A DNA stretch of 64,000 nt from Ornithinimicrobium sufpigmenti (GTDB lineage Bacteria; Actinomycetota; Actinomycetes; Actinomycetales; Dermatophilaceae), in the NCBI RefSeq assembly GCF_004322775.1, contig NZ_CP036403.1:248001-312000 (forward strand). Direction: 5' to 3'. Of this stretch, positions 1-64,000 are shown piece after piece. Every line of letters starts with the position of its first letter. Positions within the stretch are counted from its first letter, which is position 1. The notes below the pieces were generated by a model. That model saw only the letters and a program-made list of their open reading frames with translations, had not been told where the DNA came from and made no database searches. The position numbers and the translations under genes were made by a program.

Positions 1-108
1 GCGGCCGGGAACGTCACCGAGGTCGTGTACGAGGACACCGGCCACAGCCCGCACCTGGAGCAGCGGCAGCGCTTCGTCGACGACGTCCGCAGCCTCCTCC
101 GGGCGTGA
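1..108 (+). CDS. C-terminal end of an alpha/beta hydrolase (partial)
   Basis: Only the last 35 residues are in the window. They read ...EDTGHSPHLEQ..., the usual surroundings of the catalytic histidine in alpha/beta hydrolases (GHSPHLE), and end in a short helix before TGA. The active-site serine lies outside the window, so the substrate cannot be inferred. It converges on deoD with a 7-nt gap. Confidence 0.6.
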   Translation, partial: AAGNVTEVVYEDTGHSPHLEQRQRFVDDVRSLLRA

Positions 109-115
109 GCGGGGG

Positions 116-835
116 TCAGCCCGGCAGCGGAGTGGCGAGCGCCGCGTCCAGGGCGATGGTGACCATGTCCGCGAAGGTCTGCTCGCGCTCCTCCGCCGAG
201 GTCTCCTCACCGGTGACGATGTGGTCGGAGACGGTGCACACCGCCAGCGCCTGCCGGCCGTGGCGCGCGGCGAGCGTGTAGATCTCGGCCGCCTCCATCT
301 CCACCGCGACGACGCCGTACTCGACCACCTGCTGGGTCAGCTCCGGCCGCGGGTGGTAGAAGCTGTCGGAGCTGAAGACCGTCCCGACCAGGTGCGGGGT
401 CCGGGACTCCTCGGCGGCCCGGACGGCGGCGCGCAGCAGTCCGAAGTCGGCCACGGCCGGGTAGTGGTAGCCCTGGAAACGCAGCGCGTTCATCGAGCTG
501 TCGGTCGCGGCGGCCTGGGCCAGGACCACGTCGCGGACCTTCAGCCGCTCGGTGAGCGCCCCGCAGGAGCCGACGCGGACCAGCTGCTGCACGTCATACT
601 CGCGGATCAGCTCGTTGGCGTAGATCGACGCGGACGGCTGCCCCATGCCGGTCCCCTGCACGGAGACCCGCTCACCGCGGAAGGTGCCGGTGTAGCCCAG
701 CATGCCGCGCACCTGAGAGTAGCACTCGGCGCCCTCCAGGAAGTTCTCGGCGATCCACCGCGCCCGCAGCGGGTCACCGGGCAGGAGGATGCGGGGGGCG
801 ATCTGACCGGGCTGGGCGGCGATGTGGGTGCTCAC
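116..835 (-). CDS. deoD: Purine nucleoside phosphorylase, DeoD type
   Basis: Predicted cytosolic enzyme of purine salvage that splits purine (deoxy)nucleosides with phosphate into base and (deoxy)ribose-1-phosphate. The 239-residue product has the same length as E. coli DeoD and matches it along its length by memory: LPGDPLRA (phosphate loop), [37 protein letters not shown] (ribose contacts) and CTVSDHI with the catalytic Asp. The start is GTG at 835, giving [10 protein letters not shown] in register with the family N-terminus. A TACCCT box at 842-847 (complement) sits 6 nt upstream, so the mRNA is probably leaderless. The open frame runs on far upstream but is not family-like there. Confidence 0.95.
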
Positions 836-915
836 GCAGCAAGGGTATGCGGGCCGGCGAGCTGGCGGGGCGTGCGGGATCTGCGAGTGGCGGTGCTTCT
901 CATCCGCCTCTCGTT

Positions 916-946
916 CGTGAGATGTTCTGTGGTCCCGTGAGATGTT
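916..946. repeat. Direct repeat upstream of the glycosyltransferase gene
   Basis: CGTGAGATGTT occurs at 916-926 and again at 936-946, exactly 20 bp apart (about two helical turns), between divergent deoD and the glycosyltransferase. This spacing suits cooperative binding of a regulator to one face of DNA. The function is inference. Confidence 0.4.
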
Positions 947-982
947 GGTGGGCGTCGCCCGCGTTCGAGGAGGAACGAGCAG

Positions 983-2893
983 ATGAGCACGACCAGCGTG
1001 GTGCGCACCGTCGGCGGGGCGCTGCTCGCCGCCCGTGACGGTCCACCGGCCGACGAGGCGCTGCGACTGCGTGCCCTCGCGCTGCGCAGCGGCCACGACA
1101 CGGTCGGCGACGCCCTGGCGCTCCGGGCGGGCAGCCCGGTCCCCGCATCCGTGCTGGTGGCCCGGCTCGCCTCCGGCATGCCGGTCCCGGCGGCCCTGCC
1201 CGCCCTGACCTCCCAGGAGTCCCTGCCGGCGACCCTCGCGCTCGCCACCGCCCTCGTCGGTATGCAGCGCAGCGAGCCGGAGCTGCAGGCAGGGGTGGCG
1301 CTGTTCGAGGCGGTGCTCACCGCGCACGGTCCGCGGGCGCTGACCAGCCAGGACCAGCGCCACCTGGCCCAGGCTGCCTTCCTGGCCGGCCGGCACGACC
1401 TGGTCGAGCACGCGCTCGAGGTGCTGCCCCGGCTCACCGACGCCGTCGCCTCGGGGCTGCGGGCCGACCTGGCCAACCCCGTCGTCGGGGGGCCCACGGC
1501 ACGTCCGCACGCGGAGTGGGAGCGGCTCTTCGGGGCCCGGTTCGTGGCCCGTGAGCTGGCGCCTCCGCAGGTGGACCCGGGGCGGGCCTGCCTCTTCGAC
1601 GGTCTGCACCTGTCGCCGTCCCGCTCCGTCGACGGCCCCCTGGTCACCGTCGTGGTCCCCGCCTACCGGCCGGACGAGGGCCTGGTCACCTCGGTGCGCT
1701 CGATCCTGGCGCAGAGCCACGGCAACCTCGAGGTCCTGCTCGTCGACGACTGCTCCGGGCCGGACTACCAGCAGCTGTTCGCCCGCGTCGAGGCGCTGGA
1801 CGAGCGGGTCCGCCTGATCCGGCAGGAGCGCAACGGGGGGTCCTACCTGGCCCGCAACACCGCCCTGGCCCAGGCGCGCGGCGAGCTGGTGACGACCCAG
1901 GACGCCGACGACTGGAGCCATCCGGAACGCATCGCGGCCCAGGTGGCGCTGATGGCGCAGCACCCAGGTGCCCCCGCGAGCCGCAGCGCGGCCATCCGCT
2001 GCCGCCCCGACCTGACCCGCCAGTGGTTCGGCTACAGCCCCGAACGGATGAACGCCAGCGCCCTGATGGTCCGCCGGGAGGTGCTGGAGCAGGTGGGCGG
2101 CTACGACCAGATCCGCAAGGGCGCGGACTCGGAGATGTACGAGCGCCTCCAGCTGCTCGGGGAGGTCGTCGACGTCGTCGCACCCCTGGCCGTCACCCGG
2201 CTGGCGGCCGGGTCCCTGTCCCGGGCCGACTTCAGCTTCGGCCGGCACTCCCCGGACCGCGTGCTCTTCCGCAGCGCGTTCCGGGACTGGCACCGCCGGC
2301 TGGGCGCGAAGGTGGACCCCCGAGATCTCGCGGGCCGCCGCGATGGCCCGTCGCCCTACCCCGTGCCCCGCTCCTTCGCCAGGGCCCTGCCGCACTCCGC
2401 GCCCGCCGCCGCTCACCTACCGGTGGTGCTGCTGGCCGACCTCGCCGACCCGGTGCCCGTGGGGATGGCCCTGGAGCAGCTCACCGCCGGCCGCGGCGAC
2501 CGGCTCGGGGTCCTCGGGCGGGAGGACCTGAGCCGGGCGGGCATCGAGGGTCCGGTGTGGGACCCGCTGCTGCTGTCCGCGGCACGGGAGGGCCGGGTCG
2601 AGGTGCTGGTCGACGGCGACACCGTGCACGCGGACACACTGGTGGTGCTGGAGCCGACCCTGCTGGCCCTGCCGGCGCTGCCCCTGCCCGCGGTGACCGT
2701 CGACAGGCTGCTGCTCGCCGCGATCCCCCCGGGCCCGACCGAGCCGGTGCGTGACCTGGAGGCGGCCGCCGCGACCGTGCGCGAGCACTGGGGGATCGCC
2801 CCGGTGTGGGTCGCCCGGGACACCGGCGACCAGCGGGCCTGGGCGGATGATGGGTGGCGTCTGCCTCTCCTGGCCGAGGAGCTGGCGCCGTGA
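983..2893 (+). CDS. Family 2 glycosyltransferase with long N-terminal extension
   Basis: A 636-residue protein. The GT2/GT-A domain starts near residue 220 with VTVVVPAYRPDEG, followed by VLLVDDCS (nucleotide site), RNGGSYLARNTAL and the metal-binding QDADDW near residue 305. It probably moves a sugar from a nucleotide donor to a cell-surface polymer. The first 200 residues are helical, rich in Ala and Leu, with no motif I recognise; the last 200 form an alpha/beta region of unknown role. The ATG has a strong ribosome site (GAGGAGG, 968-974). The stop overlaps the next gene's GTG (GTGA), so the two are probably translationally coupled. Donor and acceptor are unknown. Confidence 0.85.
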   Translation: MSTTSVVRTVGGALLAARDGPPADEALRLRALALRSGHDTVGDALALRAGSPVPASVLVARLASGMPVPAALPALTSQESLPATLALATALVGMQRSEPELQAGVALFEAVLTAHGPRALTSQDQRHLAQAAFLAGRHDLVEHALEVLPRLTDAVASGLRADLANPVVGGPTARPHAEWERLFGARFVARELAPPQVDPGRACLFDGLHLSPSRSVDGPLVTVVVPAYRPDEGLVTSVRSILAQSHGNLEVLLVDDCSGPDYQQLFARVEALDERVRLIRQERNGGSYLARNTALAQARGELVTTQDADDWSHPERIAAQVALMAQHPGAPASRSAAIRCRPDLTRQWFGYSPERMNASALMVRREVLEQVGGYDQIRKGADSEMYERLQLLGEVVDVVAPLAVTRLAAGSLSRADFSFGRHSPDRVLFRSAFRDWHRRLGAKVDPRDLAGRRDGPSPYPVPRSFARALPHSAPAAAHLPVVLLADLADPVPVGMALEQLTAGRGDRLGVLGREDLSRAGIEGPVWDPLLLSAAREGRVEVLVDGDTVHADTLVVLEPTLLALPALPLPAVTVDRLLLAAIPPGPTEPVRDLEAAAATVREHWGIAPVWVARDTGDQRAWADDGWRLPLLAEELAP

Positions 2894-4155
2894 GCGAGGA
2901 CACGCCGGTGGGGCGCGGCGGCCGCCCGCTGCGGCCAGGAAAACTGCCCCCGACGTTGCCCTCGACGTTGCCCTCGAAGCTGCCCTCGGTGCGCCGCCGG
3001 CTGGTCCCCGCTCGCCGTGCCCTCTCCGGTATGGCGGGCAGGTTCGCCTCCTGGATGGACCCGGGCCGGTCCTCCTCCGCGGCCGTGTCGCCCGTGGTCG
3101 AGGACCGGCTGGCCGCGGCGCTGGAGGTCGTCGCCCAGATCGAGGCCAGCGCGGAGGCCCTGCCGGTGGCGTCGGGCCCGGTGACGTTCTGGGGTCGCGG
3201 GCGGGTGGCCCGCCGCCCGGAGGTGCACCCGGCGGTGGCGGGGCTCGTCCCGCGCACCGAGCGTGACGGCTGGGCGGTGGACGGTCCGCAGATCCGCACG
3301 CTGGAGGCGGCGACCGCGGCCGACCTGGTGGTCATGGCCAAGTTCGACGTGCACGAGCGGACCAAGCTGCGGGCCGCGTACGGGGAGGACGGCCTGACCC
3401 TGGCCGTCCAGCCGAAGAGCCCCACCGGTGTGGACGGCATCGCAAGGATCGTCCGCGCCCAAGAGGTGGTGTCGCAGCACGCACCGGACCTGATGACCGA
3501 CGTCCTGGGCTACGGCCGCCTGCCGAGCGGGCTGCCCTTCGTCGTCGAGCGCTGGCTGGACGGCCAGCCGCTCGGCTCCTCGACGGAGCTGTCCGCGGCC
3601 GCGCCCGAGATCCTGGCCGGGCTCTCGGCCGTCCACCGGGGCCACGGCTTCACCCGGGTGCGGCTCTCCGAGCACTGGGCGCCGCTGGCGGACCGGTGGG
3701 CGAAGACCCTGGCCACCGGGCTGGTCCCCGACGACCTCGGCGCCTGGGTGGGACGGCTCATCGACCGCGACGCAACCCTGCGGCACTCCTGGGTGCACGG
3801 CGACCTGGTCGCCTCCAACGTCATCCGAACCCCGGACCGGCTGGTGCTGATCGACTGGGAGCACTCCCAGCAGGCCCCGATCATGAACGATGCCGCCAAG
3901 CTGCACCTGTTCGTCGCGGACCCGACGCAGCTGCTGAGCACGGTGCTCGACGTCCTCGACGACGCCGGCCGGCAGGGTGCGGGTGCGGCCGACGCCTTCT
4001 CCCCGGCCGAGGAGCTGGCGCTGGCGCACGCACAGCTGATCAGCCACTACCCGCGACGCAGTGCGCAGCTCGTCGGCCACCCCAGGGAGGGGGTCTACGA
4101 CAAGCAGGTCCGGCGCCAGTTGCAGCGGCTGGCCGAGGTCAGGGACGCCGTTTAG
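2890..4155 (+). CDS. Aminoglycoside/choline-kinase-like phosphotransferase
   Basis: A 421-residue protein with an APH-fold C-terminal half: WVHGDLVASNVI (catalytic Asp and Asn of the HGDxxxxN motif, around residue 303) and VLIDWEHS (metal-binding Asp, around residue 320). The N-terminal 70 residues are basic and low-complexity, including a TLPSTLPSKLPS repeat. The GTG at 2890 overlaps the glycosyltransferase stop by 4 nt and I prefer it to upstream in-frame codons. Pairing with a GT2 enzyme suggests phosphorylation of a small alcohol or sugar used in cell-wall polymer decoration, but the substrate is not evident. Confidence 0.75.
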   Translation: MSEDTPVGRGGRPLRPGKLPPTLPSTLPSKLPSVRRRLVPARRALSGMAGRFASWMDPGRSSSAAVSPVVEDRLAAALEVVAQIEASAEALPVASGPVTFWGRGRVARRPEVHPAVAGLVPRTERDGWAVDGPQIRTLEAATAADLVVMAKFDVHERTKLRAAYGEDGLTLAVQPKSPTGVDGIARIVRAQEVVSQHAPDLMTDVLGYGRLPSGLPFVVERWLDGQPLGSSTELSAAAPEILAGLSAVHRGHGFTRVRLSEHWAPLADRWAKTLATGLVPDDLGAWVGRLIDRDATLRHSWVHGDLVASNVIRTPDRLVLIDWEHSQQAPIMNDAAKLHLFVADPTQLLSTVLDVLDDAGRQGAGAADAFSPAEELALAHAQLISHYPRRSAQLVGHPREGVYDKQVRRQLQRLAEVRDAV

Positions 4156-4161
4156 GCATTG

Positions 4162-4181
4162 AGTGACGTATCACTTATCCT
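4162..4181. promoter_or_regulatory. Inverted repeat and -10 box of the FMN reductase gene
   Basis: AGTGA-CGTA-TCACT (4162-4175) is an inverted repeat directly abutting TATCCT (4176-4181), which lies 6 nt before the ATG at 4188. The arrangement fits a repressor site next to a leaderless promoter. Confidence 0.45.
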
Positions 4182-4187
4182 GAGGAT

Positions 4188-4724
4188 ATGAGTACGCGTA
4201 TCGGTGTCGTCATCACGTCCACCCGCCCCACCCGCATCGGTGACAAGGTCGCCGCCTGGATCGCCGAGCAGGCGCCCGAGGGCGTGCAGGCGGAGCTCGT
4301 CGACCTGCGCGAGGTCGACCTGCCGTTCCTGCACGAGCCGGCCCAGCCCGCGATGGGTGACTACACCCAGGACTCCACCAAGGCCTGGAGCGAGCTGGTC
4401 TCCGGCTTTGACGCGCTGATCCTCGCCGTCGCCGAGTACAACGGCGGCTACACCGCCCAGCTCAAGAACGCCATCGACACCCTCTATGCCGAGTGGACGG
4501 ACCTGCCGATCGGCATCGTCGGCTACGGCTACGGCGGGGCGGCCCGTGCGGTCGCCGCCCTGGAGCCGATCGTGCTCAACGTCAAGGCCGTGCCCGTGCA
4601 GGGCCCCGGCCTGGTCTTCGACCAGCACCTGACGCTGGAGGGCGAGCTCCTCGAGGCGGCGCCCGCCGACGAGGTGCGTGCCCTCTTCGAGGCCGTGCGG
4701 GACCAGGTCCCCGCCCTCGTCTGA
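4188..4724 (+). CDS. NADPH-dependent FMN reductase family flavoprotein
   Basis: A 178-residue flavodoxin-fold protein. Family features: ITSTRPTRIGDKVA (FMN phosphate loop), LREVDLPFLHEP, AVAEYNGGYTAQLKNAID (flavin-binding loop typical of ArsH/azoreductase-like FMN reductases) and IVGYGYGGAARA. It probably transfers electrons from NAD(P)H to FMN, quinones or azo compounds. It stands alone, 32 nt after the kinase gene, with its own promoter and inverted repeat, suggesting separate regulation. Confidence 0.85.
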   Translation: MSTRIGVVITSTRPTRIGDKVAAWIAEQAPEGVQAELVDLREVDLPFLHEPAQPAMGDYTQDSTKAWSELVSGFDALILAVAEYNGGYTAQLKNAIDTLYAEWTDLPIGIVGYGYGGAARAVAALEPIVLNVKAVPVQGPGLVFDQHLTLEGELLEAAPADEVRALFEAVRDQVPALV

Positions 4725-4733
4725 GCTGACCCG

Positions 4734-5564
4734 TCAGCGCACGGGCAGCCCCCGGCGGCCCATCCGGGCCAGCAGGGCAAGCTGGGCGCGGCGCTCGCGG
4801 GCGAACGCCCGCCGTGGGGACGAGGCCCGGGCGGTGGTGAGCAGGCGCTTGCCTGCGGCCACGGCCTGGGGGTCGTTGGCCAGGATGGGCGCCAGCAGCT
4901 CGACGGCTCCCGCGATCGGGTCGTCGGCGAGGCGGGTCACCAGACCCAGCCGCGCCGCCTCGTCACCGGGCAGCACCCGGGCGCTCAGCGTCAGCTCCTG
5001 CGCCACGTCCAGGCCGACCACCTCGCTCAGCGAGCGGGTGCCGCTCATGTCGGGGGTCAACCCCCAGTGCGCCTCCCGCACCGACCAGCGGGCGTCCGGC
5101 GTGCTCACCCGCAGGTCGGCGCCGAGAGCGAGCTGGAGACCCGCGCCGAGACAGTGACCGTGCACGGCGGCGACGACCGGGACGGGGAGCCGGCGCCATG
5201 CCCAGCACGCCTCCTGGAAGACGTTGGTGCCCAGCCAGGGTCGGGAGACGAACCGGCGAGCGATCCCCACGGGGTCCTTCAGCGCATGCCCCAGGTCCAT
5301 CCCGGCGCAGAACGCCTCGCCCTCCCCGTGGAGGACCACCGCCCGCACGTGCCGGTTCCGCCGCCGACGAAAGATCGGGGCGACGTCGACGAGCGAGTCG
5401 AGCATCGACAGCGTCAGGGCGTTGAGCTTGTCCGGCCGTCGGAGTCCGACGAAGGCGATGTCCTCGACGATCTCCACGACGATCGTGCCCTCGCTCGGGA
5501 CCGGGGGATCGGTGGCCGGGTCGTAGGGCTGCGGGAAGGTGGCGGAGGTCGCGCGGTGCGGCAT
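4734..5564 (-). CDS. Enoyl-CoA hydratase/isomerase (crotonase) family protein
   Basis: A 276-residue cytosolic crotonase. Seen: RPDKLNALT near the N-terminus, FCAGMDLGH (first oxyanion-hole loop), AAVHGHCLGAGLQLALGADLR (second oxyanion-hole loop) and a C-terminal helical trimerisation region. The position after ADLR, where catalytic Glu residues sit in true hydratases, reads PDARWSVREAHWGLTPDM, so the exact reaction (hydration, isomerisation or other CoA-thioester chemistry) is open. The ATG at 5564 is chosen because MPHRATSA begins a family-like N-terminus; a CAGGGT box lies 6 nt upstream. Confidence 0.85.
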   Translation of the reverse strand: MPHRATSATFPQPYDPATDPPVPSEGTIVVEIVEDIAFVGLRRPDKLNALTLSMLDSLVDVAPIFRRRRNRHVRAVVLHGEGEAFCAGMDLGHALKDPVGIARRFVSRPWLGTNVFQEACWAWRRLPVPVVAAVHGHCLGAGLQLALGADLRVSTPDARWSVREAHWGLTPDMSGTRSLSEVVGLDVAQELTLSARVLPGDEAARLGLVTRLADDPIAGAVELLAPILANDPQAVAAGKRLLTTARASSPRRAFARERRAQLALLARMGRRGLPVR

Positions 5565-5677
5565 ACCGCCACCCTGCCACCGCCTGCACACCGGCCGCTC
5601 GCGCGAGGACATGACCGCACCCGTCAGAAGGGCTACGGTGGCGAGAAGGTTCGCACCGCCCGCGAAAGGACCACCCC

Positions 5678-7462
5678 ATGCTGCGCCCCCAGGAGACCCT
5701 CACCCGCGAGCTGAAGAGCCTGGACGGGCTCTGGCGGTTCCGGACGGATCCCGACGGCAGGGGGCGGGACGAGCGGTGGTTCGCCGCCCCGCTGGCGGAC
5801 GCCCGCGACATGCCGGTGCCGTCCAGCTTCAACGAGATCGTGCCCGACCCGGCGCTGTACGACTACGTCGGTGAGGTCTGGTACCAGCGCACGGTCCGGG
5901 TCCCCCGCGGCTGGGCGGGCCAGCGGGTGGTGCTGCGCTTCGGGTCGGCCACGCACGCCGCCACCGTCTACGTCGGGGAGGTGGAGGTGGTCAGCCACGT
6001 CGGCGGCTACCTACCGTTCGAGGCCGACGTGACCGCGCACGTCACCGCCGGCGAGGAGGCCACCGTCACCGTCGTCGTCGACAACCGGCTGTCCTGGCAG
6101 ACCATCCCGCCGGGCTACGTCGAGGAGACCGAGGCCGGTCCGCGGCAGCGTTACTACCACGACTTTTTCAACTACGCGGGGCTGCACCGGCCGGTGCTGC
6201 TCTACTCGACGCCGCACGTGCACGTCGCCGATGTCACGGTCACCACCGGGTGGGAGGGGTCGGCCGGCAGGTCGACCGGCACCGTCGGGTATGACGTGCA
6301 GCTCGCCGGTGGCGACGCGCAGGTCGGGGTCGAGCTGCGGGACGCGGAGGGCGAAGTGGTGGCGTCCGGCGACGGGGCGTCGGGCGAGCTGCGGGTCGAG
6401 GACGTTCACCTGTGGCAGCCGGGGGAGGGGTACCTCTACGACCTGGTGATCACGGCGACGACCGGCGAGGAGCAGGACGTCTACGTGCAGAAGGTGGGGG
6501 TCCGCACGGTGGAGATCCGGGGCACGCAGTTCCTCATCAACGGAGAGCCCTTCTACTTCAAGGGCTTCGGGATGCACGAGGACCACCTGGTGCGCGGCAA
6601 GGGCTACGACGACGTGTCGATGGTCCACGACTTCGAGCTGCTGAGGTGGATCGGGGCCAACTCCTTCCGCACCTCGCACTACCCCTACAGCGAGGAGATC
6701 ATGGACTACGCCGACGCCCACGGCGTGGTGGTGATCGACGAGACCCCGGCCGTGGGCCAGAACCTCGGCGTGTCGGGCGGGATCATGGGCGGTGCCTCGC
6801 GGACGACGTTCTCGGAGGAGACGATCAACGACGAGTCGCAGGAGGCGCACGCCCGGGAGATCCGCGACCTGATCGCGCGGGACAAGAACCGTCCCTCGGT
6901 GGTCATCTGGTCGATCGCCAACGAGCCCGAGTCGCACACCGAGGAGTCGGAGCGCTACTTCGAGCCGCTCTTCCAGGTCGCGCGCGAGGCCGACCCGACC
7001 CGGCCCGTGGGTTTCGTCAACGTCATGCTCGCACCGGCCGGGGAGTGCCGGGTCACCCAGTTCGCCGACCTGGTGATGATCAACCGCTACTACGGCTGGT
7101 ACGTCCTCCCCGGCGAGCTCGAGGTCGCCCGCAACCGGCTGGACGAGGAGCTGGCCCTGTGGGCCGAGGACGGCAAGCCGATCATCATCACCGAGTACGG
7201 CGGTGACACCGTGGCCGGCCTGCACGCGCTCACGCCCTCGCTGTGGACCGAGGAGTACCAGGTCGACCTCGTCAACATGACCCACGAGGCGTTCGACGCC
7301 TGCGAGGCCGTCGTGGGCGAGCACATGTGGAACTTCGCTGACTTCCAGACGGTCGCCGGCTTCGCTCGCGCCGACGGCAACAAGAAGGGTGCCTTCACCC
7401 GGGGTCGCCGACCGAAGGCGGTCGCCCATCTGCTCCGCAAGCGGTGGCGGGAAGAGGGCTGA
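5678..7462 (+). CDS. uidA: Beta-glucuronidase (glycoside hydrolase family 2)
   Basis: The 594-residue product closely follows E. coli UidA: N-terminus MLRPQETLTRELKSLDGLW, the sugar-binding domain (HGGY/PFEADVT type), the immunoglobulin-like domain (ELRDAEG, HLWQPGEGYLYDL) and the TIM barrel from about residue 280. The general acid-base Glu is in SIANEP (E416) and the nucleophile is in IITEYGGDT (E506), corresponding to E. coli E413 and E504. The ITEYGG and NKKGAFTRGRRPK segments, which shape glucuronate recognition, are kept. It cleaves beta-D-glucuronides. There is no signal peptide and no neighbouring uronate transporter or catabolic gene, so substrates must arrive by a system encoded elsewhere. 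AAAGGA lies upstream of the ATG. Confidence 0.95.
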   Translation: MLRPQETLTRELKSLDGLWRFRTDPDGRGRDERWFAAPLADARDMPVPSSFNEIVPDPALYDYVGEVWYQRTVRVPRGWAGQRVVLRFGSATHAATVYVGEVEVVSHVGGYLPFEADVTAHVTAGEEATVTVVVDNRLSWQTIPPGYVEETEAGPRQRYYHDFFNYAGLHRPVLLYSTPHVHVADVTVTTGWEGSAGRSTGTVGYDVQLAGGDAQVGVELRDAEGEVVASGDGASGELRVEDVHLWQPGEGYLYDLVITATTGEEQDVYVQKVGVRTVEIRGTQFLINGEPFYFKGFGMHEDHLVRGKGYDDVSMVHDFELLRWIGANSFRTSHYPYSEEIMDYADAHGVVVIDETPAVGQNLGVSGGIMGGASRTTFSEETINDESQEAHAREIRDLIARDKNRPSVVIWSIANEPESHTEESERYFEPLFQVAREADPTRPVGFVNVMLAPAGECRVTQFADLVMINRYYGWYVLPGELEVARNRLDEELALWAEDGKPIIITEYGGDTVAGLHALTPSLWTEEYQVDLVNMTHEAFDACEAVVGEHMWNFADFQTVAGFARADGNKKGAFTRGRRPKAVAHLLRKRWREEG

Positions 7463-7489
7463 GGCGACGCGGGCACGAGCGCGGCGGCG

Positions 7490-8797
7490 CTAGGCCGTGG
7501 TGCCCGGCTCCAGCCGGGCACCGGCGTCGATCGTGACACCTCGTCCGACCCGGCTGTCCCGACCGACCAGGGTGATCGCCTCGTCGGTCAGCCGCGTCCC
7601 GGCGGGGGCGCCACCGATCGTCGCGTCCCGTCCGACGACGCTGCCCCGGTCCACCACGGCGGTGTGCACCCGGGCCCCGGCCTCCACGTGCACGCCGCTG
7701 AGCAGGACGCTGTCCTCCACCACGGCGCCGGCGTCGACCCGCACGCCCGGGCCGAGAACCGACCGCACGACCCGACCGCGGACGTCGGCGCCGGGCCCCA
7801 GCATCGAGTCCTCCACCTCGGCGCCGGCGCGGACCCGCGCGGGCGGCCCGACGGGCGTCGGGCCCAGCACCGGCCGGTCCGGCCGGTCGAAGACGTCGAC
7901 CCGCCCGGCGAGCAGGTCCCGGTGCGCCTGCAGGTAGGCCTGCGGCCGGCCGACGTCCTTCCAGTAGCCGGTGATCGGCTCTGCCCACACCTTGCCCCGT
8001 TCGACCAGGGCGGGCACGAGCAGGCTGCCGAAGTCACCGAGACCGGTGTCCTCGGCATCCGCCTCGCCGGCGGCAGGCACGCCCTCGCCGGTGCTGCCGG
8101 ACAGCTCGCGGTGCAGCCGCTCCAGCTCTGTCAGCAGCACACCGGGGTCGTAGAGGAAGATCTCCGTCGCGACCGTCCCGATCGAGGTCTCGCCGGGCTT
8201 GTCCTGGACCTTCCGCACCCGACCGTCCGGGTCCGCGTGCACGACCATGTTGTGCGCGGCCTCCTGGACCCCCACCTCCGCGGTGACCAGGGTGCACTCG
8301 GCGCCGCGCTCGAGGTGCCGGGCGATGACGGGCTGCAGGTCGAGGTTGAAGACGTGGTCGGAGGAGAGCACGAGGAGCACGTCGGGGTCGAAGACGCGGA
8401 CGTCGTCGCGCAGGCGGAAGAGGTTGTCGGCGTTGCCGTGGCTGAACCCCTCGGCGTGCGCGGAGCCTGATCCCTGCTCGGGCGTGATCCGGCGGAAGCC
8501 GCCGCGGGTCCGGTCCAGGTCCCAGGGACGACCGCCCGCGAGGTAGGCGTCCAGGGAGCTCGACTGGTACTGCACGCTGACCCACACGTCGACGATGCCC
8601 GAGGCGGCCAGCGAGGAGAGCGGAAAGTCGACGAGGGCGTGCGTGGCGGCGAACGGCAGGGCGGGCTTGGCGCGCTCGCGGGTGAGCACGTCCAGACGGC
8701 TCCCCTGACCGCCGGCCTGGATGATCGCCAGCGGTCGCAGACCCGTCGGCAGGAAGGTGCGCGTGCCGGTCGGCGTAGGGGTGGGCGCGGGTGTCAC
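7490..8797 (-). CDS. GlgC-like sugar-1-phosphate nucleotidyltransferase
   Basis: A 435-residue protein with an N-terminal nucleotidyltransferase domain (AIIQAGGQGSRLDVLTRERAKPALPF, VLVLSSDHVFNLDL, GYWKDVGRPQAY) and a C-terminal left-handed beta-helix made of hexapeptide repeats (from about residue 310). This is the layout of ADP-glucose pyrophosphorylase. In ordinary GlgC the loop before the second substrate region reads GTADAVYQN; here it is GNADNLFRLR. A Gly/Glu-rich insert sits near residue 245. It may therefore be a GlgC paralogue with a changed allosteric or substrate pocket. The GTG start at 8797 has TAGCGT 6 nt upstream (leaderless) and is divergent from the hydrolase gene. Confidence 0.8.
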   Translation of the reverse strand: MTPAPTPTPTGTRTFLPTGLRPLAIIQAGGQGSRLDVLTRERAKPALPFAATHALVDFPLSSLAASGIVDVWVSVQYQSSSLDAYLAGGRPWDLDRTRGGFRRITPEQGSGSAHAEGFSHGNADNLFRLRDDVRVFDPDVLLVLSSDHVFNLDLQPVIARHLERGAECTLVTAEVGVQEAAHNMVVHADPDGRVRKVQDKPGETSIGTVATEIFLYDPGVLLTELERLHRELSGSTGEGVPAAGEADAEDTGLGDFGSLLVPALVERGKVWAEPITGYWKDVGRPQAYLQAHRDLLAGRVDVFDRPDRPVLGPTPVGPPARVRAGAEVEDSMLGPGADVRGRVVRSVLGPGVRVDAGAVVEDSVLLSGVHVEAGARVHTAVVDRGSVVGRDATIGGAPAGTRLTDEAITLVGRDSRVGRGVTIDAGARLEPGTTA

Positions 8798-8848
8798 GGA
8801 TCGACGCTACTCCTCGGGGCGGCGCTCTGCGAGGGCTAGGCTGATGCG

Positions 8849-9502
8849 GTGACCGACGCCGCACCCGCCACCCCGCTCGTCCTCCTGCACGGTGTCGGCC
8901 AGGCACCGATGGCGTGGGAGGACGTCGTGGTCCAGCTCTACGGCAGCCGCCGTCTGCTCACCCCCTGGGTGCCGGGGTTGCGGCCGACGGAGAAGCAGGT
9001 GCTGCCGCTGTCCGACGGCGCGGCCGCGCTGGACCAGCAGCTCATGCTGGAGGGTATGCAGCAGGTCGACCTGTGCGGGCTGTCCTACGGGGCGATGGTG
9101 GCCACCCGGGTGGCAGCGGACTTCCCCGAGCGGGTCCGGCGGCTGGTGCTCATCGCCGGGCAGGTCCGCCCGCCGCGCATGCTCATGCGGGCGCAGACGA
9201 CTGCGCTGAAGCTGGTGCCGGCGTCGCGGTTCGCGGACTCGGGAGTCTCCAAGGAACGGCTCCTGCAGGCGCTCGACGCGGCCCGTGCCACCGACCTGTC
9301 CGACGCACTGCCGCGGATCGAGGCCAGGACGCTGGTGCTGGTCGGCGCCAGGGACAAGGCCAACCAGCCCGCGGCCCGAGCCCTGGCCGAGGGCATCCCG
9401 CAGGCCCGCCTGCGCATCGTGCAGGGCGCCGGTCACGCGCTCAACGAGGATGCACCCGGTGAGCTGGTGCAGATCCTGCGGGACTTCCTCGACGTGCCCT
9501 GA
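8849..9502 (+). CDS. Alpha/beta hydrolase
   Basis: A 217-residue single-domain alpha/beta hydrolase. Seen: LHGVGQAP (oxyanion region), VDLCGLSYGAMVATRVA with nucleophile Ser in GLSYG, ARTLVLVGARDKANQPAA (acid Asp) and VQGAGHALNEDAP (catalytic His). It has a short lid, and the substrate is unknown. The GTG start lies 6 nt after TAGGCT, a leaderless promoter divergent from the GlgC-like gene; the two promoters are only about 30 bp apart. Confidence 0.85.
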   Translation: MTDAAPATPLVLLHGVGQAPMAWEDVVVQLYGSRRLLTPWVPGLRPTEKQVLPLSDGAAALDQQLMLEGMQQVDLCGLSYGAMVATRVAADFPERVRRLVLIAGQVRPPRMLMRAQTTALKLVPASRFADSGVSKERLLQALDAARATDLSDALPRIEARTLVLVGARDKANQPAARALAEGIPQARLRIVQGAGHALNEDAPGELVQILRDFLDVP

Positions 9503-9509
9503 GCGCTGC

Positions 9510-9719
9510 TCAGTTCGAGTCGTCCACCTTGAGGGCCGGGTGCACGTGGTCCGGGGTGTCCGGGTTCTCGTGCTCGTGGCCGGGCGCCTGCTCGTCGGGC
9601 TCCTCGCCCAACGCCGGCGAGTCGTTCGGGTCGTCCTGACCGTCCAGCGGCAGGTGGTCGGTCTCGCTGAGCTCGCCCAGGCCGCTGCGGTTCAGCTGGT
9701 TCTCGACAGGACGGGACAT
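9510..9719 (-). CDS. Small acidic hypothetical protein
   Basis: A 69-residue, very acidic protein rich in Asp, Glu, Pro and His, with no membrane segment or recognised domain; probably intrinsically disordered. It is credible because of an excellent ribosome site (AAGGAGGAACC, complement of 9721-9731) directly before the ATG and codon use like its neighbours. Convergent with the hydrolase gene. Function unknown. Confidence 0.6.
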   Translation of the reverse strand: MSRPVENQLNRSGLGELSETDHLPLDGQDDPNDSPALGEEPDEQAPGHEHENPDTPDHVHPALKVDDSN

Positions 9720-9789
9720 GGGTTCCTCCTTGGTCGTCGGGACTCCTCCATCCTCACAAAGCCCGGTGCCGGCCGCAGGCCGAGCAGGC

Positions 9790-10827
9790 TCACGCCTCCC
9801 GCAGCACCCGTGCCTCGTCCGCGTCGTCGAGACCGCAGCGGCGAGGATCCTGCCGAGCCTCCTCGAAGGGCAGCACGTCGCGGAAGGTCTCGACCAACGG
9901 CCGGGTCACCAGCCCCGACCCCACAGCCCGGCGCGTGTCCAGCGTGCCGAACCCGCGCAGCGCGGGGTCGTCGATCCACAGCGGTAGGGAGGCCGGTCCC
10001 ATCCAGCCCGAGACACCGAGCTCGGCCAGCCGGGCCGGCGGGATCGGCCGAGGACGGGCGCGACTGCCGGCCGCCTCGGCGGCGGCAGCGAGAGCCTGAC
10101 CCAGCGGCACGGTCGGCCCGGTGACGTTGTAGGCGCCGTCCAGCTTTTCCGTCGCTGCCCTCACCAGCCAGCCCGCCAGGTCCCGGACGTCGATGAGCGC
10201 GGTCGGGTAGTCGGGGTCGTCGGGGACCACCACCTCGGGCAGGGCGCCCTCCGCGCGCTGCCCAGCTTCCCCATACTCGTGGTGGTGCATGGGGTGCATG
10301 GGGTGCCCGGGGTGCACGGGGTGCGCGAACCGCCAGGGCCAGTAGCCGCTGCGGCCCGACACGTCGCCCGGCCCGCCGATCAGCCCCGCCCGGGCGATCG
10401 TCGCCGTCCTCCCGCTCTGCCGGTAGGCCTCCTCGCAGGCGACCTTGGCCGGGCCGTACTCCTCCATGGCGCTCATCCGTTCACCGGTGAACGGCTCCAG
10501 CAAGGGAGCCGACTCGTCCAGGCCTGCCCCCGGCTCGTAGACGTTGGCGGTCGAGACGAACACCCAGTGGTCGGTCTCCAGGTCCCGCACGGCCCGGTGC
10601 ACGTGGACCGGGTGCAGGGTGACGTCGACGACGGCGTCCCAACGGTGGCCGGCCACGGCGTGCAGGCCGTCGTCCTCGTCCCGGTCGCCGGCGACGAACA
10701 TCACGCCCTCGGGCGGAGGGGCCGAGCCACGGGCGAGGCAGGTGACGTCATACCCGGCCGTCACCGCCTGCCGGGCCACCTCCCGGCCGAGGAAGGCCGT
10801 GCCGCCCAGGACGAGGATGCGTGTCAT
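9790..10827 (-). CDS. NAD-dependent epimerase/dehydratase family protein
   Basis: A 345-residue extended-SDR-like protein: N-terminal ILVLGGTAFLGREVA (glycine-rich nucleotide loop), VVDVTLHP, VFVSTANVYEP (the Ser/Thr region) and ALIDVRDLAGWLVRA near residue 215. The catalytic YxxxK is represented by EEYGPAKVACE. The pattern GGTxFLGRxxA recalls reductase-type epimerases acting on unknown substrates. A His/Pro/Met-rich stretch near residues 165-185 is encoded by 9-bp repeats. The ATG at 10827 has CACAGT 6 nt upstream. Confidence 0.8.
   Translation of the reverse strand: MTRILVLGGTAFLGREVARQAVTAGYDVTCLARGSAPPPEGVMFVAGDRDEDDGLHAVAGHRWDAVVDVTLHPVHVHRAVRDLETDHWVFVSTANVYEPGAGLDESAPLLEPFTGERMSAMEEYGPAKVACEEAYRQSGRTATIARAGLIGGPGDVSGRSGYWPWRFAHPVHPGHPMHPMHHHEYGEAGQRAEGALPEVVVPDDPDYPTALIDVRDLAGWLVRAATEKLDGAYNVTGPTVPLGQALAAAAEAAGSRARPRPIPPARLAELGVSGWMGPASLPLWIDDPALRGFGTLDTRRAVGSGLVTRPLVETFRDVLPFEEARQDPRRCGLDDADEARVLREA
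10284..10329. repeat. 9-bp tandem repeat inside the epimerase gene
   Basis: About five imperfect copies of a GGGGTGCAN-type 9-mer lie in frame and give a run of His-Pro-X triplets in the protein. The region corresponds to a surface insertion in the family, so expansion by slippage is likely. Confidence 0.6.
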
Positions 10828-10882
10828 CTCCGTACTGTGGCACGAAGGGTGGCCCCGCGGGAGGGTCGCGCCCGGGAGGAGC

Positions 10883-11851
10883 TCACGACGACCGCGCGGC
10901 CTTGCGGAAGCTGTCCACCCACTCCCAGACCAGGATGGCTGCCAGGGCCCCGACGGTCGCGGCCAGGGTGACCGTCTCGTTGATCACCAGCGGCTCCTCA
11001 CTGATCCAGCCGAGCGGCAAGGTCTCCCAGGCGAAGAGGTCGTTGCGGAAGGCGAGCCAGACGATCGGCAGGAGGAAGACCAGGCCGCCGACGAGGTTGG
11101 CCACGGCGCTGGGCCAGGTCCAGCGGCTGCGGGCCAGGACGAAGATGCTGGCGAGGAGGGAGAGCGCGATCCCGGCGGCGAGCACCCAGCGCAGGGAGTA
11201 TGCCGTGTCGGTGAAGATCTGTCCCCACTCGACGTCCTCCACGCGACCGCCGAGCCGGACCGGCAGAGCCAGCAGCACCAGCACCAGAGCATTGCCCAGG
11301 ACCGACCAGATCGCCTCGGATCGGGAGACGTGCCGTCCCCGGGGCTCTGGCAGGTCCGCCGGGTCCCACTCGTCGTGCGCCACGCCGGGAAGGCCGCCCA
11401 GGTCGTCCTGCCCTGCGCCGGAGCGCTCGGCGATGGCGAACCCGAGGGTGGTCCAGAAGGCGACCGATATCGCCGCCCAGAAGGCACCGCTGATCGCCCC
11501 CACGATGATCCTGACGGCGGTCTGGTCCTCGAGCACGCCGACCACCAGCGTGATGACGACGACGAGGGCGGGGACGAAGGCCAGCAGCATCTTGAGTGTC
11601 CACACCCAGCCGGGGTAGAGGCGGGGCCCGATGAGCGAGCGACCCTCGCCCCGGTAGCTGTCGGCCAGCGCGGTCGGGTGGCCGAGGTCGATCAGCACCT
11701 GCCGCTCGGTCCGGACGGGGTCGGTGTCCGGCGGTGCGGCAGCGACGGTGTCCTCGATGGTCGCGCGCAGCTCACGGGCGATGTCGTCGCGCTGCCCCTC
11801 GGGCAGCTGGGCGGTGACGGCGTGCACGTATCGGTCGGTCAGGGTGGTCAT
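10883..11851 (-). CDS. Membrane protein with N-terminal HAAS-like domain
   Basis: A 322-residue protein. The first 75 residues (DRYVHAVTAQLPEGQRDDIARELRATIEDTV ... LIDLGHPTALADSYRG, given here in parts) resemble the HAAS/DUF1700-type helical domain often paired with PadR regulators. Then follow about six to seven hydrophobic helices. It starts 1 nt after the PadR stop codon (TGA-C-ATG), so it is translationally coupled to it. The family is usually regulated by the partner PadR; its biochemical role is unknown. Confidence 0.75.
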   Translation of the reverse strand: MTTLTDRYVHAVTAQLPEGQRDDIARELRATIEDTVAAAPPDTDPVRTERQVLIDLGHPTALADSYRGEGRSLIGPRLYPGWVWTLKMLLAFVPALVVVITLVVGVLEDQTAVRIIVGAISGAFWAAISVAFWTTLGFAIAERSGAGQDDLGGLPGVAHDEWDPADLPEPRGRHVSRSEAIWSVLGNALVLVLLALPVRLGGRVEDVEWGQIFTDTAYSLRWVLAAGIALSLLASIFVLARSRWTWPSAVANLVGGLVFLLPIVWLAFRNDLFAWETLPLGWISEEPLVINETVTLAATVGALAAILVWEWVDSFRKAARSS

Positions 11852-11852
11852 G

Positions 11853-12188
11853 TCAGCCCCTCGTGGTGAGTGTGGTCAGTGCGGTGTCCAGAGCGGCCCA
11901 CTCGCGGGTCAGCGCCTCCAGGGCGCGGTGACCGAGCGCGGTGAGCGTGTAGAACTTGCGCGGCCGGCTCTCCTCGGTGTTCCACTCGCTGGTGAGCAGG
12001 CCCTGTTTCTCGAGCCTGCGCAGCAGGGGGTAGAGGGTGTTGCCCTCCACGTCGATCCCTGCCGTGGCCAGATGCTCCAGCAGGGCGTATCCGTAGCGCG
12101 GCTCCCGCAGGCTGGCCAGCGCGGCCAGCACGACGGTGCCTCGGCGCAACTCGAGGCTGTGCGTGGCCAGAGCCTCTTCAGCGGTCAT
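11853..12188 (-). CDS. PadR family transcriptional regulator
   Basis: A 111-residue winged-helix protein: LRRGTVVLAALASLREPRYGYALLEHL (helices 1-2), VEGNTLYPLLRRLEKQGLL (recognition helix) and RPRKFYTLTALGHRAL (wing), then a C-terminal dimer helix; this is the short PadR-s2 form. The start is ATG at 12188 because a -35/-10 pair (TAGACA, 18 nt, TATGCT) ends 6 nt upstream. The spacer holds the inverted repeat GTGTG-ACG-CACAC, suggesting autorepression of the two-gene operon. Confidence 0.9.
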   Translation of the reverse strand: MTAEEALATHSLELRRGTVVLAALASLREPRYGYALLEHLATAGIDVEGNTLYPLLRRLEKQGLLTSEWNTEESRPRKFYTLTALGHRALEALTREWAALDTALTTLTTRG

Positions 12189-12194
12189 GGTGCG

Positions 12195-12224
12195 AGCATA
12201 CTGTGTGACGCACACTATTGTCTA
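12195..12224 (-). promoter_or_regulatory. padR promoter with operator in the spacer
   Basis: Complementary strand: -35 TAGACA (12219-12224), 18-nt spacer, -10 TATGCT (12195-12200), then 6 nt to the ATG. The spacer contains GTGTG (12203-12207) and CACAC (12211-12215) as an inverted repeat. A repressor bound there would block RNA polymerase directly. Confidence 0.6.
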
Positions 12225-12285
12225 TCACACGTCATTGTGGGGCTGTGTAACGCTAGGGGGCCGGCGCGGTCTATCGTGGGCGCCC

Positions 12286-12795
12286 ATGACGGACCGCGAA
12301 GCTGACGGTGCTCTCCCTGCCCGGACCGTCGGGGGCTTCGACCAGACCGGGCGCACCTGGGTCCTGGTCCTGTTCGCTCTCGGTGGCGCCGGCATCGGTG
12401 CGGTCATCCCGCTCCTTTCCGGGTGGGCGGCGCAGCTGGCCTGGGTGCCCTTCGAGGGCCCGTTGCGGCTGCTCGGCTCCTTCGACCAGCAGTGGTTGGT
12501 ATGGGGTCGCCCGGCTCTCGGGCTCCTGCTCGGCCTGGCGTTCGCCACCTGGGTGATCCACGACTCCCCAGTGCTGGCGATCGACGGCAAGCACGTCACG
12601 GTGCGCCGGCGGGGCGAGGTCCAGCGGGTCATCGCCCGGGACACGGTGGCGGCCGTCTACCCCAAGGGCGCCAAGATCATCGTCGAGACCGAGGCTGGGC
12701 GGGTGCTCTTCGGGGAGGACGTCGAGGGGGACAAGGCGGCGGTGCGGGAGGCCTTCATCGAGCACGGGTATCCGTGGGAGGGGCCACGGGAGTAG
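12286..12795 (+). CDS. YqeB-like membrane protein with PH-type domain
   Basis: A 169-residue protein: two hydrophobic segments (about residues 25-47 and 70-95) followed by a soluble beta-rich domain (LAIDGKHVTVRRRGEVQRVIARDTVAAVY) ending in FIEHGYPW. This two-helix plus PH-like layout and the HGYPW ending resemble actinobacterial YqeB-family proteins, whose role is unknown. It is shorter than typical YqeB. The ATG at 12286 is chosen over upstream starts; TATCGT lies 8 nt before it. Divergent from padR. Confidence 0.6.
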   Translation: MTDREADGALPARTVGGFDQTGRTWVLVLFALGGAGIGAVIPLLSGWAAQLAWVPFEGPLRLLGSFDQQWLVWGRPALGLLLGLAFATWVIHDSPVLAIDGKHVTVRRRGEVQRVIARDTVAAVYPKGAKIIVETEAGRVLFGEDVEGDKAAVREAFIEHGYPWEGPRE

Positions 12796-12926
12796 GCCGA
12801 CGGACTCTCCGGCTGAACGTCAAGAAAATGGCCCCGAACATGTGTTGCATCCGGGTTCGTGCTCCGTTAGGATGTGTGTACGAGCACCAGGGTAGGTGCT
12901 CCGACGGGCACCGGGGGGTGTTGCAG

Positions 12927-14537
12927 GTGAGTTCATGGGCCGAGGAGATCGCGTCCTGGCGGGAGTCGCTGTCTGGTGCCAGCGTGGAGGGTCTGTGTGA
13001 TGAGGACCGGTTGGCTGTGCTGCGGGAGCTGGAGCTGCTCACCCGGGCTGCGGCCGGGGTCGGTGCTGGTCTGCAGGTCGCGTTCTACACCTCGCAGGTC
13101 GCTGCGCAGATCGCTGACGGCATCGCCCCCTCACGCGCCGGGAAAGCGGTGCCGGATGACCTGGCCCAGGCCCGGCTGACCTCTCCCTACTGGGGGTCAC
13201 GGGAGCTGACCAGCGCCAAGGCCCTGGTGCAGGAGATGCCGCGCACGCTGGGTGCGTTGCGTACCGGGGTGATCACCGCGCTGCAGGCCCGGGTCATCAC
13301 CGAGGCCACCACCTGCGTCGACGTGGCCGACCGTGCCGAGATCGATGAGCGGCTGGCGCCCCAGCTGGCCGGGGCGTCCACGCGCGAGATCGGGGCCCTG
13401 GCGCGCGCGCTGGTGTATGAGGTGGACCCGGCCGGTTTCGTGGCCCGCGCCCGCAAGGCGGCCGCGGACCGCGGGGTCTCGATCCGTCCCTGCCCGGACG
13501 TCATGGCCCTGCTCAGCGCTCGCCTGCCCGCACCGCAGGCCATCGCCTGCTACCAGTCACTGCGCACCACAGCCGAGGCCATGAAGACCTCCGGCGACCC
13601 TCGCACCCTGAGCCAGCTGATGGCCGACGTGCTCTTCGAACGCCTCACCGGCCGCACCGTCGTCGACGGCATCGACGTCGAGGTCGGCCTGGTCATCACC
13701 GACGAAGCCCTCTTCGCCGGCACCTCCGACACGGCCCTCCTGCTCGGCTACGGACCGATCCCGGCCCAGACCGCCCGGGACCTGCTGAACCCCACCACCG
13801 ACACCAACGCCAACGACGACCAGGCTGCCCCCACCGACGCCGCCGAGGACGACGAGGCAGCCCCCAGCGATGCCGCAGAGGACGACGACGCTGCCCCCAG
13901 CGGTGCCACCGAGGACGAGCAACCTGCCGTCCGTGCCGGCTACTGCCCCGAGGGTCCCCGGTGCACCAGCTTCTCCTGCACCTTGACCCACGGCCACCCG
14001 GCCGCCAGCGGGCTCCCCGCACCCCCCGACCTCGGCTCACTGACCCACGAGGCGCGGCACGCTGAACCAGCCGACACGACCGTCGCCAGCCCGCACGAAC
14101 CTCGACCTCCCGCCTCGGGGGAGGAGTCTGCCCACCGGGCCCCGCCAGCCGGGCTGCCATCGGCGGCCGGACACGCGGCGACCGTGTGGGTACGACGGCT
14201 GTACACAGACCCCGTGACCGGTGTCCTCACCGACCGCGACAGCCGCAAGCGACTCTTCACCGGCTCCCTGCGCGCCTTCCTCATCTCCCGCGACCAGACC
14301 TGCCGCAACACCTGGTGCGGTGCGCCCGTGCGGCACATCGACCACGCCCAGCGCCACGCCGACCACGGCCCCACCGACGCAGACAACGGCCGCGGCCTCT
14401 GCGCTCGTTGCAACCTCGCCCGAGAACGCCCCCGACAGCTCGACACCCCACCGGCGACCTACCGCCCCCCACCCCCGATGCTCCCCTGCCTACCCCGGCC
14501 CGAGCACAGCAGCGGACCTCCAGGTCGAGCGGCATGA
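12927..14537 (+). CDS. DUF222 and HNH endonuclease domain protein (13E12-type)
   Basis: A protein of about 536 residues. The N-terminal two-thirds is a DUF222-type helical domain (LRELELLTRAAAGV, SRELTSAKALVQEMP). The C-terminal HNH nuclease module has TCRNTWCGAPVRHIDHAQRH ... NGRGLCARCNLARE, keeping the Cys pairs of the zinc site and the catalytic HIDH. An Asp/Ala-rich linker near residues 290-330 is built from a repeated EDDxAAPS unit. This family is repeated in many actinobacterial genomes and its biological role is unsettled. The start is uncertain: GTG 12927 follows a G-rich site, with GTG 12918 as an alternative. Confidence 0.8.
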   Translation: MSSWAEEIASWRESLSGASVEGLCDEDRLAVLRELELLTRAAAGVGAGLQVAFYTSQVAAQIADGIAPSRAGKAVPDDLAQARLTSPYWGSRELTSAKALVQEMPRTLGALRTGVITALQARVITEATTCVDVADRAEIDERLAPQLAGASTREIGALARALVYEVDPAGFVARARKAAADRGVSIRPCPDVMALLSARLPAPQAIACYQSLRTTAEAMKTSGDPRTLSQLMADVLFERLTGRTVVDGIDVEVGLVITDEALFAGTSDTALLLGYGPIPAQTARDLLNPTTDTNANDDQAAPTDAAEDDEAAPSDAAEDDDAAPSGATEDEQPAVRAGYCPEGPRCTSFSCTLTHGHPAASGLPAPPDLGSLTHEARHAEPADTTVASPHEPRPPASGEESAHRAPPAGLPSAAGHAATVWVRRLYTDPVTGVLTDRDSRKRLFTGSLRAFLISRDQTCRNTWCGAPVRHIDHAQRHADHGPTDADNGRGLCARCNLARERPRQLDTPPATYRPPPPMLPCLPRPEHSSGPPGRAA

Positions 14538-14584
14538 CCTCACCCACCGGACACGGCTGGACCAGCCCGCTGGACGGGTAGCGC

Positions 14585-15763
14585 TCACCGCTGGATGAGC
14601 TCCCTCGGGAAGTGGGTGAAGATCTCCACGCCGTCGTCCATGACGCGGACGGCCTCCGACACCACGTAGCCGTAACCGGTCATCCACATGCCGCAGATGA
14701 TGTGGAAGGTCATGTTGGTCTCGAGCAGGGTCGTGTCCTCGCTGCGGATGCTCACCGTCCGCTCGCCCCAGTCCGGGGGGTAGCCGATGCCGATGGAGTA
14801 GCCCAGCCGCGAGGGTTTGGTCAGCCCGTGCTCGGCGAGGGCGAAGTTCCACACCTCGGCCAGCCGCGCGACCGGCACCCCCGCCCGCGTGCTGTCGAGC
14901 ACCTGCTGCAGGCCGCTCGCCACCGCCTCCTCCACCCGCAGCAGCTCTGCCGTGGGCCGTCCGAGCATCACCGTCCGGGCCGACGGCACGTGGTAGCGGC
15001 GGTGTGCCCCGGCCAGCTCGACGACCACTGCCTCGTCGCGCTGGAGCGGGCGGTCGGTCCAGGTCAGGTGGGGGGTGTCGGAGGACTGCCCGGTCGGCAG
15101 CAGCGGCACGATGGCCGGGAAGTCCCCCCAGGCGTCCCCGTCGCCCAGCGTCTGGGCGCGCTGGATCTCGGCCGCCACGACATGCTGGGGCACGCCGACC
15201 CCGATGGTCCCCAGCGCGGCCTCCATGGCCTTCGTCGTCACCCGCGCCGCCAGCCGCATGAGCTGGATCTCGACGTCCGACTTGACCAGCCGGACCCAGT
15301 TGACCAGCTCGAAGCAGTCGACGAAGGTCCACTCCGGCACCGCGTTGACCAGGGCCCGGTAGGCCTTGGGGGAGAAGAAGTGGGAGTCCATCTCCAACCC
15401 GATCACCCCGCGCGTCCGACCCACGAGGTGCCGCTTGCGCAGGTTGATGGCGACCCAGTCGAAGGGGTGGAAGTGCGGCCGGTGGATGTGGTTCTCCGGG
15501 TAGCCGACGATCTGCTCCTGGGGCAGCCAGCAGGTGCGGTGCGCGCCGCCGGCGTCCATGTGCCGGGTGTAGAGCACCAGCTCACCCTCGGCCGGGACGA
15601 AGAGCAGCTGCGGGGTGTAGAACGACCACGCGTGGTAGCCGGTGAGGTAGTAGATGTTCGCCGGGTCGGTGACCAGCAGGGCGGCCAGCCCCTGGTCGGA
15701 CATCCGTGCTCGCACCCTCGCCAGCCGGGCGTCATACTCCCCGCGCGTGATCTCCACGCTCAT
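14585..15763 (-). CDS. M24 creatinase-like hydrolase, similar to ectoine hydrolase DoeA
   Basis: A 392-residue pita-bread-fold protein. The N-terminal domain has ALLVTDPANIYYLTGYHAWSFYTPQ. The C-terminal domain has AVVVELAGAHRRYHVPSARTVMLG and GIGYPPDWGERTVSI. The Asp/Glu metal ligands of true aminopeptidase P are not all present, as in creatinase and DoeA-type amidinohydrolases; length and pattern match DoeA. No doeB/C or ectoine genes are adjacent, so ectoine or a peptide-like amide remain possible substrates. The ATG at 15763 has AGGAGG upstream, and a 37-codon ORF overlaps it. Confidence 0.75.
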   Translation of the reverse strand: MSVEITRGEYDARLARVRARMSDQGLAALLVTDPANIYYLTGYHAWSFYTPQLLFVPAEGELVLYTRHMDAGGAHRTCWLPQEQIVGYPENHIHRPHFHPFDWVAINLRKRHLVGRTRGVIGLEMDSHFFSPKAYRALVNAVPEWTFVDCFELVNWVRLVKSDVEIQLMRLAARVTTKAMEAALGTIGVGVPQHVVAAEIQRAQTLGDGDAWGDFPAIVPLLPTGQSSDTPHLTWTDRPLQRDEAVVVELAGAHRRYHVPSARTVMLGRPTAELLRVEEAVASGLQQVLDSTRAGVPVARLAEVWNFALAEHGLTKPSRLGYSIGIGYPPDWGERTVSIRSEDTTLLETNMTFHIICGMWMTGYGYVVSEAVRVMDDGVEIFTHFPRELIQR

Positions 15764-15873
15764 CGAAGTCCTCCTGACCGACGGACGGGCCTGATCATGC
15801 ATTCCTCCAGCTCCCACTGCGCGGTCGACGGTGACGGGGTGGGCTGCTGCGGCAGCGGCTCAGGCGCGGGCAT
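15760..15873 (-). CDS. Possible leaderless small ORF coupled to the M24 gene
   Basis: A 37-codon ORF, ATG at 15873, reading MPAPEPLPQQPTPSP and ending in a TGA that overlaps the M24 gene's ATG (ATGA). TAGGAT lies 5 nt upstream of its ATG, matching the leaderless promoters of the window. The M24 gene has no other obvious promoter, so this could be the true 5' end of the transcript. Whether the peptide itself has a role is unknown. Confidence 0.4.
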   Translation of the reverse strand: MPAPEPLPQQPTPSPSTAQWELEECMIRPVRRSGGLR

Positions 15874-15903
15874 GCCCGATCCTAGGGCCCGGGGCCTGCG
15901 TCC

Positions 15904-15952
15904 GTGACACGGGTGTCACCCGATCGGCGGACACGGCGCCATCCGATCGGCG
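15904..15952. promoter_or_regulatory. Palindrome and twin CCGATCGG sites upstream of the LAP precursor
   Basis: GTGACAC-GG-GTGTCAC (15904-15919) is a perfect palindrome. It is followed by CCGATCGGCG at 15920-15929 and 15943-15952, exactly 23 bp apart; the core CCGATCGG is itself palindromic. They lie 125-175 bp before the precursor ATG in the 314-bp gap between the M24 gene and the cluster. They are candidate sites for the LuxR-type regulator encoded at the cluster's end. No convincing -35/-10 pair was found closer to the gene. Confidence 0.45.
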
Positions 15953-16077
15953 AGAGTCGTCCCGCACCTGTTGCCGAGCCGCTGCGCGAGGCCGAACACT
16001 GGTGTGCGCACCCGCTTCTCGCGGGAACCTGCACTCGATCACCATCACCCACCGGATCAGAAAGGAAGATGACTGCC

Positions 16078-16233
16078 ATGACCCTCCCCCTCACGCCGGA
16101 TGCACTGCGAGGCGCCGTCGACAGCGCGATGGTCCAGACCTTCGGCGAGACGGCCGTGCTGTTCGAGCCGACCGCCGCTCGCTGTTCGTCGTCCTCCTCG
16201 ACCTGCTGCGTCCTCTGCGTCAAGGTGTCCTGA
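16078..16233 (+). CDS. Plantazolicin-like LAP/TOMM precursor peptide
   Basis: A 51-residue peptide. The start is ATG 16078 because AAAGGAAG lies 9 nt upstream; the in-frame ATG at 16069 is too close to that site. The leader is 34 residues and ends LFEPTAA, nearly identical to the LFEPMAA that ends the plantazolicin leader. The deduced core is RCSSSSSTCCVLCVKVS. It begins with Arg-Cys as in plantazolicin but then differs: nine consecutive cyclisable residues (C36-C44), then VL, Cys, VKV and a final Ser. Known family: YcaO-modified linear azol(in)e peptides. Inferred: Cys becomes thiazole and Ser/Thr become oxazole or methyloxazole, and the N-terminal Arg is dimethylated after leader removal. 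The product and its activity are unknown. Confidence 0.9.
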   Translation: MTLPLTPDALRGAVDSAMVQTFGETAVLFEPTAARCSSSSSTCCVLCVKVS

Positions 16234-16248
16234 CGCCAGGCCGCCCCT

Positions 16249-16290
16249 GAGGGCCCGGAGCTCCGCGCTGCTGCGGGGCCCCGGGCCCTC
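16249..16290 (+). terminator. Attenuator-like hairpin after the precursor gene
   Basis: GAGGGCCCGG (16249-16258) and CCGGGCCCTC (16281-16290) form a perfect 10-bp stem; inside the loop CCGC/GCGG can add a second stem. It starts 15 nt after the precursor stop and lacks a U-tract. Such a hairpin probably ends or protects most transcripts so that precursor mRNA exceeds that of the enzymes. Confidence 0.65.
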
Positions 16291-16403
16291 CGTCGTCCGG
16301 CCACTCCTGGGTGGGGCCAACGGCCTTGTCCTCCGAACGGATGACAGCCCGACGAGCCGAGTGGGCGTCGCGGGCGGCGGCCCCGGGCAGCCACAGTGGC
16401 GCC

Positions 16404-17318
16404 ATGGACACCACATACCTCAGCCACGCGATCGATGTGCAGGACGTCGTCGTCCGCTACGGCGACGTGACGGCTCTGGACGGCGTCGACCTCCAGGTCG
16501 AGCCGGGCCAGGTGACGGCCCTGCTGGGCCCCAACGGGGCCGGCAAGACCACCTTGGTCGACTGCCTGGAGGGCTTCCGCCGACCGACCTCGGGCACGGT
16601 GCGCGTCCTGGGCACCGACCCGTGGCGCGCCGGCACCCGTTGGCGCGACCGCATCGGCGTCGTCCTGCAGGACACCAGGATGGACGCCGACCTCACCGTC
16701 GCGGAGTTCGTCGCGATGACCCGCGGGTGGTATGCCGACCCGCTCGGGGCCGACGAGATCCTCTCCGCCGTGGGGCTCACCGGGCTGGCCGACCGCCGGG
16801 TGCACAAGCTCTCCGGCGGCGAACGGCGCCGCCTCGACCTGGGGCTGGCGCTGGCCGGACGGCCGGACCTGCTCTTCCTCGACGAGCCCACCACAGGGCT
16901 GGACCCCAACGCCCGGCGCGAGCTGTGGGACCTGCTCTCCGGCCTGCGCAGCCAGGGGCACACCATCCTGCTGACCAGCCACGACATGCACGAGGTCGAG
17001 GCGCTCGCCGACCGGGTCGCCGTGCTCATCGACGGACGGATCCGCGCGGAGGGCACGGTCGCACAGCTGCGCGAGCAGTCGGAGCTGCCCTCGACCGTGT
17101 CCTTCGTCAGCAGCGCCGACCCCACGCGCATCGCCCCGCTGGGAGCCGAGCGTGACGAGCGCACCGGGCGCTGGCAGCTCCGCACGGACGACACCACCGA
17201 CGCGCTGCGGCGGATCACCGCCGCACTGGGCGAGGACGTGATGGACGTCCAGCTCCGTACCCCCACCTTCGAGGACGTCTACCTCACCCTGCTCGGCCGA
17301 AAGGAGGCCCACTCATGA
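16404..17318 (+). CDS. ABC transporter ATPase of the LAP cluster
   Basis: A 304-residue ATP-binding subunit of a daunorubicin-resistance-type (ABC-2) exporter. Seen: Walker A GPNGAGKTT, Q-loop VVLQDTRM, signature LSGGERRRLDLGLALAG, Walker B LLFLDEPTTGLD, H-loop TSHDMHE and a C-terminal regulatory beta-rich tail. The corresponding plantazolicin genes (pznG/H) are an ABC pair. The start is ATG at 16404; the upstream in-frame ATGs lack a better ribosome site. The gene overlaps the permease (ATGA). Probable role: export of, and self-protection against, the mature peptide. Confidence 0.9.
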   Translation: MDTTYLSHAIDVQDVVVRYGDVTALDGVDLQVEPGQVTALLGPNGAGKTTLVDCLEGFRRPTSGTVRVLGTDPWRAGTRWRDRIGVVLQDTRMDADLTVAEFVAMTRGWYADPLGADEILSAVGLTGLADRRVHKLSGGERRRLDLGLALAGRPDLLFLDEPTTGLDPNARRELWDLLSGLRSQGHTILLTSHDMHEVEALADRVAVLIDGRIRAEGTVAQLREQSELPSTVSFVSSADPTRIAPLGAERDERTGRWQLRTDDTTDALRRITAALGEDVMDVQLRTPTFEDVYLTLLGRKEAHS

Positions 17319-18160
17319 TGACCGCCAGCTCCGTCCACAACGACACCGCACCGCTCATGACCACCCCCGCCACCCCTGCCGACGGCCAGACCTCGTCCCG
17401 CCGCCCATCCCCGCCGGGTGCGCTCGGCAGCGCCGTGCGGCAGCTGCGCTGGGACTGGCTGCAGCAGGTGCGCAACCCGTCTGCGGTCTTCTTCACGCTG
17501 GCGCTGCCGGTGCTCTTCCTGCTCGCGTTCGCGGTCACCAGCACCGACACCGAGGCCGCCGCGGGGTACTACGTCCCGACGATGATGGGGTTGGCCGCGG
17601 CCTCGGGCACGCTGACCAACCTCGCGGTCACGCTGACCTACCTGCGCGAGTACGGCCAGCTCAAGCGCATCCTGGTCACGCCGCTGCCGCGCAGCTCCTT
17701 CCTCGCCGGCCGGATCGCGGCCGCGGGCATCGTCTCCCTGCTGACCTGTGCCGTGCTCGGCCTCGTCGGGGCAGTCGCGTATGACGTCGTGCCCGAGCAG
17801 GTGTGGGCACTGCTGCTCGCCCTGGTCCTGATCATCGCGGCCGGCAGTGCGATCGGGGTGCTCACCACGACGATCATCCGCAGCGAGACCGCCGCGGCGC
17901 CCGTCGCCAACGCCATCGGCCTTCCGGTCATGCTGGCCTCCGGAGTCTTCTTCCCGCTCTCCACCGCCCCCGACTGGTTCACGCGGGTCGCCGAGCTCCT
18001 CCCGTTCACCCGGTCCGTCGAGCTGGCGGTGGCCGCGTACGACGGGACCGTCACCAGCGAGCTCGTGCTGCAGGCGCTGCTCACCGGCGGCCTGTGGACC
18101 CTCGGGGCGATCCTGCTGGCCGTCCGGTTCTTCAGCTGGGCGCCACGCAAGAGGCGGTGA
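17315..18160 (+). CDS. ABC-2 type permease of the LAP cluster
   Basis: A 281-residue membrane protein with a 45-residue polar N-terminus and six predicted transmembrane helices (starting at FFTLALPVLFLLAFAV). The region LREYGQLKRILVTPLPRSSFLAGRI between helices 2 and 3 is typical of ABC-2 permeases, as is ASGVFFPL near helix 5. It overlaps the ATPase stop by 4 nt and should form the channel of the exporter. Confidence 0.9.
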   Translation: MMTASSVHNDTAPLMTTPATPADGQTSSRRPSPPGALGSAVRQLRWDWLQQVRNPSAVFFTLALPVLFLLAFAVTSTDTEAAAGYYVPTMMGLAAASGTLTNLAVTLTYLREYGQLKRILVTPLPRSSFLAGRIAAAGIVSLLTCAVLGLVGAVAYDVVPEQVWALLLALVLIIAAGSAIGVLTTTIIRSETAAAPVANAIGLPVMLASGVFFPLSTAPDWFTRVAELLPFTRSVELAVAAYDGTVTSELVLQALLTGGLWTLGAILLAVRFFSWAPRKRR

Positions 18161-18165
18161 CGGCG

Positions 18166-18948
18166 ATGCCCGTGTCGATGCCATCGGCCACCCCCGCCCT
18201 TGCCGCGAACAGCCTGACCGTCCGCTCCCAGCGAGAGAGCATCCTCCGCGCCGCTCGGCAGGCCCACGGCACCGAGACCGCTGACCTCCCCGAGGGCGCC
18301 GTGCTCGCTGACCTGTGGAGCACCGACGAGTCCTGGCGCGACCACCTCCGTCAGGCCCTCGCGACCGGAGGGCCGGTGGTGCTCCTGTCCAGCCTGGGGA
18401 TCGACGGTCCCGGGCGCCACGCCGCCTATGCGCAGGTCCTCGCGGACCGCGAGCGGTACGCGCGCCAGGCGGCCCCGGACGCGGTGGTGCTGCGGCTGGC
18501 GCCGGTCGTCGAGGACCTGGCCGTCTACGAGGACGCGCTGCGTGCGGGGCTGCCCATCCACCACGCGTACCCGGCGGAGCCGGTCGCCTGGCTCGCGGCG
18601 CGTGACGCCGTCGCCGTGGCCGCGGCGGCCCTGCGCACCGGCCGCACCGCCGCGGTGCTCGACGTGGCCGGCGGTCAGGAGGTCACCGTGACCAGGCTCC
18701 TGCAGGAGTACGCGCGCCAGCTCGGCGCAACCTCTCCAGGACTCGTCCCCGTCCCGCCCGAGCAGCTGCTGGCCCGGCTCCAGCAGGTCTTCGGGGCGGC
18801 CAGTGCCGCCGCCGTCGTCGGCCACCAGCAGTGGGTGGGCTCCCTCGCCGGACGCACCGGCCGTGGCGCCGAGACGGTGCGACGGGCGCTGGGGCGAGAG
18901 CCCACCGACTGGGCCACGGCGGTGGCCGACCTCGCGATGCTCCGCTGA
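18166..18948 (+). CDS. NmrA/SDR-like protein lacking the nucleotide-binding loop
   Basis: A 260-residue protein of the LAP cluster. Its central and C-terminal part follows the NmrA-like atypical SDR pattern: VVLLSSLGIDGPGRHAAYAQ, VVLRLAPVVEDL, AWLAARDAVAVAAAALRTG (usually the DVA motif), VLDVAGGQEVTVTRLLQEY and VPPEQLLARL. The N-terminal GxxGxxG Rossmann loop is missing: the protein starts in the fourth or fifth strand. It may therefore have lost NAD(P) binding and act as a scaffold or immunity factor. It sits where plantazolicin clusters carry the unexplained gene pznJ, but I cannot claim homology. The start is ATG 18166 (GAGGCGG upstream); GTG 18157, overlapping the permease stop, is possible. 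Confidence 0.6.
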   Translation: MPVSMPSATPALAANSLTVRSQRESILRAARQAHGTETADLPEGAVLADLWSTDESWRDHLRQALATGGPVVLLSSLGIDGPGRHAAYAQVLADRERYARQAAPDAVVLRLAPVVEDLAVYEDALRAGLPIHHAYPAEPVAWLAARDAVAVAAAALRTGRTAAVLDVAGGQEVTVTRLLQEYARQLGATSPGLVPVPPEQLLARLQQVFGAASAAAVVGHQQWVGSLAGRTGRGAETVRRALGREPTDWATAVADLAMLR

Positions 18949-18960
18949 CCCACCCACGGC

Positions 18961-19020
18961 GCGCCCTGACCGCACCACGCGACGCCCTGACCGACACCAC
19001 AGGGGCGCCCTGACCGACAC
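18961..19020. repeat. Three short direct repeats before the small membrane gene
   Basis: CGCCCTGACCG recurs at about 18962, 18983 and 19006 with 21- to 23-bp spacing; the last two copies share CGCCCTGACCGACAC. They fill most of the 99-bp gap between the NmrA-like gene and the next gene. No hairpin is obvious. Function unknown. Confidence 0.5.
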
Positions 19021-19047
19021 GACACAGAGCGACGGAAGGAATCGACC

Positions 19048-19251
19048 ATGTCACCCTCGCGCAACGATCTCGTCCTCGCGCCGATCCTGCTGGCCCTGGG
19101 CCTCAGCGTCTTCGGCGGCCTGGTGGTCTGGCTGATCACCCAGTCGACCGGCCACGCGCTGACCTCCGCGGCCATCGGCCTCGTCATCGGCGCAGCCATC
19201 TACCTGCTCTCCGTCGGCAGCGCCCGCAAGAACGAAAGGCAGCTTCCATGA
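19048..19251 (+). CDS. Small two-helix membrane protein of the LAP cluster
   Basis: A 67-residue protein with two hydrophobic helices (about residues 9-30 and 38-58) and a basic tail (ARKNERQ). Good ribosome site (GGAAGGAA) before the ATG. Its stop overlaps the start of the cyclodehydratase C gene (ATGA), so it is translated together with the modification enzymes. Possible roles are membrane anchoring of the enzyme complex or immunity. I know no characterised homologue. Confidence 0.75.
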   Translation: MSPSRNDLVLAPILLALGLSVFGGLVVWLITQSTGHALTSAAIGLVIGAAIYLLSVGSARKNERQLP

Positions 19252-20207
19252 CCTCCCCCACGCTCGCCCCGCGCACCCGGTTGCTCCGGTCCGGCGACAC
19301 CTTGCTGGTCGCCAAGGACTCCGAGGTCCGCACCATCTCAGGCGCCCCTGCGGTCGACCTCGTCGAGACCCTGGTCCGCTCCGCCCGCGGCCCCCGGCTA
19401 CCGGTCCCCGCCGATGCCGGCCCGGAGTGGCACGCCTTCGTCGCGCTGCTCACCGAGGCTGGGCTGGTGACGACCGACCCGGCCGTGGCACGGGCCAGCG
19501 GGCAGGCCCGCCTGCTCTGGGACCGCTGCGGGCAGGCGCTACCCATCCAGAACATCGACCGGGCGCTGCGCGGGTCGACGATCCCCGTGGTGGGCAGCGG
19601 CACGGTGGCGGACCGCATCCGCCAGATCGTCGAGGAGGCCGGGCCGCGGGTCGTGGCGGACCGGGAGGCCGGCAGGTGCGGCGCCGACATCCCTGGCGCG
19701 GCCGCGGTCACCGTGGTCGTCGGGGAGTCGCTCACCGACCCGGTCCTGCTGGACCACAACGAGTGGGCGCTGGAGCACCGTGCGCCGTGGCTGGCCGTCG
19801 TCCCGGACGACGCCGGGCGCTCGGTCGTCGGGCCGTATGTCGTGCCCGGCTCCTCGGCCTGCTTCCGCTGCTACCTGCTCCGAAGGAACGCCAACTTCCC
19901 GGACCGGCGCATCATCGGCGAGCTGAGCACCGCCGAGCCGGTGCCCACGAGCACCCCTCGGGTCGAGCTGCTGGGTATGGGGTGGTTCACCGCCGCCCTC
20001 GCGGCGGAGAAGGTGCTGGAACGGGTGGCGCTCGGCGACCACTCCTCGATGAGCGCTCCCGGCTCCCTGGCCAGCATCGAGCCCGCCCGACCCGGCGTCG
20101 ACGTCTCCGAGCACCGGGTGCTGCGGGTACCGCGCTGCCCGGCCTGCTCGCCGACGGCCGGGCGCGGCCTGCCCCAGGTGTGGTTCCACGGTGGTGAGCG
20201 GCCGTGA
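19248..20207 (+). CDS. TOMM cyclodehydratase partner (E1-like C protein)
   Basis: A 319-residue E1/ThiF-like protein that in this family binds the leader peptide and presents it to YcaO. The N-terminal 95 residues have the winged-helix RRE character expected for leader binding. The middle holds a degenerate Rossmann segment (STIPVVGSGTVADRIRQIV) without a complete ATP loop. A structural zinc site is formed by C205-F-R-C208 and C297-P-A-C300, both seen. ATP is used by the YcaO partner, not by this protein. It overlaps both neighbours by 4 nt. Counterpart: PznC. Confidence 0.9.
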   Translation: MTSPTLAPRTRLLRSGDTLLVAKDSEVRTISGAPAVDLVETLVRSARGPRLPVPADAGPEWHAFVALLTEAGLVTTDPAVARASGQARLLWDRCGQALPIQNIDRALRGSTIPVVGSGTVADRIRQIVEEAGPRVVADREAGRCGADIPGAAAVTVVVGESLTDPVLLDHNEWALEHRAPWLAVVPDDAGRSVVGPYVVPGSSACFRCYLLRRNANFPDRRIIGELSTAEPVPTSTPRVELLGMGWFTAALAAEKVLERVALGDHSSMSAPGSLASIEPARPGVDVSEHRVLRVPRCPACSPTAGRGLPQVWFHGGERP

Positions 20208-21616
20208 CGGCGACGATCACGGGCGCATCGACCACCGGCCTGATGACCGCGCCGCCCACCCGCGCCATACCCACCCTGTGCACCGACACCCCCTGGACCG
20301 ACCCCGCGGTCGGCTGGGACCGGCTGGCCACCTTCGCCTCCCCGCTGGTCGGGGTCGCGCACCGGCTCTTCGAACAGCTCCACGACGTGGACGACATCCG
20401 GATGGCCGGCGTGGGTGCGCAGGCGTGCGAGTCGACCTGGCTGCTCGGCGCCCCCTGCAACGAGCTCAACGGCGGCGGCGCCGGCGACCCACGCCAGGCA
20501 CGGGCCGCCGCGATCGGCGAGACGGTCGAGCGCTACAGCGGCGCCTACGTCGACCCGCTGACCTTGACCCCCGCCACGCCTGCCGAGCTCGCGGCCCAGG
20601 GTGTCGACCACGTCCGGCCCGACGAGCTGACGCTCCTGGCGCCCGAGCAGCTCGCCGACCCGGAGTGCCCGTTCTCCCCGTTCACCGACCGCACCCGGCT
20701 GCAGTGGGTGACCGGCACCGACCTGGTCGGTGGCCACCCGGTCGCCGTGCCCGCCCAGCTCGTCCACCTGATCGGCCGCGCACTGGGTGACACCCCGATC
20801 GGTTATGCCACCAGCAACGGTATGGCGTGCGCCTGCACCTGGGAGGAGGCCGTCCTGTCGGGCCTGCTGGAGGTCGTCGAGCGCGACGCCTTCATGGCCA
20901 CCTGGTACGGCCGGCTGTCGTTGCCCCGCGTCGACGTCTCGTCCTCCCCCGAGCTGCGCCGGTTCTTCGCCGACCACGTCGACCCAGCGGGCCTCGACGT
21001 GACGCTGGTCGACATGTCGGTGCTGGTGGACGTGCCGGCCGTGCTGGCGGTGGTCCGCAACGACGGCAGCGGCGTCGCCCCCCTCGCGCTCGGCGCCGCG
21101 GCCTCCGCCGACCCGGCCACCGCGGTCCGCAAGGCAGTCATCGAGGCCTTCCAGACGCGCACCTGGGCCAAGGCCGAGCAACGGGAGGGTGCGGTCATCG
21201 ACCCGGCGGAGGGCCTGGACCAGGTCCACGACTTCGACGACCACGTGCGGCTCTCGCTGCACCCCGCGACCATCGAGGCGGCCTCGTTCCTGGACGCCTT
21301 ACCGGTCACGGTGCCGCTCTCGGCGCTCCCGGCCGTCGACGGCGACACCCCCGGTCGGATCGTGCGCAACGTCATGGCGCGACTCACCCCGCAGGGCGTG
21401 CGGGCCGTGGCCTGCGACGTGACCAGCCCCGACGTCGCCGAGGGCGGCCTCGTCGTGGCGAAGGTCTTCTCCCCGCAGCTCAGCCCGCTCGACAGCGGCT
21501 ACCGCACCCGGCTGCTCGGCAGCCGCCGGCTGCGGGAGCGGGCCTTCGAGGTCGGGGTCCTGGACCGCCCGCTCGACTTCAGCGACCTCAACCCGTGGCC
21601 GCACCCCTTCCCGTGA
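20204..21616 (+). CDS. YcaO cyclodehydratase (D protein)
   Basis: A 470-residue ATP-dependent enzyme that activates backbone amides and cyclises Cys/Ser/Thr to azolines. YcaO signatures are present: AIGETVERYSGAYV (G105-E106 and the ERYS ATP/Mg site), LLEVVERDAFMATWYG (near residue 225) and a C-terminus NPWPHPFP that fits the PxPxP motif known to be needed for azoline formation. The GTG at 20204 overlaps the stop of the C gene (GTGA). Together with the C protein it should form the heterocycle synthetase for the precursor at 16078. Counterpart: PznD. Confidence 0.95.
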   Translation: MTATITGASTTGLMTAPPTRAIPTLCTDTPWTDPAVGWDRLATFASPLVGVAHRLFEQLHDVDDIRMAGVGAQACESTWLLGAPCNELNGGGAGDPRQARAAAIGETVERYSGAYVDPLTLTPATPAELAAQGVDHVRPDELTLLAPEQLADPECPFSPFTDRTRLQWVTGTDLVGGHPVAVPAQLVHLIGRALGDTPIGYATSNGMACACTWEEAVLSGLLEVVERDAFMATWYGRLSLPRVDVSSSPELRRFFADHVDPAGLDVTLVDMSVLVDVPAVLAVVRNDGSGVAPLALGAAASADPATAVRKAVIEAFQTRTWAKAEQREGAVIDPAEGLDQVHDFDDHVRLSLHPATIEAASFLDALPVTVPLSALPAVDGDTPGRIVRNVMARLTPQGVRAVACDVTSPDVAEGGLVVAKVFSPQLSPLDSGYRTRLLGSRRLRERAFEVGVLDRPLDFSDLNPWPHPFP

Positions 21617-21649
21617 GGCCACGTCCCACCCCCTGGAGGTAAGAACGAG

Positions 21650-22483
21650 ATGATCACCGACTCCATCCACGGCGCCAACCTGGTCGACATCGTCTACGGC
21701 GAGGTGCCGGCGCCAGGTGACGTCGCCGAGGACTTCGTCGAGGCGACCAAGATCCACCGGGACGCCATGGGCTGGGACGCGCCCGGAGTACGCATCCTGG
21801 AGACCACGCCCGAGATGCACCCGGTCGTCGCCCGCGCCGGCCAGCGCCACCTGTCCCGGGACGCCGTCGAGCTGCCCGAGCCAGAGCCCGTCGCCGCCGC
21901 CTTCAGTGACGTCTTGCGGCGACGGGTCAGCGCGGAGCACTTCTCGGCCGAGCCGCTGACCTTGGCGGAGCTGTCGACGCTGCTGCGCCACGCCTGGGAG
22001 CCGCAGCCCGGTACCGGCCCGGCCCACGGCGGGCCGCCACGCCGTCCCTCTCCGTCCGCCGGGGCGCTGAACCCGCTCGAGCTGTGGGTGGTGGTCCGGG
22101 ACGTGCGGGGCCTGGCGCCGGGGCTGTACCACGTCGAGATGCCCAGCTCCGGCACGGCGCTGCTGACCCGGGTCCGGGACGCGGACGTGCCGGCGCTGGC
22201 CCGCGCCGCCCTGCAGGAGGAGATGGTCCTGGCTGCGCCGGCGACCCTCGTGGTGGCGATGATGCCGTGGCGGTCGCGGTTCAAGTACGGTCCACGGGCG
22301 GTCCGGTTCGCCCTCATGGAGGCGGGCCACACCTGCCAGACGCTGCTGCTGACCTGCGCGGCCATGGGGCTGGCGGCCCGGCCGCTGGGCGGCTTCTGCG
22401 ACGACGAGGTCAATGAGCTGCTGGGCTTCTGCGGCGTGGACCAGGTGCCGCTGTACCTGGTGCCGGTCGGGCGTCCGGGCTGA
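21650..22483 (+). CDS. SagB-type FMN-dependent azoline dehydrogenase
   Basis: A 277-residue nitroreductase-fold protein that oxidises azolines to azoles. Seen: RRPSPSAGALNPLELWVVV (FMN-binding), RFKYGPRAVRFALMEAGHTCQ with the K212-Y213 pair that corresponds to the catalytic Lys-Tyr of azoline dehydrogenases, and GLAARPLGGFCDDEV. Its presence predicts aromatic azoles rather than only azolines in the product. AGGTAAG precedes the ATG; the stop overlaps the protease ATG by 1 nt (TGATG). Counterpart: PznB. Confidence 0.93.
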   Translation: MITDSIHGANLVDIVYGEVPAPGDVAEDFVEATKIHRDAMGWDAPGVRILETTPEMHPVVARAGQRHLSRDAVELPEPEPVAAAFSDVLRRRVSAEHFSAEPLTLAELSTLLRHAWEPQPGTGPAHGGPPRRPSPSAGALNPLELWVVVRDVRGLAPGLYHVEMPSSGTALLTRVRDADVPALARAALQEEMVLAAPATLVVAMMPWRSRFKYGPRAVRFALMEAGHTCQTLLLTCAAMGLAARPLGGFCDDEVNELLGFCGVDQVPLYLVPVGRPG

Positions 22484-23067
22484 TGAGCCCGGCCCGTCCG
22501 GCCCGGGTCGGCGCCTCCGCGCCCCCGGTGGCGCTGGTCCACGGGCTGGTTCCCTGGGCGATCGCTGCGGGGGCGCGGGGTCGTGGGCCCGCGGCCTGGG
22601 TCGAGACCTGCACCCGCCACCCGCAGCGGACGTATGACGTGGCGACCCTCCTGCTGGCCGCGCTCGCCGCGGCGCGCGGCCACCGAGGAGGGACCCTGGC
22701 CGCCGTCGCGACGGGGATCTGGCTGGGCGCTCCCAGGCCAGCCTCAGCCCCCGCGCTGACCTGCTCCGTGGCAACGGCCGAAGAGGTGATCTGGCGCGGC
22801 GTGCGGACGCCGGCGTGGTCGGTGGTGATGTTCGCCCTGCTGCACGCGCCGGCGCATCCCCGTCGCTGGCCCTACCACCTGCTCACCGGGGCTGTGCTGC
22901 ACGGCGTCGCCAGCCACCTGGGGGTGACGGCGGCAGCCCTGCTGCACGCCGTCCACAACCTGGCCGTGGAACGCCGCGCCGCGCTGGCGACACGGGCGGC
23001 TCGCGAGTCGACAGCAGGAGCCGGGACCGGTGCGGCACCCGCCCTCGACCCGGCGGTCGACTGGTGA
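22483..23067 (+). CDS. CPBP (Rce1/Abi-type) intramembrane protease, likely leader peptidase
   Basis: A 194-residue membrane protein with the three CPBP active-site motifs in order: E100-E101-V-I-W-R105 (EExxxR), F-A-L-L-H (FxxxH) and H-A-V-H-N (HxxxN). This protease type occupies the same place in plantazolicin clusters (PznE). It is the only peptidase here, so it is the best candidate for cutting between AA and RC of the precursor. Direct proof for this family's role in LAPs is limited, and immunity is an alternative. Converges on the regulator gene with a 7-nt gap. Confidence 0.85.
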   Translation: MSPARPARVGASAPPVALVHGLVPWAIAAGARGRGPAAWVETCTRHPQRTYDVATLLLAALAAARGHRGGTLAAVATGIWLGAPRPASAPALTCSVATAEEVIWRGVRTPAWSVVMFALLHAPAHPRRWPYHLLTGAVLHGVASHLGVTAAALLHAVHNLAVERRAALATRAARESTAGAGTGAAPALDPAVDW

Positions 23068-23074
23068 CCGGGCC

Positions 23075-23713
23075 TCAGCCCTCCGGGTCGATCAGCCCCT
23101 GGGTGATCGCCGCGCGCACCGCGGCCGCCCGGTCGTTGACGCCGAGCTTGGTGTAGCACCGGGCGAGGTAGGTCTTCACGGTGGCCTCGGACAGGTACAG
23201 CCGCCGACAGATCTGCCCGTTGGTCATGCCGAGCGACACCAGGGTGAGGATCTCCCGCTCCCGCTCGCTCAACGCTGCCTTCTCCTGCGGCTCCCGCAGA
23301 TGCCGGGCCAGTGCTGCGCCGACCTCCGGGGAGACCACCATCTCGCCGCGGGAGGCTTGGGCCAGCGCACCCCTGATCTCGCTCAGGGAGGCGTGCTTGG
23401 GCACGAAGCCGACGGCGCCGGCCCGGATCCCGTTGGCGATCTCGACCGGGTTGGACGTGGCTGACAGGATGAGGACGGGCACGTCCGGGTGCGCGTCCCG
23501 CAGCTGGGCGATGAGGTCCGTGCCGGTCATCCCCGGCATGGACAGGTCGGTGAGCACCACGTCCGGGCTGGTGCGGGCGACGGCGGCGAGGGTGTCGCGG
23601 GGGTCGGTGACACTGGCGACCACCTCGATCTCGCCGGACTCACCCAGCAGCAGCGACAGGCCGGTGGTGACGATCTCGTGGTCGTCGACGACGAGCACCC
23701 GCAACGGGGTCAT
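23075..23713 (-). CDS. NarL/LuxR family response regulator of the LAP cluster
   Basis: A 212-residue regulator: receiver domain with acidic pocket D10-D11, phospho-acceptor D56 (VVLTDLSMPGM), the Thr/Ser switch (LILSATS) and Lys near residue 104; LuxR-type helix-turn-helix at the C-terminus (LSEREREILTLVSLGMTNGQICRRLYLSEATVKTYL). Last gene of a three-gene operon; its ATG overlaps the kinase stop. It probably activates the biosynthetic operon; the palindromes at 15904-15952 are candidate targets. Confidence 0.93.
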   Translation of the reverse strand: MTPLRVLVVDDHEIVTTGLSLLLGESGEIEVVASVTDPRDTLAAVARTSPDVVLTDLSMPGMTGTDLIAQLRDAHPDVPVLILSATSNPVEIANGIRAGAVGFVPKHASLSEIRGALAQASRGEMVVSPEVGAALARHLREPQEKAALSEREREILTLVSLGMTNGQICRRLYLSEATVKTYLARCYTKLGVNDRAAAVRAAITQGLIDPEG

Positions 23714-24921
23714 CGGCCCGCCTCTGCCGGTGCCGCCGTGCCGGCCGCGTCGAGCGGCACCATGGCCGAGACGGTCGTGCCCTGTCCTGGCTCGGTGTCC
23801 AGGAGCAGCACCCCGCCGGCCTCGCGGACCCGGGTGCGCATGCCACCCAGGCCGAAGCCGTGGCCGGCGCTGCGGCCGGGGGCGATGGCGTCGGGGTCGA
23901 AGCCGGCGCCGTCGTCCGTCACCTCGAGCAGCAGCATCTCGCCGTCGGGGCGCACACTCACCTCGACGCGGCCGGCCCGGGCGTGCGCAGCCGTGTTGGA
24001 GAGGGCCTCCCGCAGCACCCGCAGGATGACCCCGCGCGCCACCGGTGACGGGCAGCAGCCCTCGAGGTCGACCGTGACCTGGGAGCGCAGACCGGTGGCC
24101 GTCGTCACCGCCTGCACGGCCATGGTGACCGAACGCTCGAAGTCGTCCTCCTCCAGGTCGTCCTCCGCCGTCCGCGCGAGGAGACCGCGCAGCTCGCCCA
24201 GCGCGCTGACCACCTGCTCGTAGGCCATCGCGGTATGGGTGTCGTCGGCGACCGCGCCGCTGCCCGCCTGGCGCTGGTGGGCGACCTCGAGCAGCATCCG
24301 GGTCACCGTGAGCCGTTGCAGCACGCCGTCGTGGACGTCCTGAGCCATCCGTGCGCGCTCAGCGGCGGCGCCCTGCTGCCGGCTGGCCTCCGCGAGGTCG
24401 GCCTGGGTCGCGGCGAGGTGGCGCAGCGCCTGCGCCCGTGACTCGCTGAGGGAGACGATCTGGGAGACCCAGGTGCCGGCGATCAGGCTGAAGACGAAGC
24501 CGACCACGAGGGCCACCAGGGCTGGCTGGCCGGAGGCTCCCTGATGGAGCAGCAGCGCCCCGACACACAGGGCGAACAGCGCGGTCACGCTGGCCAGGGC
24601 CCGGGGCAGGGGCAGGAACCAGAACAGCTGCGGGACGAGCGCGGGGAGGAGCAGCGCCGCGGCTGGGGTCACGACCGCCACGACGGCGCAACCCAGCAGC
24701 GAGGAGCCGATGAGCAGCAGGTCGTGGTAGGCCGCCCGACCGTCCTCGCGGGCGTTCACGACATACCCGGCCACGATCACCACGGCGCCCACGATGACGA
24801 GGGCCGCGCGGGGCCACCCCGCCGCAGCGAGCGCGAGCACGACGGCGACGCCGAGCGTCAGCCCGAAGAACGCGTGCCAGCCGGGTCCGGTCCCCTCCCG
24901 CTCCTCGGCGTTCACCGTCAT
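23710..24921 (-). CDS. Sensor histidine kinase (HisKA_3 type) of the LAP cluster
   Basis: A 403-residue membrane kinase. The N-terminal part has about five hydrophobic helices with very short loops, so it may sense a membrane-embedded signal or cell-envelope state. A coiled-coil linker follows, then the H-box (ERARMAQDVHDGVLQRL) and an ATP-binding domain (LREALSNTAAHARA, DDGAGFDP, GHGFGLGGMRTRVREAGG). Start ATG 24921, overlapping the methyltransferase stop (ATGA). Pairs with the regulator downstream. Confidence 0.92.
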   Translation of the reverse strand: MTVNAEEREGTGPGWHAFFGLTLGVAVVLALAAAGWPRAALVIVGAVVIVAGYVVNAREDGRAAYHDLLLIGSSLLGCAVVAVVTPAAALLLPALVPQLFWFLPLPRALASVTALFALCVGALLLHQGASGQPALVALVVGFVFSLIAGTWVSQIVSLSESRAQALRHLAATQADLAEASRQQGAAAERARMAQDVHDGVLQRLTVTRMLLEVAHQRQAGSGAVADDTHTAMAYEQVVSALGELRGLLARTAEDDLEEDDFERSVTMAVQAVTTATGLRSQVTVDLEGCCPSPVARGVILRVLREALSNTAAHARAGRVEVSVRPDGEMLLLEVTDDGAGFDPDAIAPGRSAGHGFGLGGMRTRVREAGGVLLLDTEPGQGTTVSAMVPLDAAGTAAPAEAGR

Positions 24922-25730
24922 GGCCGGCGCAGTCGGGCGTACAGGACGGTATCGGCCTTGGCGGTCGCCGCCTCGTCGCCGTCGAACGCGGCCACGGCCT
25001 GGGCCACCCCGGGCGCCGTCCACAGGTCGGCCGCCTCCGCGGAGTCGTAGGGATACCCGGCCAACCCGCCCCGGGCGACGTGCACCACCGCCGAGCCCCC
25101 CGCCTCGGCCGCAGCCCGGCGCAGCAGATCGTCCAGGGCCGCGACGTCGAAGGATGCCGCGAGCTGGTCGTGGAGATAGGCACGCTCCTGCGGGGTGCGG
25201 GCCAGGTCCAGGAAACGCTCGCGGTCCGCTTCGTCCTGCGGGGCAGCCACGTCCACGAGGTAGAGCGTCCCGCCTGCGCCGAGGTGGGACACCGCCTGGC
25301 GCAGCCCCTGCCCTGGGTCGCTCCACAGCCCGAGGTTGAGGTGGCACAGCACCAGGTCGAAGTGTCGCGGCCCGTCATACCCGCGCGCGGCCAGCGCCTC
25401 CGGGAGCCGCTCGGCGGTGCCCGCCAGGATATGGACCGCGGGATCGCCGGCGTGCCGGGAGGTGGCGGCCGCCACCGCCTCGGGGGCGGGGTCGAGGCCC
25501 ACGAGGACCGCGTCGCGGTCCAACGCCCGGAGGTCGCTGATCAGCTCGCCCCCGCCACAGCCGAGGTCCAGCACCGCTGCCGGCGACGGCCGCAACGCCA
25601 GTCCCAGGGCGGCCGTCAGGCGCCGTGAACCGGCGGTCTCCCGGTCGTCGAAACTGCCGCTCACCGAGCGGCGGTCAGCCCTGACGAACCAGCTCTGCGC
25701 GGTGGCCCCTGATGCGTCATCCCCTCGCAT
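24918..25730 (-). CDS. SAM-dependent methyltransferase, candidate Arg N-dimethyltransferase (PznL-like)
   Basis: A 270-residue class I methyltransferase: AAVLDLGCGGGELI (residues 52-64, SAM loop), VGLDPAPEAV (acidic end of strand 2) and FDLVLCHLNLGLWSDP (strand 4). Length is close to that of the plantazolicin N-terminal Arg dimethyltransferase (about 264 residues, from memory). It is the first gene of the operon with the cluster's kinase and regulator, and the precursor core begins with Arg, the known target. The assignment to PznL rests on context; sequence-specific Arg-pocket residues were not verified. TAAGGT lies 6 nt before the ATG (leaderless). Confidence 0.75.
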   Translation of the reverse strand: MRGDDASGATAQSWFVRADRRSVSGSFDDRETAGSRRLTAALGLALRPSPAAVLDLGCGGGELISDLRALDRDAVLVGLDPAPEAVAAATSRHAGDPAVHILAGTAERLPEALAARGYDGPRHFDLVLCHLNLGLWSDPGQGLRQAVSHLGAGGTLYLVDVAAPQDEADRERFLDLARTPQERAYLHDQLAASFDVAALDDLLRRAAAEAGGSAVVHVARGGLAGYPYDSAEAADLWTAPGVAQAVAAFDGDEAATAKADTVLYARLRRP

Positions 25731-25834
25731 GTGGCGACCTTACTGCACCCTTACGACCCGCTCAGCCGTGCGCGACGCGACCCTGCTCTGGCGCCAGGGC
25801 CAGCGTCATCGCTCCGGCGAGGACGTCCTGCCGC

Positions 25835-26056
25835 CTACAGCTTCTCCAGCTTGTGGAACGGGCTGACGATGCGCTCGGTGCGGTTGCTGAAGTTCACGGT
25901 GACCGCTGCCTTCTCGGTGCCCACCACCCGCCCGAGCCCGTACGACTGGTGTGAGACTCGGTCGTGCAGCTCGAAGGTCTCGATCTCGGGCACGACGTCT
26001 GGCTTGAAGGGGCTCGACGCGAGGTGACGCCGCTGAGGTCTGGACCGTGATGTCAT
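25835..26056 (-). CDS. Small Tudor-like domain protein
   Basis: A 73-residue basic protein. After about 30 polar residues it has FELHDRVSHQSYGLGRVVG, then AAVTVNFSNRTERIVSPFHKLEKL. This resembles the Tudor-like C-terminal domain of UvrD-type helicases (HxxYGxGxV ... FxKLxKL), which touches RNA polymerase. A regulatory role at the polymerase is possible but unproven. The ATG at 26056 lies 6 nt after CATACT. Confidence 0.65.
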   Translation of the reverse strand: MTSRSRPQRRHLASSPFKPDVVPEIETFELHDRVSHQSYGLGRVVGTEKAAVTVNFSNRTERIVSPFHKLEKL

Positions 26057-26275
26057 CTTCTCAGTATGGGCTCTGCAGCGGCCCACCCGGTCAGCCGGTC
26101 AGCGCCATGCTGTCGGTCGGGAGCCGGACGCGGGTCGAGGCCGGCATCGGTGAGGACCGCGAGGGCTCCCTGCGACAAGGCCCCGGCGATCCACCGAACG
26201 GTGGAGGCGCGGATCAACCCTGGCTCGGCCGTGACGGTGGATGTGGAGGCAGCGGTGCGCTCGTAGGTTCGCACC

Positions 26276-27211
26276 ATGACCGCCGTTGAAGTGCGACATC
26301 TGCACAAGCGCTACGGGCAGCACCCTGCCGTCGACGACGTCTCGTTCTCCGTGGAGGAGGGGGAGATCTTCGGCATCATCGGGCCCAACGGCGCCGGCAA
26401 GACGACCACGGTCGAGAGCATCGCCGGCCTGCGGACGCCCGACTCCGGCTCGATCTCCGTCCTGGGACTCGACCCGGTCAAGGACCGGGCCGAGGTGCGT
26501 GAGCGACTCGGGGTGCAGCTGCAGGAGAGCAGCTTTCCCGATGCGATCAGGGTCGCCGAGGCGCTCGACCTCTACAGCTCCTTCTACCGTGACCCCGCCG
26601 ACTGGCGCGAGCTCATGGGGCTGCTCGGTCTCACCGAGAAGCGCAACACGCAGTACCGGGCCCTCTCAGGAGGCCAGAAGCAGCGCCTGTCGATCGCGCT
26701 CGCCCTGGTGGGCAACCCCAAGGTCGCGATCCTGGACGAGCTCACGACGGGGCTGGACCCGCAGGCGAGGCGGGACACCTGGACCCTCATCGAGCGGGTG
26801 CGTGACACGGGCGTGACGATCCTCCTGGTCACGCACTTCATGGATGAGGCACAGCGCCTCAGCGACCGGATCGCCGTCATCGACGGTGGCCGGGTGGCTG
26901 CACTGGACACGCCCTCAGGGCTGATCGCGCGGACCAGCGCGGTGCAGCAGGTCCGGTTCCGCGTGGGTCGGCCGCTGGAGAAGAGTGTCCTCACCGAGCT
27001 GCCCGAGGTGACCGAGGTCGACGTCAGGGAGGGCCGCTGGGTGGTCACCGGCCGGGGCCAGCTCCTGAGCAGCGTCGCAGAGGCCCTCGCGAGGGCCCAG
27101 GTGGTGGCCATGGATCTGCGCGCCGACCAGGGGACGCTCGACGACGCGTTCCTGACCCTGACGGGACGGGCCCCGGACCACTCCCCAGCCACTGATCGGA
27201 AGGGTCACTGA
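26276..27211 (+). CDS. ABC transporter ATPase whose permease is disrupted
   Basis: A 311-residue ABC-2-type ATPase: Walker A GPNGAGKTT, Q-loop VQLQESSF, signature LSGGQKQRLSIALALVG, Walker B VAILDELTTGLD (Leu instead of the usual Pro after DE) and H-loop LVTHFMDE. TAGGTT lies 6 nt before the ATG. The next gene, an ABC-2 permease, begins at 27211 (overlap TGATG) but is cut after about 18 codons by an IS3-family element. So the ATPase is an orphan unless it uses another permease. It stands near the LAP cluster and might once have been a second exporter. Confidence 0.9.
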   Translation: MTAVEVRHLHKRYGQHPAVDDVSFSVEEGEIFGIIGPNGAGKTTTVESIAGLRTPDSGSISVLGLDPVKDRAEVRERLGVQLQESSFPDAIRVAEALDLYSSFYRDPADWRELMGLLGLTEKRNTQYRALSGGQKQRLSIALALVGNPKVAILDELTTGLDPQARRDTWTLIERVRDTGVTILLVTHFMDEAQRLSDRIAVIDGGRVAALDTPSGLIARTSAVQQVRFRVGRPLEKSVLTELPEVTEVDVREGRWVVTGRGQLLSSVAEALARAQVVAMDLRADQGTLDDAFLTLTGRAPDHSPATDRKGH

Positions 27212-27264
27212 TGGGTGCTTTCCCCAGGATGGTCGCGGTCGAGACGAAGCTGTTCCTCCGAGAC
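27211..27264 (+). pseudogene. 5' remnant of an ABC-2 permease gene
   Basis: MGAFPRMVAVETKLFLRD is a typical ABC-2 permease N-terminus directly coupled to the ATPase gene. After codon 18 the frame enters the antisense strand of IS3 orfB, and no further permease sequence is found on the other side of the element. The gene is thus truncated, not merely interrupted. Confidence 0.75.
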
Positions 27265-27789
27265 CGCCCGCCAGCCGATCACCCGGCGGGAGAAGGCGTC
27301 GATCACGAACGCGACGTAGACCATGCCCAGCCAGGTCGGCACGTAGGTGAAGTCGGCAACCCAGAGCCGGTTCGGCGCGGGCGGGTCGAAGTCACGGTTG
27401 ACCAGGTCCGTCGCCCGCCGCGCGTGCTTGTCCGCGATGGTGGTGCGGGGCTTCTTGCCGTACTGGGCGCCTTCCCAGCCGTTAGCGCGGTAGAGCCGCT
27501 CGATCGTGCACCTGGCCACGTCGTGGCCCTTGCCGCGTAGCCGCAGCCACATCTTGCGACTGCCGAGGCCGGCCACCAGTTTCGAGGAAGCGCGCTCGGC
27601 CCGGATGAGCTCGGTGACCTGCTCGTCGCGCAGCGCCCGCGCGCTGGGCTTGCGGTTCACCCACTCGTAGTAGGTGGAGGGGCTGATGCCGATGCCGTGC
27701 TCGCTCAGCACGGCGCACAAGGGCTCGACACCCCACCGCAGGCCATCGCCCACCCGGTGGTCCTTGTGCTCGGTGATGAAGGCGATCAC
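27265..27789 (-). pseudogene. IS3-family transposase orfB, truncated
   Basis: The frame encodes the integrase-type transposase of IS3 elements: the helical HTH_21-like part (HGIGISPSTYYEWVNRKPS), then the DDE core with first Asp in LWVADFTYVPTW and second Asp in FVIDAFSRRVIGWR. After GWRA the frame runs into flanking permease DNA and ends at 27205, so the final third including the catalytic Glu is missing. It overlaps orfA by 4 nt; in intact members the two are joined by frameshifting. Confidence 0.85.
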
Positions 27790-28109
27790 CTGCGCCCGGG
27801 CCGGTCGAGCTCGGCCCCGAAGAAAGCCGCCGCGGCCTTCAGGATCTCGTTCGCGCGCCGCAGCTCGGCGTTCTCCCGCCGCAGCGCCTTGATCTGCTCG
27901 TGCTCAGCGGTCGTGACGCCGGGTCGGGTGCCGGAGTCGATCTCCGCACGGCGGACCCACTTACGCAACGTCTCGGCCGAGCCGATACCCAACTTCGCCG
28001 CGATCGAGCGGATCGCCTCGAACTCCGAGGCGTACTCCTCACGCTGCTCCAGCACCAGCCGCACCGCCCGCTCGCGGAACTCCTGGCTGTACTTCGACGG
28101 TCTTGCCAT
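27786..28109 (-). CDS. IS3-family orfA (transposase helix-turn-helix protein)
   Basis: A 107-residue protein starting MARPSKYSQEFRERAVRLV, with the HTH_Tnp_1 fold (IAAKLGIGSAETLRKWVRRAEID) and a C-terminal leucine-zipper-like coiled coil (EQIKALRRENAELRRANEILKAAAAFF). It binds the element's ends in intact IS3 members. The start is ATG 28109, because GGAAGG lies 9 nt upstream; ATG 28118 is too close to that site. Confidence 0.88.
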   Translation of the reverse strand: MARPSKYSQEFRERAVRLVLEQREEYASEFEAIRSIAAKLGIGSAETLRKWVRRAEIDSGTRPGVTTAEHEQIKALRRENAELRRANEILKAAAAFFGAELDRPGRR

Positions 28110-28157
28110 GACCTGCATCCTTCCAACGGATCAGGTCTCCGGACACCCCGGGATGGC

Positions 28158-28484
28158 TCACTCGTCGGTCAGCAGTAGGTCCGGCGCGTGCCGACGCGCG
28201 ACCCCCTCGTCAAACCCGACGAACCACATCGGCTGTGAGGCGATCCATCGCACACCGGGATCGAAATCCGCCAGCCACAGCCGATCAAGTTCCAAGCGGC
28301 TTTCGTAGGGCACGTGCCCACGCGTGGTCGCCGACCAGAATCGGCCCGAGTAGTGACGTTGCCGCGCGTGCGACCTCGGCCGACGCACCGGCAGCGCGGT
28401 GGAGGCCTGGTGGAGGTCCAGCTGCCGCAACGACGTGGTGACCACCTCGCCGTCGACATCGACGTAGCGAACTTCGGTGTCCAT
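28158..28484 (-). pseudogene. TnsA-like transposon endonuclease, C-terminally truncated
   Basis: A 108-residue fragment of a TnsA-type heteromeric transposase endonuclease: HVPYESRLELDRLWLADFDPGVRWIASQPMW with the catalytic Glu, then ARRHAPDLLLTDE with the catalytic Asp; a matching catalytic Lys and the C-terminal half (normally another 100 or more residues) are absent, cut by the IS3 end just downstream. The start ATG has GAAGGA upstream. No tnsB, tnsC or tniQ follows. Remnant of a Tn7-like element. Confidence 0.75.
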
Positions 28485-28518
28485 CGGGTCCTTCGCACCC
28501 ACGAGCTCAGTGTGGCGT

Positions 28519-28578
28519 GGTGACACGAAACTGAGACGCGGTGACACGCCGGTGACACGAAATTGAGACGGTGACACG
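28519..28578. repeat. Four GTGACACG repeats, probable transposon end
   Basis: GTGACACG occurs at 28520-28527, 28541-28548, 28552-28559 and 28571-28578. Two copies extend to GTGACACGAAA(C/A)TGAGACG. Clustered oriented repeats beside a tnsA gene are the expected form of TnsB binding sites at a Tn7-like element's end. No similar repeats are seen on the other side, where the element is lost. Confidence 0.6.
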
Positions 28579-28650
28579 AAATCGGGGTTCCTACAAACGT
28601 CCCGGCCAGCGCGTCCCGGTCGAGGCGGGAATGAACCGGCCCGACCCAAG

Positions 28651-28736
28651 GTTGAGCCTGATGAACTCAACTTCGATGAGCCTCGGTTTGACAACTCGGG
28701 GGAGCCTCCTCGTAGGTTGAGTGCAGACGTGTCAAC
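28651..28736 (+). promoter_or_regulatory. dnaK promoter with two HAIR (HspR) boxes
   Basis: TTGAG-N9-CTCAA at 28652-28670 is a perfect core HAIR box. TTGAG-N9-GTCAA at 28717-28735 is a second copy with one mismatch. Between them lies TTGACA (28688-28693) and, 19 nt on, TAGGTT (28713-28718), a likely -35/-10 pair whose -10 overlaps the second box. HspR, encoded in the same operon, is known to repress from such boxes together with DnaK. The rest of the 306-bp gap 28485-28790 holds the transposon-end repeats. Confidence 0.8.
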
Positions 28737-28790
28737 CCCGCGTTGCGCCCGGCCCGGGTGCGGCGCACCGCAGACCAAGGAGAACACCAC

Positions 28791-30694
<1,904 letters not shown>

Positions 30695-30698
<4 letters not shown>

Positions 30699-31396
30699 CG
30701 GACGTCAACAGGACCCCGACCGGCGGCCCCTCCGAGGAGGAGGCCGCCGGGAAGGGCCCGGTGATCCGCGACAAGCGCCGCATCGACCCCGAGACCGGCC
30801 AGCCCCGTCAGGTGGCGGACCCGCAGCCGACCGCGCCCGAAGACGCCCAGGCGGCCTCCGCCGAGCAGGCCGGTGCCGGCAACCCCGCCGGCAGCCCCGC
30901 TGGCAACCCTGCCGCCGACGGAGAAGCCGATGAAGGTGACCTGCACCCGGACACCCAGCTGGCCGCCGAGCGGCTGGAGGAGATGCGCCGGATGCAGGCC
31001 GAGTTCGTCAACTTCCGCAACCGCACCCAGCGGGAGCGGGAGGCGGACCGGACCCGCGCCACCGGCGCCGTGGTCGAGGCGATGCTGCCCCTGCTGGACG
31101 ACATCCACTCCGCCCGGGAGCACGGCGACCTCGAGGAGGGCACGCCGTTCGCGGCCATGGCCGACAAGCTGGAGGCCACCCTCGGTCGCTTCGGCGTCGA
31201 GCGCACCGGCTTCGTCGGCGAGGTCTTCGACCCGACCGTCCACGAGGCGCTGATGCACATGCCGGCCGACAGTCCCGGCGTCGAGCTCCCCGAGGGCGCG
31301 ACCGAGATGACGATCGTCCAGGTGATGCAGCCTGGCTTCAAGATCGGCGACCAGGTCGTGCGCGCCGCGCGGGTGGCGGTCGCCGACCCCAGCTGA
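30695..31396 (+). CDS. grpE: Nucleotide exchange factor GrpE
   Basis: A 233-residue protein that releases ADP from DnaK. It has a long disordered N-terminus (about 85 residues, rich in Pro, Ala and Glu), a coiled coil ([29 protein letters not shown]) and the C-terminal beta domain ([19 protein letters not shown] ... [21 protein letters not shown]). The GTG at 30695 overlaps the dnaK stop (GTGA), implying coupled translation. Confidence 0.96.
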
Positions 31397-31476
31397 CCCC
31401 GATGCGGGGCAGGCACGACATACCCACGCAGGAGTGGGAGAGGATGACCAGGAGATGACAGGGAGGTGAGGACCGC

Positions 31477-32508
31477 ATGGTGAGCCAGGACTGGATGGAC
31501 AAGGACTTCTACGCCATCCTCGGCGTCGAGAAGGACGTCGACGACAAGACCCTGAAGAAGACCTACCGCAAGCTGGCACGCGAGTGGCACCCGGACTCCC
31601 GTCCGGGGGACAAGGCGGCGGAGCAGCGCTTCAAGGACGTCGGTGAGGCCTATGCGGTCCTCTCCGACCCCGAGAAGCGCAAGCAGTATGACGCCGTCCG
31701 CGCCATGGGCGGCGGCGCCCGCTTCACCGCCGGTGCCGGTGGCGCCGGCGGCGGCGGGGGCTTCGAGGACGTCTTCGCCCAGATGTTCGGCGGCGCCGGC
31801 GGGGCCCAGAACGTCCGGTTCGAGACCGGCGGTGGTGGCATCGACCTGGAGGACCTGCTCGGTGCCTTCGGCGGCGGCGGGTTCGGCGGTCAGCAGGGCT
31901 TCCCCGGGGGTTTCCCCGGAGGCAGCCAGGGTGGCTTCGGCCGCCGCGCTGCGCCCCGCGGTCAGGACGTCGAGGCGCGCACGACCATCGACTTCAGGGC
32001 TGCGGTCAACGGTGACACCGTCACGCTGAGCAAGCCCGATGGCGGCACGGTGACCACACGCATCCCCGCCGGAGTCAAGGACGGCCAGAAGATCCGCCTG
32101 CGCGGCAAGGGGCAGCCCTCGCCGGTGCAGGGCGGTGAGCCCGGCGACATGTACCTGCACGTCACGGTGACGCCCCACCCGGTCTTCGGCCGGGACGGGC
32201 TCAACCTCACCGTCGACGTACCCGTCACCTTCGCCGAGGCCGCCCTGGGCGCGACCGTCCAGGTGCCCACGCTCGACGGCTCCTCCGTCAAGGTGAGGGT
32301 CGCCCCCGGCACCCCCTCCGGGCGGGTGCTACGGGTCAAGGGGCGCGGCATCGAGACCAAGAACGGTACCGGCGACCTGCTCGCCAAGGTCCAGGTCGTG
32401 GTGCCCCAGCGGCTCTCCGACCAGGCACGGGAGGCCGTGGAGCTCCTCCAGGCGGAAGACGGCGACACTGACCCGCGGGCCGAGCTGCTGCGACGAGCGA
32501 GGACGTGA
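31477..32508 (+). CDS. dnaJ: DnaJ-type co-chaperone without zinc-finger domain (CbpA-like)
   Basis: A 343-residue type II J protein. J domain at residues 10-75 with H38-P39-D40; a Gly/Phe-rich linker (about 80-170); then the two beta-barrel substrate domains (TIPAGVKDGQKIRLRGKG-like segment, GDMYLHVTVTPHPVFGRDG). The four CxxCxGxG zinc motifs of classical DnaJ are absent; the protein is CbpA-like although it occupies the dnaJ position of the operon. GGGAGGTGAGG precedes ATG 31477. Confidence 0.93.
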   Translation: MVSQDWMDKDFYAILGVEKDVDDKTLKKTYRKLAREWHPDSRPGDKAAEQRFKDVGEAYAVLSDPEKRKQYDAVRAMGGGARFTAGAGGAGGGGGFEDVFAQMFGGAGGAQNVRFETGGGGIDLEDLLGAFGGGGFGGQQGFPGGFPGGSQGGFGRRAAPRGQDVEARTTIDFRAAVNGDTVTLSKPDGGTVTTRIPAGVKDGQKIRLRGKGQPSPVQGGEPGDMYLHVTVTPHPVFGRDGLNLTVDVPVTFAEAALGATVQVPTLDGSSVKVRVAPGTPSGRVLRVKGRGIETKNGTGDLLAKVQVVVPQRLSDQAREAVELLQAEDGDTDPRAELLRRART

Positions 32509-32966
32509 GGGGCGACGTGAGGGCGATGATCGACCGCGACACCCCCGTCTACGTGATCTCGGTGGCGGCCGAGCTGGCCGGGATGCACGCGCAGACGCTG
32601 CGCCAGTACGACCGGCTCGGGCTGGTCACACCCTCGCGCACGCGAGGTGGCGGCCGGCGCTACTCGGCCCGCGACGTCGACCGGCTCCGTGAGGTGCAGC
32701 GCCTGTCCAGCGAGGGTGTGAGCCTGGCCGGCATCCAGCGCATCCTCGACCTGGAGACCCAGGTCGAGGCGATGCGCGCCCGGCTGGCGGAGCTGACCGC
32801 CGAGAACCACGCGCTGCGCGAGGCTGTGGGGCGCTCCCAGCGCGTCTTCGCCGCCGGTCGTACCGGCGAGGTGGTGGCGCTGCGCGCCGGCACCCGCCCC
32901 CGGGGCACCTCGGCCAGCACCGCGCTGACCCTGTGGCGTCCTCAGGGCTGGCCGTTCGACGACTGA
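32505..32966 (+). CDS. hspR: Heat-shock repressor HspR (MerR family)
   Basis: A 153-residue MerR-type regulator. Seen: VYVISVAAELAGMHAQTLRQYDRLGLV (winged helix), TRGGGRRYSARDVDRLREVQRLS, a coiled coil (QVEAMRARLAELTAENHALRE) and a C-terminal tail with TALTLWRPQGWP, typical of HspR. It represses dnaK and clpB promoters by binding HAIR boxes with DnaK as co-repressor. The GTG at 32505 overlaps the dnaJ stop by 4 nt; ATG 32526 is an alternative that fits the M. tuberculosis N-terminus well. Confidence 0.95.
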   Translation: MRGDVRAMIDRDTPVYVISVAAELAGMHAQTLRQYDRLGLVTPSRTRGGGRRYSARDVDRLREVQRLSSEGVSLAGIQRILDLETQVEAMRARLAELTAENHALREAVGRSQRVFAAGRTGEVVALRAGTRPRGTSASTALTLWRPQGWPFDD

Positions 32967-32990
32967 CGCGAGCCGAAGGGCTCACGGACG

Positions 32991-33034
32991 AGACGCGCGT
33001 TGTGCACCACCCTGCCGGTGCACAACGCGCGTCT
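32991..33034. terminator. Bidirectional hairpin terminator after hspR
   Basis: AGACGCGCGTTGTGCACC (32991-33008) pairs perfectly with GGTGCACAACGCGCGTCT (33017-33034): an 18-bp stem with an 8-nt loop. It lies between convergent hspR and the ABC permease gene, so it can end both transcripts. Confidence 0.85.
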
Positions 33035-33075
33035 TCGTCAGATCCCACCCGGCGCCCCGGCGCCCACCCGTCTGA

Positions 33076-33915
33076 CTACTTGACCTCCTTGCGGGCCACC
33101 CGCCAGGAGCCGATGGTCAGCGGGAGCAGGATCCAGATCGCGGCCGTGGTGCCGATCTGCGCCCACTCCGTCGAGGACAGCGCCTCGTCACTCAGCAGGC
33201 CCGCCTGGGCCAGGCCGAGGTCGAACCAGGCGGCGTTCTCCCGCAGCCAGTCGGTGGCCATGAACAGGAGCGGGGACAGGGTAGGCACCAGCACGTAGGC
33301 GACGATGCCCAGCGGCACGTTGAGCAGCAGGGCGCCGAAGGCGACACCCATGAGCACGCCGAGGACCTGCAGGACCAGCAGGTGCCCGAGGAAGGTCCAG
33401 CCCATCGCCAGGTCGACCTGGCCACCGTCGGCCACCATCATCGAGACCGCGTGCGCGGCCATGGCCAGCCCGATGGACAGGGCCAGGACGAGCAGCCCCA
33501 GCAGGACCGCGGCGACGGTCTTGGCCAGCATCACCCGCATCCGTCGGGGCTCCTGGGTGAAGGTGATGAGCGCGGTCCGCTGGCTCCACTCGTTGGCCGC
33601 GGTCATGATGCCCAGGATCGGGATCAGGAGCGCCTGGGGGATGTTGGCCGCGGCGAGCAGGGGGAACAGCTGGGTGCCGCTGTCGCGGTTGACCCACAGC
33701 GTGATCCCCATCGCGAGAGCCGTGATGATCAGGATGGAGATCAGCAGCCAGCGCCCCGCCCGGGTGTCGACCAGCTTGCGCAGCTCGACCTTCAGCAGGG
33801 TGGAGAAGGGCACACCCCTGACGTCCGCCAGCCGCGGGTGCGCCGCGTCGTCCTTCCGTGCCGCCGTGCCCGCCGGGGTTGCGGAGGAATCGGGGTGGGT
33901 GTCGGTGGTGGTCAT
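33076..33915 (-). CDS. ABC-2 type permease
   Basis: A 279-residue membrane protein with a polar, Thr-rich N-terminus (about 45 residues) and six predicted helices; LLKVELRKLVDTRAGRWLL before helix 1 and ANEWSQRTALITFTQEPRRMRVMLAK between helices 2 and 3 are typical of ABC-2 exporters of this subgroup. The start ATG 33915 has CAGGAG upstream; GTG 34002, overlapping the ATPase stop, would add 29 residues. Paired with the ATPase upstream. The substrate is unknown. Confidence 0.85.
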   Translation of the reverse strand: MTTTDTHPDSSATPAGTAARKDDAAHPRLADVRGVPFSTLLKVELRKLVDTRAGRWLLISILIITALAMGITLWVNRDSGTQLFPLLAAANIPQALLIPILGIMTAANEWSQRTALITFTQEPRRMRVMLAKTVAAVLLGLLVLALSIGLAMAAHAVSMMVADGGQVDLAMGWTFLGHLLVLQVLGVLMGVAFGALLLNVPLGIVAYVLVPTLSPLLFMATDWLRENAAWFDLGLAQAGLLSDEALSSTEWAQIGTTAAIWILLPLTIGSWRVARKEVK

Positions 33916-33998
33916 CGGATGCTCCTGGTAGGTCGTGCCGGCATGGGTCTGCGTCGGGGCGGGCTGCTGCTCTCGCGTCGGGCGGCGGCTCGGCGTGC

Positions 33999-34910
33999 TC
34001 ACGCCGCCGCCCCCTCGGTGACGCCCTCGCGGGCGTCGTCTGCGGTCAGCTGCAGGAACATGTCCTCCAGCCCGCCGCCGGAGGCGCTGCGCAGCTCGGT
34101 GACCAGCACCTGCTCGGCCAGCGCGAGCCGGGCGACCTCCTCCGCCGTGGCCGTGGTGACCAGGTCGCCCTCAGGGCGCGTGGTGACCTGGTGCCCGGCG
34201 TGCTGCAGGACCTCGGCGAGGCGGGTGCGGTCGGGCGAGCCGACGATGGTGCCGCCCCCGCGGAGCAGCTCGTCCTTCGTGCCCTGCGCGACGATCCGGC
34301 CGCGGCCGATCATCACCAGGTCCTGGGCGATCTGCTCGACCTCGTGCAGCAGGTGCGAGCTGAGCAGGACCGTGCCGCCGTCGGCGGCGTAGTCACGCAG
34401 CAGGCCGCGCATCCAGCGGATGCCGGCGGGGTCCAGGCCGTTGGCCGGCTCGTCGAGGATGAGCACCTGCGGGTCGCCGACGAGCGCGCCGGCCAGGCCG
34501 AGCCGCTGCCGCATACCGAGGGAGTAGTTGCCCACCCTGCGCCCCGCCTCGGAGGGCGTGAGGCCGACCCGTTCCAGCGCGGCGTCGACGCTGCCGCGCG
34601 GCATCCCCGCCATCGCCGCCGCCAGCGCGAGCGTCTCCCGACCGGTGCGTCCGGGGTGCTGGGCGGTCGCGTCGAGCATGACCCCGACGTGGCGGGTGGG
34701 GGTGGGCAGCGAGCGGTAGTCGCGGCCCAGGACCCGGGCGGTCCCCGACGTCGGGGTGGTCAGGCCAACCATCATCCGCATCGCGGTGGACTTGCCCGCG
34801 CCATTGGGCCCGAGGAAGCCCGTGACCCTCCCCGAGCGGGCGGTGAAGCTGATGTCGTCCACGGCGGTGAACGAGCCGTAGCGCTTGGTGAGGTTCTCGA
34901 TCTGGATCAT
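33999..34910 (-). CDS. ABC transporter ATPase (DrrA/BcrA type)
   Basis: A 303-residue subunit: Walker A GPNGAGKST, Q-loop GVMLDATAQHPGRTG, signature YSLGMRQRLGLAGALVG, Walker B VLILDEPANGLD and H-loop LSSHLLHE. The ANGLDPAGIRWMR pattern is that of bacitracin/daunorubicin-type exporters. Divergent from the two-component system at 35071-37126, which probably controls it, as is common for such pairs. CAGGCT lies 6 nt before the ATG. Confidence 0.92.
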   Translation of the reverse strand: MIQIENLTKRYGSFTAVDDISFTARSGRVTGFLGPNGAGKSTAMRMMVGLTTPTSGTARVLGRDYRSLPTPTRHVGVMLDATAQHPGRTGRETLALAAAMAGMPRGSVDAALERVGLTPSEAGRRVGNYSLGMRQRLGLAGALVGDPQVLILDEPANGLDPAGIRWMRGLLRDYAADGGTVLLSSHLLHEVEQIAQDLVMIGRGRIVAQGTKDELLRGGGTIVGSPDRTRLAEVLQHAGHQVTTRPEGDLVTTATAEEVARLALAEQVLVTELRSASGGGLEDMFLQLTADDAREGVTEGAAA

Positions 34911-35070
34911 GGGACCAGCCTGGGCGATGCCGGGACCCTCCACATCGGTCAGGGGTCGGCGCCTCGGGTCTCCTTGGTCGGCGATCAGGGAGCCGCGCGC
35001 ATACCGAAGTAGGGGGTGGCGCGGCCGAAGGACGGTGTGTGGCGTGCGGGGCGCGACCTAGCATCGGGGT

Positions 35071-36390
35071 ATGCCGTCCACCTCCGCCCGCCCGCTGCCG
35101 GGCGCTGCGGACGTGCCGTCGGCGAAGGCGTCCTTCGAGCGGCTGCCCCTGTGGAAGAACGCCTGGCGGCTGTTCGTGGCCTGGGCGCTGGGGATGCTGC
35201 TCTTCCTCTTCTCCATCGCCCCGCTGGTGCTCCCTGCCGAGAACGACGAGTTCGACGTCGCCATGGGCCCGGCCGTCACCCTGCTGCTGATCGACCTCCT
35301 GGTCGGGCACTTCATCCTGGGGATCACCGCCTACCGGCGCAGGGCGCCGGTGGCCGTCGCGCTGGTCACCGCGGCGCTCTCCGCCGTCTCGATCTCCGGG
35401 GCCGCCGCAGCCTTGCTGGCCGCAGCCTCGCTGGCCACCCAGCGACGTCTGCTGCCGACCGTCTGGGTCGGGCTGGTCCACGTCCTGTCGGGGATCGCGC
35501 ACGAGGAGACCATCGCGCCGTGGACGGTGCCGGCGGAGTTCCGCGGGAGCCTCACGGGCCAGGGCTGGCTGTTGGACACCCTCGTCTTCGTCGCCTTCAT
35601 CGTCCTCTTCTACGGGGTGGTCGTGCTGATCGGCTGGAACGCCGGCTCGCGCCGCGAGCTGGTCGCCAGCTGGCGCAGGCAGGCGGAGACGGCCGGGAGC
35701 GAGCAGGCGGCACGGGTGGCCCAGGCGCAGCTGGCCGAGCGGGCGCGGATCGCCCGGGAGATGCACGACGTGCTGGCTCACCGGCTCTCGCTGGTGGCCA
35801 TGCACGCCGGTGTCCTGGCCCACCGTCCCGACCTGTCCGACGAGGAGCGGGCCGAAGCTGCCGAGGTGGTGCGGGCCGGTGCGCACCAGGCGCTCGAGGA
35901 GCTGCGCGAGGTGCTCGGAGTCCTGCGCGAGGACGGAGAGACGCCCGAGCAGGGCCGTCCGGTGGAGGCGCCCCAGCCGGGGCTGAGCGGCATACCTGCG
36001 CTGGTGGCGGAGGTGACCAGCAGCGGTCAGGAGGTGCGGCTCCGCGCGGACGAAGACCTGTGGCCCCGGTCCGTCTCGCTCCCGGCCAGCACCGGCCGGC
36101 ACGCCTACCGCGTCGTGCAGGAGGCGCTGACCAACGCTCGCAGACACGCTCCGGGCAGGACGGTGACCGTGCGGATCGGCGGGCGGGCCGGCGACGGGCT
36201 GACGATCGAGGTGAGCAACCCGGCGGGGGCCGTGCCGGAGGGTACGCTGCCGTCCGGCGGCCGCGGCCTGACCGGAATGGCCGAGCGGGTGGAGCTCGCG
36301 GGCGGGCGCTTCTCGGCCGGTGTCGAGATCAGCACCTTCGTCGTGCGGGCCTGGCTGCCCTGGCCGGGCAGCGGGAGGAAGACAGGATGA
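35071..36390 (+). CDS. Sensor histidine kinase (HisKA_3 family)
   Basis: A 439-residue membrane kinase: about five hydrophobic helices in residues 30-190, a coiled coil (QAARVAQAQLAERARIAREMHDVLAHRLS) containing the phospho-acceptor His, and an ATPase domain (VVQEALTNARRHAPG, GGRGLTGMAERVELAGG). The first glycine-rich box (usually DNGxG) reads VSNPAGAVPEG, so it is degenerate. TAGCAT lies 6 nt before ATG 35071 (leaderless). Divergent from the ABC transporter it probably regulates. Confidence 0.92.
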   Translation: MPSTSARPLPGAADVPSAKASFERLPLWKNAWRLFVAWALGMLLFLFSIAPLVLPAENDEFDVAMGPAVTLLLIDLLVGHFILGITAYRRRAPVAVALVTAALSAVSISGAAAALLAAASLATQRRLLPTVWVGLVHVLSGIAHEETIAPWTVPAEFRGSLTGQGWLLDTLVFVAFIVLFYGVVVLIGWNAGSRRELVASWRRQAETAGSEQAARVAQAQLAERARIAREMHDVLAHRLSLVAMHAGVLAHRPDLSDEERAEAAEVVRAGAHQALEELREVLGVLREDGETPEQGRPVEAPQPGLSGIPALVAEVTSSGQEVRLRADEDLWPRSVSLPASTGRHAYRVVQEALTNARRHAPGRTVTVRIGGRAGDGLTIEVSNPAGAVPEGTLPSGGRGLTGMAERVELAGGRFSAGVEISTFVVRAWLPWPGSGRKTG

Positions 36391-36430
36391 AGGCCGGGAT
36401 GACGTCGGATGAGACGGGGGTGAAGCGCGC

Positions 36431-37126
36431 ATGACGCACGGCGCACGGCCACGCGTGGTGCTGGTCGACGACGACCCGCTGGTGCGGGCCGGGCTGCGGA
36501 TGATGCTCGGGGGCCCGGACGGGGTCGACGTCGTCGCCGAGGGGGAGGACGGCGACCAGGTCCTCGCGCTGGTGGCGGCGCACCGCCCGGACGTGGTCCT
36601 CATGGACATCCGGATGGCCCGCACCGACGGGCTGGCCGCGACGCGGGACCTGCTCGCGGCCCACCCGGAGGCCAAGGTGCTCATCCTGACCACCTTCGAC
36701 GCCGACGCCTACGTCATGGAGGCGCTGCGCGCCGGAGCCCGCGGCTTCGTGCTCAAGGACACCCCGCCGGACCGGCTGGTCGCGGCCGTCCACGAGGTGG
36801 CGGGCGGCGACCACGCGCTGTCCCCGTCCGTGGCGGCCCTGCTGGTGCGGCACGTCGCCGACGACCAGCGAGCCGGCCAGCGCGCCGGGTCCGCCCGCGA
36901 CCGGCGGGCGCAGCAGGCCCGGGCCCGCCTGACGCAGCTCACGGAGCGGGAGCTCGAGGTCGCCCGGGCGGTGGCCCGTGGCGGGGCCAACGCCCAGATC
37001 GCCCGCGATCTCTACATGGGGGTGCCGACGGTCAAGGCGCACGTCTCCAGCATCCTGGCCAAGCTGCGCCTGGCCAACCGGGTGCAGATCGCGCTGCTGG
37101 TGCACGACGCGGAGGAGCTGGAGTAG
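36431..37126 (+). CDS. NarL/LuxR family response regulator
   Basis: A 231-residue regulator with acidic pocket D13-D14-D15, phospho-acceptor D59 in VVLMDIRMARTDG (the usual Pro after DIRM is Ala), Thr switch (LILTTFD), Lys in FVLKDTPPD and a C-terminal LuxR helix-turn-helix (LTERELEVARAVARGGANAQIARDLYMGVPTVKAHV). It forms a pair with the kinase 40 bp upstream. Confidence 0.93.
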   Translation: MTHGARPRVVLVDDDPLVRAGLRMMLGGPDGVDVVAEGEDGDQVLALVAAHRPDVVLMDIRMARTDGLAATRDLLAAHPEAKVLILTTFDADAYVMEALRAGARGFVLKDTPPDRLVAAVHEVAGGDHALSPSVAALLVRHVADDQRAGQRAGSARDRRAQQARARLTQLTERELEVARAVARGGANAQIARDLYMGVPTVKAHVSSILAKLRLANRVQIALLVHDAEELE

Positions 37127-37163
37127 GTCAGGGGCGCGTGCGCCGGATCGATGGCCGGAGCCT

Positions 37164-37234
37164 GAGACAGGCAACGTCCTGCACGACAGACGACGTCGGG
37201 GGCCTTGTCCGTGGTGCAGGACCTTGTCTGTCTC
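37164..37234. terminator. Long imperfect inverted repeat between convergent genes
   Basis: The 21-nt arms 37164-37184 and 37214-37234 match at 19 of 21 positions as inverted complements (GAGACAGGCAACGTCCTGCAC against its partner). The 29-nt loop can form a smaller GACA/TGTC stem. The position downstream of a plus-strand gene and about 140 bp before the end of a minus-strand gene suits a terminator, but the length is unusual. Confidence 0.6.
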
Positions 37235-37376
37235 GCAGATGAGCTAGGCGCCTCACCTGGCGGAAGCGGTGGTGGGATGCGGTGCCTTCGTCGCCGCGCT
37301 GGCCCGGCTCCCGCTCAGCTGCCCATGGTCAGGACGGCACTGTCGGTGCGATGAAGGGTGTGCACGCCAGCGCGCG

Positions 37377-38264
37377 TCACGCCAGGAACTCCCGGATCGC
37401 CGGGATCTCCCGCCGGGCCTGCGCCAGACCGGCCTCGTGGCTGGCTCGCAGCGTGGCCACGGAGCGCTCGCCGTTGCCGACGGGCATCCGCTCGGGCACG
37501 AAGAGGTATGCCGTGCCGGCCCGCTCCAGCTCCCACAGCTCCTCGCGGGTGGCGTTGTAGCGGGCGGGGCGGGCGCGCAGCGCCTCCGCGACCGCCGGCA
37601 TCCTGCGGAACCACCGCCGGACCAGGGCGTCTCCCCGCGCCCGGGCAGGCTTGACGTAGCCACGCTCCTGGGTGAGCACCACCAGGAACCTCTCGTAGCC
37701 GTCGGCCCTGGCCGCGTCCAGCGGGATGCCGCCGGCCGGTCCGAGGGCGCCGTCGACGAACACCTCGCCGTCGATCGTCACCGGAGGCATGACCAGCGGC
37801 ATCGTCGAGGAGGCCCGCACCCGCACCATGAGGTCGCGCACGGTCCGCAGGTCCTCGCGGCCCCAGTGCACCTGCTCGCCCCGGGTGGCGTTGAAGGCAC
37901 CGATCCGCACGGCCGCGCCGGAGCCGGCGAAGGTCTCCCAGTCGAAGGGCAGCGCCTGCCCGGGCAGCGAGGTCTCCTCGTAGATGTAGCGGGCGTTGAA
38001 CAGTCCCTGCCCCCGCACGAAGGTCCGCCAGTCCCCGAACTGCGGGTCGGCGGCGAAGTCGGTGAAGCTGTGCCTGGCCCGCCAGGGGTCCCGTGAGACG
38101 TAGTTGGCGGTGGTGCTCGAGCCGGCCGAGATCCCGCCCACCCAGGGCAGGTGCAGCCCGGCCTCCAGCAGCGCGACCGCCAGCCCTGAGGTGTAGGACG
38201 CCCGCATGCCCCCGCCTTCGAACAGCAGCGCGGTGCCGCTCACGGTGGGCTCTAGGTCGGTCAC
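37377..38264 (-). CDS. Patatin-like phospholipase family protein
   Basis: A 295-residue protein with the Ser-Asp dyad of patatins: oxyanion loop FEGGGMRASY, nucleophile in GGISAGSST (GxSxG) and Asp in VFVDGALGPAGGIP (DG-A/G). It resembles bacterial YjjU-type patatins. A lipid acyl-hydrolase role is likely. GTG start at 38264, 6 nt after TACCCT on the complement (leaderless). Confidence 0.9.
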   Translation of the reverse strand: MTDLEPTVSGTALLFEGGGMRASYTSGLAVALLEAGLHLPWVGGISAGSSTTANYVSRDPWRARHSFTDFAADPQFGDWRTFVRGQGLFNARYIYEETSLPGQALPFDWETFAGSGAAVRIGAFNATRGEQVHWGREDLRTVRDLMVRVRASSTMPLVMPPVTIDGEVFVDGALGPAGGIPLDAARADGYERFLVVLTQERGYVKPARARGDALVRRWFRRMPAVAEALRARPARYNATREELWELERAGTAYLFVPERMPVGNGERSVATLRASHEAGLAQARREIPAIREFLA

Positions 38265-38294
38265 CGACTCAGGGTATGTCGTGCGGGGCGAGGG

Positions 38295-39086
38295 TCAGGG
38301 TGTCCACTGCTCCTCGACGGCCACGACCGCGCCGTCGTCCACGGTGAGCCAGACCCCGAGCAGGAGGACCTGGCCGTCCCTGACCAGCCCGGCCCACTCG
38401 GCGTAGCCCAGCACCCGCGCCGTCGCCGGGTCGCCCGTCGGGTAGTGGAGGACCTGGGTGCCCGCCGCCACGTCGAAGGTTCGCACCGCGGGGTCGGTGT
38501 TGCGCACGTAGTAGCCGTTGGGCACGGGCACCATCACCTCGCCGTCCTCCAGCGCCGCCCGGTCCGCCTCCTCGCCGAGGAAGAAGCACTGAAGGTCGAG
38601 CTGCACGCCCGCAGTGTCTGCCCCGTCCACCTCGCCGTACCACTGCCCGTCCGGCAGCGGCCCCTCCCCGGGCGTGCAGCCGGACCCCTCGGGGACGGCC
38701 AGACCGTCGGCCGGCGGGTCGGCCGGGTCGCCTCCCGCTGAGCCGTCTTCGCCGGGGTCCTCACCCGCGCCCGGGTCCGTCGGACCTGCGGGGCCGGTCA
38801 CCGTGGGCTCCTCGTCCGCGGGGACACCTGTCCCGGGCTCGCCGGTGACGTCCTCCGCCACGTCCTCCGTGCTGTTCTCACCAGGGGCTTCCTGGGTCGC
38901 GTCGTCGCCTGCGTCCGGCTCGGCGGAGGAGGTCGCGGTCGTGGGCTCCGCGGGAGCGGGAGCCGCCGTCACCGACGGGGTCGCTGGACCGGTCGGCGAA
39001 CCGGTCCCCTCACCACCGGAGCAGCCGGCCACCAGGGCCAGGCTGAGCAGACCGGTCAGGGTCACGGCGGTCCCGTGCGTGCGCAT
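38295..39086 (-). CDS. Hypothetical lipoprotein
   Basis: A 263-residue protein with a lipoprotein signal (LSLALVAGC, Cys near residue 22) and a 110-residue low-complexity Pro/Glu/Asp/Thr spacer, then a C-terminal globular domain with three Cys (GSGCTPG, LDLQCFF). The domain has no family I recognise. It should be anchored on the outer face of the membrane. Its stop lies 30 bp from the patatin gene's start, on the same strand. Confidence 0.75.
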   Translation of the reverse strand: MRTHGTAVTLTGLLSLALVAGCSGGEGTGSPTGPATPSVTAAPAPAEPTTATSSAEPDAGDDATQEAPGENSTEDVAEDVTGEPGTGVPADEEPTVTGPAGPTDPGAGEDPGEDGSAGGDPADPPADGLAVPEGSGCTPGEGPLPDGQWYGEVDGADTAGVQLDLQCFFLGEEADRAALEDGEVMVPVPNGYYVRNTDPAVRTFDVAAGTQVLHYPTGDPATARVLGYAEWAGLVRDGQVLLLGVWLTVDDGAVVAVEEQWTP

Positions 39087-39264
39087 GCGTGCTCCATGTT
39101 CTCTCGTCGGTGGTCCGCACCGTAGTCAGGCCCGGGGCGCGGGACGACACCGGCCCCGACCGCGTTAGGGTCGGCAAGGCTGCACGCACGGCCGGGCGAC
39201 CTCCCGTCGCAGCCCCGCCCGTCCACCCCACCCGGCCTGCACGGCCTACCGCCAAGGAGCCAGG

Positions 39265-40032
39265 ATGACCGACGACCTCACGGTGCCGCCCCGCGTTCTC
39301 GACCTGGCCCGGCACGCCCGACGGGTCTGCGTGCTCACCGGCGCCGGGATGTCGGCCGAGTCGGGGCTGCCGACGTTCCGGGACGTCCAGGTCGGGCTGT
39401 GGGAGGCCTACGACCCCATGGAGCTGGCCACGGCCGAGGCGTGGACGGAGGACCCTGGGCACGTGTGGGCGTGGTACGCCTGGCGGGCCGACCTGGTCCG
39501 TCGCTCCGAGCCGAACGCCGGGCACCGGGCGCTGACCGACTGGCAGCGGCGACCCGGTGTCTCCCTGTCCGTCGTCACCCAGAACGTCGACGACCTGCAC
39601 GAGCGGGCGGGGAGCGAGGTGCTCGCCCACGTGCACGGCAGCCTGTTCGCGCTGCGCTGCAGCGGCTGCGGGCTGCCGAGCGAGGCGGAGTACCCGTCGG
39701 TGCCCGAGCCCGTGTCCCACCTGGAGCCGCCGGTGTGCCAGCGGTGCGAAGGCCTGGTGCGACCCGGCGTCGTCTGGTTCGGGGAGGCACTGCCGCAGGA
39801 GGAGTTCTACGCCGGGGTCGAGGCCGCGCAGAGCGCCGACCTGGTCCTGGTGGTCGGCACCTCCGGACTGGTGCACCCGGCCGCCACGATCCCGCACCTG
39901 GCCGGTGCCCGGGGCGTGCCGGTCGTCGAGATCAACCCCCGGGAGACTGAGGTCAGTGAGGCCGCCGACGTGACCTGGCGGGCCACCGCGGCGACCGCGC
40001 TACCGGCCCTGGTCGCCGAGCTGGAGTTCTGA
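39265..40032 (+). CDS. cobB: NAD-dependent protein deacylase, Sir2 family (class III type)
   Basis: A 255-residue sirtuin: GAGMSAESGLPTFRD (NAD loop), TQNVDDLHERAG, catalytic His in HVHGSLF, zinc ligands CSGCGLP ... CQRCEGL, GVVWFGEALP, VVGTSGLVHPAA and INPRETEV. WYAWRADLV contains the Tyr-x-x-Arg pair that class III sirtuins (SIRT5, CobB) use to bind succinyl or malonyl lysine, so desuccinylase activity is likely. AAGGAG precedes the ATG. Confidence 0.93.
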   Translation: MTDDLTVPPRVLDLARHARRVCVLTGAGMSAESGLPTFRDVQVGLWEAYDPMELATAEAWTEDPGHVWAWYAWRADLVRRSEPNAGHRALTDWQRRPGVSLSVVTQNVDDLHERAGSEVLAHVHGSLFALRCSGCGLPSEAEYPSVPEPVSHLEPPVCQRCEGLVRPGVVWFGEALPQEEFYAGVEAAQSADLVLVVGTSGLVHPAATIPHLAGARGVPVVEINPRETEVSEAADVTWRATAATALPALVAELEF

Positions 40033-40125
40033 CACCGCTCTGTCGGTGGGCCGTGCCATGCTCGTCGTGCTCGGAGCAGGCTGGCTGCTCGCGTCGTCGG
40101 CGTGGCATCCGCGGACCGTCGAACA

Positions 40126-40169
40126 GTATAACAAGTATAACGACATACCTGGGGTATAACAGGTATAAC
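40126..40169. repeat. Four iteron-like GTATAAC repeats before the AAA ATPase gene
   Basis: GTATAAC occurs at 40126-40132, 40135-40141, 40154-40160 and 40163-40169: two pairs with identical internal 9-nt spacing, pairs 28 nt apart, and both pairs ending in CGAC. This short AT-rich block is striking in 72% G+C DNA. It lies 20-60 bp upstream of the start codon and also offers -10-like TATAAC boxes, so it is probably a promoter with operator repeats. Confidence 0.65.
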
Positions 40170-40188
40170 GACGTGAGAGGGAGGTCGG

Positions 40189-41298
40189 TTGGCGACCCGC
40201 AACCCGTTCCGCCCCAGCTTCGGGGTGAGCCCGCGCGTCCTGGCCGGACGTGATGGGCTGATCGACGACTTCGACGTGGCCCTCGACGAGGGCCCGGGCT
40301 CACCGATGCGGGCGGTGCTGGTGAGCGGGGCGCGGGGCATCGGCAAGACCGTGGTGCTGGGCGAGCTGGAGGACCGCGCCCGGAGCCGCGGATGGCTGGT
40401 CCTCCGGCTGCCGGAGGGCCCACGGCTGGTCACCGAGCTGGAGGAGACCGTCCTGCCGTCACTGCTGAGCGAGCACGACCCGGAGGCGGTGCGGCGCCGG
40501 GTGACCGGAGGCGGCATCAGCCCGCTGGGCAGCATCTCCACGGAGGTCACCGAGCGGTTCCCGGTCGCCCCGTCGCTGACCCGGATGCTGACCCGGCTGG
40601 CCGGGATCGTGAAGGAGCGAGGTGGCGGCCTCCTGCTGACCCTGGACGAGGTGCAGGCCGCGCCGCCGGAGGATCTGGCGCGGCTGGCCTCGGCGTACCA
40701 GCACCTGGTCCGCGACGACGAGGAGGTGGCGCTGGCGGCGGCGGGGCTCCCGATCGGCATCGACGCCCTGCTCGAGCAGCCGGGCACGACCTTCCTGCGG
40801 CGCGCTGAGCGGATCAACCTGGAGTCGCTCTCCGACGACCAGGTCGCCGAGGCCGCGGTGGCGACGGTGCGCGCCGCGGGCCGGGTGATCAGCGCCGAGG
40901 CGGTGCAGGAGCTGGTGGCGATCGTCCACGGCTACCCCTACCTGCTGCAGCTGGTCGGCTACCACGCCTGGCGGGCTGCGGGCAGGGACGAGGTGATCAC
41001 CCTCGCCGACGTGCGGGGGACCCTGCCCGTGGTAGTCGAACGGATGGGCCGGCTGGTGCACGCGCCGGCGCTGCGCGGTGTCCCGCCCGGCCAGCGCGCC
41101 TACCTGCAGGCGATGGCGCAGGACGACGGGCCGTCCTCCACCGGCCAGATCGCCGAGCGGCTCGGCGTGAGCAAGGGCAACCAGAACATGCAGCGCACCC
41201 GGCTGATCGACCGCGAGCTCATCGTCCCCGCCGGTCACGGGCTGGTCGACTACGCCCTGCCCTACCTGCGCGAGCACCTCCGGGCGACATCCGCATGA
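40189..41298 (+). CDS. AAA family ATPase with C-terminal winged helix
   Basis: A 369-residue protein: VLVSGARGIGKTVVL (Walker A), LLLTLDEVQAA (Walker B), FLRRAERINLESLSDDQVAEA (sensor region) and a C-terminal winged helix (STGQIAERLGVSKGNQNMQRTRLIDRELI). This is the MarR-like/AAA_16 type of STAND-like regulator seen as stand-alone ATPases in actinobacteria. Start TTG at 40189 after GGGAGG. The next gene, an MFS transporter, overlaps by 4 nt. A signalling or DNA-binding role is inferred; iteron repeats upstream may be its own target. Confidence 0.75.
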   Translation: MATRNPFRPSFGVSPRVLAGRDGLIDDFDVALDEGPGSPMRAVLVSGARGIGKTVVLGELEDRARSRGWLVLRLPEGPRLVTELEETVLPSLLSEHDPEAVRRRVTGGGISPLGSISTEVTERFPVAPSLTRMLTRLAGIVKERGGGLLLTLDEVQAAPPEDLARLASAYQHLVRDDEEVALAAAGLPIGIDALLEQPGTTFLRRAERINLESLSDDQVAEAAVATVRAAGRVISAEAVQELVAIVHGYPYLLQLVGYHAWRAAGRDEVITLADVRGTLPVVVERMGRLVHAPALRGVPPGQRAYLQAMAQDDGPSSTGQIAERLGVSKGNQNMQRTRLIDRELIVPAGHGLVDYALPYLREHLRATSA

Positions 41299-42521
41299 CC
41301 ACCCCTCCCTCCACGGCGCGCATCCCCATCCCGCGCGAGATCTGGATCCTCGTCGGCGCCGCGTTCGTCATCGCGATCGGCTTCGGCATCGTCTCGCCGG
41401 TGCTGCCGGCCTATGCCCGGTCCTTCGACGTCGGGGTCACCGCGGCGTCGGTGATCGTCTCCGCCTTCGCCTTCTTCCGCCTGGTCTTCGCCCCCGCGGG
41501 CGGCGCCCTCGTCGAGCGGCTGGGCGAGCGGCCGGTCTACCTGAGCGGGCTGATCATCGTCGCCCTGTCCTCGCTGGCGTCGGCGTTCGCGCAGTCCTAC
41601 TGGCAGCTGCTGGCCTTCCGCGGGCTGGGCGGCATCGGGTCCACGATGTTCACCATCTCGGCGATGGCACTCCTGGTGCGGCTCGCGCCACCGAGCGGCC
41701 GTGGCCGGGTCTCGTCGGCCTACGGCTCGGCCTTCCTCATCGGCGGCATGGCCGGCCCTCTGCTCGGCGGGCTCGTCGCCCAGTGGGGGATGCGGGCACC
41801 GTTCATCCTGTATGCAGTCCTCCTCCTGGTCGCCGCCGCGGTGGTGGCCGTCGGGCTGGGCGGGGCCCGGCTACGACCCGCTCCCGATGCCGCCAACCGT
41901 CCGGTGATGACCCTGGCGGAGGCCTGGGAGCACCGTGCCTACCGTGCGGTGCTCGTCTCCGCGGTGGCCAACGGGTGGAGCAACTTCGGCGTTCGTAACG
42001 CCCTGCTGCCCCTGCTGGCGGCGGCGGTCCTGGACGAACCCTGGGTCGCCGGCGTGGTGCTGGCGGTCGGTGCGGTGGGGACCGCGGCGACCCTGCAGTT
42101 CTCCGGGCGGCTGTCCGACCGGGTGGGGCGACGCCCGCCGATCCTGGTGGGCCTGGTCGTGCTGGGCATCTCTATGGGCGCGATGGGGGTGGTCACCTCC
42201 GACCGGGTTCCGGACTCCGCGAGCCTGGGGCTCCTGCTGGCCCTGTCCCTGGTCTCCGGCGTGGGCGCCGGCCTGGTGAACCCGTCCCAGCAGGCGACGG
42301 TCGCCGACATCATCGGCCACGAGCGCAGCGGCGGACGGGTGCTCTCCACCTTCCAGATGGCCCAGGACGTGGGGGCCATCGTCGGGCCGATCCTGGTCGG
42401 CGTGGTCGCCGACACGCTCGGCTTCGGGGCGGCGTTCGCCACGACCGGGGTGGTCTGCCTGCTCGCCACGCTCCCGTGGCTACGGGCGCCCGAGCCGCTG
42501 ACGCTGCACCGCGACGGCTGA
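41295..42521 (+). CDS. MFS transporter
   Basis: A 408-residue protein with twelve predicted helices. Family features: FGIVSPVLPAYARSF in helix 1, GGALVERLGERPVYL (loop 2-3 motif A), RGLGGIGSTMFTISAMALL and GRLSDRVGRRPPIL (second-half motif A). Drug-efflux-like (YajR/TetA type), substrate unknown. ATG overlaps the ATPase stop (ATGA), implying coupled translation and joint function. Confidence 0.88.
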   Translation: MTTPPSTARIPIPREIWILVGAAFVIAIGFGIVSPVLPAYARSFDVGVTAASVIVSAFAFFRLVFAPAGGALVERLGERPVYLSGLIIVALSSLASAFAQSYWQLLAFRGLGGIGSTMFTISAMALLVRLAPPSGRGRVSSAYGSAFLIGGMAGPLLGGLVAQWGMRAPFILYAVLLLVAAAVVAVGLGGARLRPAPDAANRPVMTLAEAWEHRAYRAVLVSAVANGWSNFGVRNALLPLLAAAVLDEPWVAGVVLAVGAVGTAATLQFSGRLSDRVGRRPPILVGLVVLGISMGAMGVVTSDRVPDSASLGLLLALSLVSGVGAGLVNPSQQATVADIIGHERSGGRVLSTFQMAQDVGAIVGPILVGVVADTLGFGAAFATTGVVCLLATLPWLRAPEPLTLHRDG

Positions 42522-42582
42522 CGCGGGCCGCGCGGATAAAACCCGTTGCGGCCGGAGACGGGCGTGGGGCAGGGTGGTCCGC

Positions 42583-42633
42583 ATGACCAGGAACACGGTG
42601 ATGGGGCCCGTGCCTGTCGGCGGAGCGTACTAG
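42583..42633 (+). CDS. Possible 16-codon leader peptide
   Basis: A short ORF reading MTRNTVMGPVPVGGAY, starting 7 nt after CAGGGT (leaderless promoter style) and ending in TAG. Two perfect hairpins follow immediately. This is the layout of translation-attenuation leaders. Part of the otherwise gene-free 362-bp gap 42522-42883. Confidence 0.4.
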   Translation: MTRNTVMGPVPVGGAY

Positions 42634-42634
42634 C

Positions 42635-42677
42635 CCGCTCGTCCACGCGAGCGGCCGGTGCCGTCGGCGGCACCGGC
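42635..42677 (+). terminator. Twin hairpins after the candidate leader peptide
   Basis: CCGCTCG (42635-42641) with CGAGCGG (42648-42654), and GCCGGTGCC (42654-42662) with GGCACCGGC (42669-42677). Both stems are perfect. They share a base at 42654, so they can compete or stack. They lie 2 nt after the TAG of the 16-codon ORF. No U-tract follows. Confidence 0.55.
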
Positions 42678-42883
42678 TCCGGTGAGGCGTCCTCGACGAC
42701 GCTGTCCGCGTCGCGCAGCGTGGCTGCGTGACGACCTCCGGGCGCAGCTGGGCAGCTGCCCGGATCACGCGCGCACCCGCGCACAACGCGCCCAACGCAC
42801 ACAACGCGCACCAGGCGCGCTGACGTGGCTGTCGCCTGCCCGCACGCACGTCGGACCCGACCGCGGGAGAGGAGGACAACCTG

Positions 42884-43072
42884 ATGAACACCTATCTGGA
42901 CCAGCTCGTCGCGCGGAGCACCGCTCATGAGCGTGAGCGCGAGCTGCAGCTGGCGCTCACGCAGCAGCGAGGCGGCCGCGCCACCCGCAGCCGGCGCGGT
43001 CGCCACGTCGCGGCCGCCCCGCAGCCCTCGCTGCGCGCGCGACTGGCCCACATCTGGGCCGTGTCGCAGTGA
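42884..43072 (+). CDS. Small basic hypothetical protein
   Basis: A 62-residue protein: an N-terminal amphipathic helix rich in Glu and Arg (LVARSTAHERERELQLALTQQ), then a strongly basic stretch (RATRSRRGRH). No known domain. A strong ribosome site (GAGAGGAGG) precedes the ATG, which supports translation. It lies about 250 bp downstream of the candidate leader ORF and hairpins and would be the gene they control. Confidence 0.55.
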   Translation: MNTYLDQLVARSTAHERERELQLALTQQRGGRATRSRRGRHVAAAPQPSLRARLAHIWAVSQ

Positions 43073-43252
43073 GCGACGCCTCCACAGGCACCCAGGAGCC
43101 ACCGGAGGCTTCGCCGTGCCAGAGCGCCAACGACGCACGGGCCGCGGGCGAGATCCTCGCTCGTGGCCCGTGCTGTCTGCATCCGACGCCGGGAGGGGCA
43201 CGACCGTGCCGTCCGCACCCTCGACAGGCGGGGCACGGCATACCCTCGACCG

Positions 43253-43564
43253 GTGAGCACCATGCACCCGGGCAGCGAGCACCTCATCATCCTGCCCGAC
43301 CGGGAGATCGCCGAGGAGATCGCGGAAGAGCTGCGCGAGGAGGGCTTCGAGCACGTGCGGGTGGTCCGGGAGGCGGCCCGGAACCAGGAGCACGGCGAGG
43401 ATGACCTGGAAGTCGAGTGGGCGGTCTACGTGCTCGACACCAGGCTCCCGGACACCTCCGGCGGCGGGGCCTACGAGGGCCTGCGCGAGCGGTTCACCGA
43501 CCTGGCCCAGGAGCACGGCGGCTGGTACGACGAGCCGGGGGACCCGCGACCGCCCCAGGCCTGA
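43253..43564 (+). CDS. RraB-like (ribonuclease E inhibitor) family protein
   Basis: A 103-residue protein: HLIILPDREIAEEIAEELREEGFEHVRVVREA, then EVEWAVYVLDTRL and ERFTDLAQEHGGWYDEPGDPRP, the RraB-type ferredoxin-like fold. In E. coli RraB binds RNase E and alters its activity; whether the actinobacterial protein binds RNase E is inference. GTG 43253 lies 6 nt after TACCCT (leaderless); ATG 43262 is an alternative. Confidence 0.75.
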   Translation: MSTMHPGSEHLIILPDREIAEEIAEELREEGFEHVRVVREAARNQEHGEDDLEVEWAVYVLDTRLPDTSGGGAYEGLRERFTDLAQEHGGWYDEPGDPRPPQA

Positions 43565-43645
43565 CGCCGACCAGTCCGGGCGCTGGTGACCCCGTCCTCG
43601 CCGTCCCGGCGCGAGTGACGCGGGCGCCGCGGACATGATGGGTCC

Positions 43646-45313
43646 ATGGCCGACCACCGCGACCACCCCGTCCGCCACCTGGAGCGGGAGCAGAAGTTCG
43701 ACCTCGCGCCGGACGCGCCGCTGCCGGATGTCGGGGGGCTGCTCCGGTCCGGCGACACGCGGCACCACCGGCTGCGTGCCGTCTACCTCGACACCCCCGA
43801 CCTGCTGCTGATCCGGCAGCGGATCACCCTGCGCCGCAGGGAGGGTGGGACCGACGAGGGCTGGCACCTCAAGCTGCCCGCTGAGGAGGGGTCGTCGGCG
43901 CGGTGGGAGCTGCATGCCCCGCTGACCCACGGACCGGGACGGTGGCGGGTGCCCTCCGGCCACCTCGGGGCGGTGGCCGAGCGCCTGGGCGAGATCTGGA
44001 CCGGTCGGCCCGACGCCGAGCGGGGCCTGGTGCCGGTGGCGGTCCTCCGCACCCACCGCACCGAGATCGACCTGCTCGACGACGAGGAGCGGGTCGTCGC
44101 GCTGCTCTGCGACGACGTCGTGCAGGCTGAGCCCGCGGGCCGCCGCTGGCGAGAGCTGGAGGTGGAGCTGGCCGGGGACGGCGGTGAGGACGACGACGGA
44201 GGCGCCCTGCTCGGGAGGATCACGGACCACCTCGCCGACCAGGGGGTGCGCACGGCGGACTTCCCGTCCAAGCTGAGTCGTGCACTGGGCGACCGTGCGC
44301 AGCGGGCCGAGGAGGGCCTGCCGCCGGACCCGGAAGGTCCCGCCGCCGACGTCGTGCTGGCCTACCTCGCCGAGCAGGTGGCGGTGGTCCTCGGACGTGA
44401 GGCGTCCCTGCGCGAGGACGGTCCGGCCGCGGTGCACAAGACGAGGGTCGCCACCCGCCGGCTGCGCAGCGCGCTGCGTACCTTCCGCCGACTCCTCGAC
44501 CGGGACGTGACCGACCCCCTGCGGCAGGAGGTCAGGTGGTACGCCGAGGTGCTCGGCGCGCCTCGGGACGCCGAGGTGATGCGGGCGGCGGTCCTGGACG
44601 ACCTCGCCGAGCTGCCGTCGGCCCTGGAGGTGGGCCCCGTCGCCGACCGGGTGCGCGAGGAGCTGGACGGCGAGCACACCCGGGCGCACGCGGCCCTGGT
44701 CGAGGTGCTGGACGAGCCACGGTATGCCGAGCTGGTCGACCGCCTCGTCGACCTTCTCGCCGACCCGCCCTGGCGCGGCCGCGCCGGGCGACGCGCGGCG
44801 ACCGTCCTGCCGCCTCTGGTGGCGAAGTCCGTCGGCCGGGTCGAGCGTGAGTGGCGGGACCTGCGCGCCGCCGAGCAGGCTGCCGCCGCAGGTGACGAGG
44901 CGGACCTGGATCTGGGTCGGGAGGGTCGGGACACGGGCGAGGCGGGCCCGGAATCGAGGGAGACGGGCTTGGCACCGGGCGACCGGATGCACCGGCTGCA
45001 CGAGATCCGCAAGCGCGCCAAGGCGGCTCGGTACGCCTACGAGGCGCTGGCGCCCTCCTTCGGCGAGGAGGCTGCGGCGCTGGCGACCGCGTGGGAGCGG
45101 GTCACCGAGGCTCTCGGCGCGGTCCAGGACAGCGTGGTCGGCGAGGAGCGGCTGCAGGAGCTGACCCTCGCGGCTCGCGACGCCGGCGACCCCGACTTCA
45201 CCTACGGCGTCCTCGTCGGTCGCCAGCTCGGGGTGCGCGCGCCGATGGTGATGGTCGGAGAGGAGGCGGTCGAGACGGCACTGCAGCGAGAGCAGGACCG
45301 CACCGACGGGTGA
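43646..45313 (+). CDS. CYTH and CHAD domain protein
   Basis: A 555-residue two-domain protein. CYTH domain (residues 10-215) with HLEREQKFDL (ExExK), TLRRREGG, AVLRTHRTEIDLL and DFPSKLSRAL, a tunnel that binds triphosphate or polyphosphate. CHAD domain (230-550) with VHKTRVATRRLRSALRTFRRLL and HEIRKRAKAARYAYEAL, a helical polyphosphate-binding domain rich in His and Arg. A role at polyphosphate is likely. Interestingly it lies a few kb from the pst phosphate operon. CATGAT lies 6 nt before the ATG. Confidence 0.92.
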   Translation: MADHRDHPVRHLEREQKFDLAPDAPLPDVGGLLRSGDTRHHRLRAVYLDTPDLLLIRQRITLRRREGGTDEGWHLKLPAEEGSSARWELHAPLTHGPGRWRVPSGHLGAVAERLGEIWTGRPDAERGLVPVAVLRTHRTEIDLLDDEERVVALLCDDVVQAEPAGRRWRELEVELAGDGGEDDDGGALLGRITDHLADQGVRTADFPSKLSRALGDRAQRAEEGLPPDPEGPAADVVLAYLAEQVAVVLGREASLREDGPAAVHKTRVATRRLRSALRTFRRLLDRDVTDPLRQEVRWYAEVLGAPRDAEVMRAAVLDDLAELPSALEVGPVADRVREELDGEHTRAHAALVEVLDEPRYAELVDRLVDLLADPPWRGRAGRRAATVLPPLVAKSVGRVEREWRDLRAAEQAAAAGDEADLDLGREGRDTGEAGPESRETGLAPGDRMHRLHEIRKRAKAARYAYEALAPSFGEEAAALATAWERVTEALGAVQDSVVGEERLQELTLAARDAGDPDFTYGVLVGRQLGVRAPMVMVGEEAVETALQREQDRTDG

Positions 45314-45350
45314 ACCGGCTGGTCAGCTCATCGACGAGGGGTCCCGCTGG

Positions 45351-45720
45351 TCACGGTATCGGCCCCGTCGTCGCCAGGGCCCGCTCGAACTCGCTGAGCA
45401 CGGGCTGGCTGAGGAGCAGGAAGCGCACCTCCTCCACCCCGGCCTCCGACCGGGCGCGCGCCCACTCCCGCACCGCCGCCACCGCCACGTCCGCGACCGC
45501 CCCGGCGGCCCGCGCCGGTCGCGACCGCCTCACCGACCGGGAGGCCGTCGGGGAAGCGTTCCGACCGGACCACCCGGCACTCCTCGAGCAGCTCCGCCCC
45601 GGCGGCGGCATGGATGGCCCCGTCGACACCACCCCCACCCATCAGTGAGGAGTTGGCCGCGTTGACGATCGCGTCCACCGCCTGGACGGTGAGGTCGCCC
45701 AGGTGGCAGGTGAGCTCCAT
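45351..45720 (-). pseudogene. Macro domain (ADP-ribose binding) gene with internal deletion and frameshift
   Basis: From ATG 45720 the frame reads like a macro-domain protein: [36 protein letters not shown] ... [16 protein letters not shown] (given in parts). Then the middle of the domain (the IHTVGP and STGVYG blocks, about 65 residues) is missing. The C-terminal part, [33 protein letters not shown], follows directly but in another frame. So the gene is non-functional or, at best, makes a short fragment. Confidence 0.8.
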
Positions 45721-45857
45721 ACCCCCAGGGTCGCAGAGCCCCGGCTCGCCTGCCGGTCGACGTCGTGACTCGGGCGCGGAGGCGCCCGAGGGGGAGCCGG
45801 ACGGCCGTGGTGCACAATCGGTCGCACAGTCGACCGCGGGTGCGAGGGAGGTATGGC

Positions 45858-46661
45858 GTGCTGCTCGCCTTCGTGGTCACGCTGCTCGCGGGGCTGTCGA
45901 CGGTGATCGGAGGTTGGCTCGGCACGCAGACCCGGGTGCTGCGCCGGGACATCCTCGCCGCAGCGCTCGCCTTCGCCGCCGGCATCATGATCACGATCTC
46001 CGTGGTGGAGATCGCTCCCAGCGCACTGCGCTCCCTGGGCGAGATCGTCGGCACGGCCGAGGCGCTGCTGTGGGTCGGGGGTGCGCTGCTGCTCGGCGGG
46101 GCGCTGGTGGTGCTCATCGACAAGGGCATCCCGCACGACGTCAACCCGGCGGAGATCGGTGGCGGCGCGCAGCTGGACCGTATCCAGGCCGGGCACGTCG
46201 ACGCCCGGCTGCTGCGCAGCGGCATCCTCCTGGCCGCGGTCGTCGCCCTGCACAACCTGCCCGAGGGGTTGGCCACCTTCATCTCCACCCTCAAGGAACC
46301 GGCCGGAGGCATCACCCTGGCCATCGCCATCGCGATCCACAACGTGCCCGAGGGTCTGGCGGTGGCCGCGCCGATCTACGCGGCTACCCGCTCCAAGGCG
46401 CAGGCGCTGCTCTGGGCGACCATCTCCGGGCTGGCCGAGCCGGTCGGCGGGGTGCTGGGCTACCTGCTCCTGAGGGTCGTGCTCCCGGAGGAGTGGCTCA
46501 ACATCACTCTGGCGCTGGTGGCCGGGATGATGATCGCCGTGAGCTTCCTGGAGCTGCTGCCGGCCGCCCGGCGCTACGAGACGCACTACACGCAGACGCT
46601 GGTCGGCTTCTTTCTCGGCGCCGTCGTGATGGTGCTGTCCCTGAGCCTGCTGGCCCTCTGA
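45858..46661 (+). CDS. ZIP family metal transporter (ZupT-like)
   Basis: A 267-residue membrane protein with about eight helices. The metal path motifs are seen: [12 protein letters not shown] in helix 4 and [16 protein letters not shown] in helix 5 (HNxPEG twice), preceded by a His/Asp-containing loop ([14 protein letters not shown]). Likely imports Zn or other divalent ions. GTG 45858 has GGGAGG upstream and begins directly at the first helix; longer starts add a basic tail. Confidence 0.88.
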
Positions 46662-46675
46662 CCCCCGCGCTAAAG

Positions 46676-46694
46676 TTGAGCGGAATGCGCTCAA
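46676..46694 (+). promoter_or_regulatory. HAIR box upstream of clpB
   Basis: TTGAG (46676-46680), nine bases, CTCAA (46690-46694): a perfect core HspR-binding site 80 bp before the clpB start. It matches the first dnaK box and places clpB in the same heat-shock regulon. Confidence 0.85.
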
Positions 46695-46773
46695 CTTCGA
46701 CGGCGTTGCTTCAGGTGAGACCACTACTGTTCGAGCTGGCGCCCACCGGCGTCGGAAGGAGAACGACACACCC

Positions 46774-49344
46774 ATGGACCTGACCACCAAGGCGCAGGAG
46801 GCGCTGCAGGCCGCCGTCCGCGACGCCGCCGCCTCCGGCCACGCCCAGGTCGAGCCCGCGCACCTGCTGCTCGCGCTGGCCGGCCAGCCCGACACCACCA
46901 CCGGCCCGCTGCTGGACGCGACCGGGGCCTCGGCCCGCTCCGCCGCGCAGGCCGCGGCGAACACGCTCGCCACCCTGCCCCGGGCGACCGGTCAGACGAT
47001 CGGCAACCCGCAGTTCTCCCGGGCCATGCACAGCGTGATCAAGGACGCCCAGGACGCGATGTCCGCGCTGGGTGACAGCTTCATCTCCACCGACCACCTG
47101 CTGCTGGGTCTGGCCCGTTCCGGCGCCTTCCCCCTGCTCGACGCCGCCGCGATCGAGCAGCGGATCCCCACCCTGCGTGGCGGCCAGAAGGTGGACTCCG
47201 CCGACCCCGAGGCGACCTTCGACGCCCTGGGCAAGTACGGCCACGACCTCACCGCCGCCGCCCGCGAGGGCCGGCTGGACCCGGTCATCGGCCGTGACTC
47301 CGAGATCCGGCGCGTGGTCCAGGTCCTGTCCCGGCGGACCAAGAACAACCCGGTGCTCATCGGCGAGCCGGGGGTGGGCAAGACCGCGGTGGTCGAGGGC
47401 CTGGCGCAGCGCATCGTCGCCGGGGACGTCCCCGCGTCGCTGGAGGGCAAGACCCTCATCGCCCTGGACCTGCCCGCGATGGTGGCGGGCGCCAAGTACC
47501 GCGGCGAGTTCGAGGAGCGGCTCAAGGCCGTGCTCGGCGAGATCAAGGCCAGCGAGGGCCGGGTCATCACCTTCATCGACGAGCTGCACAACGTCGTCGG
47601 GGCCGGCGCGTCCGGCGACTCCTCGATGGACGCCGGCAACATGCTCAAGCCGCTCCTGGCCCGCGGCGAGCTGCGGATGGTCGGCGCCACGACGCTGGAC
47701 GAGTACCGCGAGAACATCGAGAAGGACCCCGCCCTGGAGCGCCGGTTCCAGCAGGTCTTCGTCGGCGAGCCGTCCGTGGAGGACACGATCGCGATCCTGC
47801 GCGGCCTCAAGGAGAGGTATGAGGCGCACCACAAGGTGGCCATCGCCGACTCCGCCCTGGTCGCGGCCGCCGCGCTGTCCGACCGCTACATCAGCGGGCG
47901 CAAGCTGCCCGACAAGGCGATCGACCTCGTCGACGAGTCCGCGTCGCGGCTGCGGATGGAGATCGACTCCAGCCCGGTCGAGATCGACCAGCTGCAGCGG
48001 CAGGTCGACCGGCTGCTGATGGAGGAGCTGCACCTGGCCAAGGCCGCCGAGGAGGACGAGGCGGCGCGCGAGCGGCTGGAGCGGCTGCGCGCCGAGCTGG
48101 CCGACCGGCAGGAGGAGCTGGCCGGTCTCACCGCCCGCTGGGAGGCCGAGAAGTCGGGCCTGAACCAGGTCGGTGAGCTCAAGGCCCGGCTGGACGACCT
48201 GCGCACGCAGGCCGACAGGGCTCAGCGTGAGGGTGACTACGAGACCGCCTCCCGGCTCCTCTACGGCGAGATCCCCGACGCCGAGAAGCAGCTGTCCGCC
48301 GCCCACGAGCAGGAGCGCGCCGCGAGCGCCGAGGCCACCAACGCCCCGATGGTCAAGGACGAGGTCGGCCCCGACGACATCGCCGAGGTGATCTCCGCCT
48401 GGACCGGGATCCCGGCCGGTCGGCTGCTGGAGGGGGAGACCGACAAGCTGCTGCGGATGGAGCAGGTCATCGGCGAACGGCTGATCGGCCAGGAGGCGGC
48501 GGTCCGCGCGGTGAGCGACGCGGTCCGCCGTGCCCGGGCGGGCCTCTCCGACCCGGACCGGCCCACCGGCTCCTTCCTCTTCCTGGGCCCGACCGGTGTC
48601 GGCAAGACCGAGCTGGCCAAGGCCCTGGCCGACTTCCTCTTCGACGACGACCGCGCGATCGTGCGGATCGACATGTCGGAGTACTCCGAGCGGCACGCCG
48701 TCGCCCGGCTCATCGGCTCACCGCCCGGGTACGTCGGGTACGAGGAGGGTGGTCAGCTGACCGAGGCGGTGCGCCGCCGGCCCTACTCGGTGGTGCTCCT
48801 GGACGAGGTGGAGAAGGCCCACCCGGAGACGTTCGACATCCTGCTGCAGGTGCTCGACGACGGCCGGCTCACCGACGGCCAGGGCCGCACAGTCGACTTC
48901 CGCAACGTCCTGCTGGTGATGACCTCCAACCTGGGCAGCCACGTCCTCGTCGACCCCCTGGTCGCCGAGGAGGTCAAGCGGGAGCAGGTCATGGCCACGG
49001 TGCGCCAGTCGTTCAAGCCGGAGTTCCTCAACCGGCTGGACGAGATCGTCATCTTCGACCCGCTGAGCCCGGACCAGCTGGCCACCATCGTCGGGCTGCA
49101 GGTCGAGCTGCTGGCCCGCCGGCTCAGCGACCGCCGGATCGGCCTGGAGGTCACCGACGAGGCCCGGGACTGGCTGGCTCTGCGCGGCTACGACCCCGCC
49201 TACGGTGCCCGACCGCTGCGCCGCCTGGTGCAGACCGAGATCGGTGACCGCCTCGCCCGCGCGCTGCTCGCCGGGGAGGTCCGCGACGGCCAGCACGTGG
49301 TGGTCGACCGCGACGGCGAGGAGGACGGGCTCGTCCTGCGGTAG
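46774..49344 (+). CDS. clpB: ATP-dependent disaggregase ClpB
   Basis: An 856-residue Hsp100 protein. N-terminal repeat domain ([13 protein letters not shown]), first AAA module with Walker [10 protein letters not shown] and [15 protein letters not shown], a long coiled-coil M domain (about residues 400-520, [20 protein letters not shown]), and second AAA module with GPTGVGKTE and [15 protein letters not shown]-terminal D2-small domain ([15 protein letters not shown]). Works with DnaK to rescue aggregated proteins. GAAGGAG precedes the ATG. Controlled by the HAIR box upstream. Confidence 0.98.
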
Positions 49345-49409
49345 GGCGACGGCGGGGGCGACAGCAGGATCGTCCCGAGGTCGGCGCGGCATACCGGGAT
49401 TCGTTACTC

Positions 49410-49431
49410 GTTCACCGGTCATTCACCTGAG
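49410..49431 (+). promoter_or_regulatory. PHO box upstream of pstS
   Basis: GTTCACCGGTC (49410-49420) followed directly by ATTCACCTGAG (49421-49431): two 11-bp direct repeats of the GTTCACC type that PhoP binds in actinobacteria. A weaker third unit (TCGTTACTCG) precedes them. They lie about 130-150 bp before the pstS start. Confidence 0.8.
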
Positions 49432-49562
49432 CCGCCTCTCCGGGACACATCACCTGCCTACCGTCGCTCTCGTCGGCACCGCCGCCAGCACGCCCAGCCC
49501 CCTGCCGGTTGGCCCTGGTGGGCGTGCGACCACCTACCGCAGACACCGAAAGAGGTCCCACC

Positions 49563-50735
49563 GTGACGCTTCGCCGTTTTGCTCCGACGTTGGCCATCGC
49601 CATGGCCGCGTCCTTGACGCTCGCCGCCTGTGGCAACGACAACCCCACCGCGGAGCAGACCCCCGCCGAGGACACGGCCGCCGACGCCGGTACTGACGCC
49701 GACACCGACACCGACGCGGCGACCGGCGACGCCGGGGGCGACGCCTCCGGTGGTGACCTGACCGGCAGCCTGGCCGCGGCCGGTGCCTCCGCGCAGAACG
49801 CGGCGATGACCGCGTGGATCTCCGCCTACGGCGAGGTCCAGCCCGGCGTGCAGGTGACCTACGACTCCGTGGGCTCCGGCGCCGGCGTGACCTCCCTGGG
49901 GCAGGGGGCCGTCGACTTCGCCGGCTCCGACTCCTACCTCAACGAGGAGCGTCGCGAGGCCGTGAAGGACTTCTGCGGGGACGAGGGCGCGATCAACCTG
50001 CCCGTCTACGTCTCCCCGATCGCGGTGGCCTTCAACCTGGAGGGCGTGGACTCCCTCAACCTGAACCCGGAGACGATCGCCAAGATCTTCAACCAGGACA
50101 TCACCCGCTGGAACGACCCGGAGATCGCGGAGCAGAACCCCGACGCGGACCTGCCCGACGAGCGCATCGTCCCGGTCAACCGCTCCGACGACTCCGGCAC
50201 CACCGACAACTTCACCAAGTACCTCGCCGCCGCGGCCGGTGACGCCTGGCCGCACGAGGCGGGCCAGACCTGGCCGGTGGCCGGTGGTGAGGCCGGCGCC
50301 CAGACCGCTGGCGTCGTCTCCATCCTGTCCAACACCCCGGGCACCATCGGCTACTCCGACGCCTCGGCCGTCGAGGGCATGACCCTGGTCAACGTCGGGG
50401 TGGGCGATGAGTATGTCGAGCTCTCGCCGGAGGCTGCCGCGCAGGTCGTGGAGGCCTCGCCGCTGGCGGACACCGGTGTCGAGGGCGACCTCGCCGTCGA
50501 CCTGGACTACGCCACCACCGAGTCCGGTGCCTACCCGATCGTCCTGATCTCCTACCACGTGGTGTGCAAGAACTACCAGGACGCCGACAAGGCCAACCTG
50601 GTCAAGGACTTCATCTCCTACGTGGCCTCCCCGGAGGGCCAGGACGTCGCGGCCGACGGTGCCGGCTCCGCCCCCATCTCCGACGGTCTGCGCGAGCAGG
50701 TCCTGGACGCTCTGGGCGCGGTCAACGGCGGTTGA
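49563..50735 (+). CDS. pstS: Phosphate-binding lipoprotein PstS
   Basis: A 390-residue lipoprotein (lipobox LTLAAC, then an acidic Thr/Asp linker). Binding-site segments seen: AAGASAQNAAMTAWI, YDSVGSGAGV, FAGSDSYLNEE, NRSDDSGTTDNF and TIGYSDAS. It captures inorganic phosphate outside the membrane and hands it to PstC/A. The start is GTG 49563 with GAAAGAGG upstream, placing the signal peptide correctly. First gene of pstSCAB. Confidence 0.97.
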   Translation: MTLRRFAPTLAIAMAASLTLAACGNDNPTAEQTPAEDTAADAGTDADTDTDAATGDAGGDASGGDLTGSLAAAGASAQNAAMTAWISAYGEVQPGVQVTYDSVGSGAGVTSLGQGAVDFAGSDSYLNEERREAVKDFCGDEGAINLPVYVSPIAVAFNLEGVDSLNLNPETIAKIFNQDITRWNDPEIAEQNPDADLPDERIVPVNRSDDSGTTDNFTKYLAAAAGDAWPHEAGQTWPVAGGEAGAQTAGVVSILSNTPGTIGYSDASAVEGMTLVNVGVGDEYVELSPEAAAQVVEASPLADTGVEGDLAVDLDYATTESGAYPIVLISYHVVCKNYQDADKANLVKDFISYVASPEGQDVAADGAGSAPISDGLREQVLDALGAVNGG

Positions 50736-50756
50736 TCCCAGCACCCACCCCGACGT

Positions 50757-50800
50757 CACGACGGTCGTGGTCCAGCCCTGGCTGGACGACGACCGTCGTG
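50757..50800 (+). terminator. Strong hairpin between pstS and pstC
   Basis: Arms 50757-50777 and 50780-50800 are complementary at 20 of 21 positions (CACGACGGTCGTGGTCCAGCC against its inverse; tight loop). It begins 22 nt after the pstS stop. It probably stabilises or partly terminates pstS mRNA so that the binding protein is made in excess over the membrane parts. Confidence 0.75.
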
Positions 50801-50865
50801 GCCGTCGTGCGCCTCGGCGGGGGATATCCTCGCCACAGTCCTCCTGGTGAACGAAAGGGTTGCCG

Positions 50866-51831
50866 ATGAGCAACACGACGCAGGACGCGCCCCCGACCAG
50901 CCCCGCACCGGCACGGTCGCGCAAGGCCGTCCGCCGCCCCGGCGACCTGGTCTTCTCCGGTCTGTCGATCGGCTCGGCCGCCCTGATCCTGGTGATCCTG
51001 GCCGGGGTCGCGATCTTCCTGATCATCAACGCCCTGCCGGTCTTCGAGGCCGACCCCGAGGACATCTCGGGCGGCAACGGCTTCTTCAGCTACGTCTGGC
51101 CGCTGGCCGCCGGCACCGTGGTGGTCTCGATCATCGCGATGGTCCTGGCCACGCCCGTCGCCGTCGGCATCGCCCTCTACGTCTCGCACTACGCGCCGAA
51201 GCGGCTGGGCGCCTCCATCGGCTTCGTCATCGACCTGCTCGCCGCGGTGCCCAGCGTCGTCTACGGCCTGTGGGGCTACATGGTGTTCGCCCCGCAGATG
51301 CGGCCCTTCTACGAGTGGCTGTCCGAGAACATGGGCTGGCTGCCGATCTTCGGCGGCAACCCCTCGACCACCGGGCGCACCCTGCTGACCGCAGGCATCG
51401 TGCTGGCGGTGATGATCCTGCCGATCATCACCAGCGTCTCCCGGGAGGTCTTCCTGCAGACGCCGCGGCTGCACGAGGAAGCTGCCCTCGCCCTGGGCGC
51501 GACCAAGTGGGAGATGATCCGCACCGCCGTGCTGCCGTTCGGCAAGCCCGGCATCATCGGCGGCACCATGCTGGGGCTGGGCCGGGCCCTCGGCGAGACG
51601 ATGGCCGTGGCCATGATCCTGTCCGTCGGGCCGTTCACCTGGTCCCTGATCAGCTCCGGCAACCGCACCATCCCCGGTGAGATCGCGCTGAACTTCCCCG
51701 AGGCCCAGGGCGGGCTGCGGATGCACGAGCTCATCGCCGCCGGCCTGGTGCTGTTCGTCATCACCCTCGCCGTCAACCTCGTCGCCCGGTGGATCGTCCA
51801 GCGCTCCGCCGAGTTCTCTGGAGCCAACTGA
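50866..51831 (+). CDS. pstC: Phosphate ABC transporter permease PstC
   Basis: A 321-residue inner-membrane subunit with six helices after a polar N-terminus. The EAA loop is seen ([30 protein letters not shown]). Paired with PstA to form the phosphate channel. ATG 50866 is preceded by AAAGGG; the stop overlaps the pstA start by 1 nt (TGATG). Confidence 0.96.
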
Positions 51832-52985
51832 TGAGCACCGATCTTCGGCCGCAGACCCGCGAGGAGCTGCCGCCCACCGGGCTGGACCAGGTGTCCGGCG
51901 TCGAGGTGGCGCCCGTGCAGCCCGCGACCGACGGACCCGGCCGCGTCGTGCTGGCCGTGGCCGCCGTCGTGGCCGTGCTGCTCTGGCAGGTCGCCGGCTT
52001 CCACGTCGCGGTGTCCGCCGCCCTGGCCTTCCTCATCTACCTGGTCGCCCTGTACGGGGTGTACCGGCACGCGTCCGGCCACCGGCAGGCGGTGAACCGG
52101 GTGATGACGGGCATGATCACCGGCGCCTTCGTGCTGGCGGTCCTGCCGCTGATCTCGCTGCTGTGGACCGTGACCAGCAACGGCATCGGCCTGGCCACCG
52201 ACCTGGACTTCCTGCAGTCCACCATGCGTGGCGTGGACGGCCGGCACGACCGGGCCATCTTCGAGGACGGCGCCCCGCTCATCGGCGGTGTCTACCACGC
52301 CGTCATGGGCACCCTGATCATCACCGGGATCGCCACCCTCATCTCGGTCCCGATCGGCCTGCTCACGGCGATCTACCTGGTCGAGTACGGCGCCGGCTCC
52401 AAGCTCGCCCAGGCCATCCGGTTCATGGTCGACGTGATGACCGGCATCCCCTCGATCGTCGCCGGCCTGTTCGCCTTCGCCCTGTTCTCGCTGTTCCTCG
52501 GCCCCGCCGAGGCCAAGATCGGCATCGCCGGGTCCGTCGCGCTGTGCGTGCTGATGATCCCCACGGTCGTGCGCAACAGCGAGGAGATGCTGCGCATCGT
52601 GCCCAACGAGCTGCGCGAGGCGGCCCTGGCCCTCGGCGTGCCCAAGTGGCGGGTCATCCTCAAGGTGGTCCTGCCCACCGCCGCCTCCGGCCTCGCCTCG
52701 GGCGTCACGCTGTCCATCGCCCGCGTCATCGGCGAGACGGCACCCCTGCTGGTGACCATCGGCGCCGTCCCGTTCCTCAACCTCAACCCCGTCGACGGTC
52801 GGATGAACACCCTGGCCGTCTACGCCTACGACCTGTTCAAGAACCCGCTCTCGCCCGGCTCCTACGCCGAGCCCAGCATGCAGCGCGCGTGGGCAGCCGC
52901 CCTGCTGCTCCTGCTCATCGTCATCCTGCTCAACCTGGCGGCCCGCCTCATCGCCAAGATCTTCGCGCCGAAGACCGGCCGCTGA
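51831..52985 (+). CDS. pstA: Phosphate ABC transporter permease PstA
   Basis: A 384-residue permease with about eight hydrophobic segments; two extra N-terminal helices (residues 35-75) precede the usual core. EAA loop: [30 protein letters not shown]. It forms the translocation path with PstC. ATG 51831 overlaps the pstC stop. Confidence 0.96.
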
Positions 52986-53005
52986 ACCCCTGGGAGAACT
53001 ACCTC

Positions 53006-53785
53006 ATGTCCAAGCGCATCGACGTCAAGAACCTTGACATCTACTACGGCGACTTCCATGCCGTGAAGGACGTCAGCATGACCATCGAGCCCAAGGCCGT
53101 CACCGCCTTCATCGGGCCGTCCGGCTGCGGCAAGTCCACCTTCATCCGCACCCTGAACCGGATGCACGAGGTGATCCCCGGGGCCCGCGTGGACGGTGTC
53201 GTGGAGATGGACGGCAAGAACCTCTACGGCAAGGACGTGGACCCGGTCGACGTGCGCCGCCGGGTGGGGATGGTCTTCCAGCGGCCCAACCCGTTCCCGA
53301 CGATGTCCATCAAGGAGAACGTCCTGGCCGGCGTGCGGCTGAACTCCAAGCGGCTGTCCGGCAAGGCCGCGGACGAGCTGGCCGAGCGGTCGCTGCGCGG
53401 GGCCAACCTGTGGAACGAGGTCAAGGACCGGCTCGACAAGCCCGGCTCCGGCCTCTCCGGTGGTCAGCAGCAGCGGCTGTGCATCGCCCGCGCGATCGCG
53501 ATCCAGCCCGAGGTGCTCCTCATGGACGAGCCGTGCTCGGCCCTGGACCCGATCTCCACGCTGGCCATCGAGGACCTGATCAACGAGCTGAAGCAGGACT
53601 ACACGGTCGTCATCGTCACGCACAACATGCAGCAGGCGGCCCGCGTCTCGGACCGCACCGGCTTCTTCAACCTCGAGGCAACCGGCAAGCCGGGGGAGCT
53701 CGTGGAGTTCGACAGCACGCAGACGATCTTCAACAACCCCAGCAAGAAGGCGACCGAGGACTACATCTCCGGTCGTTTCGGCTGA
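53006..53785 (+). CDS. pstB: Phosphate ABC transporter ATPase PstB
   Basis: A 259-residue ATPase: Walker [10 protein letters not shown], then the PstB-typical [20 protein letters not shown]-loop [10 protein letters not shown]; signature [14 protein letters not shown]; Walker [14 protein letters not shown] and H-loop [10 protein letters not shown]. Powers phosphate uptake and, in other bacteria, signals phosphate status to PhoR. ATG 53006 with GGGAGAA upstream. Confidence 0.98.
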
Positions 53786-53815
53786 TCGGTTGATCCTGGC
53801 TCCCCGGCCGGGGCC

Positions 53816-53870
53816 ACGTTCTGCGGGCGACCGGGAACACGTTCTGCGGGCGACCGGGAACACGTTCTGC
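53816..53870. repeat. 23-bp direct repeat array A downstream of pstB
   Basis: Two full copies of a 23-mer (ACGTTCTGCGGGCGACCGGG followed by AAC) at 53816-53838 and 53839-53861 and the first 9 nt of a third at 53862-53870. It is related, in inverted orientation, to array B at 53908-53972; the pair share CCGGTCGNNNGCANAAC. Confidence 0.75.
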
Positions 53871-53873
53871 TCC

Positions 53874-53896
53874 CCGGGGCCACACGGTGGCCCCGG
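53874..53896. terminator. Perfect hairpin, pst operon terminator
   Basis: CCGGGGCCAC (53874-53883), loop ACG, GTGGCCCCGG (53887-53896): a 10-bp perfect stem between the two inverted repeat arrays, about 90 bp after pstB. It is probably the main terminator. Confidence 0.75.
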
Positions 53897-53907
53897 TAGG
53901 TTCAAAG

Positions 53908-53972
53908 CGTGTCGCCGGTCGGGGGCAAACCCTGTCGGCGGTCGGGGGCAAACCGTGTCGCCGGTCGGGAGG
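53908..53972. repeat. 23-bp direct repeat array B, inverted relative to array A
   Basis: Three copies with 23-bp period starting at 53909, 53932 and 53955, each near GTGTCGCCGGTCGGGGGCAA; the third is partial. Together with array A and the central hairpin they make a large, nearly symmetric inverted structure of about 155 bp. Confidence 0.75.
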
Positions 53973-54016
53973 TGCGCTACGGACGTTTCGGCTGACCTGC
54001 TGCCATAGTGGCGGGT

Positions 54017-54745
54017 ATGACGAGGCGCACCGCACCGCATACCCGCCACCTGACCGCCCTGGCCCTGGTGGCGGCCACGCTCACCGCCTGCAGCGACGGT
54101 GAGGACGAGTCGGGTGCGAGCTCGGCACCCCCGCCGCCGAGCGCCGCGGACCGGTTGAGCCAGGCCCACGACGTGCTGGTCGAGGCCGGGTCGCTGCACC
54201 TGGAGATGACCGGTAGCGACCTGCCCGAGGGCGAGAGCACCTACATCATCAGCGCCACCGGCGACGGCACGATGGACCCGCCGGCGTTCGACGGCACGAT
54301 CACCGCCCAGATGGCCGGGGTCCAGGCGGACGTGCCCACGGTCGCCGTCGACGGCGAGCTCTACGTCAAGCTGCCCTACGTGCCCAGCCACGTGCGCACC
54401 GCGCCCGAGGACCTGGGCGTGCCGGACCCGGCGACGCTGTTCGACCCGGAGGAAGGGCTGGTGGGCCTGCTGGGGGAGACGGCTGACCCGCAGTTCGGCG
54501 AGCGCCGCCGGGAGGGCGCGGAGGTCGTGCAGGAGGTGGTCGGGACGCTGCCCGGCCAGGTGGTCCGCGACCTGCTGAGCGTGGGGGACGCCGAGGCCGA
54601 CTTCGACGTGAGCTACGGGCTGGTCGAGGAGGACTGGCAGGTGCGCACGGTGGTGATCACCGGGCCGTTCTACCCGCCCGCAGCCTCCACCTACTCGCTG
54701 ACGCTCAGCTCCTACGGGGCACCCGTCACCGTCACCGCGCCCTGA
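54017..54745 (+). CDS. LppX/LprAFG-type lipoprotein (LprG-like)
   Basis: A 242-residue lipoprotein: signal ending LVAATLTAC, then an LppX_LprAFG domain, a half-barrel with a hydrophobic cavity that binds acylated lipids in mycobacterial LprG (DVLVEAGSLHLEMTGSDLPEG, MDPPAFDGTITAQMAGVQADVPTVAVDGELYVKLPY in parts). The next gene, 1 nt on, is an EmrB-type MFS, exactly the lprG-P55 order of mycobacteria. It probably moves lipids across the envelope. CATAGT is 7 nt before ATG 54017. Confidence 0.88.
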   Translation: MTRRTAPHTRHLTALALVAATLTACSDGEDESGASSAPPPPSAADRLSQAHDVLVEAGSLHLEMTGSDLPEGESTYIISATGDGTMDPPAFDGTITAQMAGVQADVPTVAVDGELYVKLPYVPSHVRTAPEDLGVPDPATLFDPEEGLVGLLGETADPQFGERRREGAEVVQEVVGTLPGQVVRDLLSVGDAEADFDVSYGLVEEDWQVRTVVITGPFYPPAASTYSLTLSSYGAPVTVTAP

Positions 54746-54746
54746 C

Positions 54747-56630
54747 GTGACGCGGGCAGATCTCCCGCGCGGCCCGGGGGGGCGCGGGGCAGCTGCCGGC
54801 CGTCCGGCAGGCCCGCCGCCGCGCTCCCGGACGCTGCTGACGGTCGCGGCGCTGGCCGTGGCGCTCGCCGCTGCGGACACCTACGTGGTGGTGCTGGCCC
54901 TGACCGACATGATGGCCGGGGTCGGGGTGGGCATCGAGTCCCTGCAGCGCGGGACGCCGATCATCTCCGGCTTCCTGCTCGGCTACATCGCCGTGCTGCC
55001 CCTGATCGGGCGACTGTCGGACCTGGTCGACCGGCGCCGGATCCTGCTGTGGTGCCTGGTCGTCTTCATCGTCGGCTCGGCGGTGACCGCGGTCTCGGTC
55101 GACCTGCCGGTGATGGTGGCCGGCCGCTTCCTGCAGGGCCTGGGCGGCGGCGGCCTGGTCCCGGCGACCCTGGCGCTCGTCGCCGACCTGTGGCCGCGTG
55201 GGCAGCGGGGCCTGCCGCTCGGCGTCGTCGGCGGCGTCCAGGAGCTCGGCTCGGTCCTCGGCCCGCTGCTCGGCGCCCTCATCCTCGTCGTCGGCGACTG
55301 GCGGGACATCTTCTGGGTGAACGTCGCCCTCGGCGCCGCCTGCCTCGTCGGGGTCTGGCTCCTGCGTCCCCACCGAACACGGGCAAAGGCCCGACAGGAC
55401 ACGCAAAACGGCCCGACAGGACACGCGCAAGGGCCGCACAGGACACGCAGCGACACCGGAGCGGAGCCAGGCGGGACGGCTGAGCGCTCCCGCGTGGTGA
55501 CCGGCGCGGCATACCTCGTAGCGATACTGGCGGCGGCCCTGTGGACCCTCACCATGACCGCTCCCGCCGCGCTGACCAGCTCGATCACTCTCGGTGCGCC
55601 GTTCGTGCCGTTCGAGGGCTGGGAGAGCCGGGTCGGCACGCCCATCGGGCTGGCCGCGACCGCTCTGACGGTGCTGCTCGCGGTGCTGACCGCCCGCCGC
55701 TGGCTGCCGCTGCTCCTCGCCGCCGACCTGCTGGGGGCGGCGTTCCTGGCCGTCGCGCTGGGGTCGCTGGTGCTGACCTTCTCCACGGCCAACCCGGAGA
55801 CCGAGGTGCTGGGGCCGATGGGGTGGTGGCTGCTGCCGCTCGGCGCCGCGGCGGTGGTCGCCTTCCTCGTGCGACAGCGCACGGCCCGCCGGCCGCTCGT
55901 CCCGAGCGGGGTGGTGCGGGGCCGCGTCTGGCCGGCCCTGGCCGTCAGCCTGCTCGTCGGGGCTGCCCTGGTCGCCGTCGTCGTGGACGTGCCCCTGCTC
56001 TCTCGGCTGACCCAGGGCACCGACGAGACGGACGCCGCGCTGGTCCTGGTCCGGTTCCTCGTCGCCGTCCCCGTCGGCGCGGTCCTCGGGGGCTGGCTGC
56101 TGCGCAGGCTCGGGCCGGCCCTCGTCGCGACACCCGGTCTGGCCCTCGCCGCCGTGTCGATCCTGGCGATGGCGCAGTGGGAGCGCAGCTCGCTGGACGC
56201 GGTGGTGGCGACGACGCTCCCGCTGGTCGGTGCCGGCCTGGGTGTCGGCCTGGCCATCGCCCCCGTCAACGACGCCGCCCTCGCCGATGCCGTCGAGGAG
56301 GGCCACGGGGCGGTGAGCTCGCTGGTGGTGGTCGCCCGCATGGTCGGCATGGTCGTCGGCCTGGCCCTCCTGACCGCTCTCGGCCTGCGGCGCTTCCACC
56401 TCGAGGTCGGTCGGCTCGTCGACCCCACCGACACCGACGCCCTGCTCGGCGCCGCCGTGGTCCAGGTGCAGACCGTGCTGACCGGCGCCGGGATCGCGGC
56501 TGCCGTGGCGGCGGTCGTCGCGCTGGCCCTGGGCCTGCGTCCGGTCGGGTCGACGAGCCAGCAGCCCGTGCAGGAACAGCCCCGGGACACGGGCGGGAGC
56601 GTCCCCCGACGGCCTACCCTGGGAGCATGA
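54747..56630 (+). CDS. 14-helix MFS transporter, P55-like lipid/drug efflux
   Basis: A 627-residue EmrB/QacA-type transporter with about 14 helices: AAADTYVVVLALTDMM in helix 1, GRLSDLVDRRRILL (motif A), AGRFLQGLGGGGLVPATLAL and GVVGGVQELGSVLGPLLGALI (motif C). Partner of the LprG-like lipoprotein 1 nt upstream; in mycobacteria P55 with LprG exports triacylglycerols and lipoglycans. A hydrophilic loop (about residues 211-240) is coded by 22-bp tandem repeats, not typical of the family. GTG start at 54747. Confidence 0.88.
   Translation: MTRADLPRGPGGRGAAAGRPAGPPPRSRTLLTVAALAVALAAADTYVVVLALTDMMAGVGVGIESLQRGTPIISGFLLGYIAVLPLIGRLSDLVDRRRILLWCLVVFIVGSAVTAVSVDLPVMVAGRFLQGLGGGGLVPATLALVADLWPRGQRGLPLGVVGGVQELGSVLGPLLGALILVVGDWRDIFWVNVALGAACLVGVWLLRPHRTRAKARQDTQNGPTGHAQGPHRTRSDTGAEPGGTAERSRVVTGAAYLVAILAAALWTLTMTAPAALTSSITLGAPFVPFEGWESRVGTPIGLAATALTVLLAVLTARRWLPLLLAADLLGAAFLAVALGSLVLTFSTANPETEVLGPMGWWLLPLGAAAVVAFLVRQRTARRPLVPSGVVRGRVWPALAVSLLVGAALVAVVVDVPLLSRLTQGTDETDAALVLVRFLVAVPVGAVLGGWLLRRLGPALVATPGLALAAVSILAMAQWERSSLDAVVATTLPLVGAGLGVGLAIAPVNDAALADAVEEGHGAVSSLVVVARMVGMVVGLALLTALGLRRFHLEVGRLVDPTDTDALLGAAVVQVQTVLTGAGIAAAVAAVVALALGLRPVGSTSQQPVQEQPRDTGGSVPRRPTLGA
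55377..55442. repeat. Three 22-bp tandem repeats inside the P55-like gene
   Basis: ACACGGGCAAAGGCCCGACA-type units at 55377-55398, 55399-55420 and 55421-55442, plus a partial fourth. Three units make 66 bp, so the frame is kept although each unit is read in a different frame. The encoded residues are polar and lie between helices, a tolerated spot. Confidence 0.8.
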
Positions 56631-57208
56631 CCGAGACCCTGCACCTGGTCGGTGAGCCGGAGGCCGACCGGATCCTCAGCGAGCATCCGTTCGCCCTGCT
56701 CACCGGCATGCTGCTGGACCAGCAGATCCCCATGGAGGTGGCCTTCGACGGCCCACGCAAGATCGTCGAACGGCTGGGGTCGATCGACCCGGCGGCGATC
56801 GCCGCAGCCGACCCGGAGGAGTTCATCGCGATCTGCGCGACGCCGCCCGCCGTGCACCGCTTCCCCCGGTCCATGGGTCAGCGCGTCCACGACCTGGCGA
56901 CCGCGGTGGTGCGGGACTACGACGGCGACGCCGCCGCTATCTGGACCGACGAGGACCCGGACGGCAAGGAGGTCCTCAGGCGGCTCAAGGGCCTGCCCGG
57001 CTTCGGCGACCAGAAGGCCAGGATCTTCCTGGCGCTGCTGGGTAAGCAGCGCGGCCTGACGGCGGTCGGCTGGCGCGAGGCCGCGGGCGACTACGGGCGG
57101 GACGGCGTGCACATGTCGATCGCCGACGTCACCAGCGTGGAGTCGCTGCAGCAGGTGCGTGCCTACAAGAAGGAGAAGAAGGCCGCCGCCAAGGCAGCCA
57201 AGGGGTGA
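56627..57208 (+). CDS. HhH-GPD family DNA-repair-like protein
   Basis: A 193-residue protein of an actinobacterial HhH-GPD group: PFALLTGMLLDQQIPMEVAFDGP, then RRLKGLPGFGDQKARIFLALLGKQRG (helix-hairpin-helix), followed by GWREAAGDYG where true glycosylases have the catalytic Asp; a basic Lys-rich tail. No iron-sulfur cysteines. A base-excision role is inferred from the fold only. ATG overlaps the P55-like gene's stop (ATGA), so it belongs to that operon. Confidence 0.82.
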   Translation: MTETLHLVGEPEADRILSEHPFALLTGMLLDQQIPMEVAFDGPRKIVERLGSIDPAAIAAADPEEFIAICATPPAVHRFPRSMGQRVHDLATAVVRDYDGDAAAIWTDEDPDGKEVLRRLKGLPGFGDQKARIFLALLGKQRGLTAVGWREAAGDYGRDGVHMSIADVTSVESLQQVRAYKKEKKAAAKAAKG

Positions 57209-58449
57209 ACCGCCCCGATCCGGCCCAGCCCGCGTCCGCCCGGGCCGGTGCTCCCGACCTGCCCCGCACCTCCGTCTGGGCCGTCCCCGGCATGATCGCC
57301 CTGGCGGTCGTGGCCTTCACCGGTTTCTCCGGGTATGCCGCGCTCCTGCCCGCGGCCCCGTTGTGGGTCGTCCGCGAGGGCACGTCGGACTCCGCCGGCG
57401 CGGGCGCGGTCAACTTCGTGCTCCTCGCCGCCACCGTCGCCACCCAGTTCGCCGTGCCCTGGATAATCCGCAGGGCCGGGTGGGGTCCGGTGCTCGCGGC
57501 CGGGATGGTGCTGCTGGGCGCGCCCTCCCTCCTGCACGGGTTCACCGCGGACCTGGCCCCCACGCTCGCTCTCTCGGCCGTCCGCGGGGTCGGCTTCGGC
57601 ATCCTCACCGTCGCGGCCAGCGCCGCGGCGGTCCTGCTCGTCGAACCCCGCCGCCGGGGTGCCGCGGTCGGCGCCTACTCGCTCGCGCTGTCGGTGCCCA
57701 ACGTCCTGCTCATGCCCAGCGGCGGCTGGATCGGGGACACCTGGGGCTTCTGGCCGGTCTTCCTCCTCGGCGCGGTCCCCCTGGTCGGCATCCCCGCCTG
57801 CTTCGCCCTGGCCCGCCACCTGCCGGAGCGCTCCACCCACGCCCCCGACCATCACGAGGCGGCGGACGCGCCCGCCGGGCGAGCCACCTACCTGCGGCTG
57901 ATCCCGCCCAGCCTCATCCTGCTCACGGTCACCCTCGCCGGCGGCGCGATCATCACCTTCGCGCCGCAGCTGGTGGCGGTGCCCTGGCTGTCCGCGGTGG
58001 GCCTGTTCGCCTTCGGACTGACCTCGACCCTGACCCGCTGGCGGATCGGCGCCTTCTCCGACCGGGTCGGCGTCGACCGGCTGCTCTGGCCCTTCGTCAT
58101 CCTCATCGTGCTCGGGCTGTCCGCGCTCGCCTGGGTGGTCCGTACCCCCGTCGGCACCGAGCAGGTCGCGGCCTGGGTCGCCGCGTGCGCGGTCGTCGGC
58201 ATCAGCTACGGCGCGCTGCAGAACCTCACCATGCTGCAGGCCTTCGCCGCAGCCGGACCCCGACGTGTCGGTGCTGCCAGCGCGGTCTGGAACGCCGGCT
58301 TCGACACCGGCACCGGCACTGGTGCGCTGCTCGTCGGGGCGGTCGCCCTGGGGGCTGGGTTCGGCCCCGCCATGGCGCTGACCGCCGCCCTCTGCCTGCT
58401 CACGCTGCCGTGGGCGCTGCGCTCGGCGAGGACCCGGCGGGCGAGCTGA
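57205..58449 (+). CDS. MFS transporter
   Basis: A 414-residue twelve-helix transporter: TGFSGYAALLPAAPLWVV in helix 1, ATQFAVPWIIRRAGW, RGVGFGILTVAASAAAVLLV and NAGFDTGTGTGALLVGAVAL. Substrate unknown; the pattern is that of small-molecule exporters of the arabinose-efflux type. GTG overlaps the HhH-GPD stop (GTGA), making a four-gene operon with 54017-57208. Confidence 0.85.
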   Translation: MNRPDPAQPASARAGAPDLPRTSVWAVPGMIALAVVAFTGFSGYAALLPAAPLWVVREGTSDSAGAGAVNFVLLAATVATQFAVPWIIRRAGWGPVLAAGMVLLGAPSLLHGFTADLAPTLALSAVRGVGFGILTVAASAAAVLLVEPRRRGAAVGAYSLALSVPNVLLMPSGGWIGDTWGFWPVFLLGAVPLVGIPACFALARHLPERSTHAPDHHEAADAPAGRATYLRLIPPSLILLTVTLAGGAIITFAPQLVAVPWLSAVGLFAFGLTSTLTRWRIGAFSDRVGVDRLLWPFVILIVLGLSALAWVVRTPVGTEQVAAWVAACAVVGISYGALQNLTMLQAFAAAGPRRVGAASAVWNAGFDTGTGTGALLVGAVALGAGFGPAMALTAALCLLTLPWALRSARTRRAS

Positions 58450-58465
58450 CGGCCGTCCGGCTGGC

Positions 58466-59263
58466 TCAGCCGGCGTCCGCCAGGTCCACGACCACCGGCG
58501 CGTGGTCGGAGGCACCCTTGCCCTTGCGCTCCTCCCGGTCGATGAACGCTCCCTCGACCCGGGCCTCCAGCGCCGGGCTGCCCAGCACGAAGTCGATCCG
58601 CATCCCGCGCCGCTTGGGGAACGCCAGCCGGGTGTAGTCCCAGTAGGTGTAGACCCCCGGACCCTCGGTGTACGGCCGGGCCAGGTCGGCATACCCCGCG
58701 TCCACGACCCCCTGGAAGGCGGACCGCTCGGCCGGGCTGGTGTGCGTGCGTCCCTCGTAGAACGGCACCGACCAGACGTCCTCGTCCCGCGGTGCGATGT
58801 TCCAGTCACCCAGGAGCGCGATCTGCGCCTGCGGGTCCTCGGCCAGCCAGGCGGTGCCGGCCTCGCGCAGGGCTGTGAGCCAGTCCAGCTTGTAGGCCAG
58901 GTGCGGGTCCTGCAGGGAGCGGCCGTTGGGCACGTAGAGGCTCCACAGCCGCACCCCTGCGCAGGTCGCCCCGATGGCGCGCGCCTCCGCCTCGGCCGGG
59001 TCGCCCCAGCCCGGCTGACCAGGGAAGCCGACCTCCACGTCCTCGATCCCGACCCGGCTCACCAGCGCGACGCCGTTCCACTGCGAGTGACCGACGTGCG
59101 CCACCTCATACCCGGCCGCCTCGAACGGCAGCAGCGGGAACTGGTCGTCCTTGCACTTGGTCTCCTGCAGCGCCAGCACGTCGACCTGGTGGCGCTCCAG
59201 CAGGGCGACGACGCGGTCGACGCGGGTCCGGACGGAGTTGCAGTTGAAGGTCGCGATGCGCAC
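58466..59263 (-). CDS. xthA: Exodeoxyribonuclease III (AP endonuclease)
   Basis: A 265-residue DNase I-like enzyme: IATFNCNSVRTRVD, LALQETKCKDDQFP (metal-binding Glu), GVALVSRVG, LYVPNGRSL (catalytic Tyr), LLGDWNIAPRDEDVW (Asp and Asn), MRIDFVLGSP and GKGASDHAPVVVDL (catalytic Asp-His). Cuts at abasic sites in DNA and degrades 3' ends. GTG start at 59263 lies 6 nt after TAGGCT (leaderless). Confidence 0.96.
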   Translation of the reverse strand: MRIATFNCNSVRTRVDRVVALLERHQVDVLALQETKCKDDQFPLLPFEAAGYEVAHVGHSQWNGVALVSRVGIEDVEVGFPGQPGWGDPAEAEARAIGATCAGVRLWSLYVPNGRSLQDPHLAYKLDWLTALREAGTAWLAEDPQAQIALLGDWNIAPRDEDVWSVPFYEGRTHTSPAERSAFQGVVDAGYADLARPYTEGPGVYTYWDYTRLAFPKRRGMRIDFVLGSPALEARVEGAFIDREERKGKGASDHAPVVVDLADAG

Positions 59264-59272
59264 CCGGTCAGC

Positions 59273-59713
59273 CTACGGGCGGGTGATCCGCACCAACGTC
59301 CGACGGTATGCGGCTCCCACCGGGCGGGAGACCAGGCCGGCGAGGGCGTCGGGGACCCAGGCGGCGCCGAAGGTCTGGGACCAGCGCAGGCGGGTGCCGC
59401 TGCCCTCCGGACGCAGGTGCACCTCGATGCGCCCGGACAGCACGCGGCCGACCTTGTCGACGACCGCGTGCCGGGGCGGGTCCCAGGTGCGGACGACCAT
59501 GTCGTCGTCCAGCCGGACCGGGCCGAGCGCGGTGCGGGCGGTGAACCGCGCGCCCTGCCGCAGACCGGCGCCGGACTGACCGGCCGGTGGCTGCTCCCGG
59601 ACGGTGGTGAGCGGCACGGCCGCGGTATGCCGGTCCAGGTCCCACAGCCTGGCCCACACCTCGGCGGGCGGACCGGCGACCAGCAGCTCGATCTGGAAGG
59701 CAGGGCGCGGCAT
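59273..59713 (-). CDS. SRPBCC family (START-like) protein
   Basis: A 146-residue helix-grip protein: FQIELLVAGPPAEVWARLWDLDRHTAAVPLT at the N-terminus and TRLRWSQTFGAAWVPDALAGLV at the end. This fold binds hydrophobic ligands, but no ligand can be named. The start is set at ATG 59713 because TAGCCT lies 7 nt upstream; ATG 59719 would lie inside the transcript start. Confidence 0.75.
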   Translation of the reverse strand: MPRPAFQIELLVAGPPAEVWARLWDLDRHTAAVPLTTVREQPPAGQSGAGLRQGARFTARTALGPVRLDDDMVVRTWDPPRHAVVDKVGRVLSGRIEVHLRPEGSGTRLRWSQTFGAAWVPDALAGLVSRPVGAAYRRTLVRITRP

Positions 59714-59760
59714 ACCCATGAGGCTAGAGGGTGTCGGGGTGCGCGCCTACGATAACGGGC

Positions 59761-60555
59761 ATGAGCAGCCAGCCCCTCGGAGCACACGTCGACCAGACCG
59801 ACCCTGTCGCGGAGGCCCAGCAGCGCGGCATCTCCATGGTCCAGTTCTTCCTCGGTGACCCGCAGAGCTACAAGGGGCCCCAGGTGCGCTACGAGGGCGG
59901 CGCGGAGGCGCTGCGCGCGGCTGCCGAGGAGGCGGGGGTCGACCTCTACGTGCACGCTCCCTACCTGATCAACGTCGCGACGCTGAACAACCGGATCCGG
60001 ATCCCCTCGCGCAAGCTGCTCCAGCAGCACATGGACGCGGCTGCGGAGATCGGCGCCAAGGGCCTGATCGTGCACGGCGGGCACGTGGGGGAGGACGACG
60101 ACCCCGAGAAGGGCTTCGACAACTGGCGCAAGGCGATCCAGGCGACCGACCTCAAGGTCCCCCTCCTGCTGGAGAACACCGCAGGTGGGGAGAACGCCAT
60201 GGCCCGCCACCTCGACCGGATCGCGCGGACCTGGGAGGCGATCCAGACGGCCGAGGGCGCCGAGATGGTCGGTTTCTGCCTGGACACCTGTCACGCCTGG
60301 GCCGGCGGCATCGAGCTGGGTGACGTCGTCGAGCAGGTCCGGGCCATCACCGGCCGGATCGACCTCGTCCACGCCAACGACTCCCGGGACGCCGCAGGCT
60401 CCGGCGCGGACCGGCACACCGGGCTGGGGTCCGGCCAGATCCCCGAGGACGAGCTCGCCGACGCGATCCGCAGCGCCGCTGCCCCGGTCATGCTCGAGAC
60501 CCCGGGCCAGGACCTGCACGCCGCCGACCTCGCGTGGCTGCGCGAGCGGCTCTGA
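59761..60555 (+). CDS. nfo: Endonuclease IV-type deoxyribonuclease (TIM barrel)
   Basis: A 264-residue AP endonuclease-like barrel with expected metal ligands: LYVHAPYLIN, GLIVHGGHVGED (His), LLLENTAGGEN (Glu), GFCLDTCHAWAGG (Asp-His), LVHANDSRDAAGSGADRHTGLGSG (His, Asp and His) and VMLETPGQ (Glu). Acts with xthA in base-excision repair. TACGAT lies 7 nt before the ATG (leaderless). Confidence 0.93.
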   Translation: MSSQPLGAHVDQTDPVAEAQQRGISMVQFFLGDPQSYKGPQVRYEGGAEALRAAAEEAGVDLYVHAPYLINVATLNNRIRIPSRKLLQQHMDAAAEIGAKGLIVHGGHVGEDDDPEKGFDNWRKAIQATDLKVPLLLENTAGGENAMARHLDRIARTWEAIQTAEGAEMVGFCLDTCHAWAGGIELGDVVEQVRAITGRIDLVHANDSRDAAGSGADRHTGLGSGQIPEDELADAIRSAAAPVMLETPGQDLHAADLAWLRERL

Positions 60556-60575
60556 ACCGCCCCTATCCTGCTGCG

Positions 60576-61370
60576 ATGGGCACAGCACTGGTCACCGGAG
60601 CCTCCTCGGGGCTCGGCAAGGAGTTCGCGGAGCAGCTCGCCGGTCGCGGTCACGACCTGGTGCTGGTCGCCCGCAACCGCCAGGCGCTGGATGCGCTCGC
60701 CGCCGACCTGACCGCCCGTCGTGGGGTGCAGGTGGAGGTGCTGCCCGCCGACCTGACCGACCGTCCCCAGCTGCAGGAGGTCGCGGACCGGTTGGCGGAC
60801 CCGGACCGTCCGGTCGATCTGCTCGTCAACAACGCCGGGTTCGGCGCCCGCAAGGGGTTCGTCCGCAACGACCTGGAGGAGGAGGAACGGGCCGTCGACC
60901 TGATGGTCAAGGCCGTCATGGTGCTGGCCCACGCCGCCGGGGGCGCGATGCGCGGCCGGCAGCGGGGTGCCATCCTCAACGTCTCGTCGGTGGCCGGTTT
61001 CGCCGTCATGGGTCACTACTCGGCGATCAAGTCCTACGTGACCGTCTTCTCCGAGGGGTTGGCGAGCGAGCTGGCCCCGCACGGGGTCACCGTCACGGCG
61101 GTCTGCCCCGGCTTCACGCACACGGAGTTCCACGACCGGGCCGAGATGAACATGTCGATGCTCCCCGACGCGTTGTGGCTCGAGGCACCGGACGTGGTCC
61201 GGACGGCGCTGGACGACGTGTCCCGGGGCAAGGTCGTCTCGGTTCCGTCCGCCACCTACAAGGGCGTCGTCGGGATGCTGAAGGTCGTGCCGCGAGCGCT
61301 GACGCGGCGGGTGGCCAGCGAGCTGGCCGAGCGCCGGCGTGCCGGCAGCCGCGCCCGAGACGGGCTCTGA
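60576..61370 (+). CDS. Short-chain dehydrogenase/reductase
   Basis: A 264-residue classical SDR: TALVTGASSGLGKEFAE (NADP loop), LVNNAGFGARKGFV, ILNVSSVAGFAVMGHYSAIKSYV with catalytic Ser, Tyr and Lys, and TAVCPGFTHTEFHDR. The KGVVGMLKVVPRAL tail resembles DltE/YqjQ-type SDRs. The substrate is unknown. TATCCT lies 6 nt before ATG 60576. Confidence 0.92.
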   Translation: MGTALVTGASSGLGKEFAEQLAGRGHDLVLVARNRQALDALAADLTARRGVQVEVLPADLTDRPQLQEVADRLADPDRPVDLLVNNAGFGARKGFVRNDLEEEERAVDLMVKAVMVLAHAAGGAMRGRQRGAILNVSSVAGFAVMGHYSAIKSYVTVFSEGLASELAPHGVTVTAVCPGFTHTEFHDRAEMNMSMLPDALWLEAPDVVRTALDDVSRGKVVSVPSATYKGVVGMLKVVPRALTRRVASELAERRRAGSRARDGL

Positions 61371-61371
61371 C

Positions 61372-61422
61372 GGCACAGGACCGGCACAGGACCGGCGCAG
61401 GGCCGGCGCAGGGCCGGCGCAG
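61372..61422. repeat. 11-bp tandem repeats upstream of pyrE
   Basis: Two copies of GGCACAGGACC, two of GGCGCAGGGCC and a partial fifth (GGCGCAG) run from 61372 to the pyrE -10 box (TAGGGT, 61423-61428). They fill the whole region between the SDR stop and the pyrE promoter. Confidence 0.8.
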
Positions 61423-61435
61423 TAGGGTGCCAGCC

Positions 61436-61981
61436 ATGACGTCCGCCCGCGACCGCCTGCAGCAGCTCATCCGGGACCTCGCCGTGGTGCACGGCAGGGT
61501 CACCCTGTCCTCCGGGCGAGCCGCCGACTACTACGTCGACCTGCGCCGGATCACGCTGCACGGTGAGGCCGCGCCCCTGGTGGGCGAGGTGATGCTCGAC
61601 CTGGTGGACGACCTCGAGATCGACGCGGTCGGCGGGCTGACCATGGGTGCGGACCCGGTCGCCACCGCCATGCTGCACGCCGCGGCCCGCCGCGGCAGGG
61701 CGCTCGACGCCTTCGTGGTGCGCAAGACGGAGAAGACCCACGGGCTGCAGCAGCGGGTGGAGGGCCCGTCCGTCGCCGGACGTCGGGTGCTGGTGGTCGA
61801 GGACACCTCCACGACCGGGGGCTCGCCGCGCACCGCCGTCGAGGCGGTGCGCGAGGCCGGAGCGGAGGTCGTCGGGGTGGCGGTCATCGTCGACCGGGCC
61901 AGCGGGGCGGAGGAAGCACTCCGGGCACAGGGCCTGGACTACCGGGCGGCCTACGGGCTGGGCGACATCGGGCTCAGCTGA
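61436..61981 (+). CDS. pyrE: Orotate phosphoribosyltransferase
   Basis: The 181-residue enzyme of pyrimidine synthesis joins orotate to PRPP giving OMP. Seen: GRVTLSSGRAADYYVDLRR (orotate site), GGLTMGADPVATAM, VRKTEKTHGLQQRVEG (catalytic loop with Lys) and VLVVEDTSTTGGSPRTAV (PRPP-binding motif). ATG 61436, 7 nt after TAGGGT. Confidence 0.96.
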   Translation: MTSARDRLQQLIRDLAVVHGRVTLSSGRAADYYVDLRRITLHGEAAPLVGEVMLDLVDDLEIDAVGGLTMGADPVATAMLHAAARRGRALDAFVVRKTEKTHGLQQRVEGPSVAGRRVLVVEDTSTTGGSPRTAVEAVREAGAEVVGVAVIVDRASGAEEALRAQGLDYRAAYGLGDIGLS

Positions 61982-62039
61982 CCCGACCGGCACCGTGCCG
62001 AGTCTTCGGGCGCAGACCCGGGAGCGGCCGTGGACACGA

Positions 62040-62070
62040 CGAAGGGGCCCGACGATGTCGGGCCCCTTCG
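62040..62070. terminator. Bidirectional terminator hairpin
   Basis: CGAAGGGGCCCGAC (62040-62053), loop GAT, GTCGGGCCCCTTCG (62057-62070): a perfect 14-bp stem between convergent pyrE and the sunset-domain gene. Confidence 0.9.
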
Positions 62071-62084
62071 CTCTCGCCGGTGGG

Positions 62085-63179
62085 TCAGCGGCGGCGACGG
62101 TCCCAGTGGGCGAAGCCCGCGTTGCGCGCCGTCTCCTCACTGTCGAACCAGACCTCGGCCCGGACCGCGTCATAGCTCGGCGAGTCCGCGGTGTGGAAGA
62201 GCATCGAGCCGGTGTTGCCCTTGACCTCCCAGCCCTGGGGCCCGGAGCCGTCCTCGGCAGGCTCGACCGAACCCGCACCGTAGACGGACTCCGCGAAGAC
62301 GTGACCGCCGACCGGAGCCTCCTGCTGTTGCTCCTCGGCCGCCGGCTCGTCCACCGCCGGCTCGTCCGCGAGCGGCTCGGCGACGACGGGCTCGACCGGC
62401 TCGGCTGCGACCGGCTCCTCGTGGACGACCGGCTCGACCGGCTCGACCGGCTCGGCTGCGATCGGCTCGGCAGGGACGGGCGGTGCTGCGTAACCGTCCC
62501 CCTGGTCACGGTCGCCCACGTCGCGGGCGTCGAGCACCTCGTCGGCCGTCAGCGGCTCGTCCTGGACCCCGGCCGCAGGACGGTCGGCCATCTCCTCGTG
62601 GCGTGCCTCGTCAGCGATCAGGTGACCGTCGGTGCGAGGGTCCTGGAACTGCGGGTCGGGCTCGACCTCCTCCCGCGGCTCGCGGTCGACACCGAAGAAG
62701 TCGTCGGCCGGACGGGCGGCCTCGGTCGTCCCGCCGGTCGCGGGCTGGGTGGAGGAAGCGGCATACCCCTCGTCATAGCTGTCCTCCATGACCGCGCGGT
62801 CCTCGACGTCGGCCCGGTCCACCGGCGTCGCGCCCCCGGTCCCGGCCGGGGCGTCGTACGTGGTCTGGTCGAACGGCGCGTCGTCCCGCGCGGGGGTCTC
62901 CACCGCGGCGACCCCCTGGGTCTCCTCCGGGGCGGTCCGCCCGCCCAGGTCGCCACGGCGGTCGGTGTCGGGGCGGTCGGTGTCGGGTCGGTCGGTGTCG
63001 GGTCGGTCGGTGTCCGGGCGGTCGGTGGCGGGCCGGTCGCTGTCACGGCCCACGGCCGGCGTGCCGGAGCCGTCCAGGGAGTCGTCGCCCCCCGGACGAC
63101 GCAGGAGCATGAAGATCGCGGCGCCGATGAGCAGCACCAGGAGAGCAACAATGATCCACGTTGTCGTCGAGTTGTCCAT
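62085..63179 (-). CDS. Membrane-anchored sunset-domain protein with repeats
   Basis: A 364-residue protein. A single N-terminal helix (TTWIIVALLVLLIGAAIFMLL) is followed by a tandem DRPDT repeat (residues 48-72), a 200-residue acidic Pro/Glu/Val-rich region with (A)EPVEPV repeats, and a C-terminal domain of about 50 residues (GWEVKGNTGSMLFHTADSPSYDAVRAEVWF in part, then EETARNAGFAHWDRRRR). That last motif is the 'sunset' domain of actinobacterial proteins, function unknown. The ATG is preceded by AGGTAGGA. Confidence 0.75.
   Translation of the reverse strand: MDNSTTTWIIVALLVLLIGAAIFMLLRRPGGDDSLDGSGTPAVGRDSDRPATDRPDTDRPDTDRPDTDRPDTDRRGDLGGRTAPEETQGVAAVETPARDDAPFDQTTYDAPAGTGGATPVDRADVEDRAVMEDSYDEGYAASSTQPATGGTTEAARPADDFFGVDREPREEVEPDPQFQDPRTDGHLIADEARHEEMADRPAAGVQDEPLTADEVLDARDVGDRDQGDGYAAPPVPAEPIAAEPVEPVEPVVHEEPVAAEPVEPVVAEPLADEPAVDEPAAEEQQQEAPVGGHVFAESVYGAGSVEPAEDGSGPQGWEVKGNTGSMLFHTADSPSYDAVRAEVWFDSEETARNAGFAHWDRRRR
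62961..63035. repeat. Five 15-bp tandem repeats inside the sunset-domain gene
   Basis: GTCGGTGTCGGGGCG-type 15-mers repeat at 62961-62975, 62976-62990, 62991-63005, 63006-63020 and 63021-63035, encoding DRPDT (or DRPAT) in frame on the complementary strand. Confidence 0.85.
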
Positions 63180-63324
63180 CGTCCTACCTCCGTCTGGCGA
63201 CCGTCACCGGCCGCGTTGGCGGGCGCACGCGGTGCCTGCGCCGTTGGCATTACCGTAGTGCGATTCGGTGGTGGCGGCCACGGGTACGGGCTGCCGACCT
63301 GCGCAGAAGTGGCAGACTCGGGGG

Positions 63325-63984
63325 GTGAGCGAAGCCCCCGAACTGACCGGAGTGGCCGGCTGGGCCGTGGGGGTGATGGAGGCGCTGGGGGGCCCGGGGG
63401 CGGGGCTGATCATCGCGCTGGAGAACCTCTTCCCGCCCATCCCCAGCGAGGTGATCCTGCCGCTCGCCGGGTTCGCCGCCAGCCAGGGCAGCTTCACCCT
63501 CCCGGGCGCGATCTTGTGGACCACCCTCGGCTCTGTCGTCGGTGCCCTGGTGATCTACACCCTGGGGGCCGCCCTGGGACGGGAGCGGTTCCGGTCCGTC
63601 TGGGGCCGGGTACCCCTGCTCGACCTGGAGGACCTCGACCGGGCCGAGGCGTGGTTCGACCGGCACGGGGGCAAGGCGGTCTTCCTCGGGCGCATGCTGC
63701 CGCTGATCCGCAGCCTGATCTCGATCCCGGCCGGCATCGAGCGGATGCCGCTGCGCCGGTTCCTGCCGCTGACGCTCGCCGGCAGCCTCCTCTGGAACTG
63801 CATCTTCATCCTCGCCGGGTACCAGCTCGGGGAGAGCTGGCACATCGTCGAGCGGTATGCCGGGGTGCTGCAGTGGCTGGTCATCGCCGGTGCCGCCGTC
63901 TTCGCCGTCTGGTTCGTCGTCCGCAAGGTGCGTCAGGCCCGGCAGTCCCGCGAGCGCCGCGACGCACCCGAGGCCGGCCGGTGA
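63325..63984 (+). CDS. DedA family membrane protein
   Basis: A 219-residue DedA/VTT-type protein: ALENLFPPIPSEVILPLAGFAA (re-entrant helix with the conserved Glu), a GSVVGALVIYTLGAALGRERF helix, FLGRMLPLIRSLISIPAGIERM (the conserved Arg motif) and GSLLWNCIFILAGYQLG. DedA proteins are flippase-like proteins for undecaprenyl phosphate or phospholipids. The start is GTG 63325, 6 nt after CAGACT. Confidence 0.92.
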   Translation: MSEAPELTGVAGWAVGVMEALGGPGAGLIIALENLFPPIPSEVILPLAGFAASQGSFTLPGAILWTTLGSVVGALVIYTLGAALGRERFRSVWGRVPLLDLEDLDRAEAWFDRHGGKAVFLGRMLPLIRSLISIPAGIERMPLRRFLPLTLAGSLLWNCIFILAGYQLGESWHIVERYAGVLQWLVIAGAAVFAVWFVVRKVRQARQSRERRDAPEAGR

Positions 63985-64000
63985 CAGCGGGTCCGCCGGT

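Follow-up and report, generated by a model that had tools for sequence, protein, structure and literature searches.

A plantazolicin-related gene cluster in Ornithinimicrobium sufpigmenti with an unbroken run of nine ring-forming residues, predicted to direct a long linear polyazole

The window, a 64,000-nucleotide stretch of Ornithinimicrobium sufpigmenti DNA, appears from its sequence to carry a complete LAP/TOMM gene cluster of a lineage sister to plantazolicin, and its precursor likely yields a long linear polyazole with a dimethylarginine cap, a reading to which we give a probability of about 80%. Since the nine ring-forming residues of this precursor follow one another without the usual gap, the predicted product is a new chain of linked rings of unusual length, with up to nine azoles in succession behind a dimethylated arginine. 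The cassette holds the precursor gene, an ABC transporter pair, J, C, D, B and E, with L and a two-component system in convergent orientation:

15914..25783, no strand: whole cassette common to the window and the congener G019 (single blastn block, 87.7% DNA identity)
16078..16233, + strand: precursor A, 51 aa, leader end LFEPTAA, core RCSSSSSTCCVLCVKVS (relatives; TIGR04218 20.5 bits, cut-off 45)
16249..16290, + strand: G+C-rich hairpin downstream of the precursor gene, likely to act as an attenuator (fold present in both the window and the congener)
16404..17318, + strand: F, ABC transporter ATPase (PF00005, 116.1 bits)
17315..18160, + strand: G, ABC-2 permease (PF01061, 79.4 bits)
18166..18948, + strand: J, 260 aa, no assigned function, common to plantazolicin clusters (relatives)
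19048..19251, + strand: H, 67 aa, two hydrophobic stretches, possible immunity protein as a guess (hydropathy)
19248..20207, + strand: C, leader-binding cyclodehydratase partner with two CxxC pairs (TOMM model TIGR03882, 51.3 bits, cut-off 36.9; alignment)
20204..21616, + strand: D, SagD-type YcaO cyclodehydratase, C-terminal PHPFP (TIGR03604, 287.8 bits, cut-off 219.25; alignment)
21650..22483, + strand: B, SagB-type FMN dehydrogenase (TIGR03605, 101.5 bits, cut-off 78.4; FKYG kept in alignment)
22483..23067, + strand: E, CPBP-type membrane protease, likely leader peptidase (motif alignment)
23075..23713, - strand: LuxR-type response regulator (PF00072, PF00196)
23710..24921, - strand: HisKA_3 sensor kinase (PF07730, PF02518)
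24918..25730, - strand: L, plantazolicin-type N-methyltransferase by sequence (top PDB matches BpumL/BamL)

All the parts that the first-pass annotation had named are present in the sequence, at or near the positions it assigned, and family matches or motifs agree for the leader end LFEPTAA-R-C, the ABC pair, C, the YcaO and SagB proteins, and the convergent methyltransferase and two-component system. Its description of nearly all junctions as 4-nt overlaps was too generous: such overlaps occur at F/G, H/C, C/D, response regulator/kinase and kinase/L, whereas B and E overlap by 1 nt, and gaps of 5, 99 and 33 nt separate G/J, J/H and D/B. A gene for an M24 peptidase was rejected as a cluster member because it falls outside the cassette common to both species.

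The C protein and YcaO protein D beside a Cys/Ser/Thr-rich precursor, together with a SagB-type dehydrogenase, place the cassette among LAP/TOMM clusters. The two CxxC pairs of C, the PWPHPFP end of D and the Lys-Tyr pair of B (in RFKYGPRA) align with those of relatives, and the enzyme motifs were kept in all aligned sets. E had no Pfam or NCBIfam match and is therefore named from motif and position; its EExxWR, FxxxH and HxxHN motifs and final Trp align with E of plantazolicin-type clusters, so that the earlier identification as a CPBP protease stands on its aligned motifs but not on family membership. L is a class I methyltransferase (Pfam/NCBIfam) whose best PDB matches were BpumL and BamL (E-values 1.3e-17 to 8.8e-17; next match 0.0015), and this methyltransferase, plantazolicin-type as judged from sequence, joins the ABC pair (Pfam) and E (motif and position) as the parts expected of the plantazolicin family. 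An L gene accompanied 13 of 13 loci whose cores begin with Arg (12 in the stretch read, one on another contig) and was absent from two genomes with cores lacking Arg; it is not tied to Arg alone, because the Tyr-first locus G797 has a distant L. J was without a match in Pfam or NCBIfam, and its likeness to a degenerate NmrA or short-chain dehydrogenase is an impression by eye. The 67-aa membrane protein H, which may confer immunity, was found among the other loci compared in G019 only. Neither the J nor the H gene was on the first-pass gene list.

For the precursor, we prefer the ATG at 16078, as originally chosen, because the in-frame ATG at 16069 sits only 2 nt behind AGGA and is absent in the congener; 16069 was accordingly rejected, although the precursor searches used the 54-aa form that starts there. 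The core begins Arg-Cys, as in the plantazolicin family, and holds runs of nine, one and one ring-formers, the nine-residue run C-S-S-S-S-S-T-C-C being unbroken behind LFEPTAAR. It shows no split into five ring-formers, two nonpolar residues and a further five to six, the arrangement outlined for plantazolicin in PMC4603692. Of ten precursors scored with the curated plantazolicin model TIGR04218, the four plantazolicin-type sequences and that of G614 passed and the other five failed. The block LFEPTAARCSSSSSTCC..C was invariant in 14 of 14 aligned precursors, with drifting tails, and 11 precursors from outside the genus group have the same core block with different tails, in a collection gathered by shared words and thus favouring look-alike cores. 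The core was not found in the literature searched, which did not extend to key supplements or to subscription papers. A Nesterenkonia cluster is reportedly among the entries of Table S2 of Cox et al. 2015. The core thus remains unfamiliar, with its unbroken run in place of the plantazolicin 5+2+5, relative to the literature searched, but it is not private to this genome.

Across the whole genome, the sole match of the plantazolicin-precursor model was this ORF, and no other short ORF with a better leader and core was seen. A precursor HMM run over 396 genomes of the order gave 15 matches; apart from the window's own precursor, these proved on inspection to be 14 chance reading frames and were discarded. 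A tblastn search of plasmids gave no precursor, although its low-complexity filter could mask a core of this kind.

The congener G019, which we take to be Ornithinimicrobium pratense, keeps the block as one cassette, while the flanking sequence on either side gave no direct alignment with the window. The dN/dS ratios between the two were 0.10-0.51 across all 12 genes and, since precursor relatives in other taxa also share the leader end and core, we regard the cluster as beyond chance. The precursor is kept in this sole close relative that keeps the enzymes, so that its loss beside retained enzymes, which would have counted against the assignment, was not seen. Of the 31 genomes in the genus, four gave a C-like match at 0.001, but two of these (L006 and L007) were weak and are not counted as carrying the cluster, which is present in two genomes. 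Searches with the C protein, in genome sets that overlap, matched the window and G019 alone among 186 genomes of the family, and three of 394 genomes of the class, one of them the window. Four of 395 genomes in G555's family matched, the already known G555 and G548 among them; across the 27 genomes of the genus to which G797 belongs, G797 was the only match. With the Desertimonas C protein as query, the window was the sole match among 396 genomes of the phylum. Protein scans of a genome-contig and a viral-contig collection found no relatives.

The hairpin folds in both species; in its outer 10-bp stem one G-C pair is replaced by A-T, with both partners changed. It is likely an attenuator that maintains an excess of precursor transcripts, and the two-component system probably regulates the cluster. 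A simple scan of 15800-16500 gave neither a T-run terminator nor a promoter, and Rfam at gathering score gave nothing in 14000-26500.

By analogy with plantazolicin, C would bind the leader and present the core to D, which with ATP would cyclise the nine-residue run and perhaps the lone Cys behind it; B would oxidise the azolines to azoles, E would cut between Ala and Arg, L would add two methyl groups to the freed Arg next to the thiazole, and the ABC pair would export the product. Any activity is a prediction as well. For the untrimmed 17-residue core with two methyls, the computed [M+H]+ is 1576.549 with ten azoles and 1596.575 with nine. We know of no experimental precedent for the cyclisation of all nine contiguous residues, plantazolicin having five per block.

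The run might instead be cyclised in part, for example at the first five residues and later cysteines with unmodified serines as a spacer, to give a plantazolicin-like product. The window's enzymes are of the same kind as plantazolicin's, whose blocks are five rings each, and forms with fewer rings are described for phazolicin (PMC6783444). We nevertheless find this unlikely: partial cyclisation would not require the whole run to be invariant in 14 precursors while the tail drifts, and eight linked rings are described for telomestatin from CTTSSSSS (PMC5469769). That core, with its five consecutive serines beside Cys and Thr, is also what would recommend a head-to-tail macrocycle cut out on both sides with VLCVKVS as follower, as would a tail that varies between species. 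Such a product is very improbable, since the invariant Arg before the run and the plantazolicin-type L indicate a free N-terminus, and the cassette offers a single protease candidate. A thiopeptide-type or other TOMM with dehydrated serines, brought to mind by the UniRef name "Thiazolylpeptide-type bacteriocin" for a Nesterenkonia precursor of the same type, was rejected because no dehydratase or pyridine-forming enzyme was found among the ten cassette proteins (Pfam and NCBIfam) or the two regulators (Pfam). That the cluster is decayed or silent has hardly any probability either, for all its rarity in the genus and the lack of a promoter in the simple scan, given that every reading frame is open and that each of the 12 genes shows purifying selection between the two species.

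In a C-protein tree of 28 rows, the window's core type lies outside the plantazolicin clade on a branch supported at 100/100. This tree is without Corynebacterium, G614, G797 and G1178/G1124; the split was kept when five more rows were added, some on long, unsure branches, and it is claimed from the 28-row tree because Corynebacterium, G614 and G797 are placed unsurely in the enlarged one. The D tree omits Leifsonia because its D lies across two frames. The first-pass annotation's divergent plantazolicin-family member making a new compound therefore holds for the complete plantazolicin-type enzyme set and the unfamiliar core, but the cluster is not simply a divergent plantazolicin, because its precursor fails TIGR04218, nine residues in a row replace 5+2+5, and the C tree sets the core type apart.

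More tentatively, and at somewhat worse than even odds, we propose that the plantazolicin family includes a second, previously unrecognised branch whose products are linear polyazoles lacking a spacer, with nine rings, dimethyl-Arg-thiazole-(oxazole)5-methyloxazole-thiazole-thiazole, and that so long and flat a strip could bind nucleic acid instead of the membrane. The near-identical core occurs in actinobacteria whose C proteins share only 29-38% identity, from which, if the proposal is true, a single target would fix the molecule. Nine rings in a row would exceed plantazolicin's five and telomestatin's eight, and the Longimycelium core has fifteen consecutive ring-formers. Plantazolicin would then be one branch of a wider family, another lacking the two-residue spacer between ring blocks, and such clusters would allow one to ask, in a natural system, how far YcaO enzymes can proceed along contiguous serines, besides offering a candidate scaffold for new antibiotics. 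They can escape standard annotation, because the precursor scores below the curated model and the Corynebacterium plasmid ORF is not in its (incomplete) gene table.

The plantazolicin-type clusters compared (Bacillus safensis, B. badius, Priestia flexa, Arthrobacter, Auritidibacter, Leifsonia and two MAGs) share with the window the ABC pair, J, C, D, B, E and L, the core gene order in all eight, a leader end LFEP-x-AA and a core starting Arg-Cys. They differ in a core of 5+2+5-6 with a nonpolar spacer, in precursors that pass TIGR04218 in the four tested, and in C proteins of a separate clade; nothing like the window's two-component system or 67-aa gene was found in the plantazolicin stretches read. 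Telomestatin, as described in PMC5469769, shares one uninterrupted ring-former run with five serines, a YcaO protein and an FMN oxidase, but its eight linked rings are closed into a macrocycle, and the cluster in that description has other extra genes and no mention of a plantazolicin-type L. The Corynebacterium tuberculostearicum plasmid NZ_CP073097.1 has the FEPTAARC leader end, L, the ABC pair, C, D and B; no J was found, its C is 28.7% identical to the window's, and its precursor ORF, absent from the incomplete PLSDB gene table, has a nine-residue run with SCSSSTCC and a VLCVK tail, one Ser-to-Cys change from the window. Longimycelium tulufanense differs in its Thr-rich core, in an L on another contig, and in that the stretch read showed neither an ABC pair nor E. 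Its core, RCTTTTSTCSTCCCSS, is likewise spacer-less with a run of 15, its J-C-D-B order is as in the window, and in the 28-row tree its C falls on the side away from plantazolicin, as the window's does.

The cluster, with C the leader-binding partner, D the YcaO cyclodehydratase and B the SagB-type dehydrogenase, contains all of the parts listed in the first-pass annotation: precursor, ABC pair, C, YcaO, B, protease, and a convergent methyltransferase with a two-component system.

16078-25730, plus-strand genes facing convergent minus-strand genes: gene cluster
Within 16078-25730, plus strand: precursor, 51 aa
Within 16078-25730, plus strand: ABC ATPase and permease
Within 16078-25730, plus strand: J protein, 260 aa
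Within 16078-25730, plus strand: 67-aa protein with two hydrophobic stretches
Within 16078-25730, plus strand: C, D (YcaO) and B, scoring above curated NCBIfam cut-offs
Within 16078-25730, plus strand: CPBP-type protease E, recognized by its motifs and position
Within 16078-25730, minus strand, convergent: methyltransferase L, sensor kinase and LuxR regulator

Alignments with 9 to 11 relatives showed that both CxxC pairs of C, the PHPFP/PHPYP C-terminus of D, the FKYG of B, and the EExxWR, FxxxH-like and HxxHN motifs and final Trp of E are retained. The plantazolicin methyltransferases BpumL and BamL were the top solved relatives of L (1.3e-17 to 8.8e-17, with the next at 0.0015), and their AQSWF...DxRET start and Y(L/I)xDQ stretch are retained in L. 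The C gene was found as a close relative in 2 of 31 genomes of the genus, the window's own and G019, a congener taken to be Ornithinimicrobium pratense. Window positions 15914-25783 form a single block common to both at 87.7% DNA identity; the immediately flanking DNA is unalignable on both sides (on the right, over just 2.9 kb of G019 beyond the block in the stretch read), and synteny returns further left at 7620-12620. Because of the limits of this block, the regulators and L are assigned to the cassette and the M24 peptidase is not; that M24/creatinase-type gene (14585-15817, minus strand) adjoins the precursor. The first-pass annotation had staked its reading on the precursor staying beside the enzymes in close relatives, and the whole cassette is indeed retained in G019, with dN/dS of 0.10-0.51 for all 12 genes. 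A 10-bp outer stem 3′ of the precursor gene (16249-16290) is kept there with one two-sided pair change, and this hairpin is a putative attenuator; a simple scan found no T-run terminator behind the precursor.

Searching about 5.8 billion proteins for relatives of the precursor yielded 14 candidates, of which 13 were relatives. In the 14 aligned precursors, window included, LFEPTAARCSSSSSTCC and one later Cys are invariant and leader starts and tails vary, part of the core invariance being selected since the search collects by shared words. P0001 and P0002 (96% identical to the window precursor) belong to the same genus group, leaving 11 rows outside it, with sources including Nesterenkonia aerolata, Actinomyces and a Desertimonas MAG. 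An ORF on a Corynebacterium tuberculostearicum plasmid, reached via its C protein, carries the core RCSCSSSTCCVLCVKK, again nine consecutive ring-formers with one Ser-to-Cys change. This nine-run ORF (L066, 6954-7124, NZ_CP073097.1) adjoins a recombinase gene on a mobilizable skin plasmid, and is absent from the PLSDB gene table, which is incomplete.

A degenerate leader/core pattern run over 84,980 species genomes returned nine loci, eight with a plantazolicin-type core (two nonpolar residues between a first set of 5 ring-formers and a second set of 5-6) and a ninth, in Longimycelium, with core RCTTTTSTCSTCCCSS, a run of 15; RCSSSSSTCC occurred in none of the nine, from a collection that may exclude records near the window's genome. 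In the C-protein tree, a 100/100 branch parts eight plantazolicin rows from a side made up of 17 database relatives, Longimycelium, G019 and the window. Five rows on that side are tied to their core type directly or almost directly, and for the remaining rows the core type is assumed; the database C rows P0025, P0027 and P0028 are linked to precursors of the nine-run type by contigs of the same listed length. The plantazolicin clade stayed at 100/100 when five more rows were added, which brought in long, unsure branches, and seven plantazolicin rows likewise formed one clade (100/99) in the D tree, with the window outside. On TIGR04218, the curated plantazolicin precursor model, the window precursor scored 20.5 bits, below the cut-off of 45. 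Five of ten other precursors passed (four plantazolicin-type plus G614, core RCSCTTVPCCCCCGG); the Actinomyces, Nesterenkonia and Corynebacterium nine-run precursors failed, as did those of Longimycelium and G1178. Based on core type, the C and D trees, and these scores, we file the cluster as a LAP/TOMM working like plantazolicin, beside rather than inside the plantazolicin family. The earlier description as a divergent family member holds for the parts and the unfamiliar core, but not for the precursor score, the unbroken run or the placement of C. Among the loci compared, Arthrobacter sp. H35-MC1 (L009, 940-974 and 1183-1217) has tandem plantazolicin-type precursors with slightly differing cores, RCTTTTLISTTCTWA and RCTTTTLISTTSCWG, and a Leifsonia MAG (L054, 8360-9882) has a D gene split over two frames that overlap, which may reflect a frameshift or an error of assembly.

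Among 16 loci with a readable precursor, 13 have an Arg-first core, and L lies within the stretch read in 12 of these, the thirteenth (Longimycelium) having it on another contig. Cores in G1178 and G1124 lack the Arg (FEPVAAACSSS, FEPVAAASSSS), and no L was found in either genome at 0.001. The exception is G797, whose core is Tyr-first and which has a distantly related L roughly 15 kb away from C. This distribution fits L acting on the Arg once it is freed; Arg-thiazole is reportedly a minimal substrate, per the title of a paper cited in PMC4603692. The Tyr-first precursor of G797 (L075, 8625-8786) reads YFEPIAA-YCSSSCFCGDCTINT. Precursors are in tandem in G1178 (L070, 9729-9920 and 9999-10190) and G1124 (L071, 9960-10100 and 10235-10375), methyltransferase-free relatives with Arg-less cores such as FEPVAAACSSSVISCCCC and a LuxR regulator 3 kb off.

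Direct matches to J (0.01 or better) came from 9 of the 16 loci, counting the window, and another five have a J recognised from its position and alignment; G614 and the Corynebacterium plasmid locus gave none. Matches to the 67-aa protein and kinase were confined, among the other loci compared, to G019, and regulator relatives also lie near the G1178 and G1124 precursors. Elsewhere in the same genome, a second YcaO gene (L001, G000:C1:1986146-1987177) sits in what looks like a C-D fusion, followed by a SagB-like gene, and marks a separate TOMM-type locus of a different kind. Two minus-strand transposase ORFs in the window (27205-28118; HTH_Tnp_1, and HTH_21 with a partial rve domain that appears shortened) look IS3-like by eye and lie immediately behind an ABC ATPase gene (26276-27211) without an adjoining permease.

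Neither the core RCSSSSSTCC nor FEPTAARC had a match in the literature searched. We claim as new the variant and not the kind, because plantazolicin-group clusters are already published: Cox et al. 2015 (PMC4603692) include 13 plantazolicin-group D proteins, among them a Nesterenkonia cluster without methyltransferase, whose precursor may be of the nine-run type, and a plantazolicin-type cluster is claimed in a Dermacoccus genome, its precursor not printed in the parts seen (PMC11206071).

By analogy, we infer six steps: C would bind the leader, D would close rings in an ATP-dependent manner, B would oxidise, E would cut after Ala, L would dimethylate, and the ABC pair would export. The script used for predicted product masses gave 1336.478 for plantazolicin A, in agreement with its mass. 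Were every one of the nine consecutive residues to form a ring, the resulting strip would be longer than plantazolicin's five-ring blocks and telomestatin's eight (core CTTSSSSS, PMC5469769). Streptolysin-type and other Cys-rich LAPs may have long runs too, one having nine Cys and eight rings, with contiguity not given in the accessible part of the source (PMC9576775). The order ABC pair-J-C-D-B-E-L is common to the window and the eight plantazolicin-type loci, from which the window cluster differs in having L on the opposite strand, behind the regulators.
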